The notes beneath the pieces are model-generated. The model was not told the origin of the DNA, did no database searches, and saw only the letters and a list, made by a program, of their open reading frames with translations. Positions 1 through 64,000 of a DNA stretch of 64,000 bases are shown here, piece by piece. Numbering within the stretch: the stretch's first letter is position 1; each line of letters starts with the position of its first letter. A program made the position numbers and the translations under genes. Source of the DNA: Micromonospora parva (lineage in GTDB: Bacteria; Actinomycetota; Actinomycetes; Mycobacteriales; Micromonosporaceae); NCBI RefSeq assembly GCF_000718515.1, contig NZ_JNZS01000015.1, positions 62,001 through 126,000 on the forward strand. Direction: 5' to 3'.

Positions 1-1
1 C

Positions 2-1081
2 CACCCGGACACGCTGCGCACCCGCAGCAATCTCGCCGGCGCCTACCGAGCCGTCGGTGACGTGCCTCGTGCGCGGGACGAGTATGTCCGGGTCCTACAA
101 GATCGTGAGCGCATCCTCGGACCCGATCACCCCGATACGCTGCGTACCCGCAACGACTTGGCCGGTGTGCTGGAGTCCCGCGGCGACTACGAGGAGGCGA
201 CGTCCCTTTATCGCGACGTGCTCGCAGATCGCACGCGGATCCTGGGTCGGGAACATCCCGACACCCTTCGCACCCGCAACGACCTCGCCCACGCGTACGT
301 CTCCCTCGGCCGGTTGGAGGAGGCAATCTCCCTCTACCGCGACGTCCTCGACGACCGGGTTCGCGTCCTCGGGCCGGACCACCCGGACACGCTGCGCACC
401 CGAAACAACCTTGCCAGCGTCCTGGAGTCCACCGGCCGGCTCGACGAAGCCACCGCAGTCTTCGAGCGCACCCTCGCCGACAGCATCCGCGTCCTCGGCC
501 CTGACCACCCGGACACGCTGCGCACGCGCAACGACCTCGCCGGGGTCTATCGACGGCAGGGCGAGCTTACGCGCGCCATCCCTATGTATGAGGAGACCCT
601 CGCCGCCTCGATGCGGGTCCTTGGCCGTAATCACCCGAGTACGCTGATCTCGCAAAGCGACCTAGCCGGCTCCTATCAGGACGCCGGCGACGTGATCCGA
701 GCGATCGAGCTGTACACCGAGACGTACGAGGAGAGCGCCCGGGTACTGGGCCGTGACCACCCCAGCACGCTGGTAATCGAGCAGAATCTCGCGGTGTCCC
801 TTGTGCTGGCGGGCCGCCGGGCCGAGGCGCTGGAACGGCTCAACGACGTCTTGGAGCGCGCCGAGCGGGTGCTGGGTACGCATCATCCGGACACCCTCGC
901 CGTGCTCGCCACGCTCGGGACGACGCTAGTGCGCATGGACGAGCTGCCGCGCGCCTTGGAGGTGTTCGAATCTGGATTGCGGCGAAGTAGGGAGGCACGT
1001 GGGCCGCAGCACCCATACACAAAGACGATGCGCCACAACGTCGACCTGGTTCGTGAGGCAATGGTCGGCGAGGAGTCCTGA
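2..1081 (+). CDS. Tetratricopeptide repeat protein, 3' part
   Basis: The reading frame is open from the window edge, so the true start lies upstream. The visible part is about nine 42-residue tetratricopeptide units, each marked by a HPDTLRTR-type motif (HPDTL six times, HPSTL twice, HPYTK once), with alternating charged helices. Such arrays are usually the C-terminal sensor or scaffold half of actinobacterial STAND/NB-ARC ATPases, but no ATPase motif is inside the window, so that link is inference from the family. The first five units are nearly identical at the DNA level, which points to recent unit duplication. It ends two bases before the next ATG, and a GAGGAG just before its stop codon can serve as that gene's ribosome binding site, so the two are probably co-transcribed. 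Confidence 0.85.
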   Translation, partial: HPDTLRTRSNLAGAYRAVGDVPRARDEYVRVLQDRERILGPDHPDTLRTRNDLAGVLESRGDYEEATSLYRDVLADRTRILGREHPDTLRTRNDLAHAYVSLGRLEEAISLYRDVLDDRVRVLGPDHPDTLRTRNNLASVLESTGRLDEATAVFERTLADSIRVLGPDHPDTLRTRNDLAGVYRRQGELTRAIPMYEETLAASMRVLGRNHPSTLISQSDLAGSYQDAGDVIRAIELYTETYEESARVLGRDHPSTLVIEQNLAVSLVLAGRRAEALERLNDVLERAERVLGTHHPDTLAVLATLGTTLVRMDELPRALEVFESGLRRSREARGPQHPYTKTMRHNVDLVREAMVGEES

Positions 1082-1083
1082 CC

Positions 1084-1533
1084 ATGGCCGACTCCGACAA
1101 CCTTTTCAGCGAGTTCGAGCCCGAGGATTACGTCGACAACAAGCCGATGATCCGGGTGCTGGCGCTGTCCGAGGGGAAAGCCCAGGAGACCATCATCCAG
1201 CTGCGCGCCCAGCACGAGACGATTCGCCGGAGCCTGGAGCGCAGCCAGCGCGAACTCAACGAAACCAAACTGAGCCACGAGCAGCGCAACGGCACTCAGC
1301 AGACCGAGATCGCGCGGTTGACCGGTGAGCTTGAGGCGACGAAACAGAGCCTCGCCGAACTGAGTCGCCAGTCGACCGTCGCGGTGGCGGTGGCCTGGGT
1401 GGGCACGGTGCTGATCGGCTTCGGGGTGAACCTGGTGACCGGAGATGATCAGCAGGCGCTCGGTCTGGCGCTGATCGGGCTGGGCGCGGTAGTGGGAGGG
1501 GCTGCATTCCTCATCCCCCGGCGGAAGCGGTGA
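1084..1533 (+). CDS. Small coiled-coil protein with two C-terminal membrane segments
   Basis: The product is 149 residues. The N-terminal 100 residues are acidic then strongly helical and rich in Q, E, R and L, as in a coiled coil. Two hydrophobic segments follow (about residues 96-116 and 121-142, the second rich in Gly/Ala), then a basic RRKR tail, so the coiled coil probably sits in the cytoplasm. It starts two bases after the TPR gene with a GAGGAG inside that gene's end, suggesting one operon. No enzyme motif is seen. It may anchor the TPR protein at the membrane, which is a guess from context. I do not recognise the family. Confidence 0.75.
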   Translation: MADSDNLFSEFEPEDYVDNKPMIRVLALSEGKAQETIIQLRAQHETIRRSLERSQRELNETKLSHEQRNGTQQTEIARLTGELEATKQSLAELSRQSTVAVAVAWVGTVLIGFGVNLVTGDDQQALGLALIGLGAVVGGAAFLIPRRKR

Positions 1534-1718
1534 TCTCCGCCTCGACACCGTTGGCTTGGAGAGGCGGCCGCTAGTTGCGCGCTGGAGGACGAAACCTCTA
1601 CCGATGGCGCGTGTCGCATCAAGCACTGGCCGAACTGCGAGCGGTCCCGCATGCGCTGATCTGCCGCACGTGGCGGACGGCGACTGAGGCCACCTGCCCC
1701 CGGACGACGCAGGACAAT

Positions 1719-2135
1719 GTGACGGTGCGCCATGAGCATCACGTCTTCCACAACCCGCCGTCGTCGACACCGGCCGAGGTACACGCCGCGCTCGACCGGG
1801 GCGAGTTGCCTGCCGCGCTGGATGCCATGGTCGGCACCGCACTGCACGGCGACGGAGACTGGAAAGAACTGCAGGACCTGCACCTTCGGCTACTTGAGCA
1901 CGAGGATCACCAAGTCAGTGCTCTCGCTGCAACGTGCCTGGGGCATCTCGCGAGGGTCTACGGTCAACTGGACGAACGCAAGGTAGTCGTCGCCCTGCGC
2001 CGAGCTCGGACGCTGCCACACACCAGCGGCACCGCCGACAACGCGCTGGAGGACATGCAGATTTTCCTCCGCCCGCGGCGCGCACGGTGGCGCCGACGGC
2101 TGCGGACCGCGATCCGCCCATGGACGTGGATCTGA
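1719..2135 (+). CDS. HEAT-like hypothetical protein
   Basis: The product is about 138 residues if it begins at GTG 1719, which has an AGGA a few bases upstream. The same frame is open back to 1575, but the extra N-terminus is low-complexity and has no ribosome binding site. The core has the pattern of a short helical repeat protein, with the motif LAATCLGHLARVYG typical of small HEAT-like proteins that accompany polymorphic toxins as possible immunity proteins. The C-terminus is very basic (RRARWRRR). No toxin gene is adjacent, so the immunity role is only a family-level possibility. Confidence 0.55.
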   Translation: MTVRHEHHVFHNPPSSTPAEVHAALDRGELPAALDAMVGTALHGDGDWKELQDLHLRLLEHEDHQVSALAATCLGHLARVYGQLDERKVVVALRRARTLPHTSGTADNALEDMQIFLRPRRARWRRRLRTAIRPWTWI

Positions 2136-2204
2136 CTCGAACGCAGCAATGCCATGGCGCCCGTGAGAGCTCCCCGACGGCTCGCGACGTACCACTGGCG
2201 GCGG

Positions 2205-2447
2205 TCAGCTCTGCTGGTAGTTCACCGCAGCGAATCCGCACGGCTGGCGCAGGTGCAGGTAGTAGGCGCCCTCGCCGTAGTCGTCCAGTTCCGCGCCGCC
2301 GATCAAACCCACATAGTCCATCGGTTGGCCGCAGCCGGGACAATCGGCGTGCTCGGCGTCCTGGATCCAGTCGGGCCAGCCGCTCAGCGTCGAGGCCCCC
2401 GATTCCACTTGCATGTGAGCATGAACGCCGCCACCGTCGGCCCGGTG
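2205..2447 (-). pseudogene. Truncated DUF1963 (YwqG-like) C-terminus
   Basis: Minus-strand translation gives about 70 residues that match the end of DUF1963/YwqG-type proteins: a WPDWIQD segment, a CPGCG zinc-like pair, an acidic Gly-rich turn and a terminal VNYQQS. The body of the protein, several hundred residues in the family, is absent. In its place, immediately upstream and in the same frame, is the stop codon of the DUF4913 gene. This looks like a chromosomal gene cut by insertion of the neighbouring mobile element, with the junction between 2415 and 2447. An internal ATG at 2414 is unlikely to be used. Confidence 0.6.
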
Positions 2448-2954
2448 TCAGTCCCACCACCTCCACCAGTTCTCTGGCGCGGACTCGGCCGGTACCTCCG
2501 GCGGCGAGTGGTGTCGCGTCTCCCCGAGGTCGCCGCCCGCAGCGCAGTTGCGGAATGGGCCGTCGTCGCCGTACAGGATTGGCAGTTGGTGGTCCAGTTC
2601 TCGCAGCCAGGACAGCATGCCGGTCATCTGTAGGCGGGCCTGTTCCCAGCCGTACCACAGGGCCGTCAGCCGGGTTACCGCTTCGTCATGGCGCCACCAT
2701 TGGTCGCACCAGTGCCAGCGGGTCATGCCGACCTCGCTGACCGGGCGCGGGAAGGTTGGCAGTAGGTAGGTGGTCACCCACTCCTCGACCGTCGAATACA
2801 GCGGCGGCTGGTCCCCGTCGCCGGCGTGCGGGCGCTCAGCTTGGGCTTGTTGCAGCTCAGCAACCCGCGCCGCCAATCTCGCCACCTCAGCGGCGAGCTC
2901 GTCGATGTGGGTAACCGCTCCCGCTTGGGCCTGTTGCGAGCTGATGGCCGTCAT
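2448..2954 (-). CDS. DUF4913 family protein
   Basis: The product is 168 residues. An N-terminal coiled coil (about residues 18-42) is followed by the DUF4913 core, with the motif WVTTYLLPTFPRP and a Trp-rich segment WHWCDQWWRHDEAV, and a Pro/Trp-rich end. DUF4913 proteins occur almost only in actinobacterial integrative elements and plasmids near transfer genes; their biochemical role is unknown. The start overlaps the stop of the upstream gene by four bases, so it is the last gene of a four-gene minus-strand operon with the relaxase and MobC-like genes. Confidence 0.85.
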   Translation of the reverse strand: MTAISSQQAQAGAVTHIDELAAEVARLAARVAELQQAQAERPHAGDGDQPPLYSTVEEWVTTYLLPTFPRPVSEVGMTRWHWCDQWWRHDEAVTRLTALWYGWEQARLQMTGMLSWLRELDHQLPILYGDDGPFRNCAAGGDLGETRHHSPPEVPAESAPENWWRWWD

Positions 2955-4099
2955 CGTGTCTGGCCCTGCATCGGCACCGCAGTGAGCACTGTCGCCGGCC
3001 GCTTCCCAGCGACTATGGGATTGATCTGGGCAACGCGAAGCTTTGGGAAGGCCTGCGCCCAGGCCGGCACCGTGAGTCTGTCAGCGTGGTGGACGGCAGC
3101 GGCGGTGGCGGCCATGTGATCAGCACTGTCGTCGTGGCGTGTGCCCGCCGATTGCCCGGCTGCGTGTTTGTCGGCAGGGGTACGGGGGTTGTCGGCCGTC
3201 CCGCCGTCGCGGACTCCTACACCGCGCTCGACAGCCGCTCGGCTCTGCAGGTCGCGCGCCAGGGCCTCTTCCACGTGACCCTGCGCCAGGCGGATTCCCT
3301 CGACCGGCAGCCCGTTAGCTTCGCCTGCTCTGATGGCCTCGTTCATTCCGGCAGCGAGGTCGCGGAGTAGCTGCACTGCGTTGCCAGCGGGCAGCCTCCC
3401 GACGGTTCGCCACTGGCGCTGCAACTCGTCGAGTGCCTCCGGCCGGACGTACTCCGCCAACTCCATCGCCTCCTGCCGAACCGCGGCGTCGAATTCATCG
3501 ACCGACCCGATGCCAGACGGTGGCAGCGCGGCCGGACCGTCGGGTGTGATCCCCTGTCGGTCGCGTGTGCCGCCGTGCGCGCGAGCCGCATGCTGGCGAT
3601 GGTATGAGCGCGCGTCGCGGTCCCAGACTTCCTGGGCAGCGGCACGCATGGCCTCAGAGATTGGTTTTCCGGCCTGGCGGTGGCGTTCATAAGCGCCCAT
3701 CAGGTCCGGGCGGATCTGCCGCAGCCGTCGCTCTGCGAACTCGGCCGCCCGCTGGGCTACCGGATCGCTACTCGCGTGGATCGTCGCAGTACGCCACACG
3801 GCGGCGGCTTCGGCGAAGGTAGCCTTGTTGACCAGCCAATCACCGTCCAGCGAAGCCGCCATTCGCTCGCGGTCCGCCCGTACCTTCGCTGCCAGACGGT
3901 CGGCTTCACGGCGGGCTTTCGCGGCGGCCTGTTCCCGGTGGGCCTCGCGTTCTCGTTCAGCAGCCTTGTTCTGGATGCCGACGGCGGCCCAGCGGGCGCC
4001 GGCCTCGCCGACGGTCGCCATTGTTGCGAGCCCTTGCAGAAACTGTTGGCGGGTCTCGGCCATCGGGTCTTCGTGGTGCTGCGGATGCGGCACGTGCAC
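2951..4099 (-). CDS. Helical protein of the mobilization operon
   Basis: The product is 382 residues starting at 4099, or 370 from an internal Met at 4063. It is alanine, arginine and glutamate rich. Residues about 40-85 form a long charged helix. The middle contains repeated amphipathic helices and the C-terminus is Pro/Ala rich. No membrane segment or enzyme motif is visible. It lies 13 bases after the relaxase stop and overlaps the DUF4913 start by four bases, so it is translated with the mobilization genes and may act in DNA processing or coupling. I do not recognise the family. Confidence 0.7.
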   Translation of the reverse strand: MHVPHPQHHEDPMAETRQQFLQGLATMATVGEAGARWAAVGIQNKAAEREREAHREQAAAKARREADRLAAKVRADRERMAASLDGDWLVNKATFAEAAAVWRTATIHASSDPVAQRAAEFAERRLRQIRPDLMGAYERHRQAGKPISEAMRAAAQEVWDRDARSYHRQHAARAHGGTRDRQGITPDGPAALPPSGIGSVDEFDAAVRQEAMELAEYVRPEALDELQRQWRTVGRLPAGNAVQLLRDLAAGMNEAIRAGEANGLPVEGIRLAQGHVEEALARDLQSRAAVERGVGVRDGGTADNPRTPADKHAAGQSAGTRHDDSADHMAATAAAVHHADRLTVPAWAQAFPKLRVAQINPIVAGKRPATVLTAVPMQGQTR

Positions 4100-4112
4100 C
4101 TCCCTTGCCTGC

Positions 4113-5546
4113 TCAGCGGCTGCGCGCGGTACGCCGGCCGCCTCTCACTGTCGGTGCGGGTGTTGACGTCGGAGTTAGCGGCACCGTTACCGCCCGTTGC
4201 CAGGTGCCCGCTACCACCCGCAGCGCGTCAGCTGCGGTCCGCGCCGCCTCGGCCTGGTGCAGGCGCTGCTGGGCGTTCCGCAGCTGTGCGAGGGTTTCGG
4301 CGAGCCGCGCCAGGTCCATCACCAACGCAAGGGCTGCGATTGTGTCGTCGTCACCGGAGACGCGGCCCATGAGCGCTACCAGGCGCGACATGGCGCGCAT
4401 CTCCTGGGAGCGGCTGGTGGTTTTCTGGACCCGGCCGTACAGGTCCCGGGCCGCGCGATCGAACACCTCAGCTGCCCGGTGCAGCGGCCCACGCCGGTCA
4501 CCCTCGGCCGAGGAGGCCAGGCTGGTGAGAAGGTCAGCTGCGGCAACCGCGGTGGCCTGCGCCCGTCCGGGCGCGGCATGGGCGTCGCGGCGGATGTCGT
4601 CGGCGGCCGCGGTGACCACCTTGGCGGCCTGGCGCATCGCGTCGACCCGTTCGCTCCGGCCGGGCGATGCCGGCAACGGCGCAGGGACGCCCCACCGCAG
4701 CCTCAGCTTCGGCAGTGTCATGTCGGGCGCCAACCGGCCTCCACTGAAGTACAACGGGTGCCCGCCGGCGGTGCGGGCCCCGGGAAGCGCCACCGCGTAC
4801 CCGGTGATCTGCCGGGGATCGGTGCTGCTGTGCCGCAGCCGGACCAGGATCCCCGACGCGCGTAGCCGGGCGAAGAACTCCTCCTGCGACCCGGCCGCAG
4901 CCACTGCCGTGCGTACCCGCCGGCGCAGCTCGTCCCGGGGCGTCTGGGCACGGCCGGCGCGACGGGCTTTGCTGACCTCAGCGGGATGGGGGCGGCGGTG
5001 GGCGGTGCGGTCAGCCGGCGGGACCCGGCGGTGGAGGTTGTAGCGGCGGGCGACGTTGTAGGTGGCCTTGACGCAACGCGGGTAGTCGTTGCGCATCCAG
5101 TCGGTGCGGCCGTCCTCGCGTACCAGCGTGGCGACGATGTGTACGTGATCGTCGGCATGACGCATGGCGATCCACCGCAAGCCCGGGTCGGTGGCGGTAG
5201 TCGCGACGCCGACCTCAGTGAGCATCTGCACCGCCATGTTCGCCCACGTCGTGTCGCCGACGGTGCGATGCCGATCCTCGGGGGCGAGCCGCATGCTGGC
5301 ATGCCAGACGAACTTCGTCGGCGGACGGTAGCCGGCGCGGACCGGCTGCTCCAGCAACGCCGTGAGCGCCCGGACGTTCCATCTGCCGCTGACGGTGAGT
5401 ACGGGCTCGAGGTCGGTCAGGCTGCCCGCGCCGTCCCACGCGGCCACCAGGTGCGGGTTGACGTGTTCTTCCGTCTTGCCTGGCCCCCACAGATAGCGCA
5501 GCAGGCCACCGACTCGTGAGCCACGCCGATGCACCCGCGTGATCAA
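4113..5546 (-). CDS. Relaxase / mobilization nuclease
   Basis: The product is 477 residues. Relaxases nick one strand at the origin of transfer and stay covalently attached while it is moved to a recipient. The metal-binding histidine cluster is present as H130-x3-H134-x-H136 in MRHADDHVHIVATLV, preceded by the conserved WHASMRLAPED segment (H82), which is the pattern of MobA/VirD2-type relaxases. Residues about 195-270 form a second conserved block and the C-terminal 150 residues are helical and arginine rich. The start overlaps the stop of the MobC-like gene by four bases. No type IV coupling ATPase or mating-pore gene is present, so the element would be mobilizable rather than self-transmissible. 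Confidence 0.88.
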   Translation of the reverse strand: MITRVHRRGSRVGGLLRYLWGPGKTEEHVNPHLVAAWDGAGSLTDLEPVLTVSGRWNVRALTALLEQPVRAGYRPPTKFVWHASMRLAPEDRHRTVGDTTWANMAVQMLTEVGVATTATDPGLRWIAMRHADDHVHIVATLVREDGRTDWMRNDYPRCVKATYNVARRYNLHRRVPPADRTAHRRPHPAEVSKARRAGRAQTPRDELRRRVRTAVAAAGSQEEFFARLRASGILVRLRHSSTDPRQITGYAVALPGARTAGGHPLYFSGGRLAPDMTLPKLRLRWGVPAPLPASPGRSERVDAMRQAAKVVTAAADDIRRDAHAAPGRAQATAVAAADLLTSLASSAEGDRRGPLHRAAEVFDRAARDLYGRVQKTTSRSQEMRAMSRLVALMGRVSGDDDTIAALALVMDLARLAETLAQLRNAQQRLHQAEAARTAADALRVVAGTWQRAVTVPLTPTSTPAPTVRGGRRTARSR

Positions 5547-5959
5547 CGCAGCTTCCTATCAATCCGGGAAATCACCTCGTCAAGCCGGACCACCGCCGCC
5601 GCGCAGAGCCGGACAGCTTTCGCCGACCAGTCGGGCAGTTGACCGGTGGCGTTGAACGCCGCCGCGGCCTGATTGACGTTGTTGCCGAACATCACCACGG
5701 CACGACGAGCGGCGAACAACTCGTGCTGCAGATCGCGTAAGTCGCCTGCCGTACCACCGGGTGCCTGAGCGGCGGACGCGGCGGCGACCGCGGCCTTCGC
5801 CGCGTAGCCGGTCGCGGTCAGCTGAGCGAGCGCCGCAGCCGCGTCAATGACGGCCTTCTCCTCGTCGGACAGCCTAAGCAACATCGCGCGCGAACGGGCC
5901 GGCCGGTTGTGGGCACGGTGGCGTGCCTTGCGGCGCGGGGCAGGCTGCTCACTGTCCAT
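5543..5959 (-). CDS. MobC-like relaxosome accessory protein
   Basis: I place the start at the ATG at 5959, giving 138 residues; the frame is open to 6172 but the extra stretch is not protein-like. The N-terminus is very basic (RRKARHRAHNR), followed by a short ribbon-helix-helix-like segment MLLRLSDEEKAVIDAAA and a helical domain with the MobC signature around FGNNVNQAAAAFN. MobC proteins bind the transfer origin and help the relaxase melt it. The four-base overlap with the relaxase start is typical of translational coupling. The transfer origin is expected in the 360 bases upstream, before the divergent recombinase gene. Confidence 0.75.
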   Translation of the reverse strand: MDSEQPAPRRKARHRAHNRPARSRAMLLRLSDEEKAVIDAAAALAQLTATGYAAKAAVAAASAAQAPGGTAGDLRDLQHELFAARRAVVMFGNNVNQAAAAFNATGQLPDWSAKAVRLCAAAVVRLDEVISRIDRKLR

Positions 5960-6317
5960 TGCCGCCACTGTGCGCCCGAAGCGTTGCCGGCGACGTCTGC
6001 GCCAGCGGTTACCGTAGTCGGCCCGGCCGCCGCGACGAGCGCCGCCTACTTCCCATTGCCAATCTGCGGCCGCGCCCGGCCACAGATTGATAAGCAATGG
6101 CCATATCTTGCTCCAACCGGCGCGTGTTCGATCAGATGCGATTACGCGCTGGTAGGCACGCACCTCGAACACCAGGTCGTCAAGCTGGCAACGCTCACTC
6201 CAGGCACCGAGTAACGGGAAACCAACATCGAAGAGCCAGCTTTCGATCTTCGAAAGGCAGGGCTCTGACCTGCGCCTTCACCAGTCCATCGCACCTAACG
6301 CGTGAATCCCGCATCCG

Positions 6318-7454
6318 ATGCGAGCGTCCGGCGTTGTACTCAGCGTGAAAGTCAGCGGCTCCGCCGGACTCAAGCTCGTCGCGGGCGTCGCGCTGCTACG
6401 GCCGGAAGAGCACGTGTTCGCGACGATGCTCGACGGCTGGCGCGATCAGCAGGCCGCCCGGAACCTGTCGCTGGCGACGATCGCGTCGCGGCTGCGAGTG
6501 ATCCGCGCTTTCTCCGATTACGTGACCAGCTATCCCTGGCAATGGCTGCCGCAGATGGTCGACGAGTGGAGCATGGATCTGCGTTCTGTCCGTGGACTGC
6601 GCCGCTCCACTCTGCGCGGCTACCAGGAAGCGGTCCGGCTGTTCTGCGACTACCTGACCGACCCGGCCTACGGTTGGGCCAAGGAGTGCGAGCAACGCTT
6701 CGGGTCCCACCCGGTGCAGGTCTGCCATGAGTGGAACACCGCGGTGCACGTACAGGACAACGAGGCCGACCCGGCCAAGCGGGCGTTCACCGCCGCCGAG
6801 CTGCAGGCTCTGTTCGACCACGCGGATGAGCAGGTCACGCGCATCCGCGGTGCCGGCCGCAAGGGCTGGCTGCCAGCGTTCCGGGACGCTGTGCTGCTCA
6901 AGACCGCGTACGCCTACGGGCTGCGCCGCAACGAGACCCGAATGCTCGACGTCGCCGACTTCGGTACCAATCCCTACGCGGCCGAGTTCGACGGGTTCGG
7001 CGTCTGCTACGTCCGCCACGGCAAGGCGATGAAGGGCTCCGCCCCGAAACGCCGCAGCGTGCTGACCGTGTGGCCGTGGGCCGTCGACATACTGCGCCAG
7101 TGGACGACCGAGGTGCGGCCGCTGCTGGCCCTTGACGGCAACCCGGCCCTCTGGCCGTCTGAGCGAAGCTCTCGCATCGGTCTGCAGCAGATCAACAGCC
7201 GGCTGTCGGCCTACCGCGATGCGCTCGGCCTCGGACCCGGCCTGGACTTCCACTCGCTTCGCCGCTCCTACGTCACGCACGTGATAGAGGGCGGCTGGGA
7301 TCCGTTGTTCGTGCAGCAGCAGGTCGGTCACGAGCACGCCTCCACCACTTCGATCTACACCTGCGTCTCGTCGGACTTTCGCACCCAGACCCTGCGCCGG
7401 GCGTTGGACCAGACACTGCACCAAGCCCTCGAACCCGCCGGAGCGATCGGATGA
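6318..7454 (+). CDS. Tyrosine recombinase, first gene of a three-gene recombinase operon
   Basis: The product is 378 residues. It has a SAM-like N-terminal core-binding domain (about 30-135) and the catalytic domain of lambda-integrase-type enzymes, with the expected residues visible: R203/R204 in GLRRNE, H312 and R315 in HSLRRSYVTH, H338 in GHEHAS, and the nucleophile Y347 in IYT. It should cut and rejoin DNA at specific sites. The stop overlaps the start of the XRE gene by four bases (ATGA), so the three genes are one operon. Similar trios are common in Streptomyces-like genomes and resemble multi-recombinase transposons of the Tn554/RIT type; that comparison is from memory. Confidence 0.88.
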   Translation: MRASGVVLSVKVSGSAGLKLVAGVALLRPEEHVFATMLDGWRDQQAARNLSLATIASRLRVIRAFSDYVTSYPWQWLPQMVDEWSMDLRSVRGLRRSTLRGYQEAVRLFCDYLTDPAYGWAKECEQRFGSHPVQVCHEWNTAVHVQDNEADPAKRAFTAAELQALFDHADEQVTRIRGAGRKGWLPAFRDAVLLKTAYAYGLRRNETRMLDVADFGTNPYAAEFDGFGVCYVRHGKAMKGSAPKRRSVLTVWPWAVDILRQWTTEVRPLLALDGNPALWPSERSSRIGLQQINSRLSAYRDALGLGPGLDFHSLRRSYVTHVIEGGWDPLFVQQQVGHEHASTTSIYTCVSSDFRTQTLRRALDQTLHQALEPAGAIG

Positions 7455-7792
7455 AACGCCAGGCCAGCTACCGATGGCGGCTGCGCAACGTGATGGCCGA
7501 GCACAACATGTTCAACACCACCGAACTGGTGCCGCTGCTCGCCGACCGCGGCATCATCTTGTCCGCCTCGCAGGTGCACCGGCTCGTCTCCGGTACACCG
7601 GAACGACTGTCGCTCGCGGTCCTCGCTGCACTGTGCGACATCTTCGACACCACGGCTGCCGAGCTGATCGTCACCACCGCGGAAAACCTGGCCCCACGCC
7701 GAGCAGCAGCGGCGGGGTCGGTCAACGACACGAACGCCGGCAACTCCGGGACGGTCCGTCCGCTGCGGGCCATCCTGCGCCCGGACCCGTGA
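7451..7792 (+). CDS. XRE-type helix-turn-helix protein
   Basis: The product is 113 residues. Residues about 8-70 form a Cro/C1-type helix-turn-helix, with LADRGIILSASQVHRLVSG as the recognition part and LAALCDIFDTTAAELI at the end of the fold, a sequence pattern typical of this family. The C-terminal 40 residues are low-complexity. It overlaps the recombinase before it and the one after it, which suggests obligate co-expression. It could regulate the operon or act as an architectural DNA-binding subunit of the recombinase complex. Confidence 0.8.
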   Translation: MKRQASYRWRLRNVMAEHNMFNTTELVPLLADRGIILSASQVHRLVSGTPERLSLAVLAALCDIFDTTAAELIVTTAENLAPRRAAAAGSVNDTNAGNSGTVRPLRAILRPDP

Positions 7793-9105
7793 TGACAGCT
7801 CCCGAGGTTCTGTGCTGCGACTGCGGCACCGTCCCACCTGGACGCCGCGGGAAACCACCGGTCTGTCCGTCATGCCAGCTGACCCGGCGCCTAGCCAAGC
7901 TCCTCGACGACGGCACCGGCGCACCAGCCGCCCGCCTCAACGCCCTTGCCACCCACCTGCACGCGACAGGAGCACCGGAGAAGACGCTGCACTGGCTGGC
8001 GCGATCCGGACCGGCCGAATTGCTGCGCGCGCTGGCCACCGGGCAACTCGAGCTCACTCACGAGGCCTTCCACTCCTGGCCTCGGCCGCTCGCCGCCGAC
8101 CACCTGCGCCGCCACCTGATCGCCTGCAACCTGCTACCACCAGCCGACCCGCATCTACTCGCCATCGAGGCGTGGCTGCACCGACACCTGGCCGCGATCG
8201 CCGAGCACCCGCACGAGCAACTGCTGCGCCGCTTCGCCGTCTGGCACCAACTCCCCCGGCTCCGCGCCGACGCCGCGACCCGGCCGCTGCGCGCCACCGC
8301 CAAACAGTACGCGACCGGTCAGTTCACCCAAGCCGAACTGTTCCTGAGCTGGCTGCACGAACGCGACATCAACCCCAGCCACGTCACCCAGTCCACGATC
8401 GACAACTGGTACGTCACTCACCGAGTCCACCAACGCCACCTGATCCGCGGCTTCCTGCTCTGGGCAACCGAACATCACCACCTGCCCCTGCACCTCATCC
8501 CGCACCGGGTCTCGTTCCAGCCCGGCTCCTCGCTCACCCAACAGCGCCGCCTGGCCCTGCTGCGCCGCTACCTCAGCGACGACACCGCCCCGGCACCGGC
8601 CCGGGCAGCAGCCGTGCTGATGCTGCCCTACGCCCAACCCTTGAGCCGCGTCCAGCACCTCACCCACGACGACCTGCTCGACATCGACGACGAGCCGCAC
8701 CTACGTCTCGGCGAACCACCCAGCCCGCTCCCACCCGCGGTCGCGCAACTACTAGACCGCCTGATCAGCAAGCGCGGCGACGACCAATGGCTGTTCCCCG
8801 GCCGACTACCCGGCCAGCCCGTCGCCTACAACACCCTGCACCGCTGGCTGCGCCAGCTCGATTTCCCACTCGTCGGGGCCCGCGTCTCCGCGCTGCGCCA
8901 GCTTGTGCTCCAAGCACCCGCGCCCGTCATCGCCGACGCGCTCGGCTTCCACCAGACCACCACCACCCGCCAGCGCGCCCACGCCGGCGCCACCTGGAAC
9001 CGCTATCCAGCCAGCCGCCACCGACCAGACCTCACTGACGCCGAATCGAGACAGGCAGTCGAGGAAGCGTGCTCAGGGTTCGGGCGGCCATATCTGACAC
9101 CGTAA
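7792..9105 (+). CDS. Zinc-ribbon second recombinase-like protein
   Basis: I choose ATG 7792, which shares bases with the XRE stop. The product is 437 residues. The N-terminus has two Cys pairs (CCDCG and CPSC, about 20 residues apart) that look like a zinc ribbon. The rest resembles a tyrosine recombinase: a helical core-binding region, then WLFPGRLPGQPVAYNTLHRWLRQL and SALRQLVLQ, in the positions of the box I/box II fold. The canonical HxxR is replaced by SALR, and the only Tyr in the right region is in NRYPAS, so catalysis is doubtful. It probably works as a partner of the first recombinase. Confidence 0.72.
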   Translation: MTAPEVLCCDCGTVPPGRRGKPPVCPSCQLTRRLAKLLDDGTGAPAARLNALATHLHATGAPEKTLHWLARSGPAELLRALATGQLELTHEAFHSWPRPLAADHLRRHLIACNLLPPADPHLLAIEAWLHRHLAAIAEHPHEQLLRRFAVWHQLPRLRADAATRPLRATAKQYATGQFTQAELFLSWLHERDINPSHVTQSTIDNWYVTHRVHQRHLIRGFLLWATEHHHLPLHLIPHRVSFQPGSSLTQQRRLALLRRYLSDDTAPAPARAAAVLMLPYAQPLSRVQHLTHDDLLDIDDEPHLRLGEPPSPLPPAVAQLLDRLISKRGDDQWLFPGRLPGQPVAYNTLHRWLRQLDFPLVGARVSALRQLVLQAPAPVIADALGFHQTTTTRQRAHAGATWNRYPASRHRPDLTDAESRQAVEEACSGFGRPYLTP

Positions 9106-9276
9106 GCGCGCGCCGGTGCCCGGCCCGGTTACCGAGCGCTACGGACACGCCTCCACCGCGCCCGGCCAGCGGCAGATCCGGATGGTCGCGAGTGCTCTCG
9201 GCCGGAGAAGATCGAGGTCATGGGGCATAGCTACCGCGCTGGCGGCGGTCCCTATGCTGACCCACCGCCCGGTGGG

Positions 9277-9816
9277 TCACAGGCCGGTTCGCCCGTCGAT
9301 GCACTCGCGCAGGAGGTCGGCGTGGCCGGCGTGCCGCGCATACTCCTCGATCACGTGGACAAGCACGTCGCGCGTGGCGTGGTTGCCACCGTCGACCGGC
9401 ACCTCGCGGCCCAGGTCGGCCTCCTCGAGGGCGTAGAGCCATTCGTCGGTCTTGGCGATCTCGGCCTTCCAGGTTGCAAAGGCCTCCTTCACCACCGCTG
9501 GGTCGGGGACCGCGCCCCCAAAGTCCCAATCCGGGTCGTCCTCGTGCTTGTAAAGGCACAGTGCGTCGGTCCGCCCTTGCAGCACACGCTGGAACCAGTG
9601 GTTCTCCATCTGAGCCAGGTGGCGGACCAGGCCGAGCAAGCTCAGGGTGCTGGGAGGTACCGAGCGTCGGCCGAGCTGCTCGGCGTCCAGTCCGTCGCAC
9701 TTCATCTCTATGGTCAGAAGGTAGTTGTCGAGGTACTCCCGGTAGGTCGCCTTCTCGCCGGCGGGCTGACCGAAGGTCCTGGGGTCGTCCTCGGGGGCGG
9801 TCCACAGTTTGCTCAC
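9277..9816 (-). CDS. DinB superfamily protein (DUF664)
   Basis: The product is 179 residues from GTG 9816; an ATG at 9870 in the same frame would add 18 residues. The sequence follows the DUF664/DinB_2 pattern of actinobacterial proteins: GEKATYREYLDNY, then EMKCDGLDAEQLGRRSVPPS, LSLLGLVRHLAQMENHWFQR, and a final HVIEEYARHAGHADLLRE. The three metal-binding His of the four-helix bundle are probably H in RHLAQMEN, and the two in EEYARHAGH. Many members are thought to be mycothiol-dependent thiol transferases. The actual substrate cannot be told. Confidence 0.85.
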   Translation of the reverse strand: MSKLWTAPEDDPRTFGQPAGEKATYREYLDNYLLTIEMKCDGLDAEQLGRRSVPPSTLSLLGLVRHLAQMENHWFQRVLQGRTDALCLYKHEDDPDWDFGGAVPDPAVVKEAFATWKAEIAKTDEWLYALEEADLGREVPVDGGNHATRDVLVHVIEEYARHAGHADLLRECIDGRTGL

Positions 9817-10047
9817 GGCGCCACCCAATCGCGGGCGGACTGCACCGGTCAACTGGTTGCGGTGCCCCAACTACGACGGCCGCCAGGAGAAATTCGATCC
9901 CCGCTCGCTCATCGACACAACCGCGCGGTCGGCGGCAGAGGAGCGTACGCATGAAGGTGCCGGCTGTGCCGGTCTGTGATGGCGGCTTCGATACGAGGGG
10001 CGCCTGGCGACCGACCGGGGTCAGATCCAGTCGGGTAGCGTCTCACC

Positions 10048-10719
10048 GTGTATCAGGCGATCTTGCTGGACCTGTACGGCACGCTCGTACACGATGATGA
10101 GAGCGCGGTCAATGACGTCTGCGTGCAGGTAGCGGATTTGATCGCAGTCGATCCGCCTGCTATCGCGGCAGAGTGGTCCCGACGGCTGGAGGCCAGCGCC
10201 GAAATGGCGTATGGGGCCGGTTTTCGTACGCTCGCCGACCTGACGCTCGGCAGCCTCACCGAGGCTGTGGCGAACTTCGGGGCATCCGTGGAACTTGAGC
10301 CGATCTGCCGCAAGCAGCTGCACTCCTGGCGTCATCCACCGTTGTACGACGACAGCCGGCCGTTCCTCGATGCTGTGAAGGTGCCGGTGTGCCTGGTCTC
10401 CGACGTCGACCAGGACGACCTGACGGCGGTGCTGCGGTGGCACGGCATCGCCGTCGCCGCAACGGTGACCAGCGAAGAAGCCCGCGCATACAAGCCCCGC
10501 CCCGAACCGTTCCAGCTCGCGCTGGCCCGCCTCGGCCTAGGCCCCGGCGACGTGATCCACATCGGTAACTCCGCATCGTCCGATGTCGCCGGAGCCGCCG
10601 CTATGGGTATCGACACGGCATTCCTCGACCGTGCTGGAGACGGCCTGCCGCCAGGGATTACGGCAACCTACACCGCGGCGACGCTGACGGCGCTGCTGCC
10701 CCAGGTGTTGCCATGGTGA
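10048..10719 (+). CDS. HAD superfamily hydrolase
   Basis: The product is 223 residues from GTG 10048. Motif I is LLDLYGTLVHDD, the DxYGT variant also seen in haloacid dehalogenases, with the first Asp as nucleophile. Motif II is the Ser/Thr of CLVSDVD, motif III the Lys of EEARAYKPRPEPF, and motif IV the acidic GDVIHIGNSASSDVAGA. The insert between motifs I and II is a helical cap. It probably dephosphorylates a small metabolite. Its stop overlaps the DUF523 start by seven bases, so the two are co-translated. Confidence 0.85.
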   Translation: MYQAILLDLYGTLVHDDESAVNDVCVQVADLIAVDPPAIAAEWSRRLEASAEMAYGAGFRTLADLTLGSLTEAVANFGASVELEPICRKQLHSWRHPPLYDDSRPFLDAVKVPVCLVSDVDQDDLTAVLRWHGIAVAATVTSEEARAYKPRPEPFQLALARLGLGPGDVIHIGNSASSDVAGAAAMGIDTAFLDRAGDGLPPGITATYTAATLTALLPQVLPW

Positions 10720-11219
10720 AAATCCTGGTCAGCGGCTGCCTGGGCGGCGCACCGATCCGGTTCAACGAGACCGGCGTGCCGGTCGCCTCTCCGATCTGGC
10801 AGCGGTGGGCTTCTGAAGGGCGCCTCGTGTCGCTGTGTCCAGAACTGGCCGTCGGATTCCCGGTGCCGCGCCCGCCAGCCGAGATCGTCGGCGGCAGCGC
10901 GGCCGACGTCCTCGACGGCCACGCCCACGTACACGAAGCATCGGGCCGTGACGTCACCGAACTGTTCCAGGCGGCGGCGCAGCGGGCGGTCGACAAGGCA
11001 CTGCAGGCCGGCGTCGGGCTCGCCATCCTGGTCGAGGGCAGCCCTACCTGCGGTAGCACCTACGTTCACGACGGAACCTTCACCGGCGTCACCGTCGCTG
11101 GGCGTGGCGTCGCGGCCGAGGCGTTGCGCCGCCGGGGCATCCCTGTGTTTCCTCACCACGACCTGGACAGGGCAGCGGCTGCTCTGGCGGAGCAGGAACG
11201 GCAGCACGGCAACGGCTGA
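10713..11219 (+). CDS. DUF523 family protein
   Basis: The product is 168 residues. It shows the DUF523 signature: N-terminal LVSGCLGGAPIRFNE, the central SLCPELAVGFPVPRPPAEI, and a Cys in EGSPTCGST. The three conserved Cys (in GCL, CPE and TCG) could bind metal. Members are widespread, and the function is not established to my knowledge. It forms a two-gene operon with the HAD hydrolase, with a seven-base overlap. Confidence 0.88.
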   Translation: MVKILVSGCLGGAPIRFNETGVPVASPIWQRWASEGRLVSLCPELAVGFPVPRPPAEIVGGSAADVLDGHAHVHEASGRDVTELFQAAAQRAVDKALQAGVGLAILVEGSPTCGSTYVHDGTFTGVTVAGRGVAAEALRRRGIPVFPHHDLDRAAAALAEQERQHGNG

Positions 11220-11670
11220 CGCCCGCTCGTCGCAGCGTGCGGTATCACCTAACGCACTCACATCGGCAGACCCGGATGCTGGCGCTAACCCGTTTCGGCT
11301 ACGTTCCGTGATGTGCTTCGGCAGTGGGCGGCCCCGCCGAAGAAGAACTCGCTCAGAACGAATACGCGCTCCTGCCAGTAAGGTTTTTATCCCGGTCACG
11401 CCCCAGTGGTGGTTCGGCCTACAGTGTCCGGTCCACTTGAAGCTGGCACCGTCCACGGTTGTTGGCACCAGTGGTGGCACCGTCCGGATTGTGTTGGCAC
11501 TGGTCTCCGGTCTCCGACATCTGGCGTCTGTCTCGTTGTAGCTGGTGACGGCCAGGGCGGTGTCAAACCTCGAAGATGGGTGCTCAGTTCACCGAAGTTG
11601 GCTTGGAGACTGGTAGCGTGCGCGGCTTCCGAGACCTACGCGTCCGCACCACATGAGGAGGAGCCGAACG
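11220..11670. other. Non-coding stretch with insertion-sequence-like end repeats
   Basis: No supported gene. Between about 11440 and 11500 the motif TGGCACC is repeated four times (for example GTTGGCACC at 11461-11469), two of them followed by GTCC. Such clustered short repeats resemble the multi-repeat ends of IS21-like or Mu-like transposable elements. A matching inverted copy lies beyond the methyltransferase at 12459-12513. An AGGAGG at 11656-11661 is the ribosome binding site of the next gene. Confidence 0.4.
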
Positions 11671-12369
11671 ATGACGGATACCGGAACGCGGTTGGAAGGC
11701 GGCGGCACTTCTGGGTCACGGAGCAGGCGAGCGGACGGCTGGTTGGCAGACATCCGGATCTCCTACGACACGGTCGCCGACAGCTACTCCGACTACACAC
11801 GGGTGGCCTTGGCCGGGGAGCCCTATCTGCTCGCGGCGTTGGCGTTGTTCGCCGACCTGGTCCATGCCGCCGGCGGTGGCCCGGTGGCGGACGTGGGCTG
11901 CGGACCAGGCCATGTCACTGCCCACCTGCATAAGCTGGGCGTCGATGCCTTCGGCGTCGATTTGGCACCCGCGATGATCGACATCGCTCGGCGGGAGCAC
12001 CCCGACCTGCGGTTCGAGGTGGGTTCGATGACGGACCTACAACTCGCTGACGCCTCGATCACTGCTCTGCTCGCCTTCTGGTCGTTGATCCACATCCCCG
12101 ACGACGAGATCCCGGCGGTTCTTGGCCACTTTCGGCGGGTGCTGCGTCCCGATGGACCTCTGTTGCTCGGCTTTCACGTCGGAGATGGGTCACAGCTGAA
12201 GACGGAAGGCTACGGCGGTCATCCGATGAAGGTCTACGTGCACCGCCGTCAGCCGGACCGGATGGCGACCTGGCTGCGCGATGCCGGATTCACGGTCAAG
12301 GCCCAGATGCTGCTCGGCCTCGACGAGAGCCTTCCAGGAGCGGTCCTCTTTGCACACCGCCGGCCCTAG
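11671..12369 (+). CDS. Class I SAM-dependent methyltransferase
   Basis: The product is 232 residues. I use ATG 11671, because AGGAGG at 11656-11661 lies nine bases upstream; an in-frame ATG at 11653 would precede that site. The Rossmann motif I is VADVGCGPGHVTAHLHKLG (SAM binding), motif II is FGVDLAPAMIDIARRE, and the post-motif region LLAFWSLIHIPDDEIPAVLGHF is typical of ubiE/small-molecule methyltransferases. The substrate is unknown. The gene stands alone and is bracketed by the inverted TGGCACC repeats described on either side. Confidence 0.88.
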   Translation: MTDTGTRLEGGGTSGSRSRRADGWLADIRISYDTVADSYSDYTRVALAGEPYLLAALALFADLVHAAGGGPVADVGCGPGHVTAHLHKLGVDAFGVDLAPAMIDIARREHPDLRFEVGSMTDLQLADASITALLAFWSLIHIPDDEIPAVLGHFRRVLRPDGPLLLGFHVGDGSQLKTEGYGGHPMKVYVHRRQPDRMATWLRDAGFTVKAQMLLGLDESLPGAVLFAHRRP

Positions 12370-12458
12370 CATCCCGGCCAAGTCCACTGACCCAGGCATC
12401 GGTGGTGATCAAGCTCGACGAGGACGACGTCGCCACGCTCGGCCACCCCGCTCAAGAA

Positions 12459-12513
12459 GGTGCCAACTAAACCTGGACGGAAACGCTTCCGCCGTCCGCA
12501 CCTAGTTGGCACC
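12459..12513. repeat. Perfect 11-bp inverted repeat with nested stem
   Basis: GGTGCCAACTA at 12459-12469 is the exact inverse of TAGTTGGCACC at 12503-12513. Inside is a second stem GGACGG/CCGTCC and a small GGAA/TTCC hairpin. It could be a transposon-end remnant, since GTTGGCACC also occurs at 11461-11469, or a transcription terminator for the methyltransferase 90 bases upstream; no U-run follows, which argues against a classical terminator. Confidence 0.6.
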
Positions 12514-12920
12514 GCTACTGCTCAAGCGCGACGATTAGTGCCATCTTCACGTGGACCGGACATACAGGACCCGAGCGACCAGGGTTTCCGACGTCGGCAG
12601 GGCGGCATCCGGGCGTCGGAGGTGTGATCCCGTTCGCCGATGAGGGCGATGTTTGAAGGTGGCAATGCCCGAAGCGGCATCGATAGCCGTGCACCACGCC
12701 CACGGCTTACTCTTCATCAGCGGGTGTTCGACTTCGGCCCACCCCGTGCGGCGATGCCTGTTCGCCGGGCGCTCCGCTTAAGCCTCATCATTTATCCTGT
12801 AGCGGAGTCCGCTTGCCCTCTACCTACCTACGACGCGAACGCGAACAAAGTGAGACGGCCTTGCGAGACCTAGTGAATGAAAACTGCGAAGTCGATCTAT
12901 AACGCCGCAGGTCAAGAAGC
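12514..12920 (+). promoter_or_regulatory. Probable CRISPR leader region
   Basis: No gene is supported here. The last 140 bases before the first repeat (about 12780-12920) are clearly more AT-rich than the surroundings, with runs such as CATCATTTATCC and GTGAATGAAAACTGCG. Leader placement follows from array polarity: the repeat reads in the E. coli I-E orientation on the plus strand, and the only badly degraded repeat is at the other end (15116). The leader would hold the array promoter and the integration signal for new spacers. Confidence 0.5.
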
Positions 12921-15143
12921 CTGCTCCCCGCGCACGCGGGGGTGATCCGCAGCCGTGCTGTCCCTCGCCCGGCCTCAGCGGCTGCTCCCCGCGCACGCGG
13001 GGGTGATCCTACGCCCACGACCAGGACACCATCTCCAAGTTCCTGCTCCCCGCGCACGCGGGGGTGATCCGGTGGCGCGCAGGACGTGCGGCCCGAACCG
13101 GCGCTGCTCCCCGCGCACGCGGGGGTGATCCCTGGGAGTCGGCGACCACACCCGGCCGGTCGATCTGCTCCCCGCGCACGCGGGGGTGATCCCGGGCAGC
13201 CCGTGGTCTTCGACCTGAAGACCGGCTGCTCCCCGCGCACGCGGGGGTGATCCCGTCCGGGCGGCGGCGAGTTCCTCGTCGGTGGGCTGCTCCCCGCGCA
13301 CGCGGGGGTGATCCCTCGGCGTAAAGCGTCTTGTCCACCACCATGCCCTGCTCCCCGCGCACGCGGGGGTGATCCGGTCACCGAGGGCCACCCGGACAAC
13401 GGGCCGGCCTGCTCCCCGCGCACGCGGGGGTGATCCCTTCTTACCAGGAGAGCAAGTAATCCCCCCCAACTGCTCCCCGCGCACGCGGGGGTGATCCCGA
13501 CTGGCGTTCGCGGGCCTGGACTTCGGTGGCCTGCTCCCCGCGCACGCGGGGGTGATCCTCCCGGGGGAGCAGCTGCGCCGGCACACCGGTGCTGCTCCCC
13601 GCGCACGCGGGGGTGATCCTACGTGGTAGCCCGACCGGCATAGCTCATCGTCCTGCTCCCCGCGCACGCGGGGGTGATCCGGTGATCCGCCCGGCCAGGT
13701 GAGCGGCCATTTCTGCTCCCCGCGCACGCGGGGGTGATCCGTACCCGGCGACCGTGGCCCAACCCGACCCGTTCTGCTCCCCGCGCACGCGGGGGTGATC
13801 CCGATTCGGTTAACCTGCGTGGCGGTACCCGGATCTGCTCCCCGCGCACGCGGGGGTGATCCTCGTACGACGGTGGCGACCCGACCAATTCCGTTCTGCT
13901 CCCCGCGCACGCGGGGGTGATCCCCCGCATCGACCTCGACGGCCACCGGCAACGCCCTGCTCCCCGCGCACGCGGGGGTGATCCGGCCGTGAGCCGCCTG
14001 CGAGCGAGCCTCTGACGCTGCTCCCCGCGCACGCGGGGGTGATCCGGCCCGGACCGGGTGGCCGACAACGGCCCGGTCCTGCTCCCCGCGCACGCGGGGG
14101 TGATCCCTGGTACAACGGCTTGGCTACGCGGCCGGACGGCTGCTCCCCGCGCACGCGGGGGTGATCCCCAGGGCACCGGAGTCCAATCGAGAGGGGTCGA
14201 CTGCTCCCCGCGCACGCGGGGGTGATCCCGCGCCGGCGAGGTCGCGCAACGCCGGCGTGTACTGCTCCCCGCGCACGCGGAGGTGATCCCGGCCGGGCGC
14301 GCGTCGTCGCGGTGACGATCGACTGCTCCCCGCGCACGCGGGGGTGATCCGAACGTCCGCTACGGCGCGGCGATCGACATGTCCTGCTCCCCACGCACGC
14401 GGGGGTGATCCGAACGTCCGCTACGGCGCGGCGATCGACATGTCCTGCTCCCCGCGCACGCGGGGGTGATCCGGTCCGCCGGTGAGGCGGCGGGCTGCAC
14501 CCCCACTGCTCCCCGCGCACGCGGGGGTGATCCGGATGATGTCGGCGCCCTGCTGGGCTGCGGTCACTGCTCCCCGCGCACGCGGGGGTGATCCGGCGAT
14601 CGACTGGTTCCGGGTCCCGGCGGAGGCCTGCTCCCCGCGCACGCGGGGGTGATCCGTCGGTGACACCGCCGTCGACCCGCCGCCCACCCTGCTCCCCGCG
14701 CACGCGGGGGTGATCCGTTCGCCCGGGGCGCGCTCCAGTACGGCGACGCCTGCTCCCCGCGCACGCGGGGGTGATCCCGGGTCACCCGACAGCGGGCCCG
14801 CCGCCGGTCCCTGCTCCCCGCGCACGTGGGGGTGATCCCGGGACCATGCTGGCCCTGTTCGTCCGGACGCTCTGCTCCCCGCGCACGCGGGGGTGATCCC
14901 CATGTCACGCCGGCGGCTGACCCCGCCAGTCCCTGCTCCCCGCGCACGCGGGGGTGATCCGATGGGGGCGGGCCCGGTGGTCATCCACTCCCCCTGCTCC
15001 CCGCGCACGCGGGGGTGATCCGATGGGGGCGGGCCCGGTGGTCATCCACTCCCCCTGCTCCCCGCGCACGCGGGGGTGATCCCGTGCCGGACGTCGCCGA
15101 GCGGTGGGAGTTGTTTTGCTCCCCGCGTACGCGGGGGTGACGT
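12921..15143 (+). CRISPR. Type I-E CRISPR array, 37 repeats and 36 spacers
   Basis: The 28-base repeat starts CTGCTCCCCGCGCACG and ends CGGGGGTGATCC; its core CCCCGCG/CGCGGGG forms the stem typical of type I-E repeats. Repeats start every 61 bases from 12921 (33-base spacers), with one 60-base step between 13653 and 13713. Three internal repeats carry single changes (14262, 14384, 14811). The last repeat at 15116 has TTTTGCT at its start, CGCGTACGC in its stem and loses the final four bases, marking the leader-distal end. Two spacers are tandemly duplicated (14351-14383 = 14412-14444, and 14961-14993 = 15022-15054). No cas gene is present in the 64 kb, so interference and adaptation proteins must be encoded elsewhere or be absent. 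Confidence 0.98.
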
Positions 15144-15219
15144 CGACCGTCGGGGGATCGGTAGGTAACCGGGGGACGGCCCAGCCGTAAGAACGCTCTA
15201 TCGGGACCTGCCCATCCGA

Positions 15220-15465
15220 CTACTCAACGCCAAGCAGCTTGAGGATCGCATGAACGGGCACCACGTACCGCCGGCCCACACGCAGAAGGCGCACCGGGAA
15301 CTCGTTGGTTTTGGCCAAGTCATAAGCCTTCGTGCGTCCGATACCCAAGATCGCTCCAGCTGTCTCGATATCGGTGGTGACGCCGAGGTCACGTACCGCA
15401 TCGATTGTCCACACCTGGTCTTGCACTCGACTCGGCTTGCGTCCGTCGCTTGTGGTGGTTGCCAT
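15220..15465 (-). CDS. Excisionase-like helix-turn-helix protein
   Basis: I use ATG 15465 (81 residues); the frame is open to 15516. The core TDIETAGAILGIGRTKAYDL followed by FPVRLLRVGRRYVVPVHAIL is the winged MerR/Xis-type fold (HTH_17) found in excisionases and in small regulators beside actinobacterial integrases. It precedes the integrase-proximal end of the element, on the same strand and 230 bases downstream of the integrase. It probably directs excision or regulates the integrase. Confidence 0.75.
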   Translation of the reverse strand: MATTTSDGRKPSRVQDQVWTIDAVRDLGVTTDIETAGAILGIGRTKAYDLAKTNEFPVRLLRVGRRYVVPVHAILKLLGVE

Positions 15466-15694
15466 CGTCCGGCCCCCTAAGGTCGTGAACACGCCGAAGT
15501 CGGCGTCAAGCCTCACGATGCGGGCGATCGGTTATCTGGGGCGCTCCCAACGCAGCCAGCCCTACAGGCAACGACGCAACCACGTGGGTTCAAGCGCTGG
15601 TGGCGACCCGGACACCGGCCAACTCGAAGTCGGAAGACAGCAGGCTGTACAGCTAGAGGCGAATGCCGTGTGTGAGCAGGCGTTTCCAGCACGG

Positions 15695-16840
15695 CTACGC
15701 CCTGGGTGACCAACTTGCGGCGTCGCCGAGCACCGCTTCCATCAACTCAGCGGCCTTCCGTTCGCTCTCCGGCAACACGTGGGTGTAGACCTCTCGCGTC
15801 GTGCGGCTGTCGGCGTGACCGAGCCGCCGCTGCATCACGTGTTCGGGAACGCCAGCGTCAGCGCCGGTGGTAGCGGAGGTGTGTCGCGCATCGTGAAGGG
15901 AGATGACGGGAACGCCGGCATCGGCACAGGCCTTCGCCCACTGGTCGGTGAAGTACTTCGGGTAGTACGGCTCACCGTCCTCCCGGCAGAACAGGTAGCC
16001 GCCATCGTGGTACAGGACTCCGGCATCGACCTTCTCCGCATCCTGGCGTGTTCGGTGAGCGTCCAGCTCCGCTACCAGGGCTGGCCCGAGCGCTACCGCC
16101 CGCTTGCTCTTTCCCTTGGGAGACTTCTCGACCACGCCGTTGCTGGTCGTGGTGCGCTGCCAGTGCAGCAACAAGACGCCGCGATCGAGATCAACGCGCG
16201 GCCACTTGAGACCGGCCAACTCTCCACGTCGAGTGCCGACGACGATCGCCAGGACCCAGGCGGCACGTAGCCGGTGGTCGGCGTGGTGCTTGAGGAACTT
16301 CGCTGACTGCGCGGGCGTCCAGACGCCCTTGCGCCCCATCGTTTCCCGCTCGACCTGCCGAGGTTGCCGCACACCGTCGACGTTGACCCCGAGGTCGCTC
16401 AACGCCTTCATCAGGACCCGGTGCACGATCCGGACGGTGGTCGACGACAGCGGGCCGCCGTTCTTGCCACCGCTCTTCAGCAGCTTCTTGTACAGCTCGT
16501 GGATCACTCGCTTGTCGAGGGCGTAGAGCTGCCGCGCGCCGATGTGCGGCACCACGTAGCAGCGCATGATGTCCCGGTAGTTGCTGAGCGTCGTCTCTTG
16601 GACATCCAGCTCGCGCTCGTTGAGCCAGCTCTCCAACTCGGCAGCGACGGTGCCGTCGGCCCCGAGGTCCGCTCCACCGTAGGCGGCGCGGGCGTCCTGC
16701 TCCGCCTTCAGTGCGGCGGCCTGGCTGGGGAACCCCTGCCGCTTGTGCTGGCGGCGCCGCCCGTTGGCGTCGGGTGGGAGGTCGATGATGAAGAACCAGC
16801 GGGTCTGGCCGTTGGCGAGGCGGTAGTTGTAGACAGCCAT
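15695..16840 (-). CDS. Site-specific tyrosine integrase
   Basis: The product is 381 residues, with GGAGG eight bases before ATG 16840. An N-terminal arm-binding-like domain (YNYRLANGQTRWFFIIDLPP, then a basic region) precedes a core-binding domain and the catalytic domain: Arg in VVGTRRGELAGLKW, HDARHTSAT as HxxR, GHADSRTT, and the Tyr in EVYTHV. It should recombine attP with attB. Its 5' end points at a tRNA 3' fragment 120 bases away (16961-16998), the usual place for an attachment site. It is the only integrase near the att-like repeats at 17.0, 33.4 and 40.9 kb and could act on them, which is inference. Confidence 0.9.
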   Translation of the reverse strand: MAVYNYRLANGQTRWFFIIDLPPDANGRRRQHKRQGFPSQAAALKAEQDARAAYGGADLGADGTVAAELESWLNERELDVQETTLSNYRDIMRCYVVPHIGARQLYALDKRVIHELYKKLLKSGGKNGGPLSSTTVRIVHRVLMKALSDLGVNVDGVRQPRQVERETMGRKGVWTPAQSAKFLKHHADHRLRAAWVLAIVVGTRRGELAGLKWPRVDLDRGVLLLHWQRTTTSNGVVEKSPKGKSKRAVALGPALVAELDAHRTRQDAEKVDAGVLYHDGGYLFCREDGEPYYPKYFTDQWAKACADAGVPVISLHDARHTSATTGADAGVPEHVMQRRLGHADSRTTREVYTHVLPESERKAAELMEAVLGDAASWSPRA

Positions 16841-16898
16841 ACGGCTGCACCTCCGCGGTAACGGGATCGAGGGATGCAGCCCACGTTAAGCGATCTCC

Positions 16899-16918
16899 GT
16901 TACCGCCAGCGTTACCGC
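16899..16918. repeat. GTTACCGC direct repeat upstream of the integrase
   Basis: GTTACCGC occurs at 16899-16906 and 16911-16918, with an inverted CGGTAAC near 16856. They sit between the integrase start and the tRNA fragment, so they may be arm-type binding sites for the integrase or an operator of its promoter. Confidence 0.45.
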
Positions 16919-16960
16919 AAGATCACACATGATCTTCTATATCCGCTGGTGAATACCAGT

Positions 16961-16998
16961 CGGGACGGCCGGATTCGAACCGACGACCCCTTGTTACC
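16961..16998 (-). other. 3' half of a tRNA gene at an attachment junction
   Basis: On the minus strand, the bases read GGTAACAAGGGG then GTCGTCGGTTCGAATCC and GGCCGTCCCG. That is the end of an anticodon loop and stem, a variable region, a complete T-arm (GTCGG/CCGGC around TTCGAAT) and an acceptor strand. A GGT at the anticodon position suggests tRNA-Thr. The 5' half is missing: the bases beyond GGTAAC cannot pair with CAAGG. It is therefore a displaced or element-borne tRNA end, as left by integration into a tRNA gene. Confidence 0.65.
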
Positions 16999-17335
16999 AT
17001 CCGTAACCAAATCGAACTTGTCGTTGATTGTCGAGAATTGACGTTGAGCTGCACTGACGCGATCAAACACTGGTCGCTTCTTGTCACTGATCGTCACCGG
17101 TAGACGAGGTTTTTCGGGGGGTAAACGGGGGGTCGCCGACGTGGCAGCACTGGTTCCACCGCGCCCCGCTCCCCCACCGTCGGGGGCGTGCTGTCGCCAG
17201 GAAACAGCGTGCGCCCGCCCGTCGCGACTCGCGTACCGCGAGCAGGGGTTCGTGGCGGTGGGGCGAGACGGACCTTGCCCCACCGCCGATTACCCTCGGC
17301 ACGACTCTCGAGCTCACGCAAATCTAGCGACACCG
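16986..17335 (+). repeat. Att-like repeat, copy 1 (outer junction form)
   Basis: The 13-base core ACCCCTTGTTACC is at 16986-16998. Arm-like repeats TTGTCGTTGATTGTC (17018) and TTGTCACTGATCGTCA (17081) follow, then TCGGGGGGTAAACGGGGGG (17114-17132) and a less conserved stretch ending in GCTCACGCAAATCTAGC (to about 17335). Spacings from core end to arm (20), arm to arm (63) and arm to G-run (33) equal those of copies 2 and 3 exactly. To the left, where copies 2 and 3 carry another arm repeat, this copy has the tRNA 3' half. Confidence 0.75.
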
Positions 17336-17729
17336 TGGACATCAACTGGAGCGACGGCACGGCTGGCCAGGGCAGAAACCGGTCATGACCGGGAGTTGTA
17401 TCTGCCCCGCGGCTGGTGCGACGACTTCCTCGAGGAGCTCACCGAGGTCGTTCAGCAGGAACCCGTTGACTTCGGCCGAAAGCGTCTGATCTGGATCTTC
17501 TTCGCTGGTATCTCAAGGTTAGGTTCCGAAGTTAAGCCTTGCCCGCAGTCGGCCTCGACAGGACGATCGGCGAGTGTTCGCGGTGGGTTTCTCCATTCGC
17601 GGACATGCAGTTCGACGATGCCGCTAGCAGCCGCTCCGTGCCCCATCCATAGTGGTTGCCCGCTCGGCGGATGTGATACGCGGTTCGGACGGACGACACT
17701 GGCGAGATGCCAGCGAGGGGACATCGACC
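17336..17729. other. Gene-poor stretch with a possible transposase remnant
   Basis: No intact gene. A plus-strand stretch near 17389-17510 reads HDRELYLPRGWCDD and then EPVDFGRKRLIWIFFAG. The first part recalls the DRELYLP motif of IS701-like transposases, but the match is short. The last bases hold AGGGG at 17716-17720, which serves the GTG start at 17730. Confidence 0.3.
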
Positions 17730-19217
17730 GTGATCGCACCGTCGATCGCCGTGGAGGGCCCGGCCTGGGGCGAGCCGGGGTTGACGGCGCGTGCCGGCCG
17801 ATACCCGTTGGCCGTGGAGGCGCCGGTCATGGCGGGCGTCGACATCCTGGTCCCCGGCGTCTCCACGCTGAGCCACTACGCCCGCTACTACGCTCTCTAC
17901 TGGGCGCTGGCCGCCTACGCCGAGGCCACCGGCCTGGACGAACAGCGGTGCCGGTGGCTAATCCGGCGGACCGAGGTGGCGCTCGCGGTGATCTCCCGGG
18001 CCGCCGGCTCGGACGGTCCGGATCCGGCGCCGGCGCACGGCGTGGACGCCCTGGTCCGGCTCGCCCCGGAGCCGGGCCGCGAGTTCAGCGTCGCCGACCG
18101 TGAGGGCCAGCGGTCCTACTCGCCCCGGGCCTGGGGTTTCTGGTCGCAGTACGGCGGGTCGAGCATCAGGTTAGGCACCGTGACGGTGGATCGAGGCGCG
18201 CTGCGCAGCGGCCGGCACCCCTGCCCGCCGTCGATCGTCGACATGTTCGCCCCGCTGTTCGAGATCGCCGAACGCGACGCCGGGGTGCAGGAGCCGGCGG
18301 CGCTGGCCGGCCGGCCCGAGGACCTCAGCGCGCTGGCCGCGCTGATGACAGCGACCGTCGCCGGCCGGCACGACCCGGACGACTGGACCGGCGACGACCA
18401 GACCCGCCGGGCGACCCTGCGGATCCTCGCCCGCGCCTGCCAGCTGCACCCGGCCATGCCGACCTGGGTGGGGGCGTTTCGGAAGGCCGTCGCGTACGGG
18501 GCGGCGGCGCGTGAGGACTCGGTGCTCGCCGGTGACGACCGGACCCAGGCGTGGCGGGGCGTCCTGCTGCGCCACCACTCCGTGGGTGCGTGGCGTCACC
18601 TCTGGGCCGCCCTGGTTGGCGAGGTGCACCGCAACGGGCCGGTTACCCGGGAGCACCTGCGCGACTGGTTCGCCGACCAACTCCCCGCCGGCACGGTCGC
18701 CGGCTTGGAGGCGGGGCTGCCCGACCTCGTGGACGGCCGCGGTGATCCGCTCCCCGCGGAACTGGCCCTGCGGGAGGACGAGACCCTTACCGCCAAGGTG
18801 GCGCTGCTGCTGCTCGGCGCACGGCGGGCGGACCTGCTCACCGGGACCGCCCGGCGCTACTTCCTCGGTCGTCGGCGGGCCTACTTGGACCCGTCGTGGG
18901 TGGCGCAGCGCCGCACCGAGTACGTCGACTGGCCGCTGCGCGACCTAGGTCGCCAGCTGGTTGACGACATGCTCGCCCAGTCCCGGCGGGTGGCGCTGCG
19001 GAAGGCGAAGGTCCATCGTGGCGGCACGATGTCGATGCCGAGCCGGTTGCACGAACGCGGTGGAGCGTACGTGGCGGCCAGTCGGGAGAGCCGGGACAAC
19101 ATCGGGCTGCGGATCAATCAGCTCGCCGGGCTCGCCGTCCAGTTGGGGCTGCTCACCCCGGAGGTGCACCAGCCCGTTACCCCGCTCGGATTGGCCCTGC
19201 TGGACGTGGCACGGTGA
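17730..19217 (+). CDS. Unknown protein paired with the PLD-like gene
   Basis: The product is 495 residues from GTG 17730, supported by AGGGG nine bases upstream; the frame is open to 17652. The N-terminal motif DILVPGVSTLSHYARYYALYW has the shape of the PGxST..xRY opening of DUF6361-type proteins, which I recall as neighbours of PLD-like nucleases and helicases in defence loci; this is a resemblance, not an assignment. The remainder is helical and ends in LGLALLDVAR. It has no membrane segment or clear catalytic motif. The stop overlaps the GTG start of the PLD-like gene by four bases, so they form a coupled pair. Confidence 0.72.
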   Translation: MIAPSIAVEGPAWGEPGLTARAGRYPLAVEAPVMAGVDILVPGVSTLSHYARYYALYWALAAYAEATGLDEQRCRWLIRRTEVALAVISRAAGSDGPDPAPAHGVDALVRLAPEPGREFSVADREGQRSYSPRAWGFWSQYGGSSIRLGTVTVDRGALRSGRHPCPPSIVDMFAPLFEIAERDAGVQEPAALAGRPEDLSALAALMTATVAGRHDPDDWTGDDQTRRATLRILARACQLHPAMPTWVGAFRKAVAYGAAAREDSVLAGDDRTQAWRGVLLRHHSVGAWRHLWAALVGEVHRNGPVTREHLRDWFADQLPAGTVAGLEAGLPDLVDGRGDPLPAELALREDETLTAKVALLLLGARRADLLTGTARRYFLGRRRAYLDPSWVAQRRTEYVDWPLRDLGRQLVDDMLAQSRRVALRKAKVHRGGTMSMPSRLHERGGAYVAASRESRDNIGLRINQLAGLAVQLGLLTPEVHQPVTPLGLALLDVAR

Positions 19218-21859
19218 CCGATGAGTTGCAGTGGTCGTTCCGGTCGCCGCTCAGCCTGCTCGAACGGTGGCGGGACCGGTTCGACGGGGCCCGGCTGCGG
19301 GAGTTCCTGGTCACCGGGTACACCCTCGACCTGGGGATCCTGGAGCGGTTCGCGGTGCCCACCGCCCGGGCGCTCGGCGCGCGGATAACCGTGCTGGCTG
19401 ACGCTGGGCAGGCGGTGCACGACGCGGTAGACGTGCGGCGCGCGGGTCTGGCGTACCAGCACGGCCACGCGGTCTCCCGGGGCGCGTTCCATCCGAAGCT
19501 GGCCGTCCTGCTCGGCGACGACGACGTGTGGGTGGCAGTCGGCTCTGGCAACCCGACGGCCTCGGGTTGGGGCCATAACCGCGAGGTGTGGCTCACCGCC
19601 CGCAGCCGCCTCGGCTGTGGCCCACGGCTGCTGCACGACGTGGCGGATTGGCTGGTGGACCTGCCTACGGTTGTGGCCGTACCGAGTTGGATCGCCCTGA
19701 CCCTCCGGGAAGTCGCCGGGCGGATGCGCCCGGTGGAGGTCGATGAGGGCTGGTCGCAGGTCCGGGTGGTCGGCAACCTGCACGGTTCGCTGCTCGGTCA
19801 CCTGCCCACCGACGCGGTGGCAGAGCTGCGCCTCGCCGCGCCGTTCTACGACCCGCAGGCTGCGGCCGTGCGCGCGCTCGTCGACCGGATGAAACCCCAC
19901 GCGGTACGCGTCGCGGTGCAGCCCGCCTTCGGCCGGTTCGAGGGCGGCGCACTGCTGCGGGCGACCGAGCCCGCGGTGGAGCGCGAGTTCCGGGTGCTGG
20001 CGGCCGGACCGCCGCTGCACGGCAAGGTGGTCGAGTGGACGACGCCCGCCGGGGTGACCCACGGCCTGACCGGGAGCGCCAACATCACCGCCGCGGCGCT
20101 GCTGCGCAGCACCGAGCACGGCGGCAACTGTGAGCTGGCCGTGCTGGCACCCCACCCAGTTTCACTCCTTCCCGAGGGCGAGGAGCCGAGTGAGGCCGCG
20201 ATGGCCCAGCTGCGGGCGGGCCAGAGCACGAGCGTGACGGGGAGCCCGGCACCGGTCCTGCTGGGCTGCGCCGTCGTCGACGGGACGACGCTGCTGGTGG
20301 AGCTGGCCGCCCCGGTCACCGGACGGGTGGTGGTGGAGACCTCGCCCTCCGGTGAGCCAGGCACCTGGCAGGCTATAGGCGTCATTCCGGTGGGCCAGGC
20401 CACGGCCCGCTTCGTGCTGACGGAGGTGACCGGTGGCGCGGTGCGCACGGTCGTCGACGTCGGCGGCGTACGGGTAGAGTCGGCAGCCGTCTTCGTCACC
20501 GATCCCTCCCGGTGCCGACCGGTACGGGACGCGGACGACGCGCCGCGCCTCGGCCGGGGAACGCCCTACGAGGCGATCGAGGTGTTCACCGATCCGGCGC
20601 TCGCCGCGCGGTTTACCGCCGACCTGGAACGGCTGACGTTGCTCGTGACACCCCGGCCCCGCACCCCGTCAGCCTCCTCGGACCGGCAGGGGGTCGACGT
20701 CCGCACCGACAGCAACTGCTGGCGGGACTACCTGGAGGACTCCGACCGCGTGCTGGGACCGGACTTGTCCCGCCTCGTCTTCCCGCGCCGCCGCCCACCG
20801 ACGGTGGGCGACCGTCGGTCGAGCTTCGTCGTCGACGACGTACGCGAGGACGAGGCGACCGAGGAGGAGGCCGGCATCGCGCCCGACGCGCCGACGGGCG
20901 ACGACCCTTCGGCGGACGGCAACCTCCTCGACCGGCTGACCGCGAGCGAGCGGGCCCGCTACCGGGATTTCGCCACACGGTGGGCGGAGGCGGTCAGCAC
21001 GCCAACGGTGGACAGCGACCATGGGTCGCTGCCACCGATGCACCTGCGGATGCTCGCCGCGTCGATGTACCTCACGCTGCTCGCCGAAGGCATGTGGCGC
21101 GACGACGGCTGGCGTACCGATCTGCGGTGGCTTGCGTGGGCGCTGGTGCCCGACGACAACGCCCTGGACGAGCTGCCGGCCGAAGCCTTCGCGCACCTGT
21201 ACGCGTGGCTCGCCCTGGTAGTGGCGACCCTGCGGGAAGGCGCGCGACTGCACGGCAGCCAGGACGCGGACGCGCTGGTGACCGCCGCCTGGCGGGACGC
21301 CGCCGAGTGGGTGGCCGAGACCGACCTCGCGCTGGCCGAGGCTCTGCTGCTGCCGGCCGGGCACCTGTTCGCCGTGGTGGCGAGTGCGTCCGCGCTACGG
21401 GAGACCGTCGAGCTCGCGCGCGGCGCCAAGGATGACTCATACGCCGAGGCGCGGTCGGCGTTCGCCGATGCCGGGCTGGCCGTACGCCTCGAGGAGGGTG
21501 TCTGGCGAGTCGACGGTGTCACCGGCAACCCTCAGCGGGCCGCCGCCGACGTGGTGACCACGGTGCGGCGGGTTAGCGGTCGAGCGGCGGTGGCGGTGGC
21601 CTGCGCCGGAAGCCGTGCGGTGCTGGTCGCCTGCGACGACCGGATCATGCTGCTGGCCGACTCGCGCACGGCGATGTGGTCGGTGTACGAGTTGTCCTCC
21701 GTGCGTACGCCGCTCTCCCTCGTCGCCGGTGCGGCGGGCGGGCTCCCCTCGGGCGCCCGCGCCCGTCGTCCGCTGCGCACCCCACCCCCGCAGGTCAGTG
21801 AGCTGAGCCAGCTGCTCAGTGTGGACCTCGCCGCCATGGCCGCCGCCCTGAAATCCTGA
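19214..21859 (+). CDS. Phospholipase-D-like nuclease family protein
   Basis: The product is 881 residues. Two phospholipase-D half-sites are visible: H93-P-K95 in FHPKLAVLL followed by GSGNPTASG, and H269-G-K271 in LHGKVVEWT followed by LTGSANITAAA. Each pairs an HxK with a GSxN about 18-20 residues later, as in PLD nucleases that act on nucleic acid. Residues 310-430 look like a beta-rich domain. The C-terminal 400 residues are unknown and helical. PLD-like proteins of this size occur in defence systems such as DISARM (DrmC), but no helicase is present here. It is coupled to the preceding unknown gene by a four-base overlap. Confidence 0.8.
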   Translation: MTDELQWSFRSPLSLLERWRDRFDGARLREFLVTGYTLDLGILERFAVPTARALGARITVLADAGQAVHDAVDVRRAGLAYQHGHAVSRGAFHPKLAVLLGDDDVWVAVGSGNPTASGWGHNREVWLTARSRLGCGPRLLHDVADWLVDLPTVVAVPSWIALTLREVAGRMRPVEVDEGWSQVRVVGNLHGSLLGHLPTDAVAELRLAAPFYDPQAAAVRALVDRMKPHAVRVAVQPAFGRFEGGALLRATEPAVEREFRVLAAGPPLHGKVVEWTTPAGVTHGLTGSANITAAALLRSTEHGGNCELAVLAPHPVSLLPEGEEPSEAAMAQLRAGQSTSVTGSPAPVLLGCAVVDGTTLLVELAAPVTGRVVVETSPSGEPGTWQAIGVIPVGQATARFVLTEVTGGAVRTVVDVGGVRVESAAVFVTDPSRCRPVRDADDAPRLGRGTPYEAIEVFTDPALAARFTADLERLTLLVTPRPRTPSASSDRQGVDVRTDSNCWRDYLEDSDRVLGPDLSRLVFPRRRPPTVGDRRSSFVVDDVREDEATEEEAGIAPDAPTGDDPSADGNLLDRLTASERARYRDFATRWAEAVSTPTVDSDHGSLPPMHLRMLAASMYLTLLAEGMWRDDGWRTDLRWLAWALVPDDNALDELPAEAFAHLYAWLALVVATLREGARLHGSQDADALVTAAWRDAAEWVAETDLALAEALLLPAGHLFAVVASASALRETVELARGAKDDSYAEARSAFADAGLAVRLEEGVWRVDGVTGNPQRAAADVVTTVRRVSGRAAVAVACAGSRAVLVACDDRIMLLADSRTAMWSVYELSSVRTPLSLVAGAAGGLPSGARARRPLRTPPPQVSELSQLLSVDLAAMAAALKS

Positions 21860-21886
21860 CGTCACCGGCACCACGGTGGCCCTGCC

Positions 21887-22678
21887 GTGCCCGGCCGAAC
21901 TGTCACGTGCACGGCGCAGCGACAAACTCCGGCTAAGCTCAGCACTATCGATCGCTTCGAAGGCTCCTTGCCCCGCCGCCTCACGTTGGCGCTCGCGTCA
22001 GGCGCGTTGCTCGCCATGGCCGCCGCAGCGATATTGATCATCTGGCACGATTCCGCCACCAGAGTGGTCGGCGCCGATGGCTACAAGACATTGCTCCAGT
22101 TCCTCTTGGTGGTCGTGCTAGGTGGCGGCGTCTCCTTGCTTTACCAGGCTTTCAACCGTCAGGCCGAACAACGGGCCGAGCGATTCAAGCTGGCCGAGGA
22201 TCGCGCGACCGCCATCCGCGAAATCCGCCAGCGCTACCTGGCCGAGCTGGTGGTGCTGTACAACGCGGTCAAACGCGCACGCCGCTTGCTGCGCGCCAGA
22301 GCCCAGATCCACACCACAGCGGGAGACGGGAAACTGCGGGTCGCCACGTACGACGAGCAACTCCAACTCCTCCTCGACGCGCAGCTGAGCCTCGAGCTCA
22401 TGATCCGCAATGTGAACGCTGAGGGCGAAGTCTTCCACGGCGTACCTGAGCTCGTCCTCTTCTTAAAGTCCACCGAGGAATATCTACGCGAGCTGATCAC
22501 CGAGTACGAAACCGTCATGCCGCGCGTCCCGTCCGGCACCACCGAGATCCCCACCCCGCCAAAGCTCGCCGACTTCATCGGACCGTACGAGCACTCCGAG
22601 TTCCGTCCCGATTTCATCCGCCCGGTCCAGGCCGCCATGGCCGCCGTCCAAAGCTTGATCACCGCCCCACAACCCTGA
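21887..22678 (+). CDS. Membrane-anchored helical protein
   Basis: The product is up to 263 residues; the start is uncertain (GTG 21887 or a later codon before residue 30), as no good ribosome binding site is seen. Two hydrophobic segments, about residues 30-52 and 68-88, are followed by a 170-residue cytoplasmic helical domain with the motif AIREIRQRYLAELVVLYNAVKRARRLLRAR. No catalytic motif is visible. It lies 32 bases before the kinase-like/STAND gene and may tether or sense for it. Confidence 0.65.
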   Translation: MPGRTVTCTAQRQTPAKLSTIDRFEGSLPRRLTLALASGALLAMAAAAILIIWHDSATRVVGADGYKTLLQFLLVVVLGGGVSLLYQAFNRQAEQRAERFKLAEDRATAIREIRQRYLAELVVLYNAVKRARRLLRARAQIHTTAGDGKLRVATYDEQLQLLLDAQLSLELMIRNVNAEGEVFHGVPELVLFLKSTEEYLRELITEYETVMPRVPSGTTEIPTPPKLADFIGPYEHSEFRPDFIRPVQAAMAAVQSLITAPQP

Positions 22679-22710
22679 TCCCCCGCCCCTTCGGACATCA
22701 GGAGGATGCG

Positions 22711-25700
22711 ATGGAGCGCGACCATGGGCTCGAGGAGATCCTCGACCAGCTCGATTCGGAACCGGCGAAGGCCGCGCTCAGGTCGTGGGCGCAGGACACG
22801 GGCGTTCGTCTGACCCCGGTCAACTGGTCGGCCTCGGGTTTCACGTCGGCCCGGGTGTTCGGCGTATACGCACAGGGGAGGACGGGATCCAGCAAAGGAA
22901 CCATCATCAAGGTGGACACTGCGCCGGATCGGGCTCTCACCGAGCTCGAAGCGAATCAGCTGGCGGAGTGGCACGTTAAGCCGCTCAGGCTCGACCATTT
23001 GGTGCGCTACAACTTTCCCGTCAAGCCTCTGGTGGGCGGCGGCTGGATCACCTTTCAGCAGGTCGCGGGGGGCGGCTTCGACCACACCATCGGATTCGAC
23101 AAGATCTTCGAGAAGCACATTGATCCAGGGGCGACCTGCAGGGCCATCATCCGGTCGCTGCTCCTCGACTGGAATGCCAACACGGTGATGAGTGGTCCGA
23201 TGACCGCCGGGCAGGTCCTGAAGGAGCTGCTGGGAGACCGGATCGAGCCGGGTGGGATCCTGCACGCCTGGGCGGACAGGTACGCCGGCCTCGTCTCCGC
23301 TCCGAAGACCTGGCTGCGTCACCTGGACGGGGACCTCGTCAATCCCTTCGCATTGGCCACCCACAGCGCGCTCGGAGACCTCGTCAATCTGTATCCCTTC
23401 CGCGGGCACACCCACGGTGACTTGCATCCGGGAAACCTGCTGGTGGCCACGGAGGCCAGCAATCCGCCTGACTACTGGCTGATCGACCTCTCGCGATACC
23501 GCCCGCGCGGGCTCCTGGCGTGGGATCCGTGCTATCTGATGTGCACCACCATCGCGATGCGCCTGCGCGAGCAGAAGGCATTGGATAAGGCCGCGCTAAG
23601 AGACGCGCTGCTGCATCCACAGACCGATGATGGAAAGCTCTCCTCGAAGCTCGACCGGGAGATGCGCCAGTTGATCTCCGGCATATACGGCGCCGAACAC
23701 GAATACGCGAACGCAAACGGTCTGCTGGGCGACTGGCCGAAACAACGGCTCGTCTGTCTCACCGCGATCGGGCTGATCCTCTCCGGTCGGTCACTGCTCA
23801 CACCGGCCGACCGCCAGTGGTTCTTCTGGCTCGCCGCGCATGCCGCCACCAAACTCCTCCCCCGTGACGAGATCGAGGACACCGACCAGCTACAACTTCC
23901 CCAAGAGTTCATCCTGCCGGGAGCCGACGCCAACGCATCGCGCTCCCGTCCCCGACGAACGACGGGCGGCAGTGCGGTCCCGGCCTTCCACGAACCGGCA
24001 CGGGTGGCGTTGCGCAAGCGGCTGGTCGACGGGCCGTACGGCGTGGTCGTCGTGGTCGGGCCGCGCGGGGTCGGCAAGTCGACGCTGGTCAGCAGGGTAC
24101 TGAGCGGTCTGGACAGCAGCCAGGTCCAGGTGTTCCGCACGCCAGCCGTCGGCGGGGCCCTACTGGACACGAAGACCCTCATCGAGTGCATCGAGGGTGG
24201 TACGGCCCCGGGGGCCGAACTGCGGCCGGGTGAGTCTTCGTTGGCCCGATTGGAGGCGGCGCTGGACGCGATCGGAGACAAGACGATCGTCATCGTCGTC
24301 GAGGATGCGCAGCAACTGCTGGGGCCGGGCGCCGTACTCACTGACGGCGCCTTGGACGAGGCCTTCGAGGCGCTGAGCGCGCGACCAGAGCACCGTGTCT
24401 CGGTCGTGCTGGTCACCAGCGTCGTGCCGACCTCTCCGTCGGACGGCACGTGGGCCGTGAGCGAACCACCGATCGCTATCGCGCGCCTGAACTACGACCA
24501 CTTTGTGGGTTTGCTGCGGGAGCGCCCCGGTGGCTCCTCGCGCGTCCGGCGCTTGGACGACGAAGGGCTCAGCCAGCTCTACCGGGTACTTCAGGGCAAT
24601 CCACGCCTCACCAACCTGTTCCACGCGGTCTGCGCGCTGTCCCTTCACCGCGTCCGGCTGCGCGCCCTGGTCGACGAGTTGTCCGGCCTCGCACCGAGGG
24701 AGGTGCCCGGAACCCTGCTCGGTCTGCTGCTCAACGACCTTGAGCCACCGGCTCGCCGGGTACTGGAGGCGCTGGCGGCCTTTCGGATCCCGGTCGCCGA
24801 GGAGCACGTTCTGGCTCTGTTCGACGGTGCGGCCGACGAGGAGACTCTCCACGCGCTGGAGAGACTGACCGACAGCATGCTCGTGCGGCGGGACGGCGAC
24901 CGGTACGAGCTCACGGACGCCGACGCGGACGCGATTCTCCAGCGTATGGACGGAGGTGCTCGGGACCTGTCGTCTGACGTGGCGGCCCGTCTCAAGGAAA
25001 TGCGCAACCGGAATCCTCGAACCGTGGCTGATCTTGCAGTTCACTTCGCCGAACTGCGGGCGCTGATCGAGGCGGGCGAGTTCGAGTCGGCGTACGAGCT
25101 GCTGGAGAACATCCACGACCGGCTTCGCGAGGTAAACAACACCTTCCTGCTGCTCGACACCCGCGACACGCTGCGCGGCCGCCTCGGCCACCCGTACCTC
25201 GAGATGGCCAACGAGAGTGCAGTCGGCGGCATCCACCGTTCGCGCGGACGCTTCGCCGAGGCGCGGGCCGCCTATCAGCGTGCACTCGCCTACGCCGAAC
25301 AGGATCGGCACGAAGTGGCGAAGCTCAGGATCGGGGCCAACTTGGCCGCGATGTCCTGGCTCGACAACGATGCCGAGGAGGCCTTCGCGCGCTATCGAAC
25401 GGTGCTCGACGGCGCCGAGCAGCTCGGCGATCCGGTCCTCCGGATGGGAGGGCTCGAAGGCCTGGCCGACTGTTACCGGCGCTGGGGACGGTTCCCGGAA
25501 GCCATCCATCACGTCGAGACGGCATACCGCCTGCCCTCGGAGGACGGCTACCCCGACACGCCGACCGCCCGGCGGGCTGCGGCCCGCAGGGTCACCCTCG
25601 CCCTGAAGCTCTCCCGCTGGCATGCCGAGCTCGCCCAACTGCCCGAGGCCCGCCGGTGGATCGAGGAGGCGCAGCGCTGGGCTAACGACAGCGCCGGCCG

Positions 25701-26304
25701 TTGGCATCGTGCCGCGCTCGCGGACGGCGAGGCTGACCTGTTTTTCTGGGAAGGCGACAAGACGGCTGCACACGCCCGTGCTGCCGAGGCGGTCGAGCTG
25801 GCCCAGCAGCTACACGACCCGGCCATCCTGACCCGAGCTCGAACGACCCTCTGTCTCGTGCACCTGGAGAACGGCGAATTGGGCGTCGCTGCGCAGGAGA
25901 TCCTCTCGGTCAGACGCTACCGGCGCCCGGGCCACTCGCTGGTGGTCCTCGCGCTCGAGGCAGTGGCCGCCCGGCGCCAGCGCCGCCCCACCATCGCCAG
26001 CATGCGGTTTCGGCAGCTGGCCGCCGAGTCCGGCGACCGCTACCGGCACGATCCCCGCGACTTCGCGGCGGGTGACTTCCGAGCGCTCGCGATGTGCGAT
26101 GACGTTCTCGACCGCGACGTCCCGGTCGCCGACGCCGTGCAGGCCTTCCGGGAGTCACGGTCCGGGGCACCGGAGAGCGAGGGCCTACGCAGACTCCTGC
26201 GGTTCCTGGTCAGCCGGATCGACCTCCGCGGCCGCCCCCGGGGTCCATTGCAGCCGGTGCTGGACGAGCTCTCGGCAACCAACCCCGATCACGAGCCCGC
26301 ATGA
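22711..26304 (+). CDS. Kinase-like / STAND ATPase / TPR fusion protein
   Basis: The product is 1,197 residues, with AGGAGG just before ATG 22711. The N-terminal 400 residues are an aminoglycoside-phosphotransferase-type kinase fold: Gly-rich ASGFTSARVF, K67 in GTIIKVD, catalytic loop H235GDLHPGN, and D259 in LIDLS as the metal-binding Asp. A STAND ATPase follows: P-loop GPRGVGKST (450-458) and Walker B TIVIVVEDAQQ (E531, D532), then a winged-helix-like region (about 680-750). The C-terminus is tetratricopeptide-like (about 780-1170). This matches the effector-switch-sensor order of NLR-like immune proteins, with the kinase as presumed effector. I recall related kinase-like domains in bacterial conflict systems described by the Aravind group. 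The end overlaps the convergent LuxR-type gene by 95 bases. Confidence 0.85.
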   Translation: MERDHGLEEILDQLDSEPAKAALRSWAQDTGVRLTPVNWSASGFTSARVFGVYAQGRTGSSKGTIIKVDTAPDRALTELEANQLAEWHVKPLRLDHLVRYNFPVKPLVGGGWITFQQVAGGGFDHTIGFDKIFEKHIDPGATCRAIIRSLLLDWNANTVMSGPMTAGQVLKELLGDRIEPGGILHAWADRYAGLVSAPKTWLRHLDGDLVNPFALATHSALGDLVNLYPFRGHTHGDLHPGNLLVATEASNPPDYWLIDLSRYRPRGLLAWDPCYLMCTTIAMRLREQKALDKAALRDALLHPQTDDGKLSSKLDREMRQLISGIYGAEHEYANANGLLGDWPKQRLVCLTAIGLILSGRSLLTPADRQWFFWLAAHAATKLLPRDEIEDTDQLQLPQEFILPGADANASRSRPRRTTGGSAVPAFHEPARVALRKRLVDGPYGVVVVVGPRGVGKSTLVSRVLSGLDSSQVQVFRTPAVGGALLDTKTLIECIEGGTAPGAELRPGESSLARLEAALDAIGDKTIVIVVEDAQQLLGPGAVLTDGALDEAFEALSARPEHRVSVVLVTSVVPTSPSDGTWAVSEPPIAIARLNYDHFVGLLRERPGGSSRVRRLDDEGLSQLYRVLQGNPRLTNLFHAVCALSLHRVRLRALVDELSGLAPREVPGTLLGLLLNDLEPPARRVLEALAAFRIPVAEEHVLALFDGAADEETLHALERLTDSMLVRRDGDRYELTDADADAILQRMDGGARDLSSDVAARLKEMRNRNPRTVADLAVHFAELRALIEAGEFESAYELLENIHDRLREVNNTFLLLDTRDTLRGRLGHPYLEMANESAVGGIHRSRGRFAEARAAYQRALAYAEQDRHEVAKLRIGANLAAMSWLDNDAEEAFARYRTVLDGAEQLGDPVLRMGGLEGLADCYRRWGRFPEAIHHVETAYRLPSEDGYPDTPTARRAAARRVTLALKLSRWHAELAQLPEARRWIEEAQRWANDSAGRWHRAALADGEADLFFWEGDKTAAHARAAEAVELAQQLHDPAILTRARTTLCLVHLENGELGVAAQEILSVRRYRRPGHSLVVLALEAVAARRQRRPTIASMRFRQLAAESGDRYRHDPRDFAAGDFRALAMCDDVLDRDVPVADAVQAFRESRSGAPESEGLRRLLRFLVSRIDLRGRPRGPLQPVLDELSATNPDHEPA

Positions 26305-26863
26305 TGGCCTCAAGGCGGCTGCGTACACCGATCTCCTTGTACAGAGCCTGCAACAGGCGAAACATCGCGCGCTCGGAGTACCCGGCCCGCTGGGCGAGCT
26401 GCGCCACGGTGACTCCCTCGGCAAGCTGACGCAGCCACTCCAACCGTTCCGCCGGGGGAAGCGAGTTTTCCTCGCCGGAGGCCAGCGCCACCGCCACCCG
26501 GGCGGGCAGGACCGCCTGACCGTCGAGCGTGGCCTCGATCGTGCGTCGCAACGTCTCGTTGGTGACACAGCGCGGTATCACCGACCGGGCACCGGCACGC
26601 ACCGCCCGAACGCCCAGGACCACGACGTCGTCCTCGACCACGGCGATCACCGAATGGGGTGACTTTTCCTCCCCCAGCCTGAACAGCAGATCCCAGTCGC
26701 CGTGCCCGATCAACGTCAACAGCACGACCGCGCCCGGAGACCGGCGGACCCATGCCAGCGGGTCTTCAGGCGTCTCGACGATGTGACCGATCGCGGACAG
26801 GGTCGCGGCCACTCCCTGCTTATACATCGGCAGGGGGTCGAGGACCGCGACATGGACGGTCAC
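26210..26863 (-). CDS. LuxR-type response regulator
   Basis: The product is 217 residues from GTG 26863. The N-terminal part follows a receiver fold (VHVAVLDPLPMYKQGVAATL, with D9 as an acidic-pocket residue), but the phospho-acceptor region is atypical, so it may be signal-independent. The C-terminal part, LRQLAEGVTVAQLAQRAGYSERAMFRLLQALYKEIG, is a GerE/LuxR helix-turn-helix. It is convergent with the kinase-like/STAND gene and their coding regions overlap by 95 bases, which could allow antisense interference. Confidence 0.72.
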   Translation of the reverse strand: MTVHVAVLDPLPMYKQGVAATLSAIGHIVETPEDPLAWVRRSPGAVVLLTLIGHGDWDLLFRLGEEKSPHSVIAVVEDDVVVLGVRAVRAGARSVIPRCVTNETLRRTIEATLDGQAVLPARVAVALASGEENSLPPAERLEWLRQLAEGVTVAQLAQRAGYSERAMFRLLQALYKEIGVRSRLEAIMRARDRGWLPRARPAPAAMDPGGGRGGRSG

Positions 26864-27052
26864 CGGTGATGGACATCCCTTCTCGGCCGCGCGGGCTACA
26901 GCGTAGGCACTTGTGCTCGCCCACCGGTCCGTCGACTCACCAGCAGGTCAGGTTTCTGCCACTTCCTGGCACGACCACGGCAGATATCGGTCGGTATTCG
27001 GCATGCGCCGATGTCCTTACGCTGGGTGCATCTACGCCTTCGAGGAGTTGCC

Positions 27053-27316
27053 GTGGTCTACGACGACGACCCCAGCGATCCACCTCACCAGGATTTCGAC
27101 GTCAGCGGTTTGCCGCTGCCGACACCTGTACCGCCGCCCTCACCCGAGCTGTACGACCTGATCGCCGAGGTCATCAAGGAGTACTGGGATGAGGGCTTGG
27201 CCCGCAAACTGACCGAATCTCAGCGGAGGCAGAGGGTCCGACAGGTTCAGCCCTTGTCCGAACTCACCAAGGGAATGGTCCTCTGGGTCCAGAGAACTCT
27301 GCACCCAGGCGGATGA
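27053..27316 (+). CDS. Small hypothetical protein
   Basis: The product is 87 residues if started at GTG 27053, which has GAGGAG about six bases upstream. The frame also offers an ATG at 27011 without a ribosome binding site. The N-terminus is Asp/Pro rich (YDDDPSDPPHQD, PLPTPVPPPSPE); the rest is one or two amphipathic helices. I do not recognise it. Its position after the LuxR-type gene may mean divergent control. Confidence 0.5.
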   Translation: MVYDDDPSDPPHQDFDVSGLPLPTPVPPPSPELYDLIAEVIKEYWDEGLARKLTESQRRQRVRQVQPLSELTKGMVLWVQRTLHPGG

Positions 27317-28705
27317 CTAACCGGCTGTTCAGCCGCCGTTGATCGACAGTGCGATGCCGGCGATCATGGCGGCGGCGTCGCTCAGGCGGCCCGCAATCGG
27401 GGCGGCGATCTCCCCTCCTTGGATTAGCGAACCAGCGGCGTCTGGGACCCGGGGAGCAGACCGACGGTTCCGGCCGCGCTGGTCACGATGCGGAAAGCCG
27501 AGACGATGCGTAGACCGCGCACCAGCAGCTTCTACTGGACCTAATCTGGCAAGCGGCCGGAACTCCAGCGCCGGACAACGACTAACGCGACCGGCGACCT
27601 TGCCTGTTCGGGCTCGGCAGAGCCCCAGCCAATGCTCGTGAAAGGTACTGACCGATTGGATCGAACGCGCTGAGGAAGCCGAGGAGACGGGCGCTAGTGT
27701 AGGTCCATCTTGGACATGGCAAGCGGATCATGGGCCAAAGCCTCCAAGCGTGGGGACACAGGACAACCACGGCGAGCCCCGCCCAATGCACTGATCATTT
27801 GTATGGCCTGTTGCCGGCTAGCTCGCAAGCAGCCATCGGGCAAGAGCAGGCTTGAACCGTTGCACCCCGTCAACGGCGACCGGCCACGACCAGTCCATGT
27901 CCCAGGTTCTTCCCCGGGCTGGTGGGAACAATCATGATTGAAGTGCACAAGGAGGCCGGCCTCACACAAGGGACAAGCGGACAGACTGCTCCAGCGTTCG
28001 TTGACCTGGTGCCCGGCACTACCGTGCGGCACGCCCCAAACTGCCGATACCCTTCCCGCGAAACTGCACGGCCGATCGGAGGCGACACCATCGAACAGGC
28101 CGAGAAAACAGGCCCCGGCTGGCTCACGTCGCGGGCCAGCCGGGTCAGATCTCCGAGGAGTGGCTTCAGGCCAGAAGAGGATGTCGCCGAGATTCTGCTG
28201 ATCACTGAAGGGCTGGCGGGATGGGCTTGAGGCACCGTCGAGGCTCACGGTGTACCAGCCAGCGGAGTCGTTGATCGCCACTCATCTTCTGTGGGGCGCG
28301 GGCAGGACCGTCGATCGGAAAGCCTTACTCGTCGGCGCCACCTGCTCGACCATCACCGTGCCCGCAGGCACGTCGACCGTAGCCAGAGCGACGCTGCCGT
28401 AGTACTGGCGCGAAACGTCGCGGGAAGAAGCACACAAGAACGGAGCCTCGTCGACCTGCGTCTTGCAGTTGTACCGGAAGCCTCCTGTCGTGGAGTCGAG
28501 CTGCTGAAGGCGACCACCCCACAGACCAGGAGATCCTTGTGTCTCACGCTGACGCAGCGCTGACTCACCGTCTCGGCGATCGTGCGGCTCTCGCAGGCTT
28601 CCGCGCGCTACCAACGGGTTGGGTCGTCTAGTCGACAGTGCCAGCGGGATAGAGCGTGAAACATTGGCTGTTGCCTCCAGTCCGAGGCAACCGGAGGAGT
28701 ACCCG
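27317..28705. other. Gene-poor stretch
   Basis: I see no gene I can support. A minus-strand frame at about 28290-28530 reads like part of a beta-rich protein (DSTTGGFRYNCKTQVDEAPF, then YYGSVALATVDVPAGTVMV), but it has no credible start or end and may be a relic. A Cys/His-rich minus-strand stretch near 27900-28070 is equally uncertain. The end of the stretch carries GGAGGAG before ATG 28706. Confidence 0.35.
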
Positions 28706-31700
28706 ATGCCCAAGATCCCCGCCACTAAAGTGGTTCCCGCTCAGGCATCTAGAGCCCCAGTTGAGCAGGAAGGGGTTAGGCCAGAAGGTCCCTCTCGACA
28801 CACCGATGACCTGGTCCGACGCGTTGACGAACTTCGGCGCACGTTTCAGACGGCAAGCGCGCTGCACCTACTCAATGACGTCCTGATGGGGCAGCCGGAA
28901 CCGACCGACGCCCTAGCCGTCGCACACGCTCGGGTGCTGCTTGCTCGGCACCGGCCGGACGACGCCGCTGGAGTGCTTCGTCGCGCATACGAGTTGAATG
29001 GAGGCACGGCTGATGTGTCTGCCTGGCTGATTGCGAGCCTCAGCCGGGGGCACCACTACGTCGCGGCCACGAATCTGGCTGCCGAGGCATCCCAGATTCA
29101 TCCCACGAGCGCACTAGTACGCATCTCGACCGGCCGCCTTTTGATCGACCAGTATCGGTTCGAGGAGTCTGTGCCGTACTTCCAAGAGGCATACACGCTC
29201 GATCGAGATGATCCACGAGCGCTCCGTTGGTTGCTGCATGGGCTACGCCAGACGCGCCGGTTCGACGAGGTCGATACGGTCGCCACCACGATCGGTCTGA
29301 CCGCTGACCCGCCTCGCATCGAGTACGCCCGAAGTCTGCTAGACCGCTACCAGTTCAAGCGGGCACTTGCCGAACTCGACCTGGTCGCCGCCACTCCTGC
29401 AGAGGTGGCCGCCCTACAGGTACGACTGGAGGCGCTACGCGGCCTGCGCCGCCTGGCCGAAGCTGAGCGGTTGGCACACGACGCGATCGGTGAGAGGGAG
29501 GATGACCCTCGGCCCTGGCTCGAACTCGGACACGTCTTTCACGAAGGTCACCGCCACGAAGACGCTCTAGTGGCTTTCGAACGGGCTCATACCATTGACC
29601 CGAGCTCTGCCGACGCGCTTGAGTGGCGCACGACCGAGCTAAGGCGCTTGCGACGCTGGGACGACGCCGAGCGGAGCGCTCACGATGCAATTGCCCGCAG
29701 GCCGGACGCGCCGCTGCTGTACGTTGAACTAAGCTACTTGCACGAGGACCAGCACCTCTTTGAGCGTGCCATGGCGGCCGTCGAGCAAGCCCTTGCCATT
29801 GACCCACGCCTCGTTCCAGCCCTGAGTCAGCGGATCGATGTTCTGCGGCAGCTACGGCGGCTCGACCACGCCGAGCAGGCGGCTCTCCAAGCAATCGACG
29901 TCCGACCCGACTCGACGGTGCTGCGACTGGCTCTCGGCTACGTGTACGACGAGCAGCGCGACTGCGAGCGTGCCTTGACGGCCGCCGAGCAGGCCCTTGC
30001 CATTGACCCACGCTACGTTTGGGCCATTACGGGTCGCATCACGCAGCTTCGGCAACTTCGGCGTTTTTCGACCCACGGCACGAATCGGCCCTCGGCTGGC
30101 GAATTCTCGGCCTACGGCGGCTACGGCGTTTCGAAGAAGCCGAACAGGCCGCGCGCACGGCAGCCGACGCCCGGCCCGACTCCCCGGCCCCGTACCTCCA
30201 TCTCAGCTACATCTACGACGAGCAGCGCGACTGCGAACGTGCCTTGACGGCCGCCGAGCAGGCCCTTGCCATTGACCCACGCTACGTTTGGGCCATTACG
30301 GGTCGCATCACGCAGCTTCGGCAACTTCGGCGTTTTAGCTGCGACGTTTCGAAGAAGCCGAACAGGCCGCGCGCACGGCAGCCGACGCCCGGCCCAACTC
30401 CCCAAACCCGTACCTCCAGCTCAGCTACATCTACGAGGACCAGCACGACTACGAGCGCGGCTTGGCGTCCGCCGAGCAAGCCCTTGCCATCGACCCACGG
30501 CACGAATCGGCCCTGGGCTGGCGGATTTTCGGCCTACGGCGGCTACGGCGTTTCGAAGAAGCCGAACAGGCCGCGCGCACGGCAGCCGACGCCCGGCCCA
30601 ACTCCCCAGACCCGTACCTGCAGCTCAGCTACATCTACGACGATCAGTACGACTACGAACGCGCCTTAACGGCCGTCGAGCAAGCCCTCACCATCGACCC
30701 ACGGCACGAGTGGGCACGGGTTTGGCGGATCACAGAACTACGGCAGCTGCGACGTTTCCAAGAAGCGGAGCAGGCCGCCCGCGAAGCGATCGACGATCAC
30801 CCAGACTCCCCAGCCCTACATGTGGAAGCCAGTGCCGTTCACCGAGACCGACATGACGACGAGCGGGCTCTAGCAGCCGTCGAGCAAGCGCTCACCATTG
30901 ACCCACGGCATGAATGGGCCCTGGTGTGGCGGGTTAGTGGACTACGGCGGCTGAGACGCTACAACGACGCCGAGCAGGCCGCCCGCGAAGCGATTGAGAG
31001 GCGGCCCCAAACGCCCGCGCTATACCTTCAGCTCAGCTACTTGTACGACGATCAGTACGATTACGAGCGGGCCTTGACGGCCGCCGAACAGGCCCTCGCC
31101 ATCGATCCCCGACACCAATGGGCACAGGCTTGGCGTATTACAGAGCTTCGGCAGCTGCGGCGCCTCGACGAGGCTGAGCGGGCCGCCCGCGAGGCGATCG
31201 ACGCCCGCTCCGATTCGCCAGCCCTTCGATTAGAGCTGGCAAGCGTTGCGGAGGACAGGGGACAGTACCGACAAGCCCTCGACTGTGTACAGGGCGCCCT
31301 TGCCCTCGACGCACGCAATGATACGGCGCTCACAGCACGCATCCGGCTACTGCGCCTGTCGCACGACCTTGCCGGCGCGCTAGCCACCGCCGCGAAGGCG
31401 GTCGACACCCGCCCAGACAGTGTCGACCTGCTGAGTGAGTTGGGTCAGGTACACGTTGCTCGGCACGAACATCAGAAAGCTCTTGCCGTGTTCGATCAGG
31501 CCCTGGCCCTGGATCCTGGGCATGTGCAGGTCGTCGAGCGCCGGGTGAACGTACTTCAACAGCTTCTACGCCACTCGGATGCCGAGCAGGCCGCGCAGAT
31601 GGCGTTGAGGCTGCGGCCGAGCGATCAGACGCTGCACCTAAGCCTCGGGCGGGTCTTCGAAGACCGACTACAGACGCGTCAGGCGCTCGCCTGCTACGAG

Positions 31701-33209
31701 GAGGCAGGACGGTACAGCGCGGCAGACCCTCGGGTGTTGGTGCGCCAATCAACCGCGCTGCGCGCCTTACGTAGTTACGCCGAGGCAGAGCGGTCGATCG
31801 CCCTGCTGGTACGTGAGCAGCCTCACCTACGTGAACTGGAGGTGGAACTGGCGCGGATTCAACACGACTCCGACAGATTATCGGCATCACGATCAACATT
31901 CGGCCGGCTAGAACGCACTGCCCTATCGGACGAGGAACGCGCTGCTTCCATCGCCGGCCTGGGTTGGGTCGAGTTCACGTCCGGCGACTATGTGGCCGCC
32001 GAGGAGCAGTTTGGCCGAGCGGTCGAACTGATGCCACACGACCGAGAGTACCGTTTGGGCAGGGCATGGGCGCTGGTACGGCAGGACGAGCGTGTCCAAT
32101 GGGAACAGGCGGAGCAGATCTGCTTCGCATTGGTCGACGAGCAAGTCGACGCCGCCGCGTTGGTGTGCTTAGGCGTGATCGACTATCGGTTCGGCCGGCT
32201 GCCTGCTGCCGAGTACCACCTCACACGGGCGCTGGAGGTCGACCCATACAGGGGTAGCCACACAGACCTCGCTGCCTTGTATACGCAGTTGGGTCGTTAC
32301 GACGAGGCAGAAACGCACCTGCGCATTGCCGTTGCACAGGATGCCCACAACGCCCCGGCGCACGTCGAACTGGGGCATCTGCGTCTGCTCACGGAAGAGC
32401 CGCAGGAGGCGGCCCGCCTTTTCCGGGGAGTGCTGCGTACGGATCCGTCAGTGCAGGAGGCCGCACTTGGTCTTGCCGAGGCGCTCACGGCGCTGGGGCA
32501 GTCGCGGGAAGCAGAAGACGTGTTGCGGGAGGGCCTGAGCAAGGCGGCCGTACCGTGGCGGCTGCACCTGGCCTTAGCCCGCCTGCTCTTCCACCAGGCC
32601 GACGCGACGCAGAATGACGACGTCTTTGCCGAGGCGTACGCCGAGGCCATTGAGGCGATTAAGGGCGTTCCCGCCGGTGAACCAGACCCGTACTACGTCG
32701 CGGCCGTCTGCAAGGCTCGGCTCGGTGGAATCTCGTCGGTCGGCGCAGTGGGCGACGCACATTCACGACGTCAAGCACTGCAACATCTTCGCCGCTGCTT
32801 GAAGATTGACGAAGGTCACGTGGACGCACAGCGCGTGGTCCAGTTGCTTGAACGGGAAAGCCGTACCGCCCGCAGCGCCGCTCTCGGCACGGCCACCGTC
32901 GCTGCTGTCGCGCTCGGTCTACTCTCCGTGATGTGGACCGCGTTCTTCTTGTCAAACCGCGTCACGGTCGTCATGATCACCACCATAACGCCGATCCTGG
33001 TAGGACTGGTCGCCGTCGCCGTCTTGCTGCCCTCGCTCGTCCGCCTCAAGCTGCCCGGTTTCGAGGCGGATCTCCAAGCCGGACTTGGCCCGATCACGTC
33101 GGGCCCCACTGGCGATGTCGCAATCCGTCCGGGCAACCTCGCGATAAGCGCAGGGCCGGTAGGGTATCCGCACAACCAGCGCCGTTGGGAGTACCGCGAG
33201 CGAAGGTGA
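28706..33209 (+). pseudogene. Long TPR membrane protein gene broken into three frames
   Basis: The start ATG 28706 follows GGAGGAG. The protein is a series of about 34-residue TPR units with the recurring block ALAIDPRHEWAxxWRITELRQLRRF. It ends in two hydrophobic segments (about 32880-32950 and 32965-33035) and the tail KLPGFEADLQAGLGPI. The frame is continuous to about 30065, switches to a second frame to about 30336, then to a third until 33209. Both switches fall at LRRF, the boundary of near-identical duplicated units (bases 29937-30065 are almost the same as 30213-30335). This suggests out-of-frame unequal recombination, or an assembly error in the repeat. If intact it would have roughly 1,500 residues. 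Confidence 0.72.
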
Positions 33210-33341
33210 GAGCATCCCTCGCAAATTCCTGAACCGAGGGTGCTGTTGTACACGGATGGCTTCGCGAATCGCTCCCACGTTGCGGGAGTTGGCCGCTACA
33301 TTCAGCGCCGAGCGCTCGTGGGGGGACGCGCAAATTTGATC

Positions 33342-33790
33342 CCAGGAGAACCTCATGTCGAGCCTCGTTCAAGGCTTGTCATTGCTTGTCAAAACCCCTT
33401 GTTACCGTCCGTAGCTACCCCGACTTTGTCATTGGCCGTCAGAAATAAGCGCTGAGCTGCACAGACACGGCCAGAGACCGATCGCCTCTTGTCACTGTTT
33501 GTCAACAGCAGGTGGGGGTTTTCGGGGGGTAAACGGGGGGCAGAACGACAGGACGTCGCCACGGTCCGACCGCGGCCGGCGCCCTACCATCAGGGTCTCC
33601 CGTCACCAAGAGATCGACGATCCCTCATCCGTCGGGACCCACCTGCTGCAGGCATGGGGGTACGTGTCGGTGGGGCGACGTCCACGAATCCATGATCGCC
33701 CTTCATGGCGAACTACGATTCACGCTCAGATAGCCACATCAGCCGAATGCTGCCGCCGCTGTCCCGGCTCGTGTTCGAGGTATCGCGTGA
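33342..33790 (+). repeat. Att-like repeat, copy 2 (internal junction form)
   Basis: It opens with a block shared with copy 3 (GAACCTCATGTC, then CCTCGTTCAAGG). Arm 1 TTGTCATTGCTTGTCAA is at 33376-33392, core ACCCCTTGTTACC at 33394-33406, arm 2 at 33426 (TTGTCATTGGCCGTCA), arm 3 at 33489 (TTGTCACTGTTTGTCAA), and the G-run at 33522-33540. The right part (about 33650-33790) also matches the partial copy at 53.2 kb. Arms on both sides of the core are what attP, or a junction between two adjacent islands, would look like. Confidence 0.78.
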
Positions 33791-33878
33791 GATCGAGAAC
33801 TATCCCGGCGTGAGGTTGCCGACCGGCGCCTAGTAGGCCGGTCCCTGCCGTGCCGGATCGGGCTGACACGATCGATGG

Positions 33879-34896
33879 ATGACCACGCACGTGCTGACCG
33901 CCGAGCTACCCCAACCGGAGGCGTTGGACCATGCCGCATGGGCAGCAATCCAAGATCCGTTTCAACGACTTCGGTCAGCGGTAGCCGCAAAACGACCGTC
34001 CACTGGTGGTCGGATCGGCCAAGGACCTCGTCGAGGCGACAGCACGCGTCGTGCTCGACGCTCGCGGGCGCACTGCCGGTAGCGGCGAGGAGTTCGACAA
34101 GGTGCTAGGCGATGCACATCGCGCGATAGAGCACCAAGTCGGGCCCGGAGTAGCGGCGGACGCTGCGGTCCGCCAAGCGGCCACTTCAGCCCGCAAGCTA
34201 GCCGGGGTGTTGCGGGAGCTACGCAACACGTACGGCACTGGTCACGGCAGATCCGCCCTGCCGCTTCTTGAAGATGAAATTTTGGAGACCTGTGTCGATG
34301 CCGCACTGCTGTGGACCCGCTGGGCACTGCGGCGGCTACAGTTAGTGCTTCTCGGGTCACTGCAGCCGCTGATCGCCGATTTGCGTAGCGCCTCGTTCAG
34401 CAGGGGATCTCTTGCGACACGGCTTGCGGCTGTTGACCTGCCGCACTTGCAAACTGCCGACCAGCGGCAGCTAGGTGTGGCCGTGGGCCAGCGGGCGTCC
34501 CGCAACACATTCACCGTGCGCGCCGATGGTGTCGAGGCGTGCGCGCAGAGCCAAGACGCGGCTGCTTGGCCCTTGGGCTACCGCGAGGGAGTCGTCGAAG
34601 GACTCTTCCTCGACCAGTTCGGCCAGCTGCACCTCGACGAACAGGCTCGAGCGCCGCGCTTGGCAGTCGAGATCCTCGCCCCCCATCCCGACCGGACCAG
34701 GATTCTGGTCGAGCTCGCCGAACGCATTTTCCGGTCAGCCTGGTCGCAGGACCTCCGCCTGATATGGCGACACGTCGTTACGGAGATGCACCTAGCACAG
34801 CGACTTCTCGGCGACGGGACCGCCGAACAGGTGTGGTCGGCAATCATCGAGCACCTTCAGGCCACCGGCGAGAAGTATGAGGCACTCCAGCAGTAG
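33879..34896 (+). pseudogene. Abi_C-like abortive infection protein with a frameshift
   Basis: The main frame (from about 33985) reads RPLVVGSAKDLVEATARVVL, then VRQAATSARKLAGVLRELRN and TYGTGHGR, the pattern of the abortive infection C-terminal domain (Abi_C). The N-terminal 35 residues lie in another frame, from ATG 33879 to QRLRSAVAAK. Removing one A from the AAAA at 33989-33992 joins them as SAVAANDRPLVVGSAK. So the gene has a +1 frameshift in a homopolymer, from mutation or sequencing error. The C-terminal 200 residues are helical. Abi proteins of this group are phage-resistance proteins, and the neighbour is the methylase/NACHT fusion. Confidence 0.68.
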
Positions 34897-35352
34897 CATC
34901 GCGCGGCCAGTGTGTTGGGCAGCCGGCGGGGTTTGCAGATCCGATGACTGACGCTGTCCGTGGCGCCAGGTGGCCGTTGGCGGTGGCGCGGCTGTAGAAG
35001 ACGCGGGCTGCGCCGATGAGGCGCGCTGCCTGGCCCGCCGCCCGTGGCGTGGGTTGCGTCGTGAGGGGGCACCGGTGGTGGACTGTCGCATCAGGGCTTC
35101 GAGATCGCTGGCGTGAACTGCGAGAAGCCGCTTCCCGAGGGCGGCCGCCCATTCGTCTCGGCGGTAGATCGCCCCGTGCGCTGGAAGCCTCAGGCCGATG
35201 TCGGCTCTCGCCTCGGCCGTCCGCCAAACAGGCAGCCACGCCACTCCCGCAACGCGGGACTCACATCCTGACCGACGCTCGGTCAGTTCCAGATCGACCA
35301 AGCGACACGAGGCTCGCTCGGCCTGTCGTACCGCCGCCATAGGTTGTACTAT
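34897..35352. other. Gap between the Abi_C-like gene and the fusion gene
   Basis: No supported gene. A minus-strand frame from about 35340 to 35070 looks partly protein-like (GVAWLPVWRTAEARADIGLR, then RRDEWAAALGKRLLAVHASD) but degenerates into low-complexity Arg/Ala sequence and runs into the Abi_C-like gene. It may be a decayed gene. TACTAT at 35347-35352 just before the fusion gene could be a promoter -10 element. Confidence 0.35.
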
Positions 35353-38300
35353 ATGGATATCGTGGGCTCCGACCAAGACGCGATCGCGGAGGCAAACATA
35401 GAGCGCACCGAAATCGAGTCGGCGGGTCAGCCGCTGACCCGCGCCATCGACCGTACCCCGCTCGTCCTGATCGCCCCCTCGTACGGCAACCGCGCGACCC
35501 GGCAGCGATTCGCCGACACCCTCGCAGATCCCGTGAACTTCCTCGGCGATGAGCTACACGCCGCGCTGAACGCAGCCGAGGCCCGGGACCTTCTCTCGCG
35601 ACATCCGGATGGTACCGCCCGGTTTTGGGGTGCGCTGCCGAGTCACAACGGGATCATCGACCGGCTGCGGCCGGGCGATCTCATCGTTTTCACAGGTCAG
35701 AACCGCGTACAGGCGATCGGCACCCTGGCCTGCAAGCTGCGCAACCCGGCGTTGGCCGACCTGCTCTGGCCCCCTGATCCGGGCGCTCCGGGCTGGGTGA
35801 ATGTCTACACCGTCGTCAATTTCCGACGGGTCACCGGACCGGACTATCCACTGCTACGGAAATGGGTCGCTTCGAGCGAGCGGGACGTCTTCCAGTCCGC
35901 CCGTGCTCTGACGCCGGAAAAATCCGCTGCTGTACTCGCCGGGCTGACCGACCTCGGCACGTTCAGCGGCCTGCTGGACGTCGGCGACGAACTTGGCCGT
36001 GGGACAACCGGCGCCGCATCCGAGCAGACCCTGACGACACTGGCCGAGTTCGAGCGTCACCTGGGCGCGGCGGTGGAGATACTCGGCAGCCGGAGGCACC
36101 TCGACCTAGACACTAAGTGGTATCTCCTCGGCGTCCTGCTGCTCAAATACGCGTCCGATACGTCCGATTCCAGGCGTGCGCGGCACCTCACCGACGAGTT
36201 CGCTTCAGGCCGGGACAGAAGACCGGTTGCGGCACAGGACGGCAGGACCAGGTCGTATCCCGATGAGCTCGTCGTGCCGGAGCAGGCACGGTGGGACTAC
36301 CTCATGGACCGTGCCTCCATTGATGTCGGGGCCTATCTAAATCAGGCACTTCGGGTCCTCGAACAAGGCAACCAGGCGGCGCTCGGAAACGTCCTGACGC
36401 ACATCGACTTCACCCGAGAAATCGGCGGCGACCGGTTGTCGGACGGGACGCTAAGGGATCTCCTTGTCCACTTCGCGGGACTCTCGCTGGCTCCAGAGAG
36501 CATGCCGCCTGACCTGCTGAAGCAGGGATTTGAATACATCGTCAGAAGGTTCCCGGAGACCGTCTCGTCGAAGAGTGGCGACTTCTACGCGCCCGCCGAT
36601 GTGACCCGGCTGATGATCCGGCTGGTGGATCCCACCGAGAAGACGACGATCTACGATCCCTGCGCCGGGATCGGCGGCATGCTGATCGAGGCCGTCGAAC
36701 ACGTCAAGGCGCGGAGTGGAAGCCTGCCTCGGGTCATCGCCGGCCAGGAGATCAACGGCAGCACCTGGGCGTTGTCGAGGCTGAATCTGTTCATGCACAA
36801 CGTTCCCAGCACCGGTCTCGAACGCGGCGACACCCTGGCGGAGCCAAGGCATGTGCGAGCCGGCGTCCTTGAGCGGTTTGATCGGGTGATCTCAAATCCG
36901 CCCTTCGGAAGTCGAGTCGGCGCAGGCGAGCTGCGTCATCCGGAGCGCTTCCGTTGGGGCTTTCCCGCACAGAACCGGTCCGAGTTGTTGTTCGTGCAGC
37001 ACGCGGTGTCGGTGCTCAGCGCCGACGGGTTGGCAGCGGTGGTGCTGCCGAGAGGCGTGCTGTTCAGGTCCGGTGCTGACCGAAGGATCCGCGCGGCTCT
37101 ACTCGACGACGACGTGATCGAGGCGGTCATCGGGCTTCCCGCGGGGCTCTTCTACCTCACCGGCGTGGCTACGTGCGTGTTGGTGCTGCGCCCACCCGGG
37201 GCCAAGCCCGCCGACCGCGCGGGCCAGATCTTGTTCGCCGACCTTCCGGCCGAGAAGCCCGGCCGCGCTCGCCACCTCGTCCCAGGGCGGGTCGAGGAAC
37301 TACTCGCTGCCTACCGCGCGTTCGAGGACGTCCCAGACTTCGCCAAGGTAGTCGACCGGTCGAACGTGAAGGAAAACAGCGACAACCTTAGCGTCGAGCT
37401 GTACGTGCGCAAGGATTCGTCGGGCCGGGAAGAGACTGGCCTGGCCGAGAGCTGGGAGTCGGGACTTCGAAACCTAGTCCGCGACGGCCGGTACGACGAG
37501 GCGGCGGCCCTGCTCGGCGAGCACGTCGGTCCGGACACCGTGGCCGACGGCGAGACGGACTCCGCGCGATTCGCCCGGCTTAGGATGGAGTTTGGCTTCC
37601 TCCGCCTTCAAGATGGCGACCGGCGGGTTGTCGGCACCATCTGGACACCGATTGCCCAGGCGAACGGCTTCGCCCCCACTCTGTCGAGGGTGACCGCGAG
37701 GACCCAGGACGTGGGCAGCCCCGATCTCCTCTCGGAGGCGGGGCCGGCCGATGATGAATCCGGGGCGTCCGACACCAGGACCGGACGTTCCCCGCAGCAG
37801 TCCGGCGCCGTTCTGGAACAGGCGACCGTCGACCTCTTCGCCCGGCTGTTCCACATCGATCCGGACAACCGCCAGCTGTTGGTGACCCGGCTGCGGAACC
37901 AGCGGCCGGGAACTCAGTACGGCCATGACGTCGCACTGGATTGCAGCGTTGCGGGAAGCCCGACCGTACGGTGCCACGTGGAATGCAAGAATCTGCACCG
38001 CGCGATCACGCTCGGAGACGTCGCCGACAAGCTGATCCAGGAGAGGTTCTACCCGGGCGGGGCAACCGTGGACCATTGGATCTTGATCTCGCCACATGCG
38101 GGTCCCAGCAACGAACTCCGGCAGATGCTCGACGTCTGGGAGCAGAGACAGGAGTACCCGTTCTCGGTTCAGGTTTGGAGTCCAGAGGAGGGGGTCGAAG
38201 GACTCTTCGCCCTTGACCCTGAGGTCTACCAGGCTGTGTACGGCAGGCCCCCAGGTGCCCGGGAACTCGCGATGGTGGAGAGTGCCATCGCTAGCCTCCG

Positions 38301-40812
38301 AAAGAGTCTGGCGCCGCGGCTGCCGATCGACCGGATCTGGCATGCATATCTGGACGACCCACACCGACTCTGTTTCGTGTGGGAGGAATTCCGAGAGTTC
38401 GATGAGCTTTACGACAATCAGGTGCAACTCAGGGTCACTGATGGCAAGGGCGCGCTACTGGAAGGCAGCCTGCTCGACGAGACCCTCACGTGGGTCCACG
38501 GCGAGTCAACCGAGCCGATGCTGCTTCTCGCAGATTTCGGTGAGGGCAAGAGCGTCTTCACCTACACCCTCGCGCGACGGCTCTGCGAGCAGTACCGCTG
38601 GTCACCCGCCACTGGCGTGTTCCCGCTGCGTATCCCGCTGAGGGAGTTCGTGCAGGCCGGCAGTGGCCGCGCCCTGCTGCAGCGGCGGCTCGAAGAACTC
38701 GGGGCGACACTGGACCAGTGGCGCGAGCTCGCACGTCGCGGACGGACCCTCGTGATCCTCGACGGCTTCGACGAAATGACCGCCGACCTATCCCCTGCGG
38801 CGATTACCGACAACCTTCGAAGCATCGGCTCCTGCCTGACCGAGCTCACCGGATCAAAGGTGCTGGTCACGTCTCGACGCCGGACCCTCAGCGTCCGCGA
38901 TTGGGACCGCGTGCTCGACAGGCTGCACGACCCGATGGTCCGCGAAATCGCCTCCGGATCGCGTGACCAGAGGGTCCGCTACCTCGAGCAGTTCGCCAAT
39001 GATGACCGGACCGCCCGGATCCTGGACAACCTGCGCAATCTGTACGATCCCATCGGTCTAGCCGCCAAGCCGCTTTTCCTGCAAATGATCAAAGAAACCC
39101 TCACTGAACTTCCAGACAGCAACCTCAGCGAGCTGATCCTCTACACCACCTACGTGGAGAAGAGCCTCCGGCGAAAGCTAGAGCTGCTAGAGGACGCCAA
39201 CCTATCGCTTACCGGTAGCGAACTGATCGGCAACCTCTTGGCCATCCTTGAGGACATCGCGGTCGAACTGCAAAGATCCAACAAATCCTCCGTCTACCTT
39301 CGCGACTACTCCGCGAACGCCCCTAACGGCATCGCGGCGATGTTGTGGAAGATGAGCGACGATGCTGCGGCTCCGGCGTCGGACATGGTCCGGGCCGACG
39401 GTGACGCTACCGCCAGGATCGGAGTACGTTCGCTGCTCAAAGCCGTACGCGACGACAACCTCGACAGGTGGCCTGTCGACTTCTTTCACCGCTCCATGCG
39501 CGAGTACTTCTTCGCCCGGGCCTTGGTCCGCAGGCTGCGGACCGATCCGCAACGCGCTCGGGAGATCCTCCACGCCACCCCACTCCCCTCCGAGATCGCC
39601 CATTTCGCCGCGGAGATGCTGAGAGGGCAGGGCGACGCAGCACCGCTGAGTCACCTGGAGAGCTTCACGCGCTCCGCGACATTGGGCCTCCCCGAGGCCT
39701 TCCTCGGCGGAAACTCGATCACCCTGCTCTATGCCGCCCGCGGCGAGCTGCCGAACTGCGACTGGTCCGGCCTACGGCTGGACCACGCTCAACTCAGCGG
39801 AGCGAATCTCACGGAAGCTCGATTCGTCAACACCTCCTTACGGAACGCGAACCTCGACAACGCAGACCTGACCCGAGTCGACTTCACCAACGCAGATCTC
39901 GACGGGATCCGACTGGAGGAGACCGCCCGAGTCACCGCACTCACCGCGTTCGATGGCGAGCGGATCGTTGTGGCCTACCAGGACGGTTCACTGCGGCAGT
40001 GGCGATTGCACCCTGGCGGCAATTACGAGAGCCAGATCATCGCTAGGACGGAGCACCCGGTGGAGCGGTTGTATCGGACGCCGCAAGGACGTCTAGCCGC
40101 GATCGGCCCGGGTCTCTTCAGTCTCTACGAGCTTCAAGGTCACTCACTCACGATCGCTTCGCGGTTCGCGACTAAGTCCCGGTTCCGGCTCACCCTGCCA
40201 GGCGAGCACACCGCACTGCTCCTCGAGGAGACGAACGGCGGCCGGACGCGAGCGCTCTGGCTGAGCACCACCGATGCTGGGGTACACGACCACTGGGACG
40301 CCGAGGGAGCAGTCACCTGCTCCGACCAACTCGACGGACGGGCATACGCTGTCGCCACGGACGAACAGGTGAGGGTCGGTCTTCTCGACGACAGAGGTAA
40401 ATGCGAAATTCGGACACTCAGGATCGGTCGTATCAGCTGCCTGGGCCTTAGTCTCAGCCGTAACGGCGACGTGCTCCTAGCGCTGGGGCAGCATGACGGA
40501 CAGGTGCGAGTCGAATCGCTCCCCAGAACTGCCTCCGCTGGTCCTGCAACCACCTTATGGCAGACAGGCCTGCACGGCGGCACGGTCACCTCCGTGGCAT
40601 TTAGCGATCGTGGACAGCTGGTCACGGGGGGCGCCGACCGCACGGTTTGCACCGTGCCGAGCGCTATCGAGGGGCCAGAGCAGCCCGGCCAAGTCGTACG
40701 GCGGCTACACCTCACTCTGCGTTGCGAGGGCGTCAAGGTTGACGGTGTACGCACGGAGCAAGAACAACAGCGCCTCCGGAAGCACGCGGCGGCCATCTTG
40801 ACCGCAGGGTAG
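35353..40812 (+). CDS. DNA methylase / nuclease / NACHT / pentapeptide fusion protein
   Basis: The product is 1,819 residues from ATG 35353 (TTG 35344 and GTG 35362 are alternatives). Domains in order: an N-terminal PUA/EVE-like part (about 25-185; GDLIVFTGQNRVQAIGTLA); an HsdM-type N6-adenine methylase with SAM motif D435PCAGIGG and catalytic N515PPF; a Mrr-like PD-(D/E)xK nuclease with D859, E877 and K879 in VECKN; a NACHT ATPase with P-loop ADFGEGKS (K1066) and Walker B VILDGFDEM (D1137, D1140, E1141); pentapeptide repeats (about 1475-1515); and a WD40/propeller-like tail. It could mark DNA, detect a signal and cleave within one chain. No target-recognition subunit is seen. The frame is intact throughout. 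Domain calls rest on motifs I can see; function is inference. Confidence 0.85.
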   Translation: MDIVGSDQDAIAEANIERTEIESAGQPLTRAIDRTPLVLIAPSYGNRATRQRFADTLADPVNFLGDELHAALNAAEARDLLSRHPDGTARFWGALPSHNGIIDRLRPGDLIVFTGQNRVQAIGTLACKLRNPALADLLWPPDPGAPGWVNVYTVVNFRRVTGPDYPLLRKWVASSERDVFQSARALTPEKSAAVLAGLTDLGTFSGLLDVGDELGRGTTGAASEQTLTTLAEFERHLGAAVEILGSRRHLDLDTKWYLLGVLLLKYASDTSDSRRARHLTDEFASGRDRRPVAAQDGRTRSYPDELVVPEQARWDYLMDRASIDVGAYLNQALRVLEQGNQAALGNVLTHIDFTREIGGDRLSDGTLRDLLVHFAGLSLAPESMPPDLLKQGFEYIVRRFPETVSSKSGDFYAPADVTRLMIRLVDPTEKTTIYDPCAGIGGMLIEAVEHVKARSGSLPRVIAGQEINGSTWALSRLNLFMHNVPSTGLERGDTLAEPRHVRAGVLERFDRVISNPPFGSRVGAGELRHPERFRWGFPAQNRSELLFVQHAVSVLSADGLAAVVLPRGVLFRSGADRRIRAALLDDDVIEAVIGLPAGLFYLTGVATCVLVLRPPGAKPADRAGQILFADLPAEKPGRARHLVPGRVEELLAAYRAFEDVPDFAKVVDRSNVKENSDNLSVELYVRKDSSGREETGLAESWESGLRNLVRDGRYDEAAALLGEHVGPDTVADGETDSARFARLRMEFGFLRLQDGDRRVVGTIWTPIAQANGFAPTLSRVTARTQDVGSPDLLSEAGPADDESGASDTRTGRSPQQSGAVLEQATVDLFARLFHIDPDNRQLLVTRLRNQRPGTQYGHDVALDCSVAGSPTVRCHVECKNLHRAITLGDVADKLIQERFYPGGATVDHWILISPHAGPSNELRQMLDVWEQRQEYPFSVQVWSPEEGVEGLFALDPEVYQAVYGRPPGARELAMVESAIASLRKSLAPRLPIDRIWHAYLDDPHRLCFVWEEFREFDELYDNQVQLRVTDGKGALLEGSLLDETLTWVHGESTEPMLLLADFGEGKSVFTYTLARRLCEQYRWSPATGVFPLRIPLREFVQAGSGRALLQRRLEELGATLDQWRELARRGRTLVILDGFDEMTADLSPAAITDNLRSIGSCLTELTGSKVLVTSRRRTLSVRDWDRVLDRLHDPMVREIASGSRDQRVRYLEQFANDDRTARILDNLRNLYDPIGLAAKPLFLQMIKETLTELPDSNLSELILYTTYVEKSLRRKLELLEDANLSLTGSELIGNLLAILEDIAVELQRSNKSSVYLRDYSANAPNGIAAMLWKMSDDAAAPASDMVRADGDATARIGVRSLLKAVRDDNLDRWPVDFFHRSMREYFFARALVRRLRTDPQRAREILHATPLPSEIAHFAAEMLRGQGDAAPLSHLESFTRSATLGLPEAFLGGNSITLLYAARGELPNCDWSGLRLDHAQLSGANLTEARFVNTSLRNANLDNADLTRVDFTNADLDGIRLEETARVTALTAFDGERIVVAYQDGSLRQWRLHPGGNYESQIIARTEHPVERLYRTPQGRLAAIGPGLFSLYELQGHSLTIASRFATKSRFRLTLPGEHTALLLEETNGGRTRALWLSTTDAGVHDHWDAEGAVTCSDQLDGRAYAVATDEQVRVGLLDDRGKCEIRTLRIGRISCLGLSLSRNGDVLLALGQHDGQVRVESLPRTASAGPATTLWQTGLHGGTVTSVAFSDRGQLVTGGADRTVCTVPSAIEGPEQPGQVVRRLHLTLRCEGVKVDGVRTEQEQQRLRKHAAAILTAG

Positions 40813-40841
40813 CTACCCGAGTAATAACGAGGAGACTTGAA

Positions 40842-41240
40842 CCCAGAAGAACCTCATGTCAAGCCTCGTTCAAGGCTTGTCATTGCTTGTCAAAACCCCT
40901 TGTTACCAAACGTAGCCATCCTGCCCTTGTCACTGACTATCAAGAGTAGTCGTTGAGCTGCGCAGACGTGATCAGGCAATGATCGCCACTTGTCACTGGT
41001 TGTCAACCGTGCGCGGGGATTTTCGGGGGTAAACGGGGGGCCGACAGGGGCGTCGCCAGTCCGCCGCGTCCCGCTCCCCCATCAGCAGAACGCCCGTCAC
41101 CAAGGGAGCAGTGCGCCCCCTACCCATGCGCTACACGCTGGCCGCAGGCATGGGGGGTCGTGTCGGTGGGGCGACCCGACCCATTGCCCCACCGCCGATG
41201 ACGCTCACCGCAACTCTAAAGCTCACGCAAGTCTAGCTGT
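40842..41240 (+). repeat. Att-like repeat, copy 3 (internal junction form)
   Basis: It has the same order as copy 2: shared opening block, arm 1 TTGTCATTGCTTGTCAA at 40877-40893, core ACCCCTTGTTACC at 40895-40907, arm 2 TTGTCACTGACTATCAA at 40927, arm 3 TTGTCACTGGTTGTCAA at 40990, and a G-run from 41023 (one G shorter). The end GCTCACGCAAGTCTAGC matches copy 1. It starts 30 bases after the stop of the fusion gene. Confidence 0.78.
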
Positions 41241-41243
41241 CGT

Positions 41244-41271
41244 GGTAACCTCTTCGGCCGAAGAGGTCACC
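41244..41271. promoter_or_regulatory. 28-base palindrome beside att-like copy 3
   Basis: The inner 18 bases, CCTCTTCGGCCGAAGAGG, are a perfect palindrome, extended by GGT and ACC on the outside with one mismatch. It may be an operator or a recombinase or restriction-type target. A short plus-strand frame (GTG 41272 to 41379, 35 codons) starts immediately after it, but I cannot support it as a gene. Confidence 0.5.
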
Positions 41272-42299
41272 GTGATGGCGCTCTCCGTGGGACGGCACGA
41301 CCACGTTTCGATGCCCGGACGAACCACAACGCAGGACGAGACGGCCCTCACCGTGAACACAAGCATCGACATGCGCTGACGTCCCTTACCGCCTGCGCCG
41401 CAGCGCCGACGCTGACGCCTTCGGATCCTCCGAAGAGCTCTCCAGCCTGAAGGGCCTACTCAGGACGTTTCCCGTGGGACCGGTGTCTCAGATGACGGAA
41501 CTGCGGCGGACTACGGCCCGCTAACCCGCAACGCTCTATGTCGATCTATAGCACCTGGAGGCGCGCATTAGGCGAGCCGAGACGCCGGCCTCCAGTGGGA
41601 ACAGCGCGCCACCCGACCCCTTCGCCCTTCACCGGGAGGTCACACCGCACCGATTGATCGCATCATCGCAGGTCAGCGCCTCGTCTCTGTCCGACGTCGG
41701 TGAGCACTTCGGGCGCGGTGACCTCTTCGCCAACCTGCACCCAATCTGCTCCCAGTTGAAGGCCTGGCCAACCAAGGGCTCCTTACCACCTTGACCTGCG
41801 CACATTGCCCCGCCAGGCGACATAGATGGCCCTCGGCTGCTGGGTAGAACCGGAGAGCGCTCCGCGGGAAACAGGACGCCACACCCACCCTCACCTGCGG
41901 AAACATCAGGCCGCAGGACCGGGTGGGTGCAGATGCGCGCCGTTCCATGGCGTTGGACGCAGTTCAAGCCCGTTCACGGCACCCCGCTGCTCCCAACCTG
42001 CTCCCCCCAAACCAGGCCCACACCGTGCCGCCGACCGCCGACCGATCGCGAGGCGGCTACCAGTGGATCGACGTCGGAAACCCCTTCGAGGACTTCGAAT
42101 CGAGCAGAGCCGAGGTTGTCCTTGCGCAGCCACCACCTGGCCCGCGCAAGGAGGAGACAGCAAAACGGCTGTTCACCTCGACCACAATGCCGAGGTCCTC
42201 GAAGTTGTTGCAGCGGCCGGCAACCAACGTCGCGGCGCATTTGCCCCCTTGCGTAAGGCGAGCGTGAGTAGGGACCGTCCCTGTTCTCATCCCATCCTC
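41272..42299. other. Decayed coding debris
   Basis: No intact gene. At 41390-41530 a plus-strand frame reads FGSSEELSSLKGLLRTFPVG and ends at a stop, a likely relic. From about 41640 to 41900 the DNA is a degenerate duplicate of 58865-59100 (shared phrases GTGAGCACTTCGG and GCCAGGCGACATAG). The common translation EHFGRGxLFAxL suggests both come from one lost gene. Confidence 0.4.
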
Positions 42300-42850
42300 G
42301 TTGGACCTTGCAGCAGATAACAGAGCCGGTGCGGTCGACGGGCAGGTGCACCAGCCGCAGGTAGCGGTTGGTGCGGTCGACCAGGGTGGCGATGGCGGAT
42401 TGGTTCTGCCGACCGACGATGAGGTCTCCCTCCCAGTCACCGATGCGGGTGCGGTGCAGGGCGGCGGCCGGCCGATGTTCGATCAACAGCGTGGGAGCCA
42501 CGAAGCGGCAGCGGCGCGGGTCAGCTCGACGGCGCCGCTTCCTCAGCGGTCGGCCAGTGCGAAGTCGGCGAGTGAGCTGGCGGCTAAGTCCACCTCTGCC
42601 GCCGCGGTAGAGCGCCTGGTAGATCGTCTCGTGGCAGACGTGCCACGAGGGTTGGTCGGGATAGGCCTGTCGAAGCCAGGCGGCAATCTGCTGCGGGCTC
42701 CAATCCTCTTCCAGCTTGGCCTGGACTCGACCGGCTACGCCGGCGGCCTGCCGATACGAGCGAAGCGCCAGCCGCCGAGAAGTTCTGGACCGGCAGCGGG
42801 TGCTCGAAGGCATCCCAAAGGATCGACGCATTCGCATAGAGCGATACTTG
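42300..42850 (-). pseudogene. IS30-family transposase remnant
   Basis: Minus-strand translation gives recognisable IS30 transposase segments: LEEDWSPQQIAAWLRQAYPD, CHETIYQALYRGGRGGLSRQ, then RIGDWEGDLIVGRQNQSAIA and LVDRTNRYLRLVHLP. The N-terminal helix-turn-helix is scrambled by frame changes and the DDE C-terminus is lost after about 42300. It marks past transposition into the start of module C. Confidence 0.75.
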
Positions 42851-43195
42851 GGCCCGGCGGGGCAGCGGATCGCCCAGCGCAATGACGACGATCGGATCCT
42901 AGGTCCAAGGCGGACGCGGGCTTCGCCAGTACCTTGCCGCGCACCACAAACCCACAGACGGCGGCCGATGGGCGGACTGGAAGGAAGCACTCCGCACCGA
43001 ACACCGCACCGTCCGGGCAGGCGTCGAACGCCCTTGGCCAGGATGAAGTGTTTCAAGATCCTCCGCGACTACCGCCGCGCCGCCCACACATTGGCCGACG
43101 CTGCTTCCGGCGTCGCCAACCTCGACAACATCATCCTCACCGGCTCACCAATGGCCCGCACTAGGCAGCGCCTTCACCCAGTTACGAGACGTCCC

Positions 43196-45574
43196 TTAGG
43201 TCGATTCCGACGTCGCGGCCAAAGCTGCGTCAAGCTCCGCAGCGTTTTGGAACCGATCGTCGGGTTCACGCCGAGTTGCGGTGGCGATGACGTCACGCAG
43301 GCGCGCCGGCACCGGAAGCGTCGAAGTGTCGATGTCCTCCTGGAGGCGCTTGCTCAGCAGCAGCGCCACGCTGGCTGATTCCCAAGGCACCTTTCCTGTC
43401 GCACAGAAATACAGAACGAGGCCCAGAGAATAGATGTCGGAGCGGTGGTCGGGGGTCCCGCCAGAAATAGTCTCGGGGGCCATGTACATCGGTGTGCCCA
43501 CGAGTTGACCTGCGGCAGTGATATTGCCACGACCCTCTTGCCGTGCGATGCCGAAGTCCACGATGACCGGACCCCGGCGGGGTTCCATAACAATGTTTGA
43601 TGGCTTTAGGTCGATTCGCGCAATCCGCTTTTCGTTCAGGTACGATAAGGCGCTAGCCAGACGCCGCCCAATCTGCACCACCTCGTCAGGTGGCAAGGCG
43701 CCCGACTCGGCGACGACGGATGCCAGATCAGAACCGAGCATGAGCTCCATGATGATCGCCACGCCGCCCTCGTCGATGTCGACGGCGTCGTAGGTGCGAA
43801 CGATCTGCGGGTGTCGCAGCTGCGCGGCAATGTCAGCCTCGCGGCGGAACCGTACGAGGGCGCCCGGGTCGTCCCTGTCGAAGTAGCCGAGGGTTTTGAC
43901 CGCGATGGCCCGCTGCAACTGCCGGTCAAAACCTCGGTAGACGGTGCCCATGCCGCCGCGCCCGATGGCCTCGCGCAACTCGTATCGATTCGCGAGAACC
44001 CGCACTGGCGGCAGTGCCGCACCTCCGGCGCCGGTAGACGTACCGCCGTCGGCCAAGGCGGAGATCTGCAGGGCCGCGCGTTCGGCTTCGTTCGCGGCGG
44101 CGAAGCCGAACAGGGCGCGCCGAATTTCGCTGGACAACTTGAAGATGGCGTCGTTTGCGTCGCCGATGATCGTTGCGGTCGCGTTAGACCGCCGGACGTA
44201 TTCGATGATCTGGTGACGTTGCAGGTGCTCGAGCATTCGAGCGACGCCCGGCTCCGAGATGCCGAGAGCGGGATCGAAATGCCGGGGCTCGCCCTCGGGG
44301 ACTAAGTCCTTCGAGGAGAATGGTTCGCCCTCGCTGCGCAGAACCCAGTCCACAACGTAGTAGGCGCTCAGCTTGCGGCGATCCTCGTCGATGTCGGCGC
44401 TGAACAGTTGGTCCCGCCGTTGCTGCTCTTGTTCTAGGTGCTCGCTAAGGAGCACCTCAAGGTTGGCGTAGAACTGGACGCGCTTGGCGTCGTGTTCCTG
44501 CACGTGCAGCGTCGGGCCGCTCTCTGCCCAGGAGACGAACCCGTTGAACTCCTGCAATAGACGCCGCGGTATGCCCCTTGCCTTGAACTGCAGGTAGTCG
44601 CGGAACTGCTTGAGTTCCGCCGGGTACTCGGTAGTGTCGGCACGCACGACGTCGAGGAGACGGTCGACTGCCGACCAACTGCACGGCACGTACAGCCGCC
44701 ATCCAAAAACACTCTCGTAGATGCTGTTGCCTCGAGCGGCGTCCCTGATGGCATGGTCGTGCAGGTCCGGCCCGGCCACAACGAGAAAGTGAACACCCGG
44801 CATGGTCAGGACGTTCTTGACGCCGCCAAGGATTTTCTCGATCACCTCAAGCCCTGCATCGGCGCTGGTCAACTTGTCCGCCTCGTCGAGCACGACAACC
44901 AGCCGTATCCGGGCCTTGGTGGGCTTGGACCACGGCTGCAGCCACCGACGCCACCTTGGCAACGGCACGGTCACGGAGCCACTACGGCGCAGCAGCGACA
45001 CAATCCTGATGATGTCGTGCTCGACATCGGTCTCCGAGTAAGCGAGAAACTGGGCTTCGGTGGCCAGGGACCGGGTGCGCTTCGTGGTCGTCACGACCTT
45101 GGGCAGGGGAACCTTCACGATCCGACCGTTTGAAGCCTCGACATTGACGCCCCGCTCGGTTGCTTCCGACCGTGTCTGCTTGAACGCCAGCGACGTGCGC
45201 ATGTAGGCCACCAGCAGGGACTGCTGCACGTCGGCAGGCAATCGCGACAGCAGGCCACGGTCGTGGAGACTTTCGAACACACGCCGGGTCACCGCGAACA
45301 GCAGCCGATCAATGTCGGTCGACCGGGCCACACTCAGCACCACCGGCACCACGAGATCATCCTCGTCGCCCTGCGACAACTCGTTGAGCGCGCGCAGGAC
45401 CAGTGTCGTCTTGCCAACCCCGCGGAAGCCGGTGACGAGGAAAGCGCCGCCGTGGGAATGGATGATACGAGACCGTAACCCCTCCACCAGGCTCGCGTTG
45501 CCCAGCATCGGCAGAGCGTCATCATCGCCCTGAAGTGGCTCGTGAACGAACCGGAAGGAGGTCGTAAGCGGCAT
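43196..45574 (-). CDS. ATPase / Ser-Thr protein kinase fusion
   Basis: The product is 792 residues from ATG 45574; the frame is open to 45643. The N-terminal part is a P-loop ATPase: GFRGVGKTT (Lys 55) and Walker B LVVVLDEADKL, with a following helical and winged-helix-like region (LRSEGEPFSSKDLVPEG to QRHQIIEYVRRS). The C-terminal 265 residues are a Hanks-type kinase: GRGGMGTVYRG, AIAVK, IVDFGIA, and the activation segment GTPMYMAPE. The catalytic loop reads RIDLKPSN, so the His and Arg of HRD are changed while the Asp is kept. An ATPase switch coupled to a kinase suggests signalling or abortive defence. No close system is known to me. Confidence 0.85.
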   Translation of the reverse strand: MPLTTSFRFVHEPLQGDDDALPMLGNASLVEGLRSRIIHSHGGAFLVTGFRGVGKTTLVLRALNELSQGDEDDLVVPVVLSVARSTDIDRLLFAVTRRVFESLHDRGLLSRLPADVQQSLLVAYMRTSLAFKQTRSEATERGVNVEASNGRIVKVPLPKVVTTTKRTRSLATEAQFLAYSETDVEHDIIRIVSLLRRSGSVTVPLPRWRRWLQPWSKPTKARIRLVVVLDEADKLTSADAGLEVIEKILGGVKNVLTMPGVHFLVVAGPDLHDHAIRDAARGNSIYESVFGWRLYVPCSWSAVDRLLDVVRADTTEYPAELKQFRDYLQFKARGIPRRLLQEFNGFVSWAESGPTLHVQEHDAKRVQFYANLEVLLSEHLEQEQQRRDQLFSADIDEDRRKLSAYYVVDWVLRSEGEPFSSKDLVPEGEPRHFDPALGISEPGVARMLEHLQRHQIIEYVRRSNATATIIGDANDAIFKLSSEIRRALFGFAAANEAERAALQISALADGGTSTGAGGAALPPVRVLANRYELREAIGRGGMGTVYRGFDRQLQRAIAVKTLGYFDRDDPGALVRFRREADIAAQLRHPQIVRTYDAVDIDEGGVAIIMELMLGSDLASVVAESGALPPDEVVQIGRRLASALSYLNEKRIARIDLKPSNIVMEPRRGPVIVDFGIARQEGRGNITAAGQLVGTPMYMAPETISGGTPDHRSDIYSLGLVLYFCATGKVPWESASVALLLSKRLQEDIDTSTLPVPARLRDVIATATRREPDDRFQNAAELDAALAATSEST

Positions 45575-45773
45575 GACCAGCAAGGGCCCACTCCCCGTTA
45601 GTGCGTAAGCCGCCGGATGACCTTCGCCGCCGGCACCAGCCACACGTCCACACAGCGCTGGCTCTGGCAGTACACATCCGGCTACGGCAAGTCGTCAACG
45701 ATGTGGCGCAGCTTTGACATGGCCCCGCCGCACGTGCTGTGGCGAGGTTCGCCCGGCTTGCCGGAGGGTTGGT

Positions 45774-45935
45774 TATCTAGCGCCGGTGGGCTCGGGCTGA
45801 ACGATAGTGGTCTCGTCGTGCTGTGCCTGGTGGGTGTGCCAGGCGGTTTCGCACTCGTCTGGGGTTCGCCAGCCGAGGTCTTTCTGGATACGGCGGGTGT
45901 TGTACCAGCCGTCGATGTAGGTGAAGATCCCGTTT
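45774..45935 (-). pseudogene. IS3-family transposase C-terminal fragment
   Basis: The minus strand reads GIFTYIDGWYNTRRIQKDL then GWRTPDECETAWHTH and stops at 45774-45776. This is the end of an IS3-group OrfB, where YNxxRxHxxLG is conserved. The rest of the transposase, including the DDE catalytic core, is absent, so it is a remnant. Confidence 0.75.
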
Positions 45936-46536
45936 CCGCCTCATCGGGGCTCCGCCAAGAGTTGCGGTAGACAGCTCACACCGCGGACCCCGGCGGCGCT
46001 CTGGACGATCGCGTAGATTCTCGCCGGCCAAGCCTTCGATGAGTTCGACTGAATGGACCCGGCCGCTGAGTTTCCGAGGGTCGCGTTTGACCACCACGTT
46101 CGGCAGGGTGACCGGAACCGGTGGATCCGCGCTCGTCGGGAACCGCCAATGCGTCATCTCCGGCCGGCCCGCCGGCAGCAACGGCGCGGCAGTTCGAAGA
46201 GGCGGTTCGTCTACTCCGCGCCGTACTCGTCCCAGGCTTCCCTCGTCAGGAGCGACCAGCCACGGGCAGCGAGCGCTTTCACCTCGACGAACGCGCCGGA
46301 CGCGATCAGCACCGCAGACCCGTTCTGCCATTTCGTCGCTGAGCACGGTCAATCAAGCGTTTCGGTCGACGCCGCGCGGCGGATGATCCCAGAAGAACGT
46401 GATGATCATGCCGTAATCCACAGGCGCCGAGTTATCCACAGATGGTGCCGCTGCGGGTTGAGCGGCTGAACGTGCCGGCTGAGGTACTCCGCAGGCGGCG
46501 ACGCGACGTCGCATCGACTGGTAAGGGAGAGCAGCC
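45936..46536. other. Gene-poor stretch with two DnaA-box-like sites
   Basis: No gene is supported. TAATCCACA at 46414-46422 and TTATCCACA at 46432-46440 lie 18 bases apart in the same orientation; the second equals the E. coli DnaA box. Two boxes alone do not make an origin. GGGAGA at 46525-46530 serves the next gene. Confidence 0.35.
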
Positions 46537-46695
46537 ATGACTTGGGGTGGACGCAGCCAATCACGACGCACGGACTGGCAGACAGCAGCGGACGGCCTCG
46601 CCGGTGTTACTGGTCTCCTCGGCGCAGTGGCGGCGCTCGTCGCGGCGGTTGCGGGGCTACTGACGGCTGCAGCCACGCTGCTGGTAAATCGCTGA
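46537..46695 (+). CDS. Tiny membrane protein
   Basis: The product is 52 residues from ATG 46537, with GGGAGA seven bases upstream. A polar N-terminus (RSQSRRTDWQTAADG) is followed by one long hydrophobic Ala/Leu/Val helix of about 30 residues ending in VNR. It could be a holin-like or toxin-like peptide. The stop TGA overlaps the ATG of the next gene (TGATG), so they are translated together. Confidence 0.6.
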   Translation: MTWGGRSQSRRTDWQTAADGLAGVTGLLGAVAALVAAVAGLLTAAATLLVNR

Positions 46696-46928
46696 TGCCC
46701 GCGGTCGAGGCTTGGCTGCTCGGCGGACCGGCCGACGGTCGCATCACTTCGATCGAGGTCGACGAGAACGGGTTCCTTCCGCAGCTCCTCATCCTGCCGC
46801 AGAGCGGCGCCTACCTCGGCATCCGCGAGCACCCCAGCCCGCCCGCGCAGTACCGCTATGTTCGTTGTGACGGCGAGGACGATCCGCCAACCTTCCAGTA
46901 CGACGGGCCGCTCCCCCACGACGAGTGA
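46695..46928 (+). CDS. Small hypothetical protein, partner of the tiny membrane protein
   Basis: The product is 77 residues from ATG 46695. It opens PAVEAWLLGGPADGRITSIE and ends with QYRYVRCDGEDDPPTFQYDG. It is a compact beta-rich pattern that I have seen annotated as hypothetical in actinobacterial genomes and phages. There are no membrane segments. Translational coupling suggests a joint role with the upstream peptide, possibly as an antidote, which is speculation. Confidence 0.62.
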   Translation: MPAVEAWLLGGPADGRITSIEVDENGFLPQLLILPQSGAYLGIREHPSPPAQYRYVRCDGEDDPPTFQYDGPLPHDE

Positions 46929-47358
46929 CGTCAGCGCGGGTAGCCAGCACACCGAGGTGCGGCCATTTCGGACCACAGAACGGTCGGCACAGCCCCATCC
47001 GGGTCAACCGGTTACCCCACGCCGGCCGCGATTCGGACGTTCGTACGATGCGCTGGTGGCGGACGTGGCGGGGCGCTGGTGGAGCGGGATTTGGGGGCGT
47101 CTGGGCCGCCGGGATGTGTGGTTGACCCGCCAGGTCAGGTGAAAGGTCACCGCCTGCGCCGGAGATAGCGAAAGCGGCCCGGCACTGCGGTGGGAGTTCG
47201 ACACCGAGGACGAGGCCCTCGCCATGGTCAAGCGCCTTCTCGCCGCCGGCGCGGGCGGCCAGTGGCGCAAGCAGCCCGCCCGCCGCCTCAGCAGGCGTAG
47301 CGTCCGGCTTGCGGTCTGCGACCCCGAAGGGGTGCGAACCGCAAGCCGGGCATCGTGG
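46929..47358. other. Gene-poor stretch with a coding relic
   Basis: A plus-strand relic at about 47170-47280 reads RWEFDTEDEALAMVKRLLAA, a fragment of a small actinobacterial protein, but its upstream frame meets a stop and no start is available. The inverted repeat GCAAGCCGGACG-type sequences near 47300-47355 around ACCCCGAAGGGGT may terminate the nuclease gene that ends at 47359. Confidence 0.35.
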
Positions 47359-48024
47359 TCAGGAGGCGCAGGTGTTGAGCATGCTCTGCAGGGCGGACTT
47401 CTCTGACGTCTGCAGGGTGAGGCTCCAGTTGTACTTCACGGTGATCCACATTTTGCTGTAAGTGCACCGGTACGACGACAGGGGCGGCTGCCAGGTCGAG
47501 GGGTCCTGGTCGCCCTTGGACTGGTTGACGTTGTCCGTCACGGCGATCAGCTGCGGGCGGCTCAGGTCGTTGGCGAAGCTCTGCCGACGGCTGGTCGTCC
47601 ACGAGTTGGCGCCGGAGCGCCATGCCTCGGCGAGGGGGACGACGTGGTCGATGTCGACGTCGGAGGCGGCCGTCCAGGTGGCGCCGTCGTACGGGCTGTA
47701 CCAGCGGCCTGATGTGGCCGCGCAGGCGCTGTCGACGACGACGGAGGTGCCGTCGCGTTTGAGGACCTGTTCGCGGGTGTTGCAGCTTCCGCTGATGGTG
47801 ATCCAGTGCGGGAACAGGTCGCGCGAGTAGCCGCTGGTCGAGCCTTGGGTTGCCACGGTCAGGGCGTTGAGCTGTGACTGCGCCGTCGCCTTAGAGGGGA
47901 TTCCGGGAGGTGTGGCCGACGCCGACTGCGCGTTAACACCGACCAGACCGGCGGCAGCAAGGACGGCTGCGGCGACGTAGCGCACGGCGCGCGGAAAATC
48001 AGCAGGGGCTTGGGATATCGGCAT
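47359..48024 (-). CDS. Secreted HNH endonuclease (DUF1524/GmrSD C-terminal type)
   Basis: The product is 221 residues from ATG 48024, with GAGGAGG six bases upstream. An N-terminal signal peptide is clear: basic start, hydrophobic AAAVLAAAGLVGVNA and a cleavage-like ASA. The nuclease core is SDVDIDHVVPLAEAWRSG, then ANDLSRPQLIAVTDNVNQSKGD, with the DHV metal/general-base His and the distal Asn-Lys typical of HNH/His-Me finger enzymes. It is expected to degrade extracellular DNA or RNA, unlike the intracellular defence nucleases around it. It is a single-gene unit. Confidence 0.85.
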   Translation of the reverse strand: MPISQAPADFPRAVRYVAAAVLAAAGLVGVNAQSASATPPGIPSKATAQSQLNALTVATQGSTSGYSRDLFPHWITISGSCNTREQVLKRDGTSVVVDSACAATSGRWYSPYDGATWTAASDVDIDHVVPLAEAWRSGANSWTTSRRQSFANDLSRPQLIAVTDNVNQSKGDQDPSTWQPPLSSYRCTYSKMWITVKYNWSLTLQTSEKSALQSMLNTCAS

Positions 48025-48622
48025 GGCGGCCTCCTCGACGTTGGTGGATGGCAACCGTCCCTGACCATCATGTCCATCAATGGGCTCGCTTGTGAAGGGG
48101 TGGCGAACCGGCCACGAAGGTCTCAGAGCTGAGACCTCGCCCATTGAAGGCACCCATCGACACTCTCTGCCGGCAGACTCGTGGCGGAGCTCGCTGGCTG
48201 TTGAAGGTCTCGGCGCGACTGCGATCGGCGTTGGTGGACCTTTCGAACGGCGGTAGGGGTGCACTCCTACTTGGCTGGGGGCCTTCTGCGGGCCGTTGCC
48301 GGCACCGGCCCGACCAGCAGAACTGATGCCTCCCGGCAGCGTGTGCTCGCATGGTCGACAGCGGCATCGGTCGAACTGCTCGCTTGGGGGTGAGCGAGGG
48401 CTACCAGCAGGCCGATGGGAACCGGCGGCCCGACAAGGGGGACTCGGGCGGCCCTCAAGATCACCGGCGGCAACGAGAGCAACACTCCGCGTGTCGCGGC
48501 TTCTCCACGTTCCCGGCGGCGTAAATTGCATACGTCTGATCGCCCAGGGCAGGTTGGGAGTTGCGGACGGCAAGTGCATACCGCGTCTTGCTACCCCTTA
48601 TAGACATAGGAGGAGCGCACTC
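48025..48622. other. Gene-poor stretch
   Basis: I see no gene here. Open frames are Arg/Pro/Ser-rich shadows. AGGAGG at about 48608-48613 is the ribosome binding site of the gene at 48623. Confidence 0.4.
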
Positions 48623-49012
48623 ATGGTGCGTTCACAGGAACTGGCGGCGGGCCACGAGCTGGTTGTGGACCTCGCGCCTTCGCCACAGGTCGTGACCGTC
48701 GCTGAGTCGGACGGAGTCGGTTCGGCCGGGTGGCCCACCTACTCGGTCGGCGCCCGCGGACGGCGTGGGTCACTGGGCACCGTCGTGGCCGTGGCGGTGT
48801 TTGTCGGCACGCAAGTCGACGATCTGAAAGTGGCTGGTCTGATAGGACTCTTGGCCGTCATGGTCGAGTGGTTGGCGGCACACCAGCCCGTCTTCGTCAC
48901 GCAGATTCGCGTATCCGCCGCGCTGGGCACAAGGCGGCTCAACCAGGGCGACCCGGGTATCGATGGTTCGCGAGTCGACGTACCCAATCCGCGGCACTCT
49001 CGGGAAAGCTAG
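48623..49012 (+). CDS. Small membrane protein
   Basis: The product is 129 residues from ATG 48623, with AGGAGG ten bases upstream. The N-terminal half is polar (SQELAAGHELVVDLAPSPQV), followed by a hydrophobic segment TVVAVAVFVGTQVDD and a second weaker one, LIGLLAVMVEWLAA. The C-terminus is polar. I do not recognise it. Its last four bases overlap the end of the convergent DUF5753 gene. Confidence 0.6.
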   Translation: MVRSQELAAGHELVVDLAPSPQVVTVAESDGVGSAGWPTYSVGARGRRGSLGTVVAVAVFVGTQVDDLKVAGLIGLLAVMVEWLAAHQPVFVTQIRVSAALGTRRLNQGDPGIDGSRVDVPNPRHSRES

Positions 49013-49887
49013 GCGGGTGCCTGCTCCCGCAGAGAGGCACCGATGGTCTCGAGTAGGCGCCGAGCGTCGTCGCCCGCCGCCGCCTGGCGGTACAGATCCT
49101 CGAAGGAGCTCTTATAGCCGGCGACCACCGCGTGGTCCTCGACGAGTGCGACGTCGTCCGGCAGGTTGTCGAGGTAGACCACGTCTGGATCTACCTCTGA
49201 CTCGAACTCATGCAGGGAGAACGGGCCGACAAGGACGGAGTTGGCGGCCGTGTCCCGGCGGAGAACCACGAGGTCGAGCTCCGGCAGTCGGGACAGCACC
49301 TGTTCGATCTGTTCGAGCATGAGGTCGGTGTTCTCCACGGACTTGAGGGCTCGTTCGTCGAGGACGATCCGTACCTCACATCGCCTCGACTGGGCGAAGA
49401 CACGCCTCTGACGTGCCATGCGCAACTGCGCCCGAGCGTCTGCCGCCCGATTGTCGACGCGGTATTGCGGTCCTGTGGTCACCACCAGCCGGGCGTAACG
49501 CTCCGTCTGAAGCAAGCCCGGCACAAGGAAGGGGTGGTATTGGCTGATGCGCCACGAGTCGTCCTCGTAGCCCAAAAAGTCCATATAGGACGGGGACACG
49601 AAGTCTCGATACTCTGCGGCCCAGTGACGCCGGCGTGCCAACCTTGCTAAATCGAGCAGGTCGCGCACTTGATCAGCGTTGCGCACCTGGTAGAAGTCAA
49701 GCAGGGCCCGCAGGTCGTTGACGGAGATGCTGACCGAGCCGTTCTCGATCCGTGTCACCTTTGACAGCGACCAGTCCATCTCTTGGCGCACGTCCTCAAG
49801 CGAAAGCCTGCGGTCGAGGCGCAGTTGGCGAAGCACGAGGCGCAGGCGCCGTCGATTCGTGGTAGGCCCTTGCCCGCCCGTCGTCAC
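49009..49887 (-). CDS. Helix-turn-helix DUF5753 regulator
   Basis: The product is 292 residues from GTG 49887. The N-terminal XRE helix-turn-helix (about 14-72; SLEDVRQEMDWSLSKVTRIE) is followed by a DUF5753 domain (about 95-280), with the signatures HPFLVPGLLQTERYARLVV and DDVALVEDH. These regulators are abundant in Streptomyces and Micromonospora and normally sit next to a DUF397 protein. Here the DUF397 gene is divergent, 352 bases away, so they may share a control region. Confidence 0.9.
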   Translation of the reverse strand: MTTGGQGPTTNRRRLRLVLRQLRLDRRLSLEDVRQEMDWSLSKVTRIENGSVSISVNDLRALLDFYQVRNADQVRDLLDLARLARRRHWAAEYRDFVSPSYMDFLGYEDDSWRISQYHPFLVPGLLQTERYARLVVTTGPQYRVDNRAADARAQLRMARQRRVFAQSRRCEVRIVLDERALKSVENTDLMLEQIEQVLSRLPELDLVVLRRDTAANSVLVGPFSLHEFESEVDPDVVYLDNLPDDVALVEDHAVVAGYKSSFEDLYRQAAAGDDARRLLETIGASLREQAPA

Positions 49888-50239
49888 GTCTACGCCCTCC
49901 AGTCGGCAACTGCAAAAGGCAAAATGAATGAGGAAACTTGCCTAGAGCAATTCTCTTTTGGCTGTCGGCTTGCCGCTGAGGGAAATAAGCTATCAGACCA
50001 GCCCTTCGGACACCGAGTCGGGTGAAAGAGCCAGACATTCATGGCCGAACTGGTCATGGCCCTGCTACCGTACTTACATAGCGCGACACAACCGGAGACG
50101 GTCCGTAAAGCTCTCCTCGCGTCCGAGGCTCGGCTCGGCACGCAAGCAAAGGCGATTTCTGCATGAACCGTCATCAGTACCGCGCTTCCATTCGTCGAAA
50201 CCGCCGATAACAAAACGTCGACTCCAGGAGAATCGGAAA
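49888..50239. other. Divergent control region of the DUF5753 and DUF397 genes
   Basis: No gene. The region is less GC-rich than its surroundings. It must hold both promoters. AGGAG at 50226-50230 precedes the DUF397 start. I see no clear operator palindrome. Confidence 0.4.
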
Positions 50240-50449
50240 ATGGAAGAAGATCGTAACTCCCACCCCATCTGGACCCGTCGCAGCTCCAAATGCCAGAACG
50301 ATCACTGCGTCGACGTATCTCGTTACTCCACGACGGTTGAGGTGTGCAACTCGGCCGCCGCCCACACGCTCCTTTCGTTCTCAAACGATGCCTGGCGAAA
50401 ATTCCTCCACGCCCTAGGAAGCAACACGCTTCAACTGCCGAACACGTAA
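50240..50449 (+). CDS. DUF397 protein
   Basis: The product is 69 residues from ATG 50240, with AGGAG nine bases upstream. It shows the DUF397 pattern: WTRRSSKCQNDHCVDVSRY, then a V-rich strand, and the final SFSNDAWRKFLHAL. DUF397 proteins are the standard partners of XRE-DUF5753 regulators, and some pairs have been proposed to act like toxin-antitoxin modules. The usual DS(K/R) turn is replaced by CNSAAAH, so this copy is divergent. Confidence 0.85.
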   Translation: MEEDRNSHPIWTRRSSKCQNDHCVDVSRYSTTVEVCNSAAAHTLLSFSNDAWRKFLHALGSNTLQLPNT

Positions 50450-51564
50450 CCGACTAAGGCCGACATCCGTCACGACCGACGCCATGAATACCTTTCAGCC
50501 TCGGCAATTTGTCGGGAAGCCGACACCTGCCGTGCTGGAGCTCGGGTGGCACCACCGTGCTGCACCTGCCTTCCCAGCCTGCACCTGCTGCGTATCGGTA
50601 GTGGGCCCGGGAAGCCAAGGCACACCAGCGCACCCTGTCGCGGCCTGCTGGTGGGACTCTACGAAACCCCGAGCGGTGGGTACAGGCGACACGGCGAGCC
50701 CGAAGCACCTCGCCCACTCAGGCGCCTCCTCCACGCAATCGACGGGTTGACAGCTCGCCCGCGCATTCTTCCCATTAGTACAGGCGCTTCACGCATGCCG
50801 ATACCGAAAAGGTGTTCCTCCTTGGAGCAAGCTTGCATAGATGCCAAAATCTCGCCCGAAACGGTGGAACCCGTCTACTCGGCGTCAGGGGCGGCCACCC
50901 GCCCTGATCATCAAGAACAGAGTGTGTGATGAAAGGCGGCCTACACAAGGACGGCTTTCTCGATTGCGCGGCTGCCCCGGCGACCTGAGAGACGGCCGCC
51001 GAGACCAGCCCGCCGACACTCGCGGGCTGCTAGCCAACGATTCTTCGGACGCCTATCCCCGATACACGGGCGACCTCGTTTTCCGAGCGACACGTACCCC
51101 TGTGTGGGATGCCAGGTGTCGTGCTCGACACTGCCGTGCGCTAGACGAGGTCACCGCAAGGATCGTTTGAAGCCGCCAGCGGCGTGCTGGCTTCGGCATC
51201 CTTCGGTGCGGGCAAGTCGGGGCCGCACCCGACCGCGTTCTTGATGCCGACAAGTAGAGGTGAAGGTCCACTCATGCGTCGACCGAAGTCCCTCTGGCCG
51301 TCTCCGACGACTTGTAGGTGACCGGCTTCGTCTCCCACCACTCGCGGCAAAGACAGCATTCTGTGCGGCGGCATTCCTTTAGGTAAGCGCGGCGGCGCGG
51401 CATGGCTGTCATTCGACGGGCATCCTGCGTGGAGGGTCGCGCCTCGACGAGATCGCGGGCGCATCCAACGCTCCTAACAGCCGTTGACCGAAGTGCAACT
51501 GTCGTGCGTCGAGTGCCGCCCAGCTCCGGCCCGACGGTGCCTGGAGGAGCCAGGAGACCGCAGG
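50450..51564. other. Gene-poor stretch
   Basis: No gene is supported in about 1.1 kb. A 44-codon plus-strand frame (ATG 50795 to 50929, MPIPKRCSSLEQACIDAKIS) lacks a ribosome binding site. Other frames are short and Arg-rich. GGAG at 51547-51550 is rather far from the lipoprotein start. Confidence 0.35.
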
Positions 51565-52470
51565 ATGAGAAGCCAAAAGACGCGTCAGGAGCGCCTCGCG
51601 ACGTTGGTCGTGATGGGCGTTCTGCTCACCGGATGCGCGAGGCAGGGCCATCCGGAGGCAGCAGACCCAAAGCCGTCGGTCACGGGCACCACCGGGGCCG
51701 CAATGTCGATGGCGCCGGAACTGCTGATCGGCTCCTGGACGCTCGTTGACGTTGCCGACCCCGGCGCGGGCACGATCCTGCGCCTCGCAGCCGGTGAACT
51801 GCACCTGATCGGCAGCCACTGCGGCACGCTGGGCGGGTCCTGGCGGGCCAACGATGAAGGTGTGTTCCTCGCCGACGTCTGGTCGGCTTCCGCGGTCGTC
51901 GTCGAAAGCACCCCTGGCTGCGAGAAGGCTAGTCAAGAGACACCCGGGTGGCTGCGGAGCGTGACCGCCTACCAGTCCGACGGGGCGGGGTTGCCCGTAC
52001 TCCTGGACGGACGTGGGCAAGCGGTCGCCCGCCTGATTCCCGGGGCGACACCGCCCCCCGAGCCCGACAAGGCCGACTCCGTGCTGGAGCCCCCGGTGGT
52101 CACCGACGAAGCGCGACGTGCCCTGGCACCAGCAGTAGCACTACCGACGATGCTCGTTCCCGCCGATCAGCGCCAGCCGATAGGCCGTTGGGTGCCCAAG
52201 AGCGGACACAGCGCGGCCTACCTGGAGTTAACGGCGGACGGCGAGTGGCACGGATCCGACGGCTGCAACGACCAGAGCGGTCGGTGGATCACCGCCGCAG
52301 GCGGCACCCTGCTCGCAACCGCGAGAGCAATCACATTGGCGTTCTGCGCTGACAGCGTGCCGATCGAACAATGGGTCACGACGGCCAGACGAGCCGGTCT
52401 CGACGGCACGGCACTCGTGCTATTCAACGCACGCGGAGACGAGACAGCCCGGCTATCCCCCACGAGCTGA
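51565..52470 (+). CDS. Lipoprotein with two META/HslJ-like domains
   Basis: The product is 301 residues from ATG 51565. A lipoprotein signal peptide ends in the lipobox LLTGC, so the mature protein is anchored outside the membrane. Two repeats follow, each with a GxW start and a paired-Cys or GCNDQSG turn: GSWTLVDV to SHCGTLGGSW, and GRWVPKSG to GSDGCNDQSGRW. They resemble META/HslJ beta domains. Similar actinobacterial lipoproteins have no assigned function. It stands alone. Confidence 0.75.
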   Translation: MRSQKTRQERLATLVVMGVLLTGCARQGHPEAADPKPSVTGTTGAAMSMAPELLIGSWTLVDVADPGAGTILRLAAGELHLIGSHCGTLGGSWRANDEGVFLADVWSASAVVVESTPGCEKASQETPGWLRSVTAYQSDGAGLPVLLDGRGQAVARLIPGATPPPEPDKADSVLEPPVVTDEARRALAPAVALPTMLVPADQRQPIGRWVPKSGHSAAYLELTADGEWHGSDGCNDQSGRWITAAGGTLLATARAITLAFCADSVPIEQWVTTARRAGLDGTALVLFNARGDETARLSPTS

Positions 52471-52692
52471 ACGCCGCCCCGCAACCGCCGTTACGACAGC
52501 TTCACGGGCCGCTTGCCATGGTGCCGATTCACCGCGCCTGGACCACCTGCTCCGGCGGCGGGCAGGGCGTAGCGGCATAGCGGCAGACCCGACGGCGCCG
52601 ACCACGCGGTCGTCACGGCCTCAGCGTCGCTCGGCCTCGTTGTAGGTAGCTGACACCATCGGGGGTGGCCACTGCGATGAGACGGAGGTCCC

Positions 52693-53184
52693 GTGAATTG
52701 GGAAATGGGGTTATCCACTGCTACCGGCGTTCTCGTGACGCTGCTGGGTGTGGCTGCCGGCGGCTGGATGAGCAATCGCAGCCAGAGTCGAGCTTGGTCC
52801 CGCTCGGTACTAACCGATACCTCTGCAGCCCTGTTACAGGAGCAGGCCACGACCTACATGGGGCTCGTGCGTTGGCGGTCCAAGGAGCTTGAGCGCGTCG
52901 ACTGGGCGGGATGGAACGCAGCTCTCGCTCGGGTGCAGTTGGTGGGACCTCCGAGCATCGTAGAAGCGGCCCTCAAGTTAGACGCGGCCTTCTGGAGCAT
53001 CGGCACTGGCATCCGGGAGAACGTCGACGAGGTCGGTTGGTGTCAGTTGCGCGATGAGGTTGAGTTGCGGCGCCTTGAGTTCGTCAACGCCGCCCGGCGG
53101 GAGCTTTCGCCGTCGGCCGCTTCGCTACATCGCCTCGTCGGTAAATCGGATCGGGCAAACCAGCCCGACCAGCAACGTCCATAA
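52693..53184 (+). CDS. Membrane-anchored small protein
   Basis: The product is 163 residues from GTG 52693, with GGAGG seven bases upstream. One N-terminal membrane segment (LSTATGVLVTLLGVAAGGWM) is followed by a charged cytoplasmic helical domain with LRDEVELRRLEFVNAARREL. It is a common layout of actinobacterial orphan proteins. It ends 20 bases before the partial att-like repeat, so it is the last gene of module C. Confidence 0.65.
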   Translation: MNWEMGLSTATGVLVTLLGVAAGGWMSNRSQSRAWSRSVLTDTSAALLQEQATTYMGLVRWRSKELERVDWAGWNAALARVQLVGPPSIVEAALKLDAAFWSIGTGIRENVDEVGWCQLRDEVELRRLEFVNAARRELSPSAASLHRLVGKSDRANQPDQQRP

Positions 53185-53204
53185 GGGTCACTATGTTGCA
53201 GCTT

Positions 53205-53385
53205 CGCCGCCGGTGACACGGACAGTCCTCGGGCACCAGCGGCACTGGAGGCGTGGGAGTTCAACTCCGTGGGCGACATCGACCACGAGTCCATGATCGT
53301 CGTTCGCAGCGAACTACAACTCACGCCCAGGTAGCCGCGTCAGCCGATTGCTGCCGCCACTATCCCGGCAGGCGTTCGAGGGGGG
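53205..53385 (+). repeat. Att-like repeat, copy 4 (right part only)
   Basis: Bases about 53253-53370 match the right part of copy 2 (33650-33785): both contain a GTGGG(G)CGAC...CCA(C)GA(G/A)TCCATGATCG block, GCGAACTAC, CTCACGC and GCTGCCGCC. The core and arm repeats are missing. It is either a truncated junction or an older, eroded boundary between module C and the genes to the right. Confidence 0.6.
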
Positions 53386-53498
53386 ATTCGTACACACACT
53401 CGCGACACCCATGCTCAGCATGGGTGCTCATGCCGTGATCCTATAGCAGCCAGTGGGCACGGTTGAGAAGCAGACGCTGATTTAGTTCCGGGCGCGCT

Positions 53499-56400
53499 TC
53501 AGCCAGCGCCGTTCTCGCGAAAAGAATCCTGCGTCAGGACGTCGCGTAGATCGGTTCCAAGGGCTGAGAAACGGCTGACGATGTGCTCAACCCTGACGCG
53601 CTCTGCGGCGCCCGCGGCGGCCGCACCACGCAGGATGGCCTTCACATCGTCGATTCTCCGGGCGTAGTCCCAGTACTTCGGGCCGTTGTCGAGCCACGTC
53701 TCGAAGATGTGGAGGCAGGCCGGAGCGTGCTGAGTGGCGTTGCTGCTCATTCGTTGCAGAGCCCGGAAACTCGGATGGATTTCCGGGTCGCTGACCATGA
53801 TGTTGCGCAGCTGGGCAAGGGACCAATCCTCGTCGAAGGCGCCGCTGAGGTACCAGTCGTCAAACGTCTGCAGCTCGCGGTGCCGCGAACTCGGGTTGGC
53901 CGTGGCGAGCCGGTATTCCCAGAGCTTCATGAGGCGGTCGCGGTGGGCTGGGTCGAGCGGGACAGCGGCGGCGAGCGAATTTCCCGACATCTCCACGATG
54001 ACGGCCGCAGCTTGGGCCGGCGCTTGTTGATAGAACCTGTGCAGCAGTTGGTCCGGGTCGTCCAGGCCGATGTAGCCGAACCAGTAACGCCGACCGAGGT
54101 GGCTGGCGAGCTGGCTGGCTCGCATCACCGCCCAATCGTCGTCGCCGTCCGGAGACAGCTCGCGAACGGCGCGCTCGTAGTGGGGCAGCAGAAGATCCCA
54201 GAGCTGATCTGACGGGGCTGGGTTGTCAAGGAAGCCGTCCCAGGCGGCCGTCCAGGTGTCGTTAAGGCTGCTGTCTTCGGGCAGGATCTGATCGAGGTGC
54301 TCGCGTGTCCAGGACGGATCGATGAAGTGCAGCACCGGCAGGTTACGGCCAAGGGTTTCAGGTACCGCTGCTGACCCATCGGGTCCGCTGAGGTGCTGCT
54401 CGATGAGGGCTAGGAGCTCTGCCGGCGGCTGGGAGTCTGCCCGGCGCTTCCACAAGCCGAGTTGGATAGCGGTGTGCAGCGCGGCCGGACGGACGGCGTC
54501 GAGCGCGGATGAGGCGGGATCGGCCTCGTCCTGGGGATCGGGATCAGCGATGGCGGAGCGGACGATCGCCCAGATCCCGGGCTCGCATCCCGCCGGAATC
54601 GGGCTGTCGGTGTGGCGCAGCGCGGTCCCGAGGATGTGCAGGACGTTGTAGCGCGCCCGCCGCCACTGCCGGACGGCGCGCGTCGTCACCATGGCCGCAA
54701 GCTCCGCCGCGGCTTGATCGTCGACCCAGCGGAAGAATTCGATCAGCGCGGCCCAATCGAGCTCGCGGCGATCACGCGCGGCATCGGTGAAGCCTTCGAG
54801 GATCGCGCTGGCGTGCGCGGGATCGACTCCGGTGAACGCGCCGGCATCGTGTGAACGCTGCTCGGCGGCGGCAGCGATCGACGCGCTCAGGGCATTGCAG
54901 ATCGCCGAGCGGTCGAGGCCGCGCCAATCCTGCGGGGGCTGCCAGCGTGCCAAGAACTCAACGAGTTCCGCTGCCGGTAGTGCCTGGAGCTCGCCGGCGT
55001 CAACCGGTGATTCCTCGGTCCAGGAGCTGGCGAAGCGTACGGGCACGACGGACAGATCCGAAGCCGGCCCGCATTGGGTCACGAGCTGTTGGTATCGGTC
55101 TCGAGCGGCCGAATCGAGGACTGGTTCGAGGGGTGCGAGGCGGTCGCGGATCCACATGCCAGCGAGTTGCCGCACGGTCGCGTCCGGATCCGGATGGTCG
55201 TGGGCTTCCGAGAAGCGGTTCTTCCACGGGGCAGTGTCTGGGCCGGCCAGGATCGCATCGACAAGCTGCTGCACCTCGTGCGGCTCCAGCAAGGCATGGA
55301 CATCGCGCAGGAACAGCTGAAATTCGTACTCGGCGCCGCGGTCAGCCAGCAGGTCTCGATCGAACAGGTAGCGGCGGACGAGGCCCGGATCGTCCCGACC
55401 GTTTTCTCGTACCAGGTGCAGCGCAATCCGACGAAAGATCAACGCGTGGTGCTGCTCCAGAACATCGAGGGCCTGCTGCAAGGTTGCTTGACCGGACGAC
55501 AGCAAGATCTCGGCAATGGAACGCACGGCGTCCACTAGAGCGTCTCGCGCATCCGGGCCGTACGTATCGTCCTCGTCGGCGAGCAGCGAAGGCCGCCAGA
55601 ACCGCGAGTTGTCCTCGCCGTCCGCTTTGAAGGTCTCGACCGCGGCATCAAGCAGGCCCACGGCGAAGGTCAGCATCGGCAGGCCGACGACGGACGCAAC
55701 GGCTGGCAGCGGGGTCCGAACGACGCTGACGTAGTCGTAGACCCGGACCGCCTCCTGGCCGCGTTTGGGCACGTCTTTCAGCACACCACGGATGAGATCG
55801 TCGGCGGCCTCGGCGTATTCTGCCTCCGCCAGCCGAACAGCGAGCTCTCCAATCTCGTCGGCCGCGATCACCCCGAAGGGGCCAGGTATCGAGGCGACGA
55901 TTGTCGGCACCAGCCCCACCCCGTGAGCTGGCGGGAGGGTCAGGGCGATCTTCACCACGTCCCAGATCACGTAGCTGTTGTCCGTCGCCGGGATATCAAG
56001 CGCCGCCTCGATCGTCGCCTGCGGGTCGTCAGCGGCTACCCGGACGAGGTATTCCGACTCCGGCCACCGGCGCAGGACGGCTGACTCGTTGCCAGGCTCT
56101 AGGATCGCAGGCGGAGGATTGATGAAGAACCCATGCTCGCGCAGAGCGCCTAGCCACGCGGTCGATGCTCGGTTGAAGAAGTAGCGTCGAGCCGTCTCGT
56201 TCGCGGGAAACTTCTGCGCTAGGCGCTTAGCGTGCTCGGCTACCGGGTTCTGCTCCGCTAGGAGCAAGTCGAGGCTATCGAATACTGTGCTGTAACGCAG
56301 CTCGAAGCGCTCGAGGACGAGATCGAACAGTGCCTCCATTTGGGAGAAAAACTCTCGGAAGCCAGCATCCATGGGCCTGGGATACTCAAGCCCGTTGCGA

Positions 56401-56795
56401 TGCGCGCGCTTGTGCAGCCCGATTGGCACTTCGGGGCTTTGGCCGAGCCAGAACTCCCTCAGCGGGTGCGACTCCGGTATCTGAAGATCCGCGCAGATCG
56501 CAGAGATCTCCAGGCTTCCGGACTCCTTAGCCTTGCGGGCCGCTCGGATCTGGGCCGGGCCGACCTGTGCCATCGCCCGCTCCTCTAAGACGGCACGCAG
56601 CGCACTATCGACCTCGCGAAGCGCGTGGCCGACCATGTGGGTGGTCACTGGGCGCACGGGCGACTCAGCCATCCGGTCGCAGGCTTCCTTCCAGAACTCC
56701 GCCGCCCCGGCCCCTACCAGGCGCAGGAGGCGGCGATAGATGTCGGCTTGCCGTGCACTCAGCGATAGCTGCGCAGCGCCGTTACCGTGAGTCAT
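53499..56795 (-). CDS. Large helical protein of unknown function
   Basis: I take ATG 56795 as start (GAGGGCGG upstream; the frame is open to 56903), giving 1,098 residues. The sequence is helical throughout, acidic and Ala/Leu/Trp-rich, without a P-loop, membrane segment or clear nuclease motif. The N-terminal part (about 1-150) starts LSLSARQADIYRRLLRLVGAG and ends near FWLGQSPEVP. The middle and C-terminus look like a long solenoid (for example EFLARWQPPQDWRGLDRSAI). Large solenoid proteins of this kind occur in defence islands as sensors or scaffolds. I do not recognise the family. It is divergent from the HEPN gene. Confidence 0.72.
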   Translation of the reverse strand: MTHGNGAAQLSLSARQADIYRRLLRLVGAGAAEFWKEACDRMAESPVRPVTTHMVGHALREVDSALRAVLEERAMAQVGPAQIRAARKAKESGSLEISAICADLQIPESHPLREFWLGQSPEVPIGLHKRAHRNGLEYPRPMDAGFREFFSQMEALFDLVLERFELRYSTVFDSLDLLLAEQNPVAEHAKRLAQKFPANETARRYFFNRASTAWLGALREHGFFINPPPAILEPGNESAVLRRWPESEYLVRVAADDPQATIEAALDIPATDNSYVIWDVVKIALTLPPAHGVGLVPTIVASIPGPFGVIAADEIGELAVRLAEAEYAEAADDLIRGVLKDVPKRGQEAVRVYDYVSVVRTPLPAVASVVGLPMLTFAVGLLDAAVETFKADGEDNSRFWRPSLLADEDDTYGPDARDALVDAVRSIAEILLSSGQATLQQALDVLEQHHALIFRRIALHLVRENGRDDPGLVRRYLFDRDLLADRGAEYEFQLFLRDVHALLEPHEVQQLVDAILAGPDTAPWKNRFSEAHDHPDPDATVRQLAGMWIRDRLAPLEPVLDSAARDRYQQLVTQCGPASDLSVVPVRFASSWTEESPVDAGELQALPAAELVEFLARWQPPQDWRGLDRSAICNALSASIAAAAEQRSHDAGAFTGVDPAHASAILEGFTDAARDRRELDWAALIEFFRWVDDQAAAELAAMVTTRAVRQWRRARYNVLHILGTALRHTDSPIPAGCEPGIWAIVRSAIADPDPQDEADPASSALDAVRPAALHTAIQLGLWKRRADSQPPAELLALIEQHLSGPDGSAAVPETLGRNLPVLHFIDPSWTREHLDQILPEDSSLNDTWTAAWDGFLDNPAPSDQLWDLLLPHYERAVRELSPDGDDDWAVMRASQLASHLGRRYWFGYIGLDDPDQLLHRFYQQAPAQAAAVIVEMSGNSLAAAVPLDPAHRDRLMKLWEYRLATANPSSRHRELQTFDDWYLSGAFDEDWSLAQLRNIMVSDPEIHPSFRALQRMSSNATQHAPACLHIFETWLDNGPKYWDYARRIDDVKAILRGAAAAGAAERVRVEHIVSRFSALGTDLRDVLTQDSFRENGAG

Positions 56796-57116
56796 AGCCG
56801 CCCTCATCGCCGATGTCTGTGCTCGCCGATCGTAGAGCAACAGCTTGTGCTGGCTCTGGTGGAATTTCGTGCCACCGCATCGAAGCACCGACGATCGGAT
56901 CAAGGTCAGCTCTCGGTTGTCGGATACCTCAGTCCAACCCTGCAGATGACGTCCCGGATCGGCTCGCCCCAGCCACGCGAGTTCCAGCCCTTCCTCAGCA
57001 CGGGACGAGCCGTCGGGATATGGGAGGACAGGCGGCTTCGTGGTGTGTCACTCTGGGCGGCTCGGTGAACACCGGGCACGGTGTGTGCACCGTCTCGAAT
57101 CGACGGCGAGGTCACA
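56796..57116. promoter_or_regulatory. Divergent promoter region
   Basis: About 320 bases separate the large helical gene and the HEPN gene. No gene is supported. Promoters for both should be here. GAGG at 57107-57110 precedes GTG 57117. Confidence 0.35.
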
Positions 57117-58439
57117 GTGGAGATCAAGTCCCTGGAACAACTGCGAGAAGCCGACGAGCGCACGCAGCGGTTCACCCCGGGCGGGCTCAGCCTTGACAAG
57201 GTCCTTACTCCGGAATCAGCTGCGCAGTTCCAGCAGGAACTCGTCGCGGGCCTCGACCTTGTCCCTGCCGTCGCGGCCGGAACGCGGCAGAGCTTCGATC
57301 AGCTACGCACGATCTACGCGTACGGAGTGCTCTGCTACGACATCTTCACCATTGTTGACGGCCATGCTCTGTTGGTCATCGAGCACGCACTGCGAGACCG
57401 GTTCCTCGAGTTTCACGCCGGCACCGTCACATTTGTCCGAACCAGTGACCAGCGCGAGTTCCGCGTGGACGCCACCTCCTACGAGCCGATCATGGACTTC
57501 CTCAGAACGTCTGCTGGCAAGAAGTCGCGGCTACGGGTGGGCGCAGGACCAGCCACCGTGCGATTCAACGGGATGCTCGACGGACTCCACCGGTGGGCGC
57601 GGGCAGCGGGACTGCTACGCGGGCAACGCAATCGCGGCCACGAGCGCGTGTCGATGCAGCTGCGAAACTTCGTAGCGCACCCGACCTCAGCTCATCTGCT
57701 CATGCCTGTCGATTGCGTTCGCACGTTGAGAGATCTGGCGGAATTCATCAATGAGCTGTGGGGCCGTCCGACCCCTGGCAGCCGCCTGTACCCGGCACCA
57801 AGCGAACGCAACATAGTCGTCGTCGCCTGGGACGAACAGGGCGGCACCCAGACGTTCCTCGCCGAAAATCTCCGTGGCGGTCCCCAAGAAGGCGACGACA
57901 AGCTGTGCTGCGTCATCCTGCGAGGCCGCTTCCACCCGGGCATCCACGAGATGGACCCCGGCCTTGCCCATTTCGATAGCCGCTTCGAGAACACCCTCTT
58001 TCCCACCGACTACCTCTGGGGTCCCGGCACCCTGGCCGACGCCAGCGATTGGTACGCCAGACACCAACCGCAGCCGGACGAAGTCGACCATCTCGACCGG
58101 GTCTTCGCCATCCGCTACGACGACGGGCAGCTCTACCGGCCGATGCGCACTGATATCGCGGCCGGCCTCGAACCCGAGGACCAAGCTGGCTTGTGGCACC
58201 TTGTTCGCGCCGACCACCCCGACGACGCGCTCGGTCACGCGCGCAACCTGATAACCGGCAACCTCGGTTGCACCAGTGAGGGCGAATGCCCCAAATGCTA
58301 CGCCTCTGGGCTCGCCGCCGGGCCGTGGCATGGTCTCATCGATCCCGGATCGGTTAGCCCCGAAGCCCGTCACCAACTATCCGTTGACCTGCGCCTGTCG
58401 AACCTCTATGCCCGATCCAAGCCGGTTACGCCCGTTTGA
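57117..58439 (+). CDS. HEPN-like RNase domain protein
   Basis: The product is 440 residues from GTG 57117; an upstream in-frame codon at 57081 is possible. A central helical domain (about 40-220) carries R183NFVAH188 followed by a helix LRDLAEFINELWG. This R-x4-H arrangement is the catalytic signature of HEPN ribonucleases, which often act as toxins or abortive effectors. The C-terminal 220 residues contain CTSEGECPKCYASG, a Cys cluster that may bind zinc. It lies between the large helical protein and the cyclotransferase/HEPN fusion, so three unusual genes cluster here. Confidence 0.68.
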   Translation: MEIKSLEQLREADERTQRFTPGGLSLDKVLTPESAAQFQQELVAGLDLVPAVAAGTRQSFDQLRTIYAYGVLCYDIFTIVDGHALLVIEHALRDRFLEFHAGTVTFVRTSDQREFRVDATSYEPIMDFLRTSAGKKSRLRVGAGPATVRFNGMLDGLHRWARAAGLLRGQRNRGHERVSMQLRNFVAHPTSAHLLMPVDCVRTLRDLAEFINELWGRPTPGSRLYPAPSERNIVVVAWDEQGGTQTFLAENLRGGPQEGDDKLCCVILRGRFHPGIHEMDPGLAHFDSRFENTLFPTDYLWGPGTLADASDWYARHQPQPDEVDHLDRVFAIRYDDGQLYRPMRTDIAAGLEPEDQAGLWHLVRADHPDDALGHARNLITGNLGCTSEGECPKCYASGLAAGPWHGLIDPGSVSPEARHQLSVDLRLSNLYARSKPVTPV

Positions 58440-59395
58440 AATCCGGTGACCACGGCTCGGATGGTCGCCGGCATCCTGCGCCGATGGCGGGAAGTCCGCC
58501 GCGCGAGTTCGACGACGGTGCCGGGTTCTGGGCAACCCGGCGCGGCTGGCCAGCGGATTTGCACGATGCTTTCTACCGCGACCGGTGGGCGACTGGGTCG
58601 TGCCTCTCCACCGGCGCGGCTCGTAAGACGTGACGGGCTACCTGTCGAGCGCCCGGGGCACATCCCCACCGGCCTACTTGAACAGCACCGCGATCAGGAT
58701 CCCGATCGTGATCACCACGGCGATGGCGACGCCGAGGCCAGTCCAGAAGATGTTAGAGCGTCTTGAGTGGCGTCGATGGACTCGCCGACGACAAGCCGGC
58801 TCTGACTAGACAGGGAACAGCAGAGGCCGACCTCTTCGGAGTTCTCTGGAGGTCGCACCCGCTCGCTCGCCGACATCGCCGCAGGTCACGACGCCCTTCT
58901 CCGCCCGACGCCCGTGAGCACTTCGGACGCGGTGGCCACTTCGCCAGCCTGCCACTTGCAGGGCAGGCCATCCAGCGACTCCTTACCGCGACCTCCACAT
59001 ACTCCCCTGCCAGGCGACATAGTGTGCGGTCGACTGCTGCGCAAACCGCGGAGCACTCCGTCCGACGCAGGACGCTGCACCGGCTCTGACCCGCAAAAAC
59101 GAGAACGCGCAGCTTGTGGTCGGTGGGGTTGAGTACCGTTCGGTGCCGTTGAGCGCTCTTTGGCGCCGTTCAGCTGAGCCGGTTGCTCCCCAGTCTCTGG
59201 CTCCGAGACTGGCTGCACCTCATCGGCCGAACCGGCCTCCTGTCGGGCGGGCCGGCACCCGATTGAGCGGCTATGCACTGCTGATCCTTGGCTACGTGGT
59301 AGGCGTTGCCGGCGGTCAACGCATCCCGAGCCCGAATCACCCTCCCCCAGTGGCGCCGTCGCGGCTTGTCCTTCGGTCGTGGCAAACTTCGGTCC
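58440..59395. other. Gene-poor stretch with a repeat of the 41.7 kb debris
   Basis: No intact gene. A 17-residue hydrophobic stretch is encoded on the minus strand near 58680-58740. From about 58865 to 59100 the DNA is a degenerate copy of 41640-41900 (shared GTGAGCACTTCGG, CGCGGTG, CTCCTTACC and GCCAGGCGACATAG). The remainder holds only shadow frames. Confidence 0.4.
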
Positions 59396-60325
59396 GTGTC
59401 CGACGACCCCGAAGCGATCTTTGTTTACGGCAGCCTGTGCTGCGGTGAACTGGCTCACTGGCAGGTGGAGCCCTGGATATCACGGGTTGAGCATGCGGAG
59501 CTCGCAGGCTACAGCCTCTACGTGCGCGATGGGCTTCCATTCATCACCGACGTTCCAGGTGGTTCCGTCCGAGGTAATCTCCTGACGCCCATGGCTGAGC
59601 GTGCCGACGCCCTCCGACGCCAGGTTCAGGAGTACGAGGGTAAGGATCTGTACATCGAGCGAAGGGTAAGAGCGAAGGCCGAGACCGGGCGTGAGGTTGA
59701 AGCCTGGGTTTACGTCGGGCGGAGTCCGAGTAGCGGCAACCCGCAACTGCACGAGCAGCAATGGTCATCTGCTGATGACCCTTTGTTCAGCGGTGGAATG
59801 GATGGCATCTTCGGTATCGCCAAACGCCATCTCGAGACCGTCAGGCCCATGCCCGCCGACATGAAGGGATTCTGGGACGCCTTTCTTCCGATCCAGGGTC
59901 TGTACCTCACGCTGTGCACGGTGCTCGAGCGGTACACTGCCCTCGTCTTCGGCCCGAAACTTGAACCTGGCAAACGCTTGAGCCGACTTCAAGGCGATTC
60001 GGCCACTACGGCCGCTGTGGCAAGGGCGGACCCGCCGCCGATCGAGGTCCGCGACAGCCGAGACCCTCGGAAGCGAGCACGTGCTCCCGGCCAGAGTTCG
60101 ATCGGCGCCTGGTACCAGGTCCGCAGCAATCTCTCGCACCGCGGCAAGGCCGCGTTCACTGACTTCGAGCTCGTTGAACGAAGCATCGTCGGCCTCCACG
60201 ACACCTTGCGCCATCTGCTGGCCAGCCAGCTACCCCTGACTGACACAGGCCAGCGGAGCTTCGCTGGCGAGGACCGAATGCTTCGCGCGACCTACTGGCA
60301 AAGCCGAGGGGCGGAACGTGTTTGA
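59396..60325 (+). CDS. Gamma-glutamylcyclotransferase-like / HEPN fusion
   Basis: The product is 309 residues from GTG 59396. The N-terminal 120 residues are an AIG2/gamma-glutamylcyclotransferase-like fold: IFVYGSLCCGE (Y11-G-S-L14 binds the substrate in the family) and YEGKDLYIERRVRA. The second half (about 150-300) is helical, with R243SNLSH248 after WYQV and a helix LVERSIVGLHDTLRHLL behind it, another R-x4-H HEPN-type motif. A cyclotransferase joined to a putative RNase is an odd combination. It may modify or sense a gamma-glutamyl signal that controls the RNase, which is inference. Confidence 0.7.
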   Translation: MSDDPEAIFVYGSLCCGELAHWQVEPWISRVEHAELAGYSLYVRDGLPFITDVPGGSVRGNLLTPMAERADALRRQVQEYEGKDLYIERRVRAKAETGREVEAWVYVGRSPSSGNPQLHEQQWSSADDPLFSGGMDGIFGIAKRHLETVRPMPADMKGFWDAFLPIQGLYLTLCTVLERYTALVFGPKLEPGKRLSRLQGDSATTAAVARADPPPIEVRDSRDPRKRARAPGQSSIGAWYQVRSNLSHRGKAAFTDFELVERSIVGLHDTLRHLLASQLPLTDTGQRSFAGEDRMLRATYWQSRGAERV

Positions 60326-60626
60326 GGTCGTGAGCACGCCACTGCTCGCGGGTCCGTATGGACGAGTTGGGCCTGCCAGCTCATCCTGAACGCTATCGAC
60401 CTTGCCGAGTACCGCGCTTCGCACGAAGAGACGCCTCGAAACGGCTTGGACCTCGAGGACGTGGCCGCAGTTGAATGCGGCGGCTTGAGGTAGTGAAGGA
60501 CTCCCGAACATCCGCAGCGGGCAGGTATCCCGCCGTCATCAATGGTCCATCACCCGGTGGAATCCGAAACGCTCGTCCGCCTTATCGGCTTCACGGGACC
60601 TCACGTAACCGGCACGACCGGAGTAA
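60326..60626. other. Short gene-free gap
   Basis: About 300 bases with no supported gene. It lies between the stop of the fusion gene and the end of the convergent minus-strand gene, so it should contain both terminators; I see no strong hairpin. Confidence 0.35.
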
Positions 60627-61361
60627 TCAACGAGGATGAACGAGCCGCAAGGAAGCGGGACGGACCGGCGACGCCCGGATCGCGACCCGGATCACGCTGC
60701 CGACAGTGGGGTCAACGACGCAGTGCAGCCCGAGATCGGTGATGCGCCCGTCGCGGGCGTTCCACTCCCCCGCGCCGTCGTCGTGGCCGAGGATCGCTCC
60801 CAAGGCGTCGATCGTCGGCTTCCACAAATTCGGCCAGGCCCGGTGGGGTCCGACAACGAACGCGATCTGGAGCGCAACGCCATCGCCCGGCAGCGGGATG
60901 CCAGTCGTGATCTGATCACGGATCTGCTCCTTGTAGGCCCTCGTGCTCGCCGACGCCGTCGTCGTCACGTCGAACACGTACGTCCCGGCAGGATCATCGA
61001 CCGGTACGGCCGGGCAGACCGCCACTGAGGATGTCGCCGCGTGACGCTTGGTCGCCCATACCGAGACGAAGCCCCGCCCCGTCCGGCTCGTCAGCTTCGG
61101 GACCAGCGGAAACAGGTAGTTGTCCAGGTCGTGGGAGGCGTATAGCGGCGCGGTGTCCACCAGCCCGACGTCCAGCCGCAACGCGAGAGGGCCGGACGTG
61201 CTGACAGCCTGCTCGGCGACGGCGGTGCAGGCGTCGTCGATGAATGCTGACGACCGCGCCTGACCGCGCGAGCCGGCCGCGTCCCAGCTCGCCACCGCTG
61301 GCGCGACGCTCAACACGCAGCGCCCGGCCGCGGGCCGCGCGTAGAAGAATGGCTTAACCAC
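60627..61361 (-). CDS. RusA-like hypothetical protein
   Basis: The product is 244 residues from GTG 61361; the frame is open to 61565 but the extra part is low-complexity. The conserved-looking blocks are YASHDLDNYLFPLVPKL, AYKEQIRDQI, and NLWKPTIDALGAILG followed by RDGRITDLGLHCVV. The DLDN...KP..DAL pattern recalls RusA-type Holliday-junction resolvases, where these Asp bind metal. The likeness is limited and I would not assign the activity. It is unclear whether it belongs to the defence cluster. Confidence 0.5.
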   Translation of the reverse strand: MVKPFFYARPAAGRCVLSVAPAVASWDAAGSRGQARSSAFIDDACTAVAEQAVSTSGPLALRLDVGLVDTAPLYASHDLDNYLFPLVPKLTSRTGRGFVSVWATKRHAATSSVAVCPAVPVDDPAGTYVFDVTTTASASTRAYKEQIRDQITTGIPLPGDGVALQIAFVVGPHRAWPNLWKPTIDALGAILGHDDGAGEWNARDGRITDLGLHCVVDPTVGSVIRVAIRASPVRPASLRLVHPR

Positions 61362-61659
61362 GGACGGACTGTAGCGCCGGCGTCGGACGACTCCGCGTCG
61401 TGTCACGGCCGCGGCTCCGGTTGGTCGGGCCGAATGCGCTCTACGCTCCGGCACGGGCGCAGCCGGCTGGATTGACTTGCCCACCACGCGCTGCGCCACA
61501 GAGGTTCTTGCGATCCGGCGACCGGTCGGTAGGATGTGTCCGGCTACCCCAGCGGGGGTCGGCATGGGTCGCCGCCGGATCCGTCGCTGCGAACGCCGCT
61601 TCAGTCGAGCGGCCTTCCGCCAAGCCGGAACGACGCCAGCACATGGGCGCCGAGCCCTT

Positions 61660-62140
61660 CTACGGCTGGTCGCGTGCCGCGAGATAGGGCGCGGTGTAGC
61701 GGATTACAGGCCCGTCCGGGTTCCGGTAGTCGATGATGATGTCCGAGTCACCGGTTGCCCATGTGTACACGCCTCGTCGGATTCCGAGTGGCTGACCTCG
61801 CTGTCCCGCTGCACGTCGGCAATCACACTGATGTTCACCCGTCGGGTGCCACCGTCGACCTCCGCATTCAGTCCGCTCGCTATCACCACTATCGTTGAAC
61901 CGATCGCTTGCCGATGCGGTGGCACGGCGTCTCTCGGATTCGGCGTCATGGGCAGGCAGCGACAGGCGCGGCCGCGGGCGTGCAGTGCTTGTGCCAGGTG
62001 GTCCACCAGGGCGAGGTGGGAATTGGGGCAGGCCACGGCGACCCGTAGAGGCCTTTGCCGACTGACGCATGCACGACCGCGTCGGCTATCACGGTCAGCA
62101 CTGCCCGCTCACGGGCGATTGCCGCAAGATCAGACACGGC
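61660..62140 (-). pseudogene. Decayed nucleoside-kinase-like gene
   Basis: Pieces in different frames on the minus strand line up with a uridine-kinase-like protein: ARERAVLTVIADAVVHASVG, then LRVAVACPNSHLALVDHLAQ and ALHARGRAC, and at the end DSDIIIDYRNPDGPVIRY. The P-loop expected between RVAV and DHLA is lost, and at least two frame changes separate the parts. The gene is dead. Confidence 0.4.
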
Positions 62141-62199
62141 GGGCCCTTCCCTCAGCGTTGACTCCACCTAGACACAGGCGTGATCAACCCGGGTGCTTG

Positions 62200-62650
62200 T
62201 TACATCGTCCAGCTCTCTGAAACCGGAGGGTTGGTCCTTGTCGCCTCTGGCGAGGTGGCCCGTTCCGGGCTGAAAATCGTGTTGGTCGCTCGCTGAGGCG
62301 GCGCGCTCTGGTGCCGGTCCTCAACAGGCGTCGCCCCTGGGGGTTTGGATCGGGGTCTTGGCAAGGTCGAGATGTGACCGTTTTGGACGAGTCTAAGGAG
62401 TCGGAGGGATCGGTACGGGTCTCGGCCGTTTCGGCGCAAGGCTGATGTGATCGAGGTGACGCCGTCCAGGCGGAGCAGGCTGACCGCGGTGTTGCGCAGG
62501 GTGGCGAGGACCCGGGGTGCGCCGTTCCGTAGCCGGCTGGCGTCCTCGCAGTAGGTAGCGCGGCCATCGCAACGGGTCCGGGCGCCGTCGCGAACTCGAT
62601 TTCCGGTGATGTCGGCGGGCCTGTAGTGCAAGCCCGTGCTCACGCAACGT
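62200..62650 (-). pseudogene. ISAs1-family transposase remnant
   Basis: A minus-strand frame reads YCEDASRLRNGAPRVLATLR, NTAVSLLRLDGVTSITSALR and RNGRDPYRSLRLL. This follows the C-terminal DE(D)xSxxRTGxAPRxxATLRNxAI block of ISAs1-type transposases. The catalytic N-terminal parts are absent or scrambled. Confidence 0.65.
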
Positions 62651-62998
62651 CCTGGGTCGGCCGGGCGAGGCTTCGGTTGTTGAGAAGTTCCTTGGTCCTC
62701 TATCGGCACGGAGGGTGCGGTGCTGCTGACGAACGATCTGGCCCGTGAGCCGGTCCGGGGTCTGCTGGCGTCAACGGTCCCGATCGGCCTCACCCGAACG
62801 ATCTGTGATAGGTGGCGGGCAGCGTTGACCGCTCATCCCATTGACTCGGATGTCGCGACACGCTGCTCGTCAAGTTCGTCAGGTGTGGCGGTAGCTGATA
62901 CCAACATGGAGCTTGGGTACGGACTGCCGCTCGACTGCCGCGCGGTGCCGTGCCCCTCGTCTCACGCCACCAACGGCGGTTACTCTGGGGAGTGGCTT

Positions 62999-64000
62999 GT
63001 GACCAAGCCGGACCATCTGCCGACGGACAGACCGATGTTCGATCCCCTCATCGAGGCCGAGGGCTCCGCACCGGGCCTTCCGATGCTGTTCCTCAGGTCC
63101 CTGAGGGTGCGCAACTTTCGCTCGGTTGACGACGCTACCTTCAACTACCAACCTGGCCTGAATGTCATCATTGGCCCAAACAACGCCGCTAAGACCACGG
63201 CGATTGATGCCCTGAGGCTGGTCCTGGGTCAGTGCAGCTATGAGAAGCGCGAAGACCCGATCCGATTGCGCCACACCGATGTCTTCCTCGGCGACCGTGC
63301 TGCTGCGGGTTTGGTTACGGTGAGTTTCGAGGCAACCTTCAGCGGCCGCGCTGACTCAGACCTGCCCGCTCAGTTCTACGAGCTGTGCTGCCCCGACGAG
63401 GTGCATGCGGTAGGTGCTACGGGCGTCAAATTCATGACGTTCCAGCTGCTCTACCACGCTGACTTTGAGTACGATCCCGTCATCGGGCGCTTCACGCACG
63501 TGCGCAGTGACCTTCGTGGTGGACCGAACTGGAGCAATCCCGTATCCCGAGAAGTCCTCGACAGCATCCGCGCAATCTACCTCGCGCCGCTCCGCGATCT
63601 GGTCAACGATCGCGCCCGTGTCGGTGCAGAGATCGAACGTTTGATCGTGAGCCACACGCCGGACGGCCGCGCGGAGGAACTCAAGGCTATTCCGGGTGAG
63701 CTGCGCAAGCGAGCCGACGAGATGCTCCAGGACGTAACGGGGAACGCTCATCACACTGCGGCCGGGCGAAATCTCTCCGCATACGCCAAGCCTTATAGAA
63801 TCGCCGACGATGCCGTCAGCTTCGCTCCTCAAGGGGTATCGGACGATCTGTTGCGCACGATGCTACCGGTCTTCGCTCACGCCCTACATGGCTCAGACGG
63901 GCTCCCCCTGAGCAGCAACGGCCTGGGCATAAACCAGCTCATCTATGCGAGCATCGTGCTGTCCCGCCGCGGCGACGCCCGTGCAGCGAAGGACATTCAC
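62999..64000 (+). CDS. OLD-like AAA ATPase, 5' part
   Basis: The gene starts at GTG 62999 (GGGGAG six bases upstream) and runs off the window in an open frame. The N-terminus has the ABC/OLD pattern LRSLRVRNFRSVDDATFNYQ, a strand-turn before the P-loop IIGPNNAAKTTAIDALRLVL, and later SSNGLGINQLIYASIVLS, which resembles the signature region of OLD ATPases. The P-loop reads GPNNAAKTT, with Ala where Gly normally precedes the Lys. OLD-family proteins often carry a Toprim nuclease at the C-terminus, as in Gabija GajA; that part is outside the window. Confidence 0.8.
   Translation, partial: MTKPDHLPTDRPMFDPLIEAEGSAPGLPMLFLRSLRVRNFRSVDDATFNYQPGLNVIIGPNNAAKTTAIDALRLVLGQCSYEKREDPIRLRHTDVFLGDRAAAGLVTVSFEATFSGRADSDLPAQFYELCCPDEVHAVGATGVKFMTFQLLYHADFEYDPVIGRFTHVRSDLRGGPNWSNPVSREVLDSIRAIYLAPLRDLVNDRARVGAEIERLIVSHTPDGRAEELKAIPGELRKRADEMLQDVTGNAHHTAAGRNLSAYAKPYRIADDAVSFAPQGVSDDLLRTMLPVFAHALHGSDGLPLSSNGLGINQLIYASIVLSRRGDARAAKDIH

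Follow-up and report, generated by a model that had tools for sequence, protein, structure and literature searches.

What kind of protein joins, in a single chain, a base-reader fold, a type I methylase module, a nuclease, a NACHT ATPase, pentapeptide repeats and a propeller, and is it a restriction enzyme? This question is raised by the gene of P0001, located at 35353..40812 on the + strand of the window, the 64,000-nucleotide stretch of Micromonospora parva DNA analyzed here. A preliminary description, made from the sequence alone, had taken the product for a restriction-modification enzyme merged with an NLR-like switch. On checking sequence and translation, the frame was found open across 1,819 codons, with a start that P0002 supports; all the modules claimed in that description lie in this one frame and every motif that it named is present. 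A search for the same order in other proteins retrieved P0002, P0003, P0004 and P0006, which keep the P0001 order of modules at 56-84% identity and rule out the suspicion that the chain might be a fusion artefact. The genome of origin (7.1 Mb in 87 contigs) holds one copy of the gene, and the sole other match to P0001 there was the methylase part of another gene.

The effector domain of P0001 precedes the NTPase and the repeats are C-terminal. By its conserved D...ExK residues, the effector reads as a Mrr-like PD-(D/E)xK nuclease (37807..38277, + strand, residues 819-975) with the triad D859 (37927-37929), E877 (37981-37983) and K879 (37987-37989). The NACHT STAND NTPase (38524..39003, + strand, residues 1058-1217, above the Pfam cut-off) carries the Walker A motif ADFGEGKS (K1066) and the Walker B motif VILDGFDEM (D1137). 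Behind it come a mostly helical region with an HRSMREYF motif (39043..39744, + strand, residues 1231-1464), pentapeptide repeats (39745..39927, + strand, residues 1465-1525, by Pfam at 1489-1523) and a WD40-type beta-propeller (39922..40686, + strand, residues 1524-1778, with a Pfam WD40 repeat at 1741-1766), one match of which was a 7-bladed design. Among the matches listed, both NACHT residues, K1066 and D1137, are kept in 134 out of 134 core proteins, and the full D-E-K triad in 122, the other 12 being non-canonical or uncovered at these positions.

Concerning the nuclease, a weak Mrr_cat match was obtained in 3/16, and a profile of this region searched against PDB sequences returned nothing at E 1. 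The order of strands and helices in the structural model of the region fits, but pLDDT is 56-68 near D859. Structure searches with the whole core gave lists filled by propellers, G-beta and NLRs, uninformative on the nuclease fold. Their top Foldseek matches included Apaf-1 (E 1e-12), NOD2, NLRC4 and Avs4 (8dgf, E 1.2e-9, rank 34), with TM-scores so low over the multi-domain model (TMq 0.15-0.26) that the likeness is one of domains. On these model-based matches, the C-terminal 1,100 residues are probably best read as an NLR-like gate on a nuclease, as had been proposed beforehand. A further core homolog, P0070, shows R, I and F in place of the nuclease D, E and K and keeps the NACHT residues; its sequence suggests a receptor whose effector is dead or has been replaced.

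This core of nuclease, NACHT, pentapeptides and propeller is constant behind many different N-terminal guests. With labels assigned by hand from precomputed Pfam lists (N-terminal coordinates Pfam-checked for 17 proteins), with one of the two listings of relatives holding the best 120 of 286 matches and with the weak or partial matches P0082-P0095 excluded, the guests of the 134 core proteins among the matches listed were an N6 methylase (16), HsdR (14), IF2_N (11), a kinase (7), Pup (7), CHAT (6), a C5 methylase (5), TIR (5) and Rho_N (4). Another 16 had a guest lacking Pfam domains and 10 were truncated or bare; many of the examples are metagenome gene calls on single contigs. Rare or single guests among the same matches included GyrB (P0249), RelA/SpoT (P0271), Cys-tRNA-synthetase-like (P0056), DAHP-synthase-like (P0225), tubulin-like and CDC48_N (P0253) domains, proteases and HTH regulators. 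In P0244 the core is joined to CSD/Rho_N/GntR domains.

On a core tree (a quick build with long-branch warnings, from which P0011 was left out), the 100 labelled rows, in 25 classes, called for at least 42 guest changes. This count does not include P0028, labelled HsdR by eye, nor the label 'STANDdup', which is unreliable because its Pfam hits can fall on the core NACHT. Single origins would give a minimum of 24 changes and 30 shuffles of the labels gave 71-82, so that guests appear to have been swapped many times and yet to have kept a lineage signal.

Judging from their motifs, several guest classes seem to have lost catalysis while the core did not. The Walker A Lys and the DEAH Asp are lost in eight of the ten HsdR guests that cover them and intact in P0030 and P0046; a single change on the tree could explain this decay, though the replacing residues differ. 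Both C5 guests that cover the PCQ and ENV motifs (P0015 and P0018) have lost them, and the remaining three comprise the C-terminal part only. As for the N6 guests, motif IV is without its aromatic in 5/16 and keeps it in 11/16, P0001 included. By eye, the catalytic motifs are missing from the CysRS-like guest of P0056 and the DAHPS-like guest of P0225, and the GyrB and Rel guests seem intact; an HRD-type motif is present in five of the seven kinase guests.

The guest of P0001 itself begins with residues 34-206 (35452..35970, + strand), a base-reader fold of the PUA superfamily closest to the TgMcrB N-domain or YTH. The earlier PUA/EVE-like assignment holds as to the PUA superfamily and fails as to a plain EVE, since in P0122 the EVE domain (49-182) precedes a separate region (201-366) that matches the P0001 reader. 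W92, W139 and W148, candidates for the aromatics of a YTH-type cage, correspond to aromatic residues in 93, 92 and 93 of 93 reader homologs, respectively. Reader identity to P0001 is 94% in P0002, 82% in P0003, 77% in P0004, 89% in P0005, 69% in P0006 and 66% in P0011, close to the values for nuclease and NACHT in these proteins; the methylase domain, at 82, 77 and 67% in the first three, absent from P0005, and at 51 and 48% in the last two, drifts faster. Within the guest, it is the reader that seems to matter most. A standalone actinobacterial family (L024 47-1357, L025 6222-8012 and most of P0099-P0209) combines a variable front domain (EVE, ScoMcrA_N, MrcB_N or helicase), a YTH-like domain and an EAK nuclease-like C-terminal domain, a make-up that points to a family of type IV restriction enzymes unrecognised by Pfam.

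The second part of the guest, a type I HsdM-like N6-adenine methylase module (36019..37422, + strand, residues 223-690), was recognised by Pfam (HsdM_N at 252-374, N6_Mtase at 387-688) and by its closest solved structure, PacII (7vru_A, E 5.7e-64). Its HsdM domain has an intact SAM motif (motif I, DPCAGIGG, 36655..36678, + strand, residues 435-442) and an intact motif IV (NPPF, 36895..36906, + strand, residues 515-518), the latter being NPPF also in P0002, P0003, P0004 and P0006 and DPPF in P0011, with motif I slightly varied. PacII M1 makes m6A using NPPF (PMC9613975). Outside the core family, the nearest M-type relative is an 879-aa ORF at L028 7242-9881 (G056; 41% identity), in which 341 residues unlike the NACHT core follow the methylase.

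Are these restriction parts a working system? The methylase of P0001 runs directly into the receptor core through a helical segment (37423..37722, + strand, residues 691-790), where the different guest classes start to be homologous to the constant core; the conserved core segment begins at residue 699. In comparison with ten standalone M-type ORFs of the examined loci (shorter than 700 aa and aligning to position 670 or beyond), of which eight extend 40-44 residues past the point matching residue 690 and two extend 224 and 234, P0001 lacks the S-binding C-terminal tail of M. In PacII (M1M2S), M no longer assembles with S once its C-terminal tails are removed (PMC9613975). The genome of origin, listed as 100% complete, gave no match to HsdS (PF01420) or HsdR (PF04313), each of which was positive in 9 of 14 control genomes, and it contains only one further N6 methylase. 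P0005 (from a single metagenome contig, seven member sequences) keeps the reader and the core (82% identical in the nuclease) and is missing the methylase, its alignment to P0001 covering 0 of 157 positions of HsdM_N and 12 of 304 of the methylase; on the core tree it falls within the group of close P0001 relatives, with P0003 next to it (support 93). The absent tail, the lack of HsdS and HsdR matches, P0005 and the many non-methylase guests led us to reject the working type I restriction-modification enzyme of the preliminary description. Since the same core carries so many guests other than methylases, its nuclease is not generally restrained by a cognate methylase, and since relatives have many other borrowed domains at the same place, the comparison suggests that the restriction parts act as a sensor or bait.

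We thus read P0001, with a probability of about 0.58, as a bacterial NLR-type STAND (NACHT) immune receptor with a PD-(D/E)xK DNase effector, similar to the NLRs of animals and plants, and with an exchangeable sensor or bait guest at its N-terminus. At rest, the NACHT would keep the nuclease domains apart and inactive. The trigger would be an encounter of the guest, the YTH-like reader plus the type I M subunit, with a ligand, and two candidates fit: 1) modified or methylation-mismatched phage DNA, met by the YTH-like domain, and 2) a phage protein directed against restriction enzymes, which binds the type I methylase. The ligand would bring about nucleotide exchange and oligomerisation of the NACHT, the nuclease domains would be brought together, DNA would be cut and the infected cell would die. 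The propeller and the pentapeptides may form another sensing surface, less variable than the first, or serve as a lid for autoinhibition. What the guest of P0001 points to as the thing watched is DNA modification or restriction. A trigger of the anti-restriction kind would fit the binding of Ocr and ArdA to PacII M1M2S (PMC9613975) and the sensing of such phage proteins by Prr, PARIS and Ronin, which use restriction-like parts or DNA-mimic binders to that end (PMC12409349). A search of plasmids returned eight weak matches in the NACHT region and one of viral contigs six weak matches; no phage link was found.

A narrower form of this receptor reading, possible and held only tentatively, is that of bacterial NLRs with integrated decoys: the nuclease-NACHT would repeatedly capture host-like proteins that phages may target (restriction subunits, methylases, gyrase B, Rel, IF2, Rho, Pup, tRNA-synthetase-like proteins), many of them losing catalysis, and display them as bait. 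The bait of P0001 would be the type I M subunit, and a phage anti-restriction protein, for instance a DNA mimic like Ocr or ArdA, would set off the nuclease in the very act of evading restriction. Counter to bait, the M module of P0001 keeps motif I and NPPF, and some other guests look intact. Counter to any N-terminal sensor, the C-terminus of the P0001 type is conserved, whereas the sensor of bNACHT proteins is described as C-terminal (PMC12169576).

The kept motifs of the M module would also fit self-marking restriction in one chain, in which the methylase writes m6A, the YTH-like domain reads it as self and DNA lacking the mark makes the NACHT free the nuclease. Within the guest, conservation is highest in the reader. 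The reader fold resembles a domain that has been described as binding m6A, so that the same mark could serve writer and reader. We nevertheless find this explanation doubtful, because without an HsdS match in the genome and without an S-binding tail there is no known means of site choice, P0005 has the reader and the nuclease without the writer, and the same nuclease is fused to guests devoid of any methylase.

P0005, with its reader and no methylase, agrees with a type IV-like receptor, whose reader would set off the NACHT-nuclease on meeting m6A, or a base modified in some other way, in DNA entering the cell, the M module only helping to bind DNA or SAM. The conserved reader aromatics agree with this, and standalone relatives pair the reader with an EAK nuclease-like motif (by eye) or a Shedu nuclease, and also with EVE, MrcB_N and Schlafen-type helicase domains, as in type IV systems. 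However, an m6A trigger fused to an intact m6A writer would amount to self-harm unless the writer is idle, and HsdM guests with no reader match exist (P0008, P0009, P0010, P0016 and P0040). Moreover, the PDB title of 6p0g names m5C DNA, while papers citing that work, in the portions available, call the TgMcrB-type domain an m6A reader. All in all, we consider this explanation rather improbable.

The N-terminal modules might instead be additional effectors deployed with the nuclease. TIR, CHAT, kinase, trypsin and caspase guests, which with PNPase make up 21/134 among the matches listed, could be such extra effectors, domains of these kinds being described as effectors in related conflict systems (PMC7159879 and PMC8195603). 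Extended to the guests in general this is quite unlikely, as no effector activity is apparent for HsdR motors and C5 methylases that are dead, nor for Pup, IF2_N, Rho_N and GyrB fragments. That the guests are functionless fusion noise or gene-calling artefacts is hardly credible in spite of the many single metagenome contigs, for the four relatives of identical order have readers 69-94% identical to that of P0001, and guests of the N6, HsdR, Pup, Rho_N and protease classes occur in named isolate genomes.

The P0001 gene lies between two copies of a 214-nt att-like direct repeat (33326..33539 and 40827..41040, both + strand), the right one 14 bases past its stop codon; the copies are 79-81% identical and TTGTCA-rich. 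An upstream ORF of 296 aa with an Abi_C domain (34006..34896, + strand) is inside the same repeat-bounded segment, and a third, partial copy (16986-17131) lies immediately upstream of the gene for a tyrosine integrase (15695-16840, minus strand). Matches to the repeat, many partial, were found in 76/160 Micromonospora genomes, including this one, often as same-strand arrays with members several kb apart (e.g. five in G130:C1 2793146-2841851), these copy numbers being lower bounds as about five candidates at most were scored per genome. A remnant of the P0001 gene tail (82%) adjoins one such repeat in G130. The repeat-bounded region has the look of an integrative island that grows by accretion and exchanges defence cassettes, with a putative att role for the repeat, which is possibly the cassette-accretion element of a defence hotspot.

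Elsewhere in the window, 4113-7454 holds parts of an integrative mobile element: relaxase-like (4113-5546) and NikA-like (5543-6172) ORFs, both scoring below the Pfam threshold, and another integrase of the phage type (6318-7454). Near the P0001 gene, an 815-aa fusion of an AAA-ATPase and a Ser/Thr kinase (43196-45643, minus strand) scores in its kinase part against the PD-T4-6 and MADS6 defence models. Upstream of the cassette, a TPR-coding region holds an array (29597-31166) of a repeat unit of about 204 nt, its frames apparently broken into several ORFs.

The nuclease-NACHT receptor is seen mostly in actinobacteria. Its core was present in 7/354 genomes of the family, in 3/397 of the order (one being a tail remnant) and in 1/396 of the phylum, the genome of origin; a scan of genome contigs with a single protein as query gave two loci. 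In M. trifolii NIE79 the gene copy (L022 7883-13356) is interrupted in the post-NACHT region, a 1,279-aa ORF reaching residue 1281 and residues 1296-1813 following in another frame, which could be a natural inactivation, a split gene or a sequencing error. An 82% identical flank, which overlaps a GmrSD_C-type ORF (47359-48579) in the window, lies on opposite sides of the gene in the two species (window 46364-48118, L022 4919-6683) and may mark a shared insertion hotspot.

How does P0001 compare with known systems? Nuclease-NACHT defence proteins such as bNACHT25, type I M subunits, YTH-like readers and, in principle, constant-plus-variable conflict proteins are already known. Close in design are bNACHT25 and bNACHT32 (clade 6), which like P0001 have an N-terminal PD-(D/E)xK DNase and a NACHT in one chain, degrade DNA upon phage infection and lose defence when the nuclease is mutated (PMC12169576, in the part available). 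That part describes no restriction-derived guest such as P0001 has, and a comparison by description sets their helical NCH1 C-terminus against the pentapeptides and WD40-type propeller of P0001. Ronin, PARIS and Prr employ separate toxin proteins in the accessible account, while P0001 is one NLR-like chain with putative sensing. Ternary and TRADD-N conflict systems, found in multicellular bacteria, also join constant modules with fast-varying domains, REase, NACHT, pentapeptide and propeller among them (PMC7159879 and PMC8195603); in the portions seen, none has a REase-NACHT core with HsdM, a YTH-like reader or a C5 methylase as guest. The TgMcrB N-domain, from what is available of its description, is fused to a McrB homolog, and the reader of P0001 to a methylase module and a NACHT-nuclease. 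The M1M2S complex of PacII, a non-canonical type I methyltransferase and the best solved relative of the M module, shares NPPF in its m6A-type M1 (in the part of its description available); in contrast, P0001 has no S subunit and no C-terminal tail and is fused to a reader and a receptor. In the open-licence PMC literature, as far as accessible, we found no description of the P0001 architecture or of integrated decoys in bacterial NACHT proteins, and within that scope neither the joined chain, nor a REase-NACHT core that exchanges catalytically decaying guests, nor a reading as integrated decoys turned up.

The STAND NTPases Apaf-1, NOD2, NLRC4 and Avs4 have, as P0001, an NTPase switch with a repeat C-terminus, to which P0001 adds a nuclease effector and an enzyme-like N-terminal guest. 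Some plant NLRs carry integrated domains, and such integrated decoys are a key concept of plant NLR immunity. By analogy, the P0001 family would resemble them in its constant receptor with exchangeable captured host-like domains, many of which were found on this one receptor, some of them decayed. It differs in being bacterial, in having the guest N-terminal to the effector and in that effector binding is only putative; such a family would be an independent bacterial case. If the decoy reading is true, each guest would name a possible phage target. The variety of guests makes the question of what triggers bacterial NLRs testable one guest at a time, and these natural chimeras offer a way to ask how a NACHT gates a nuclease.
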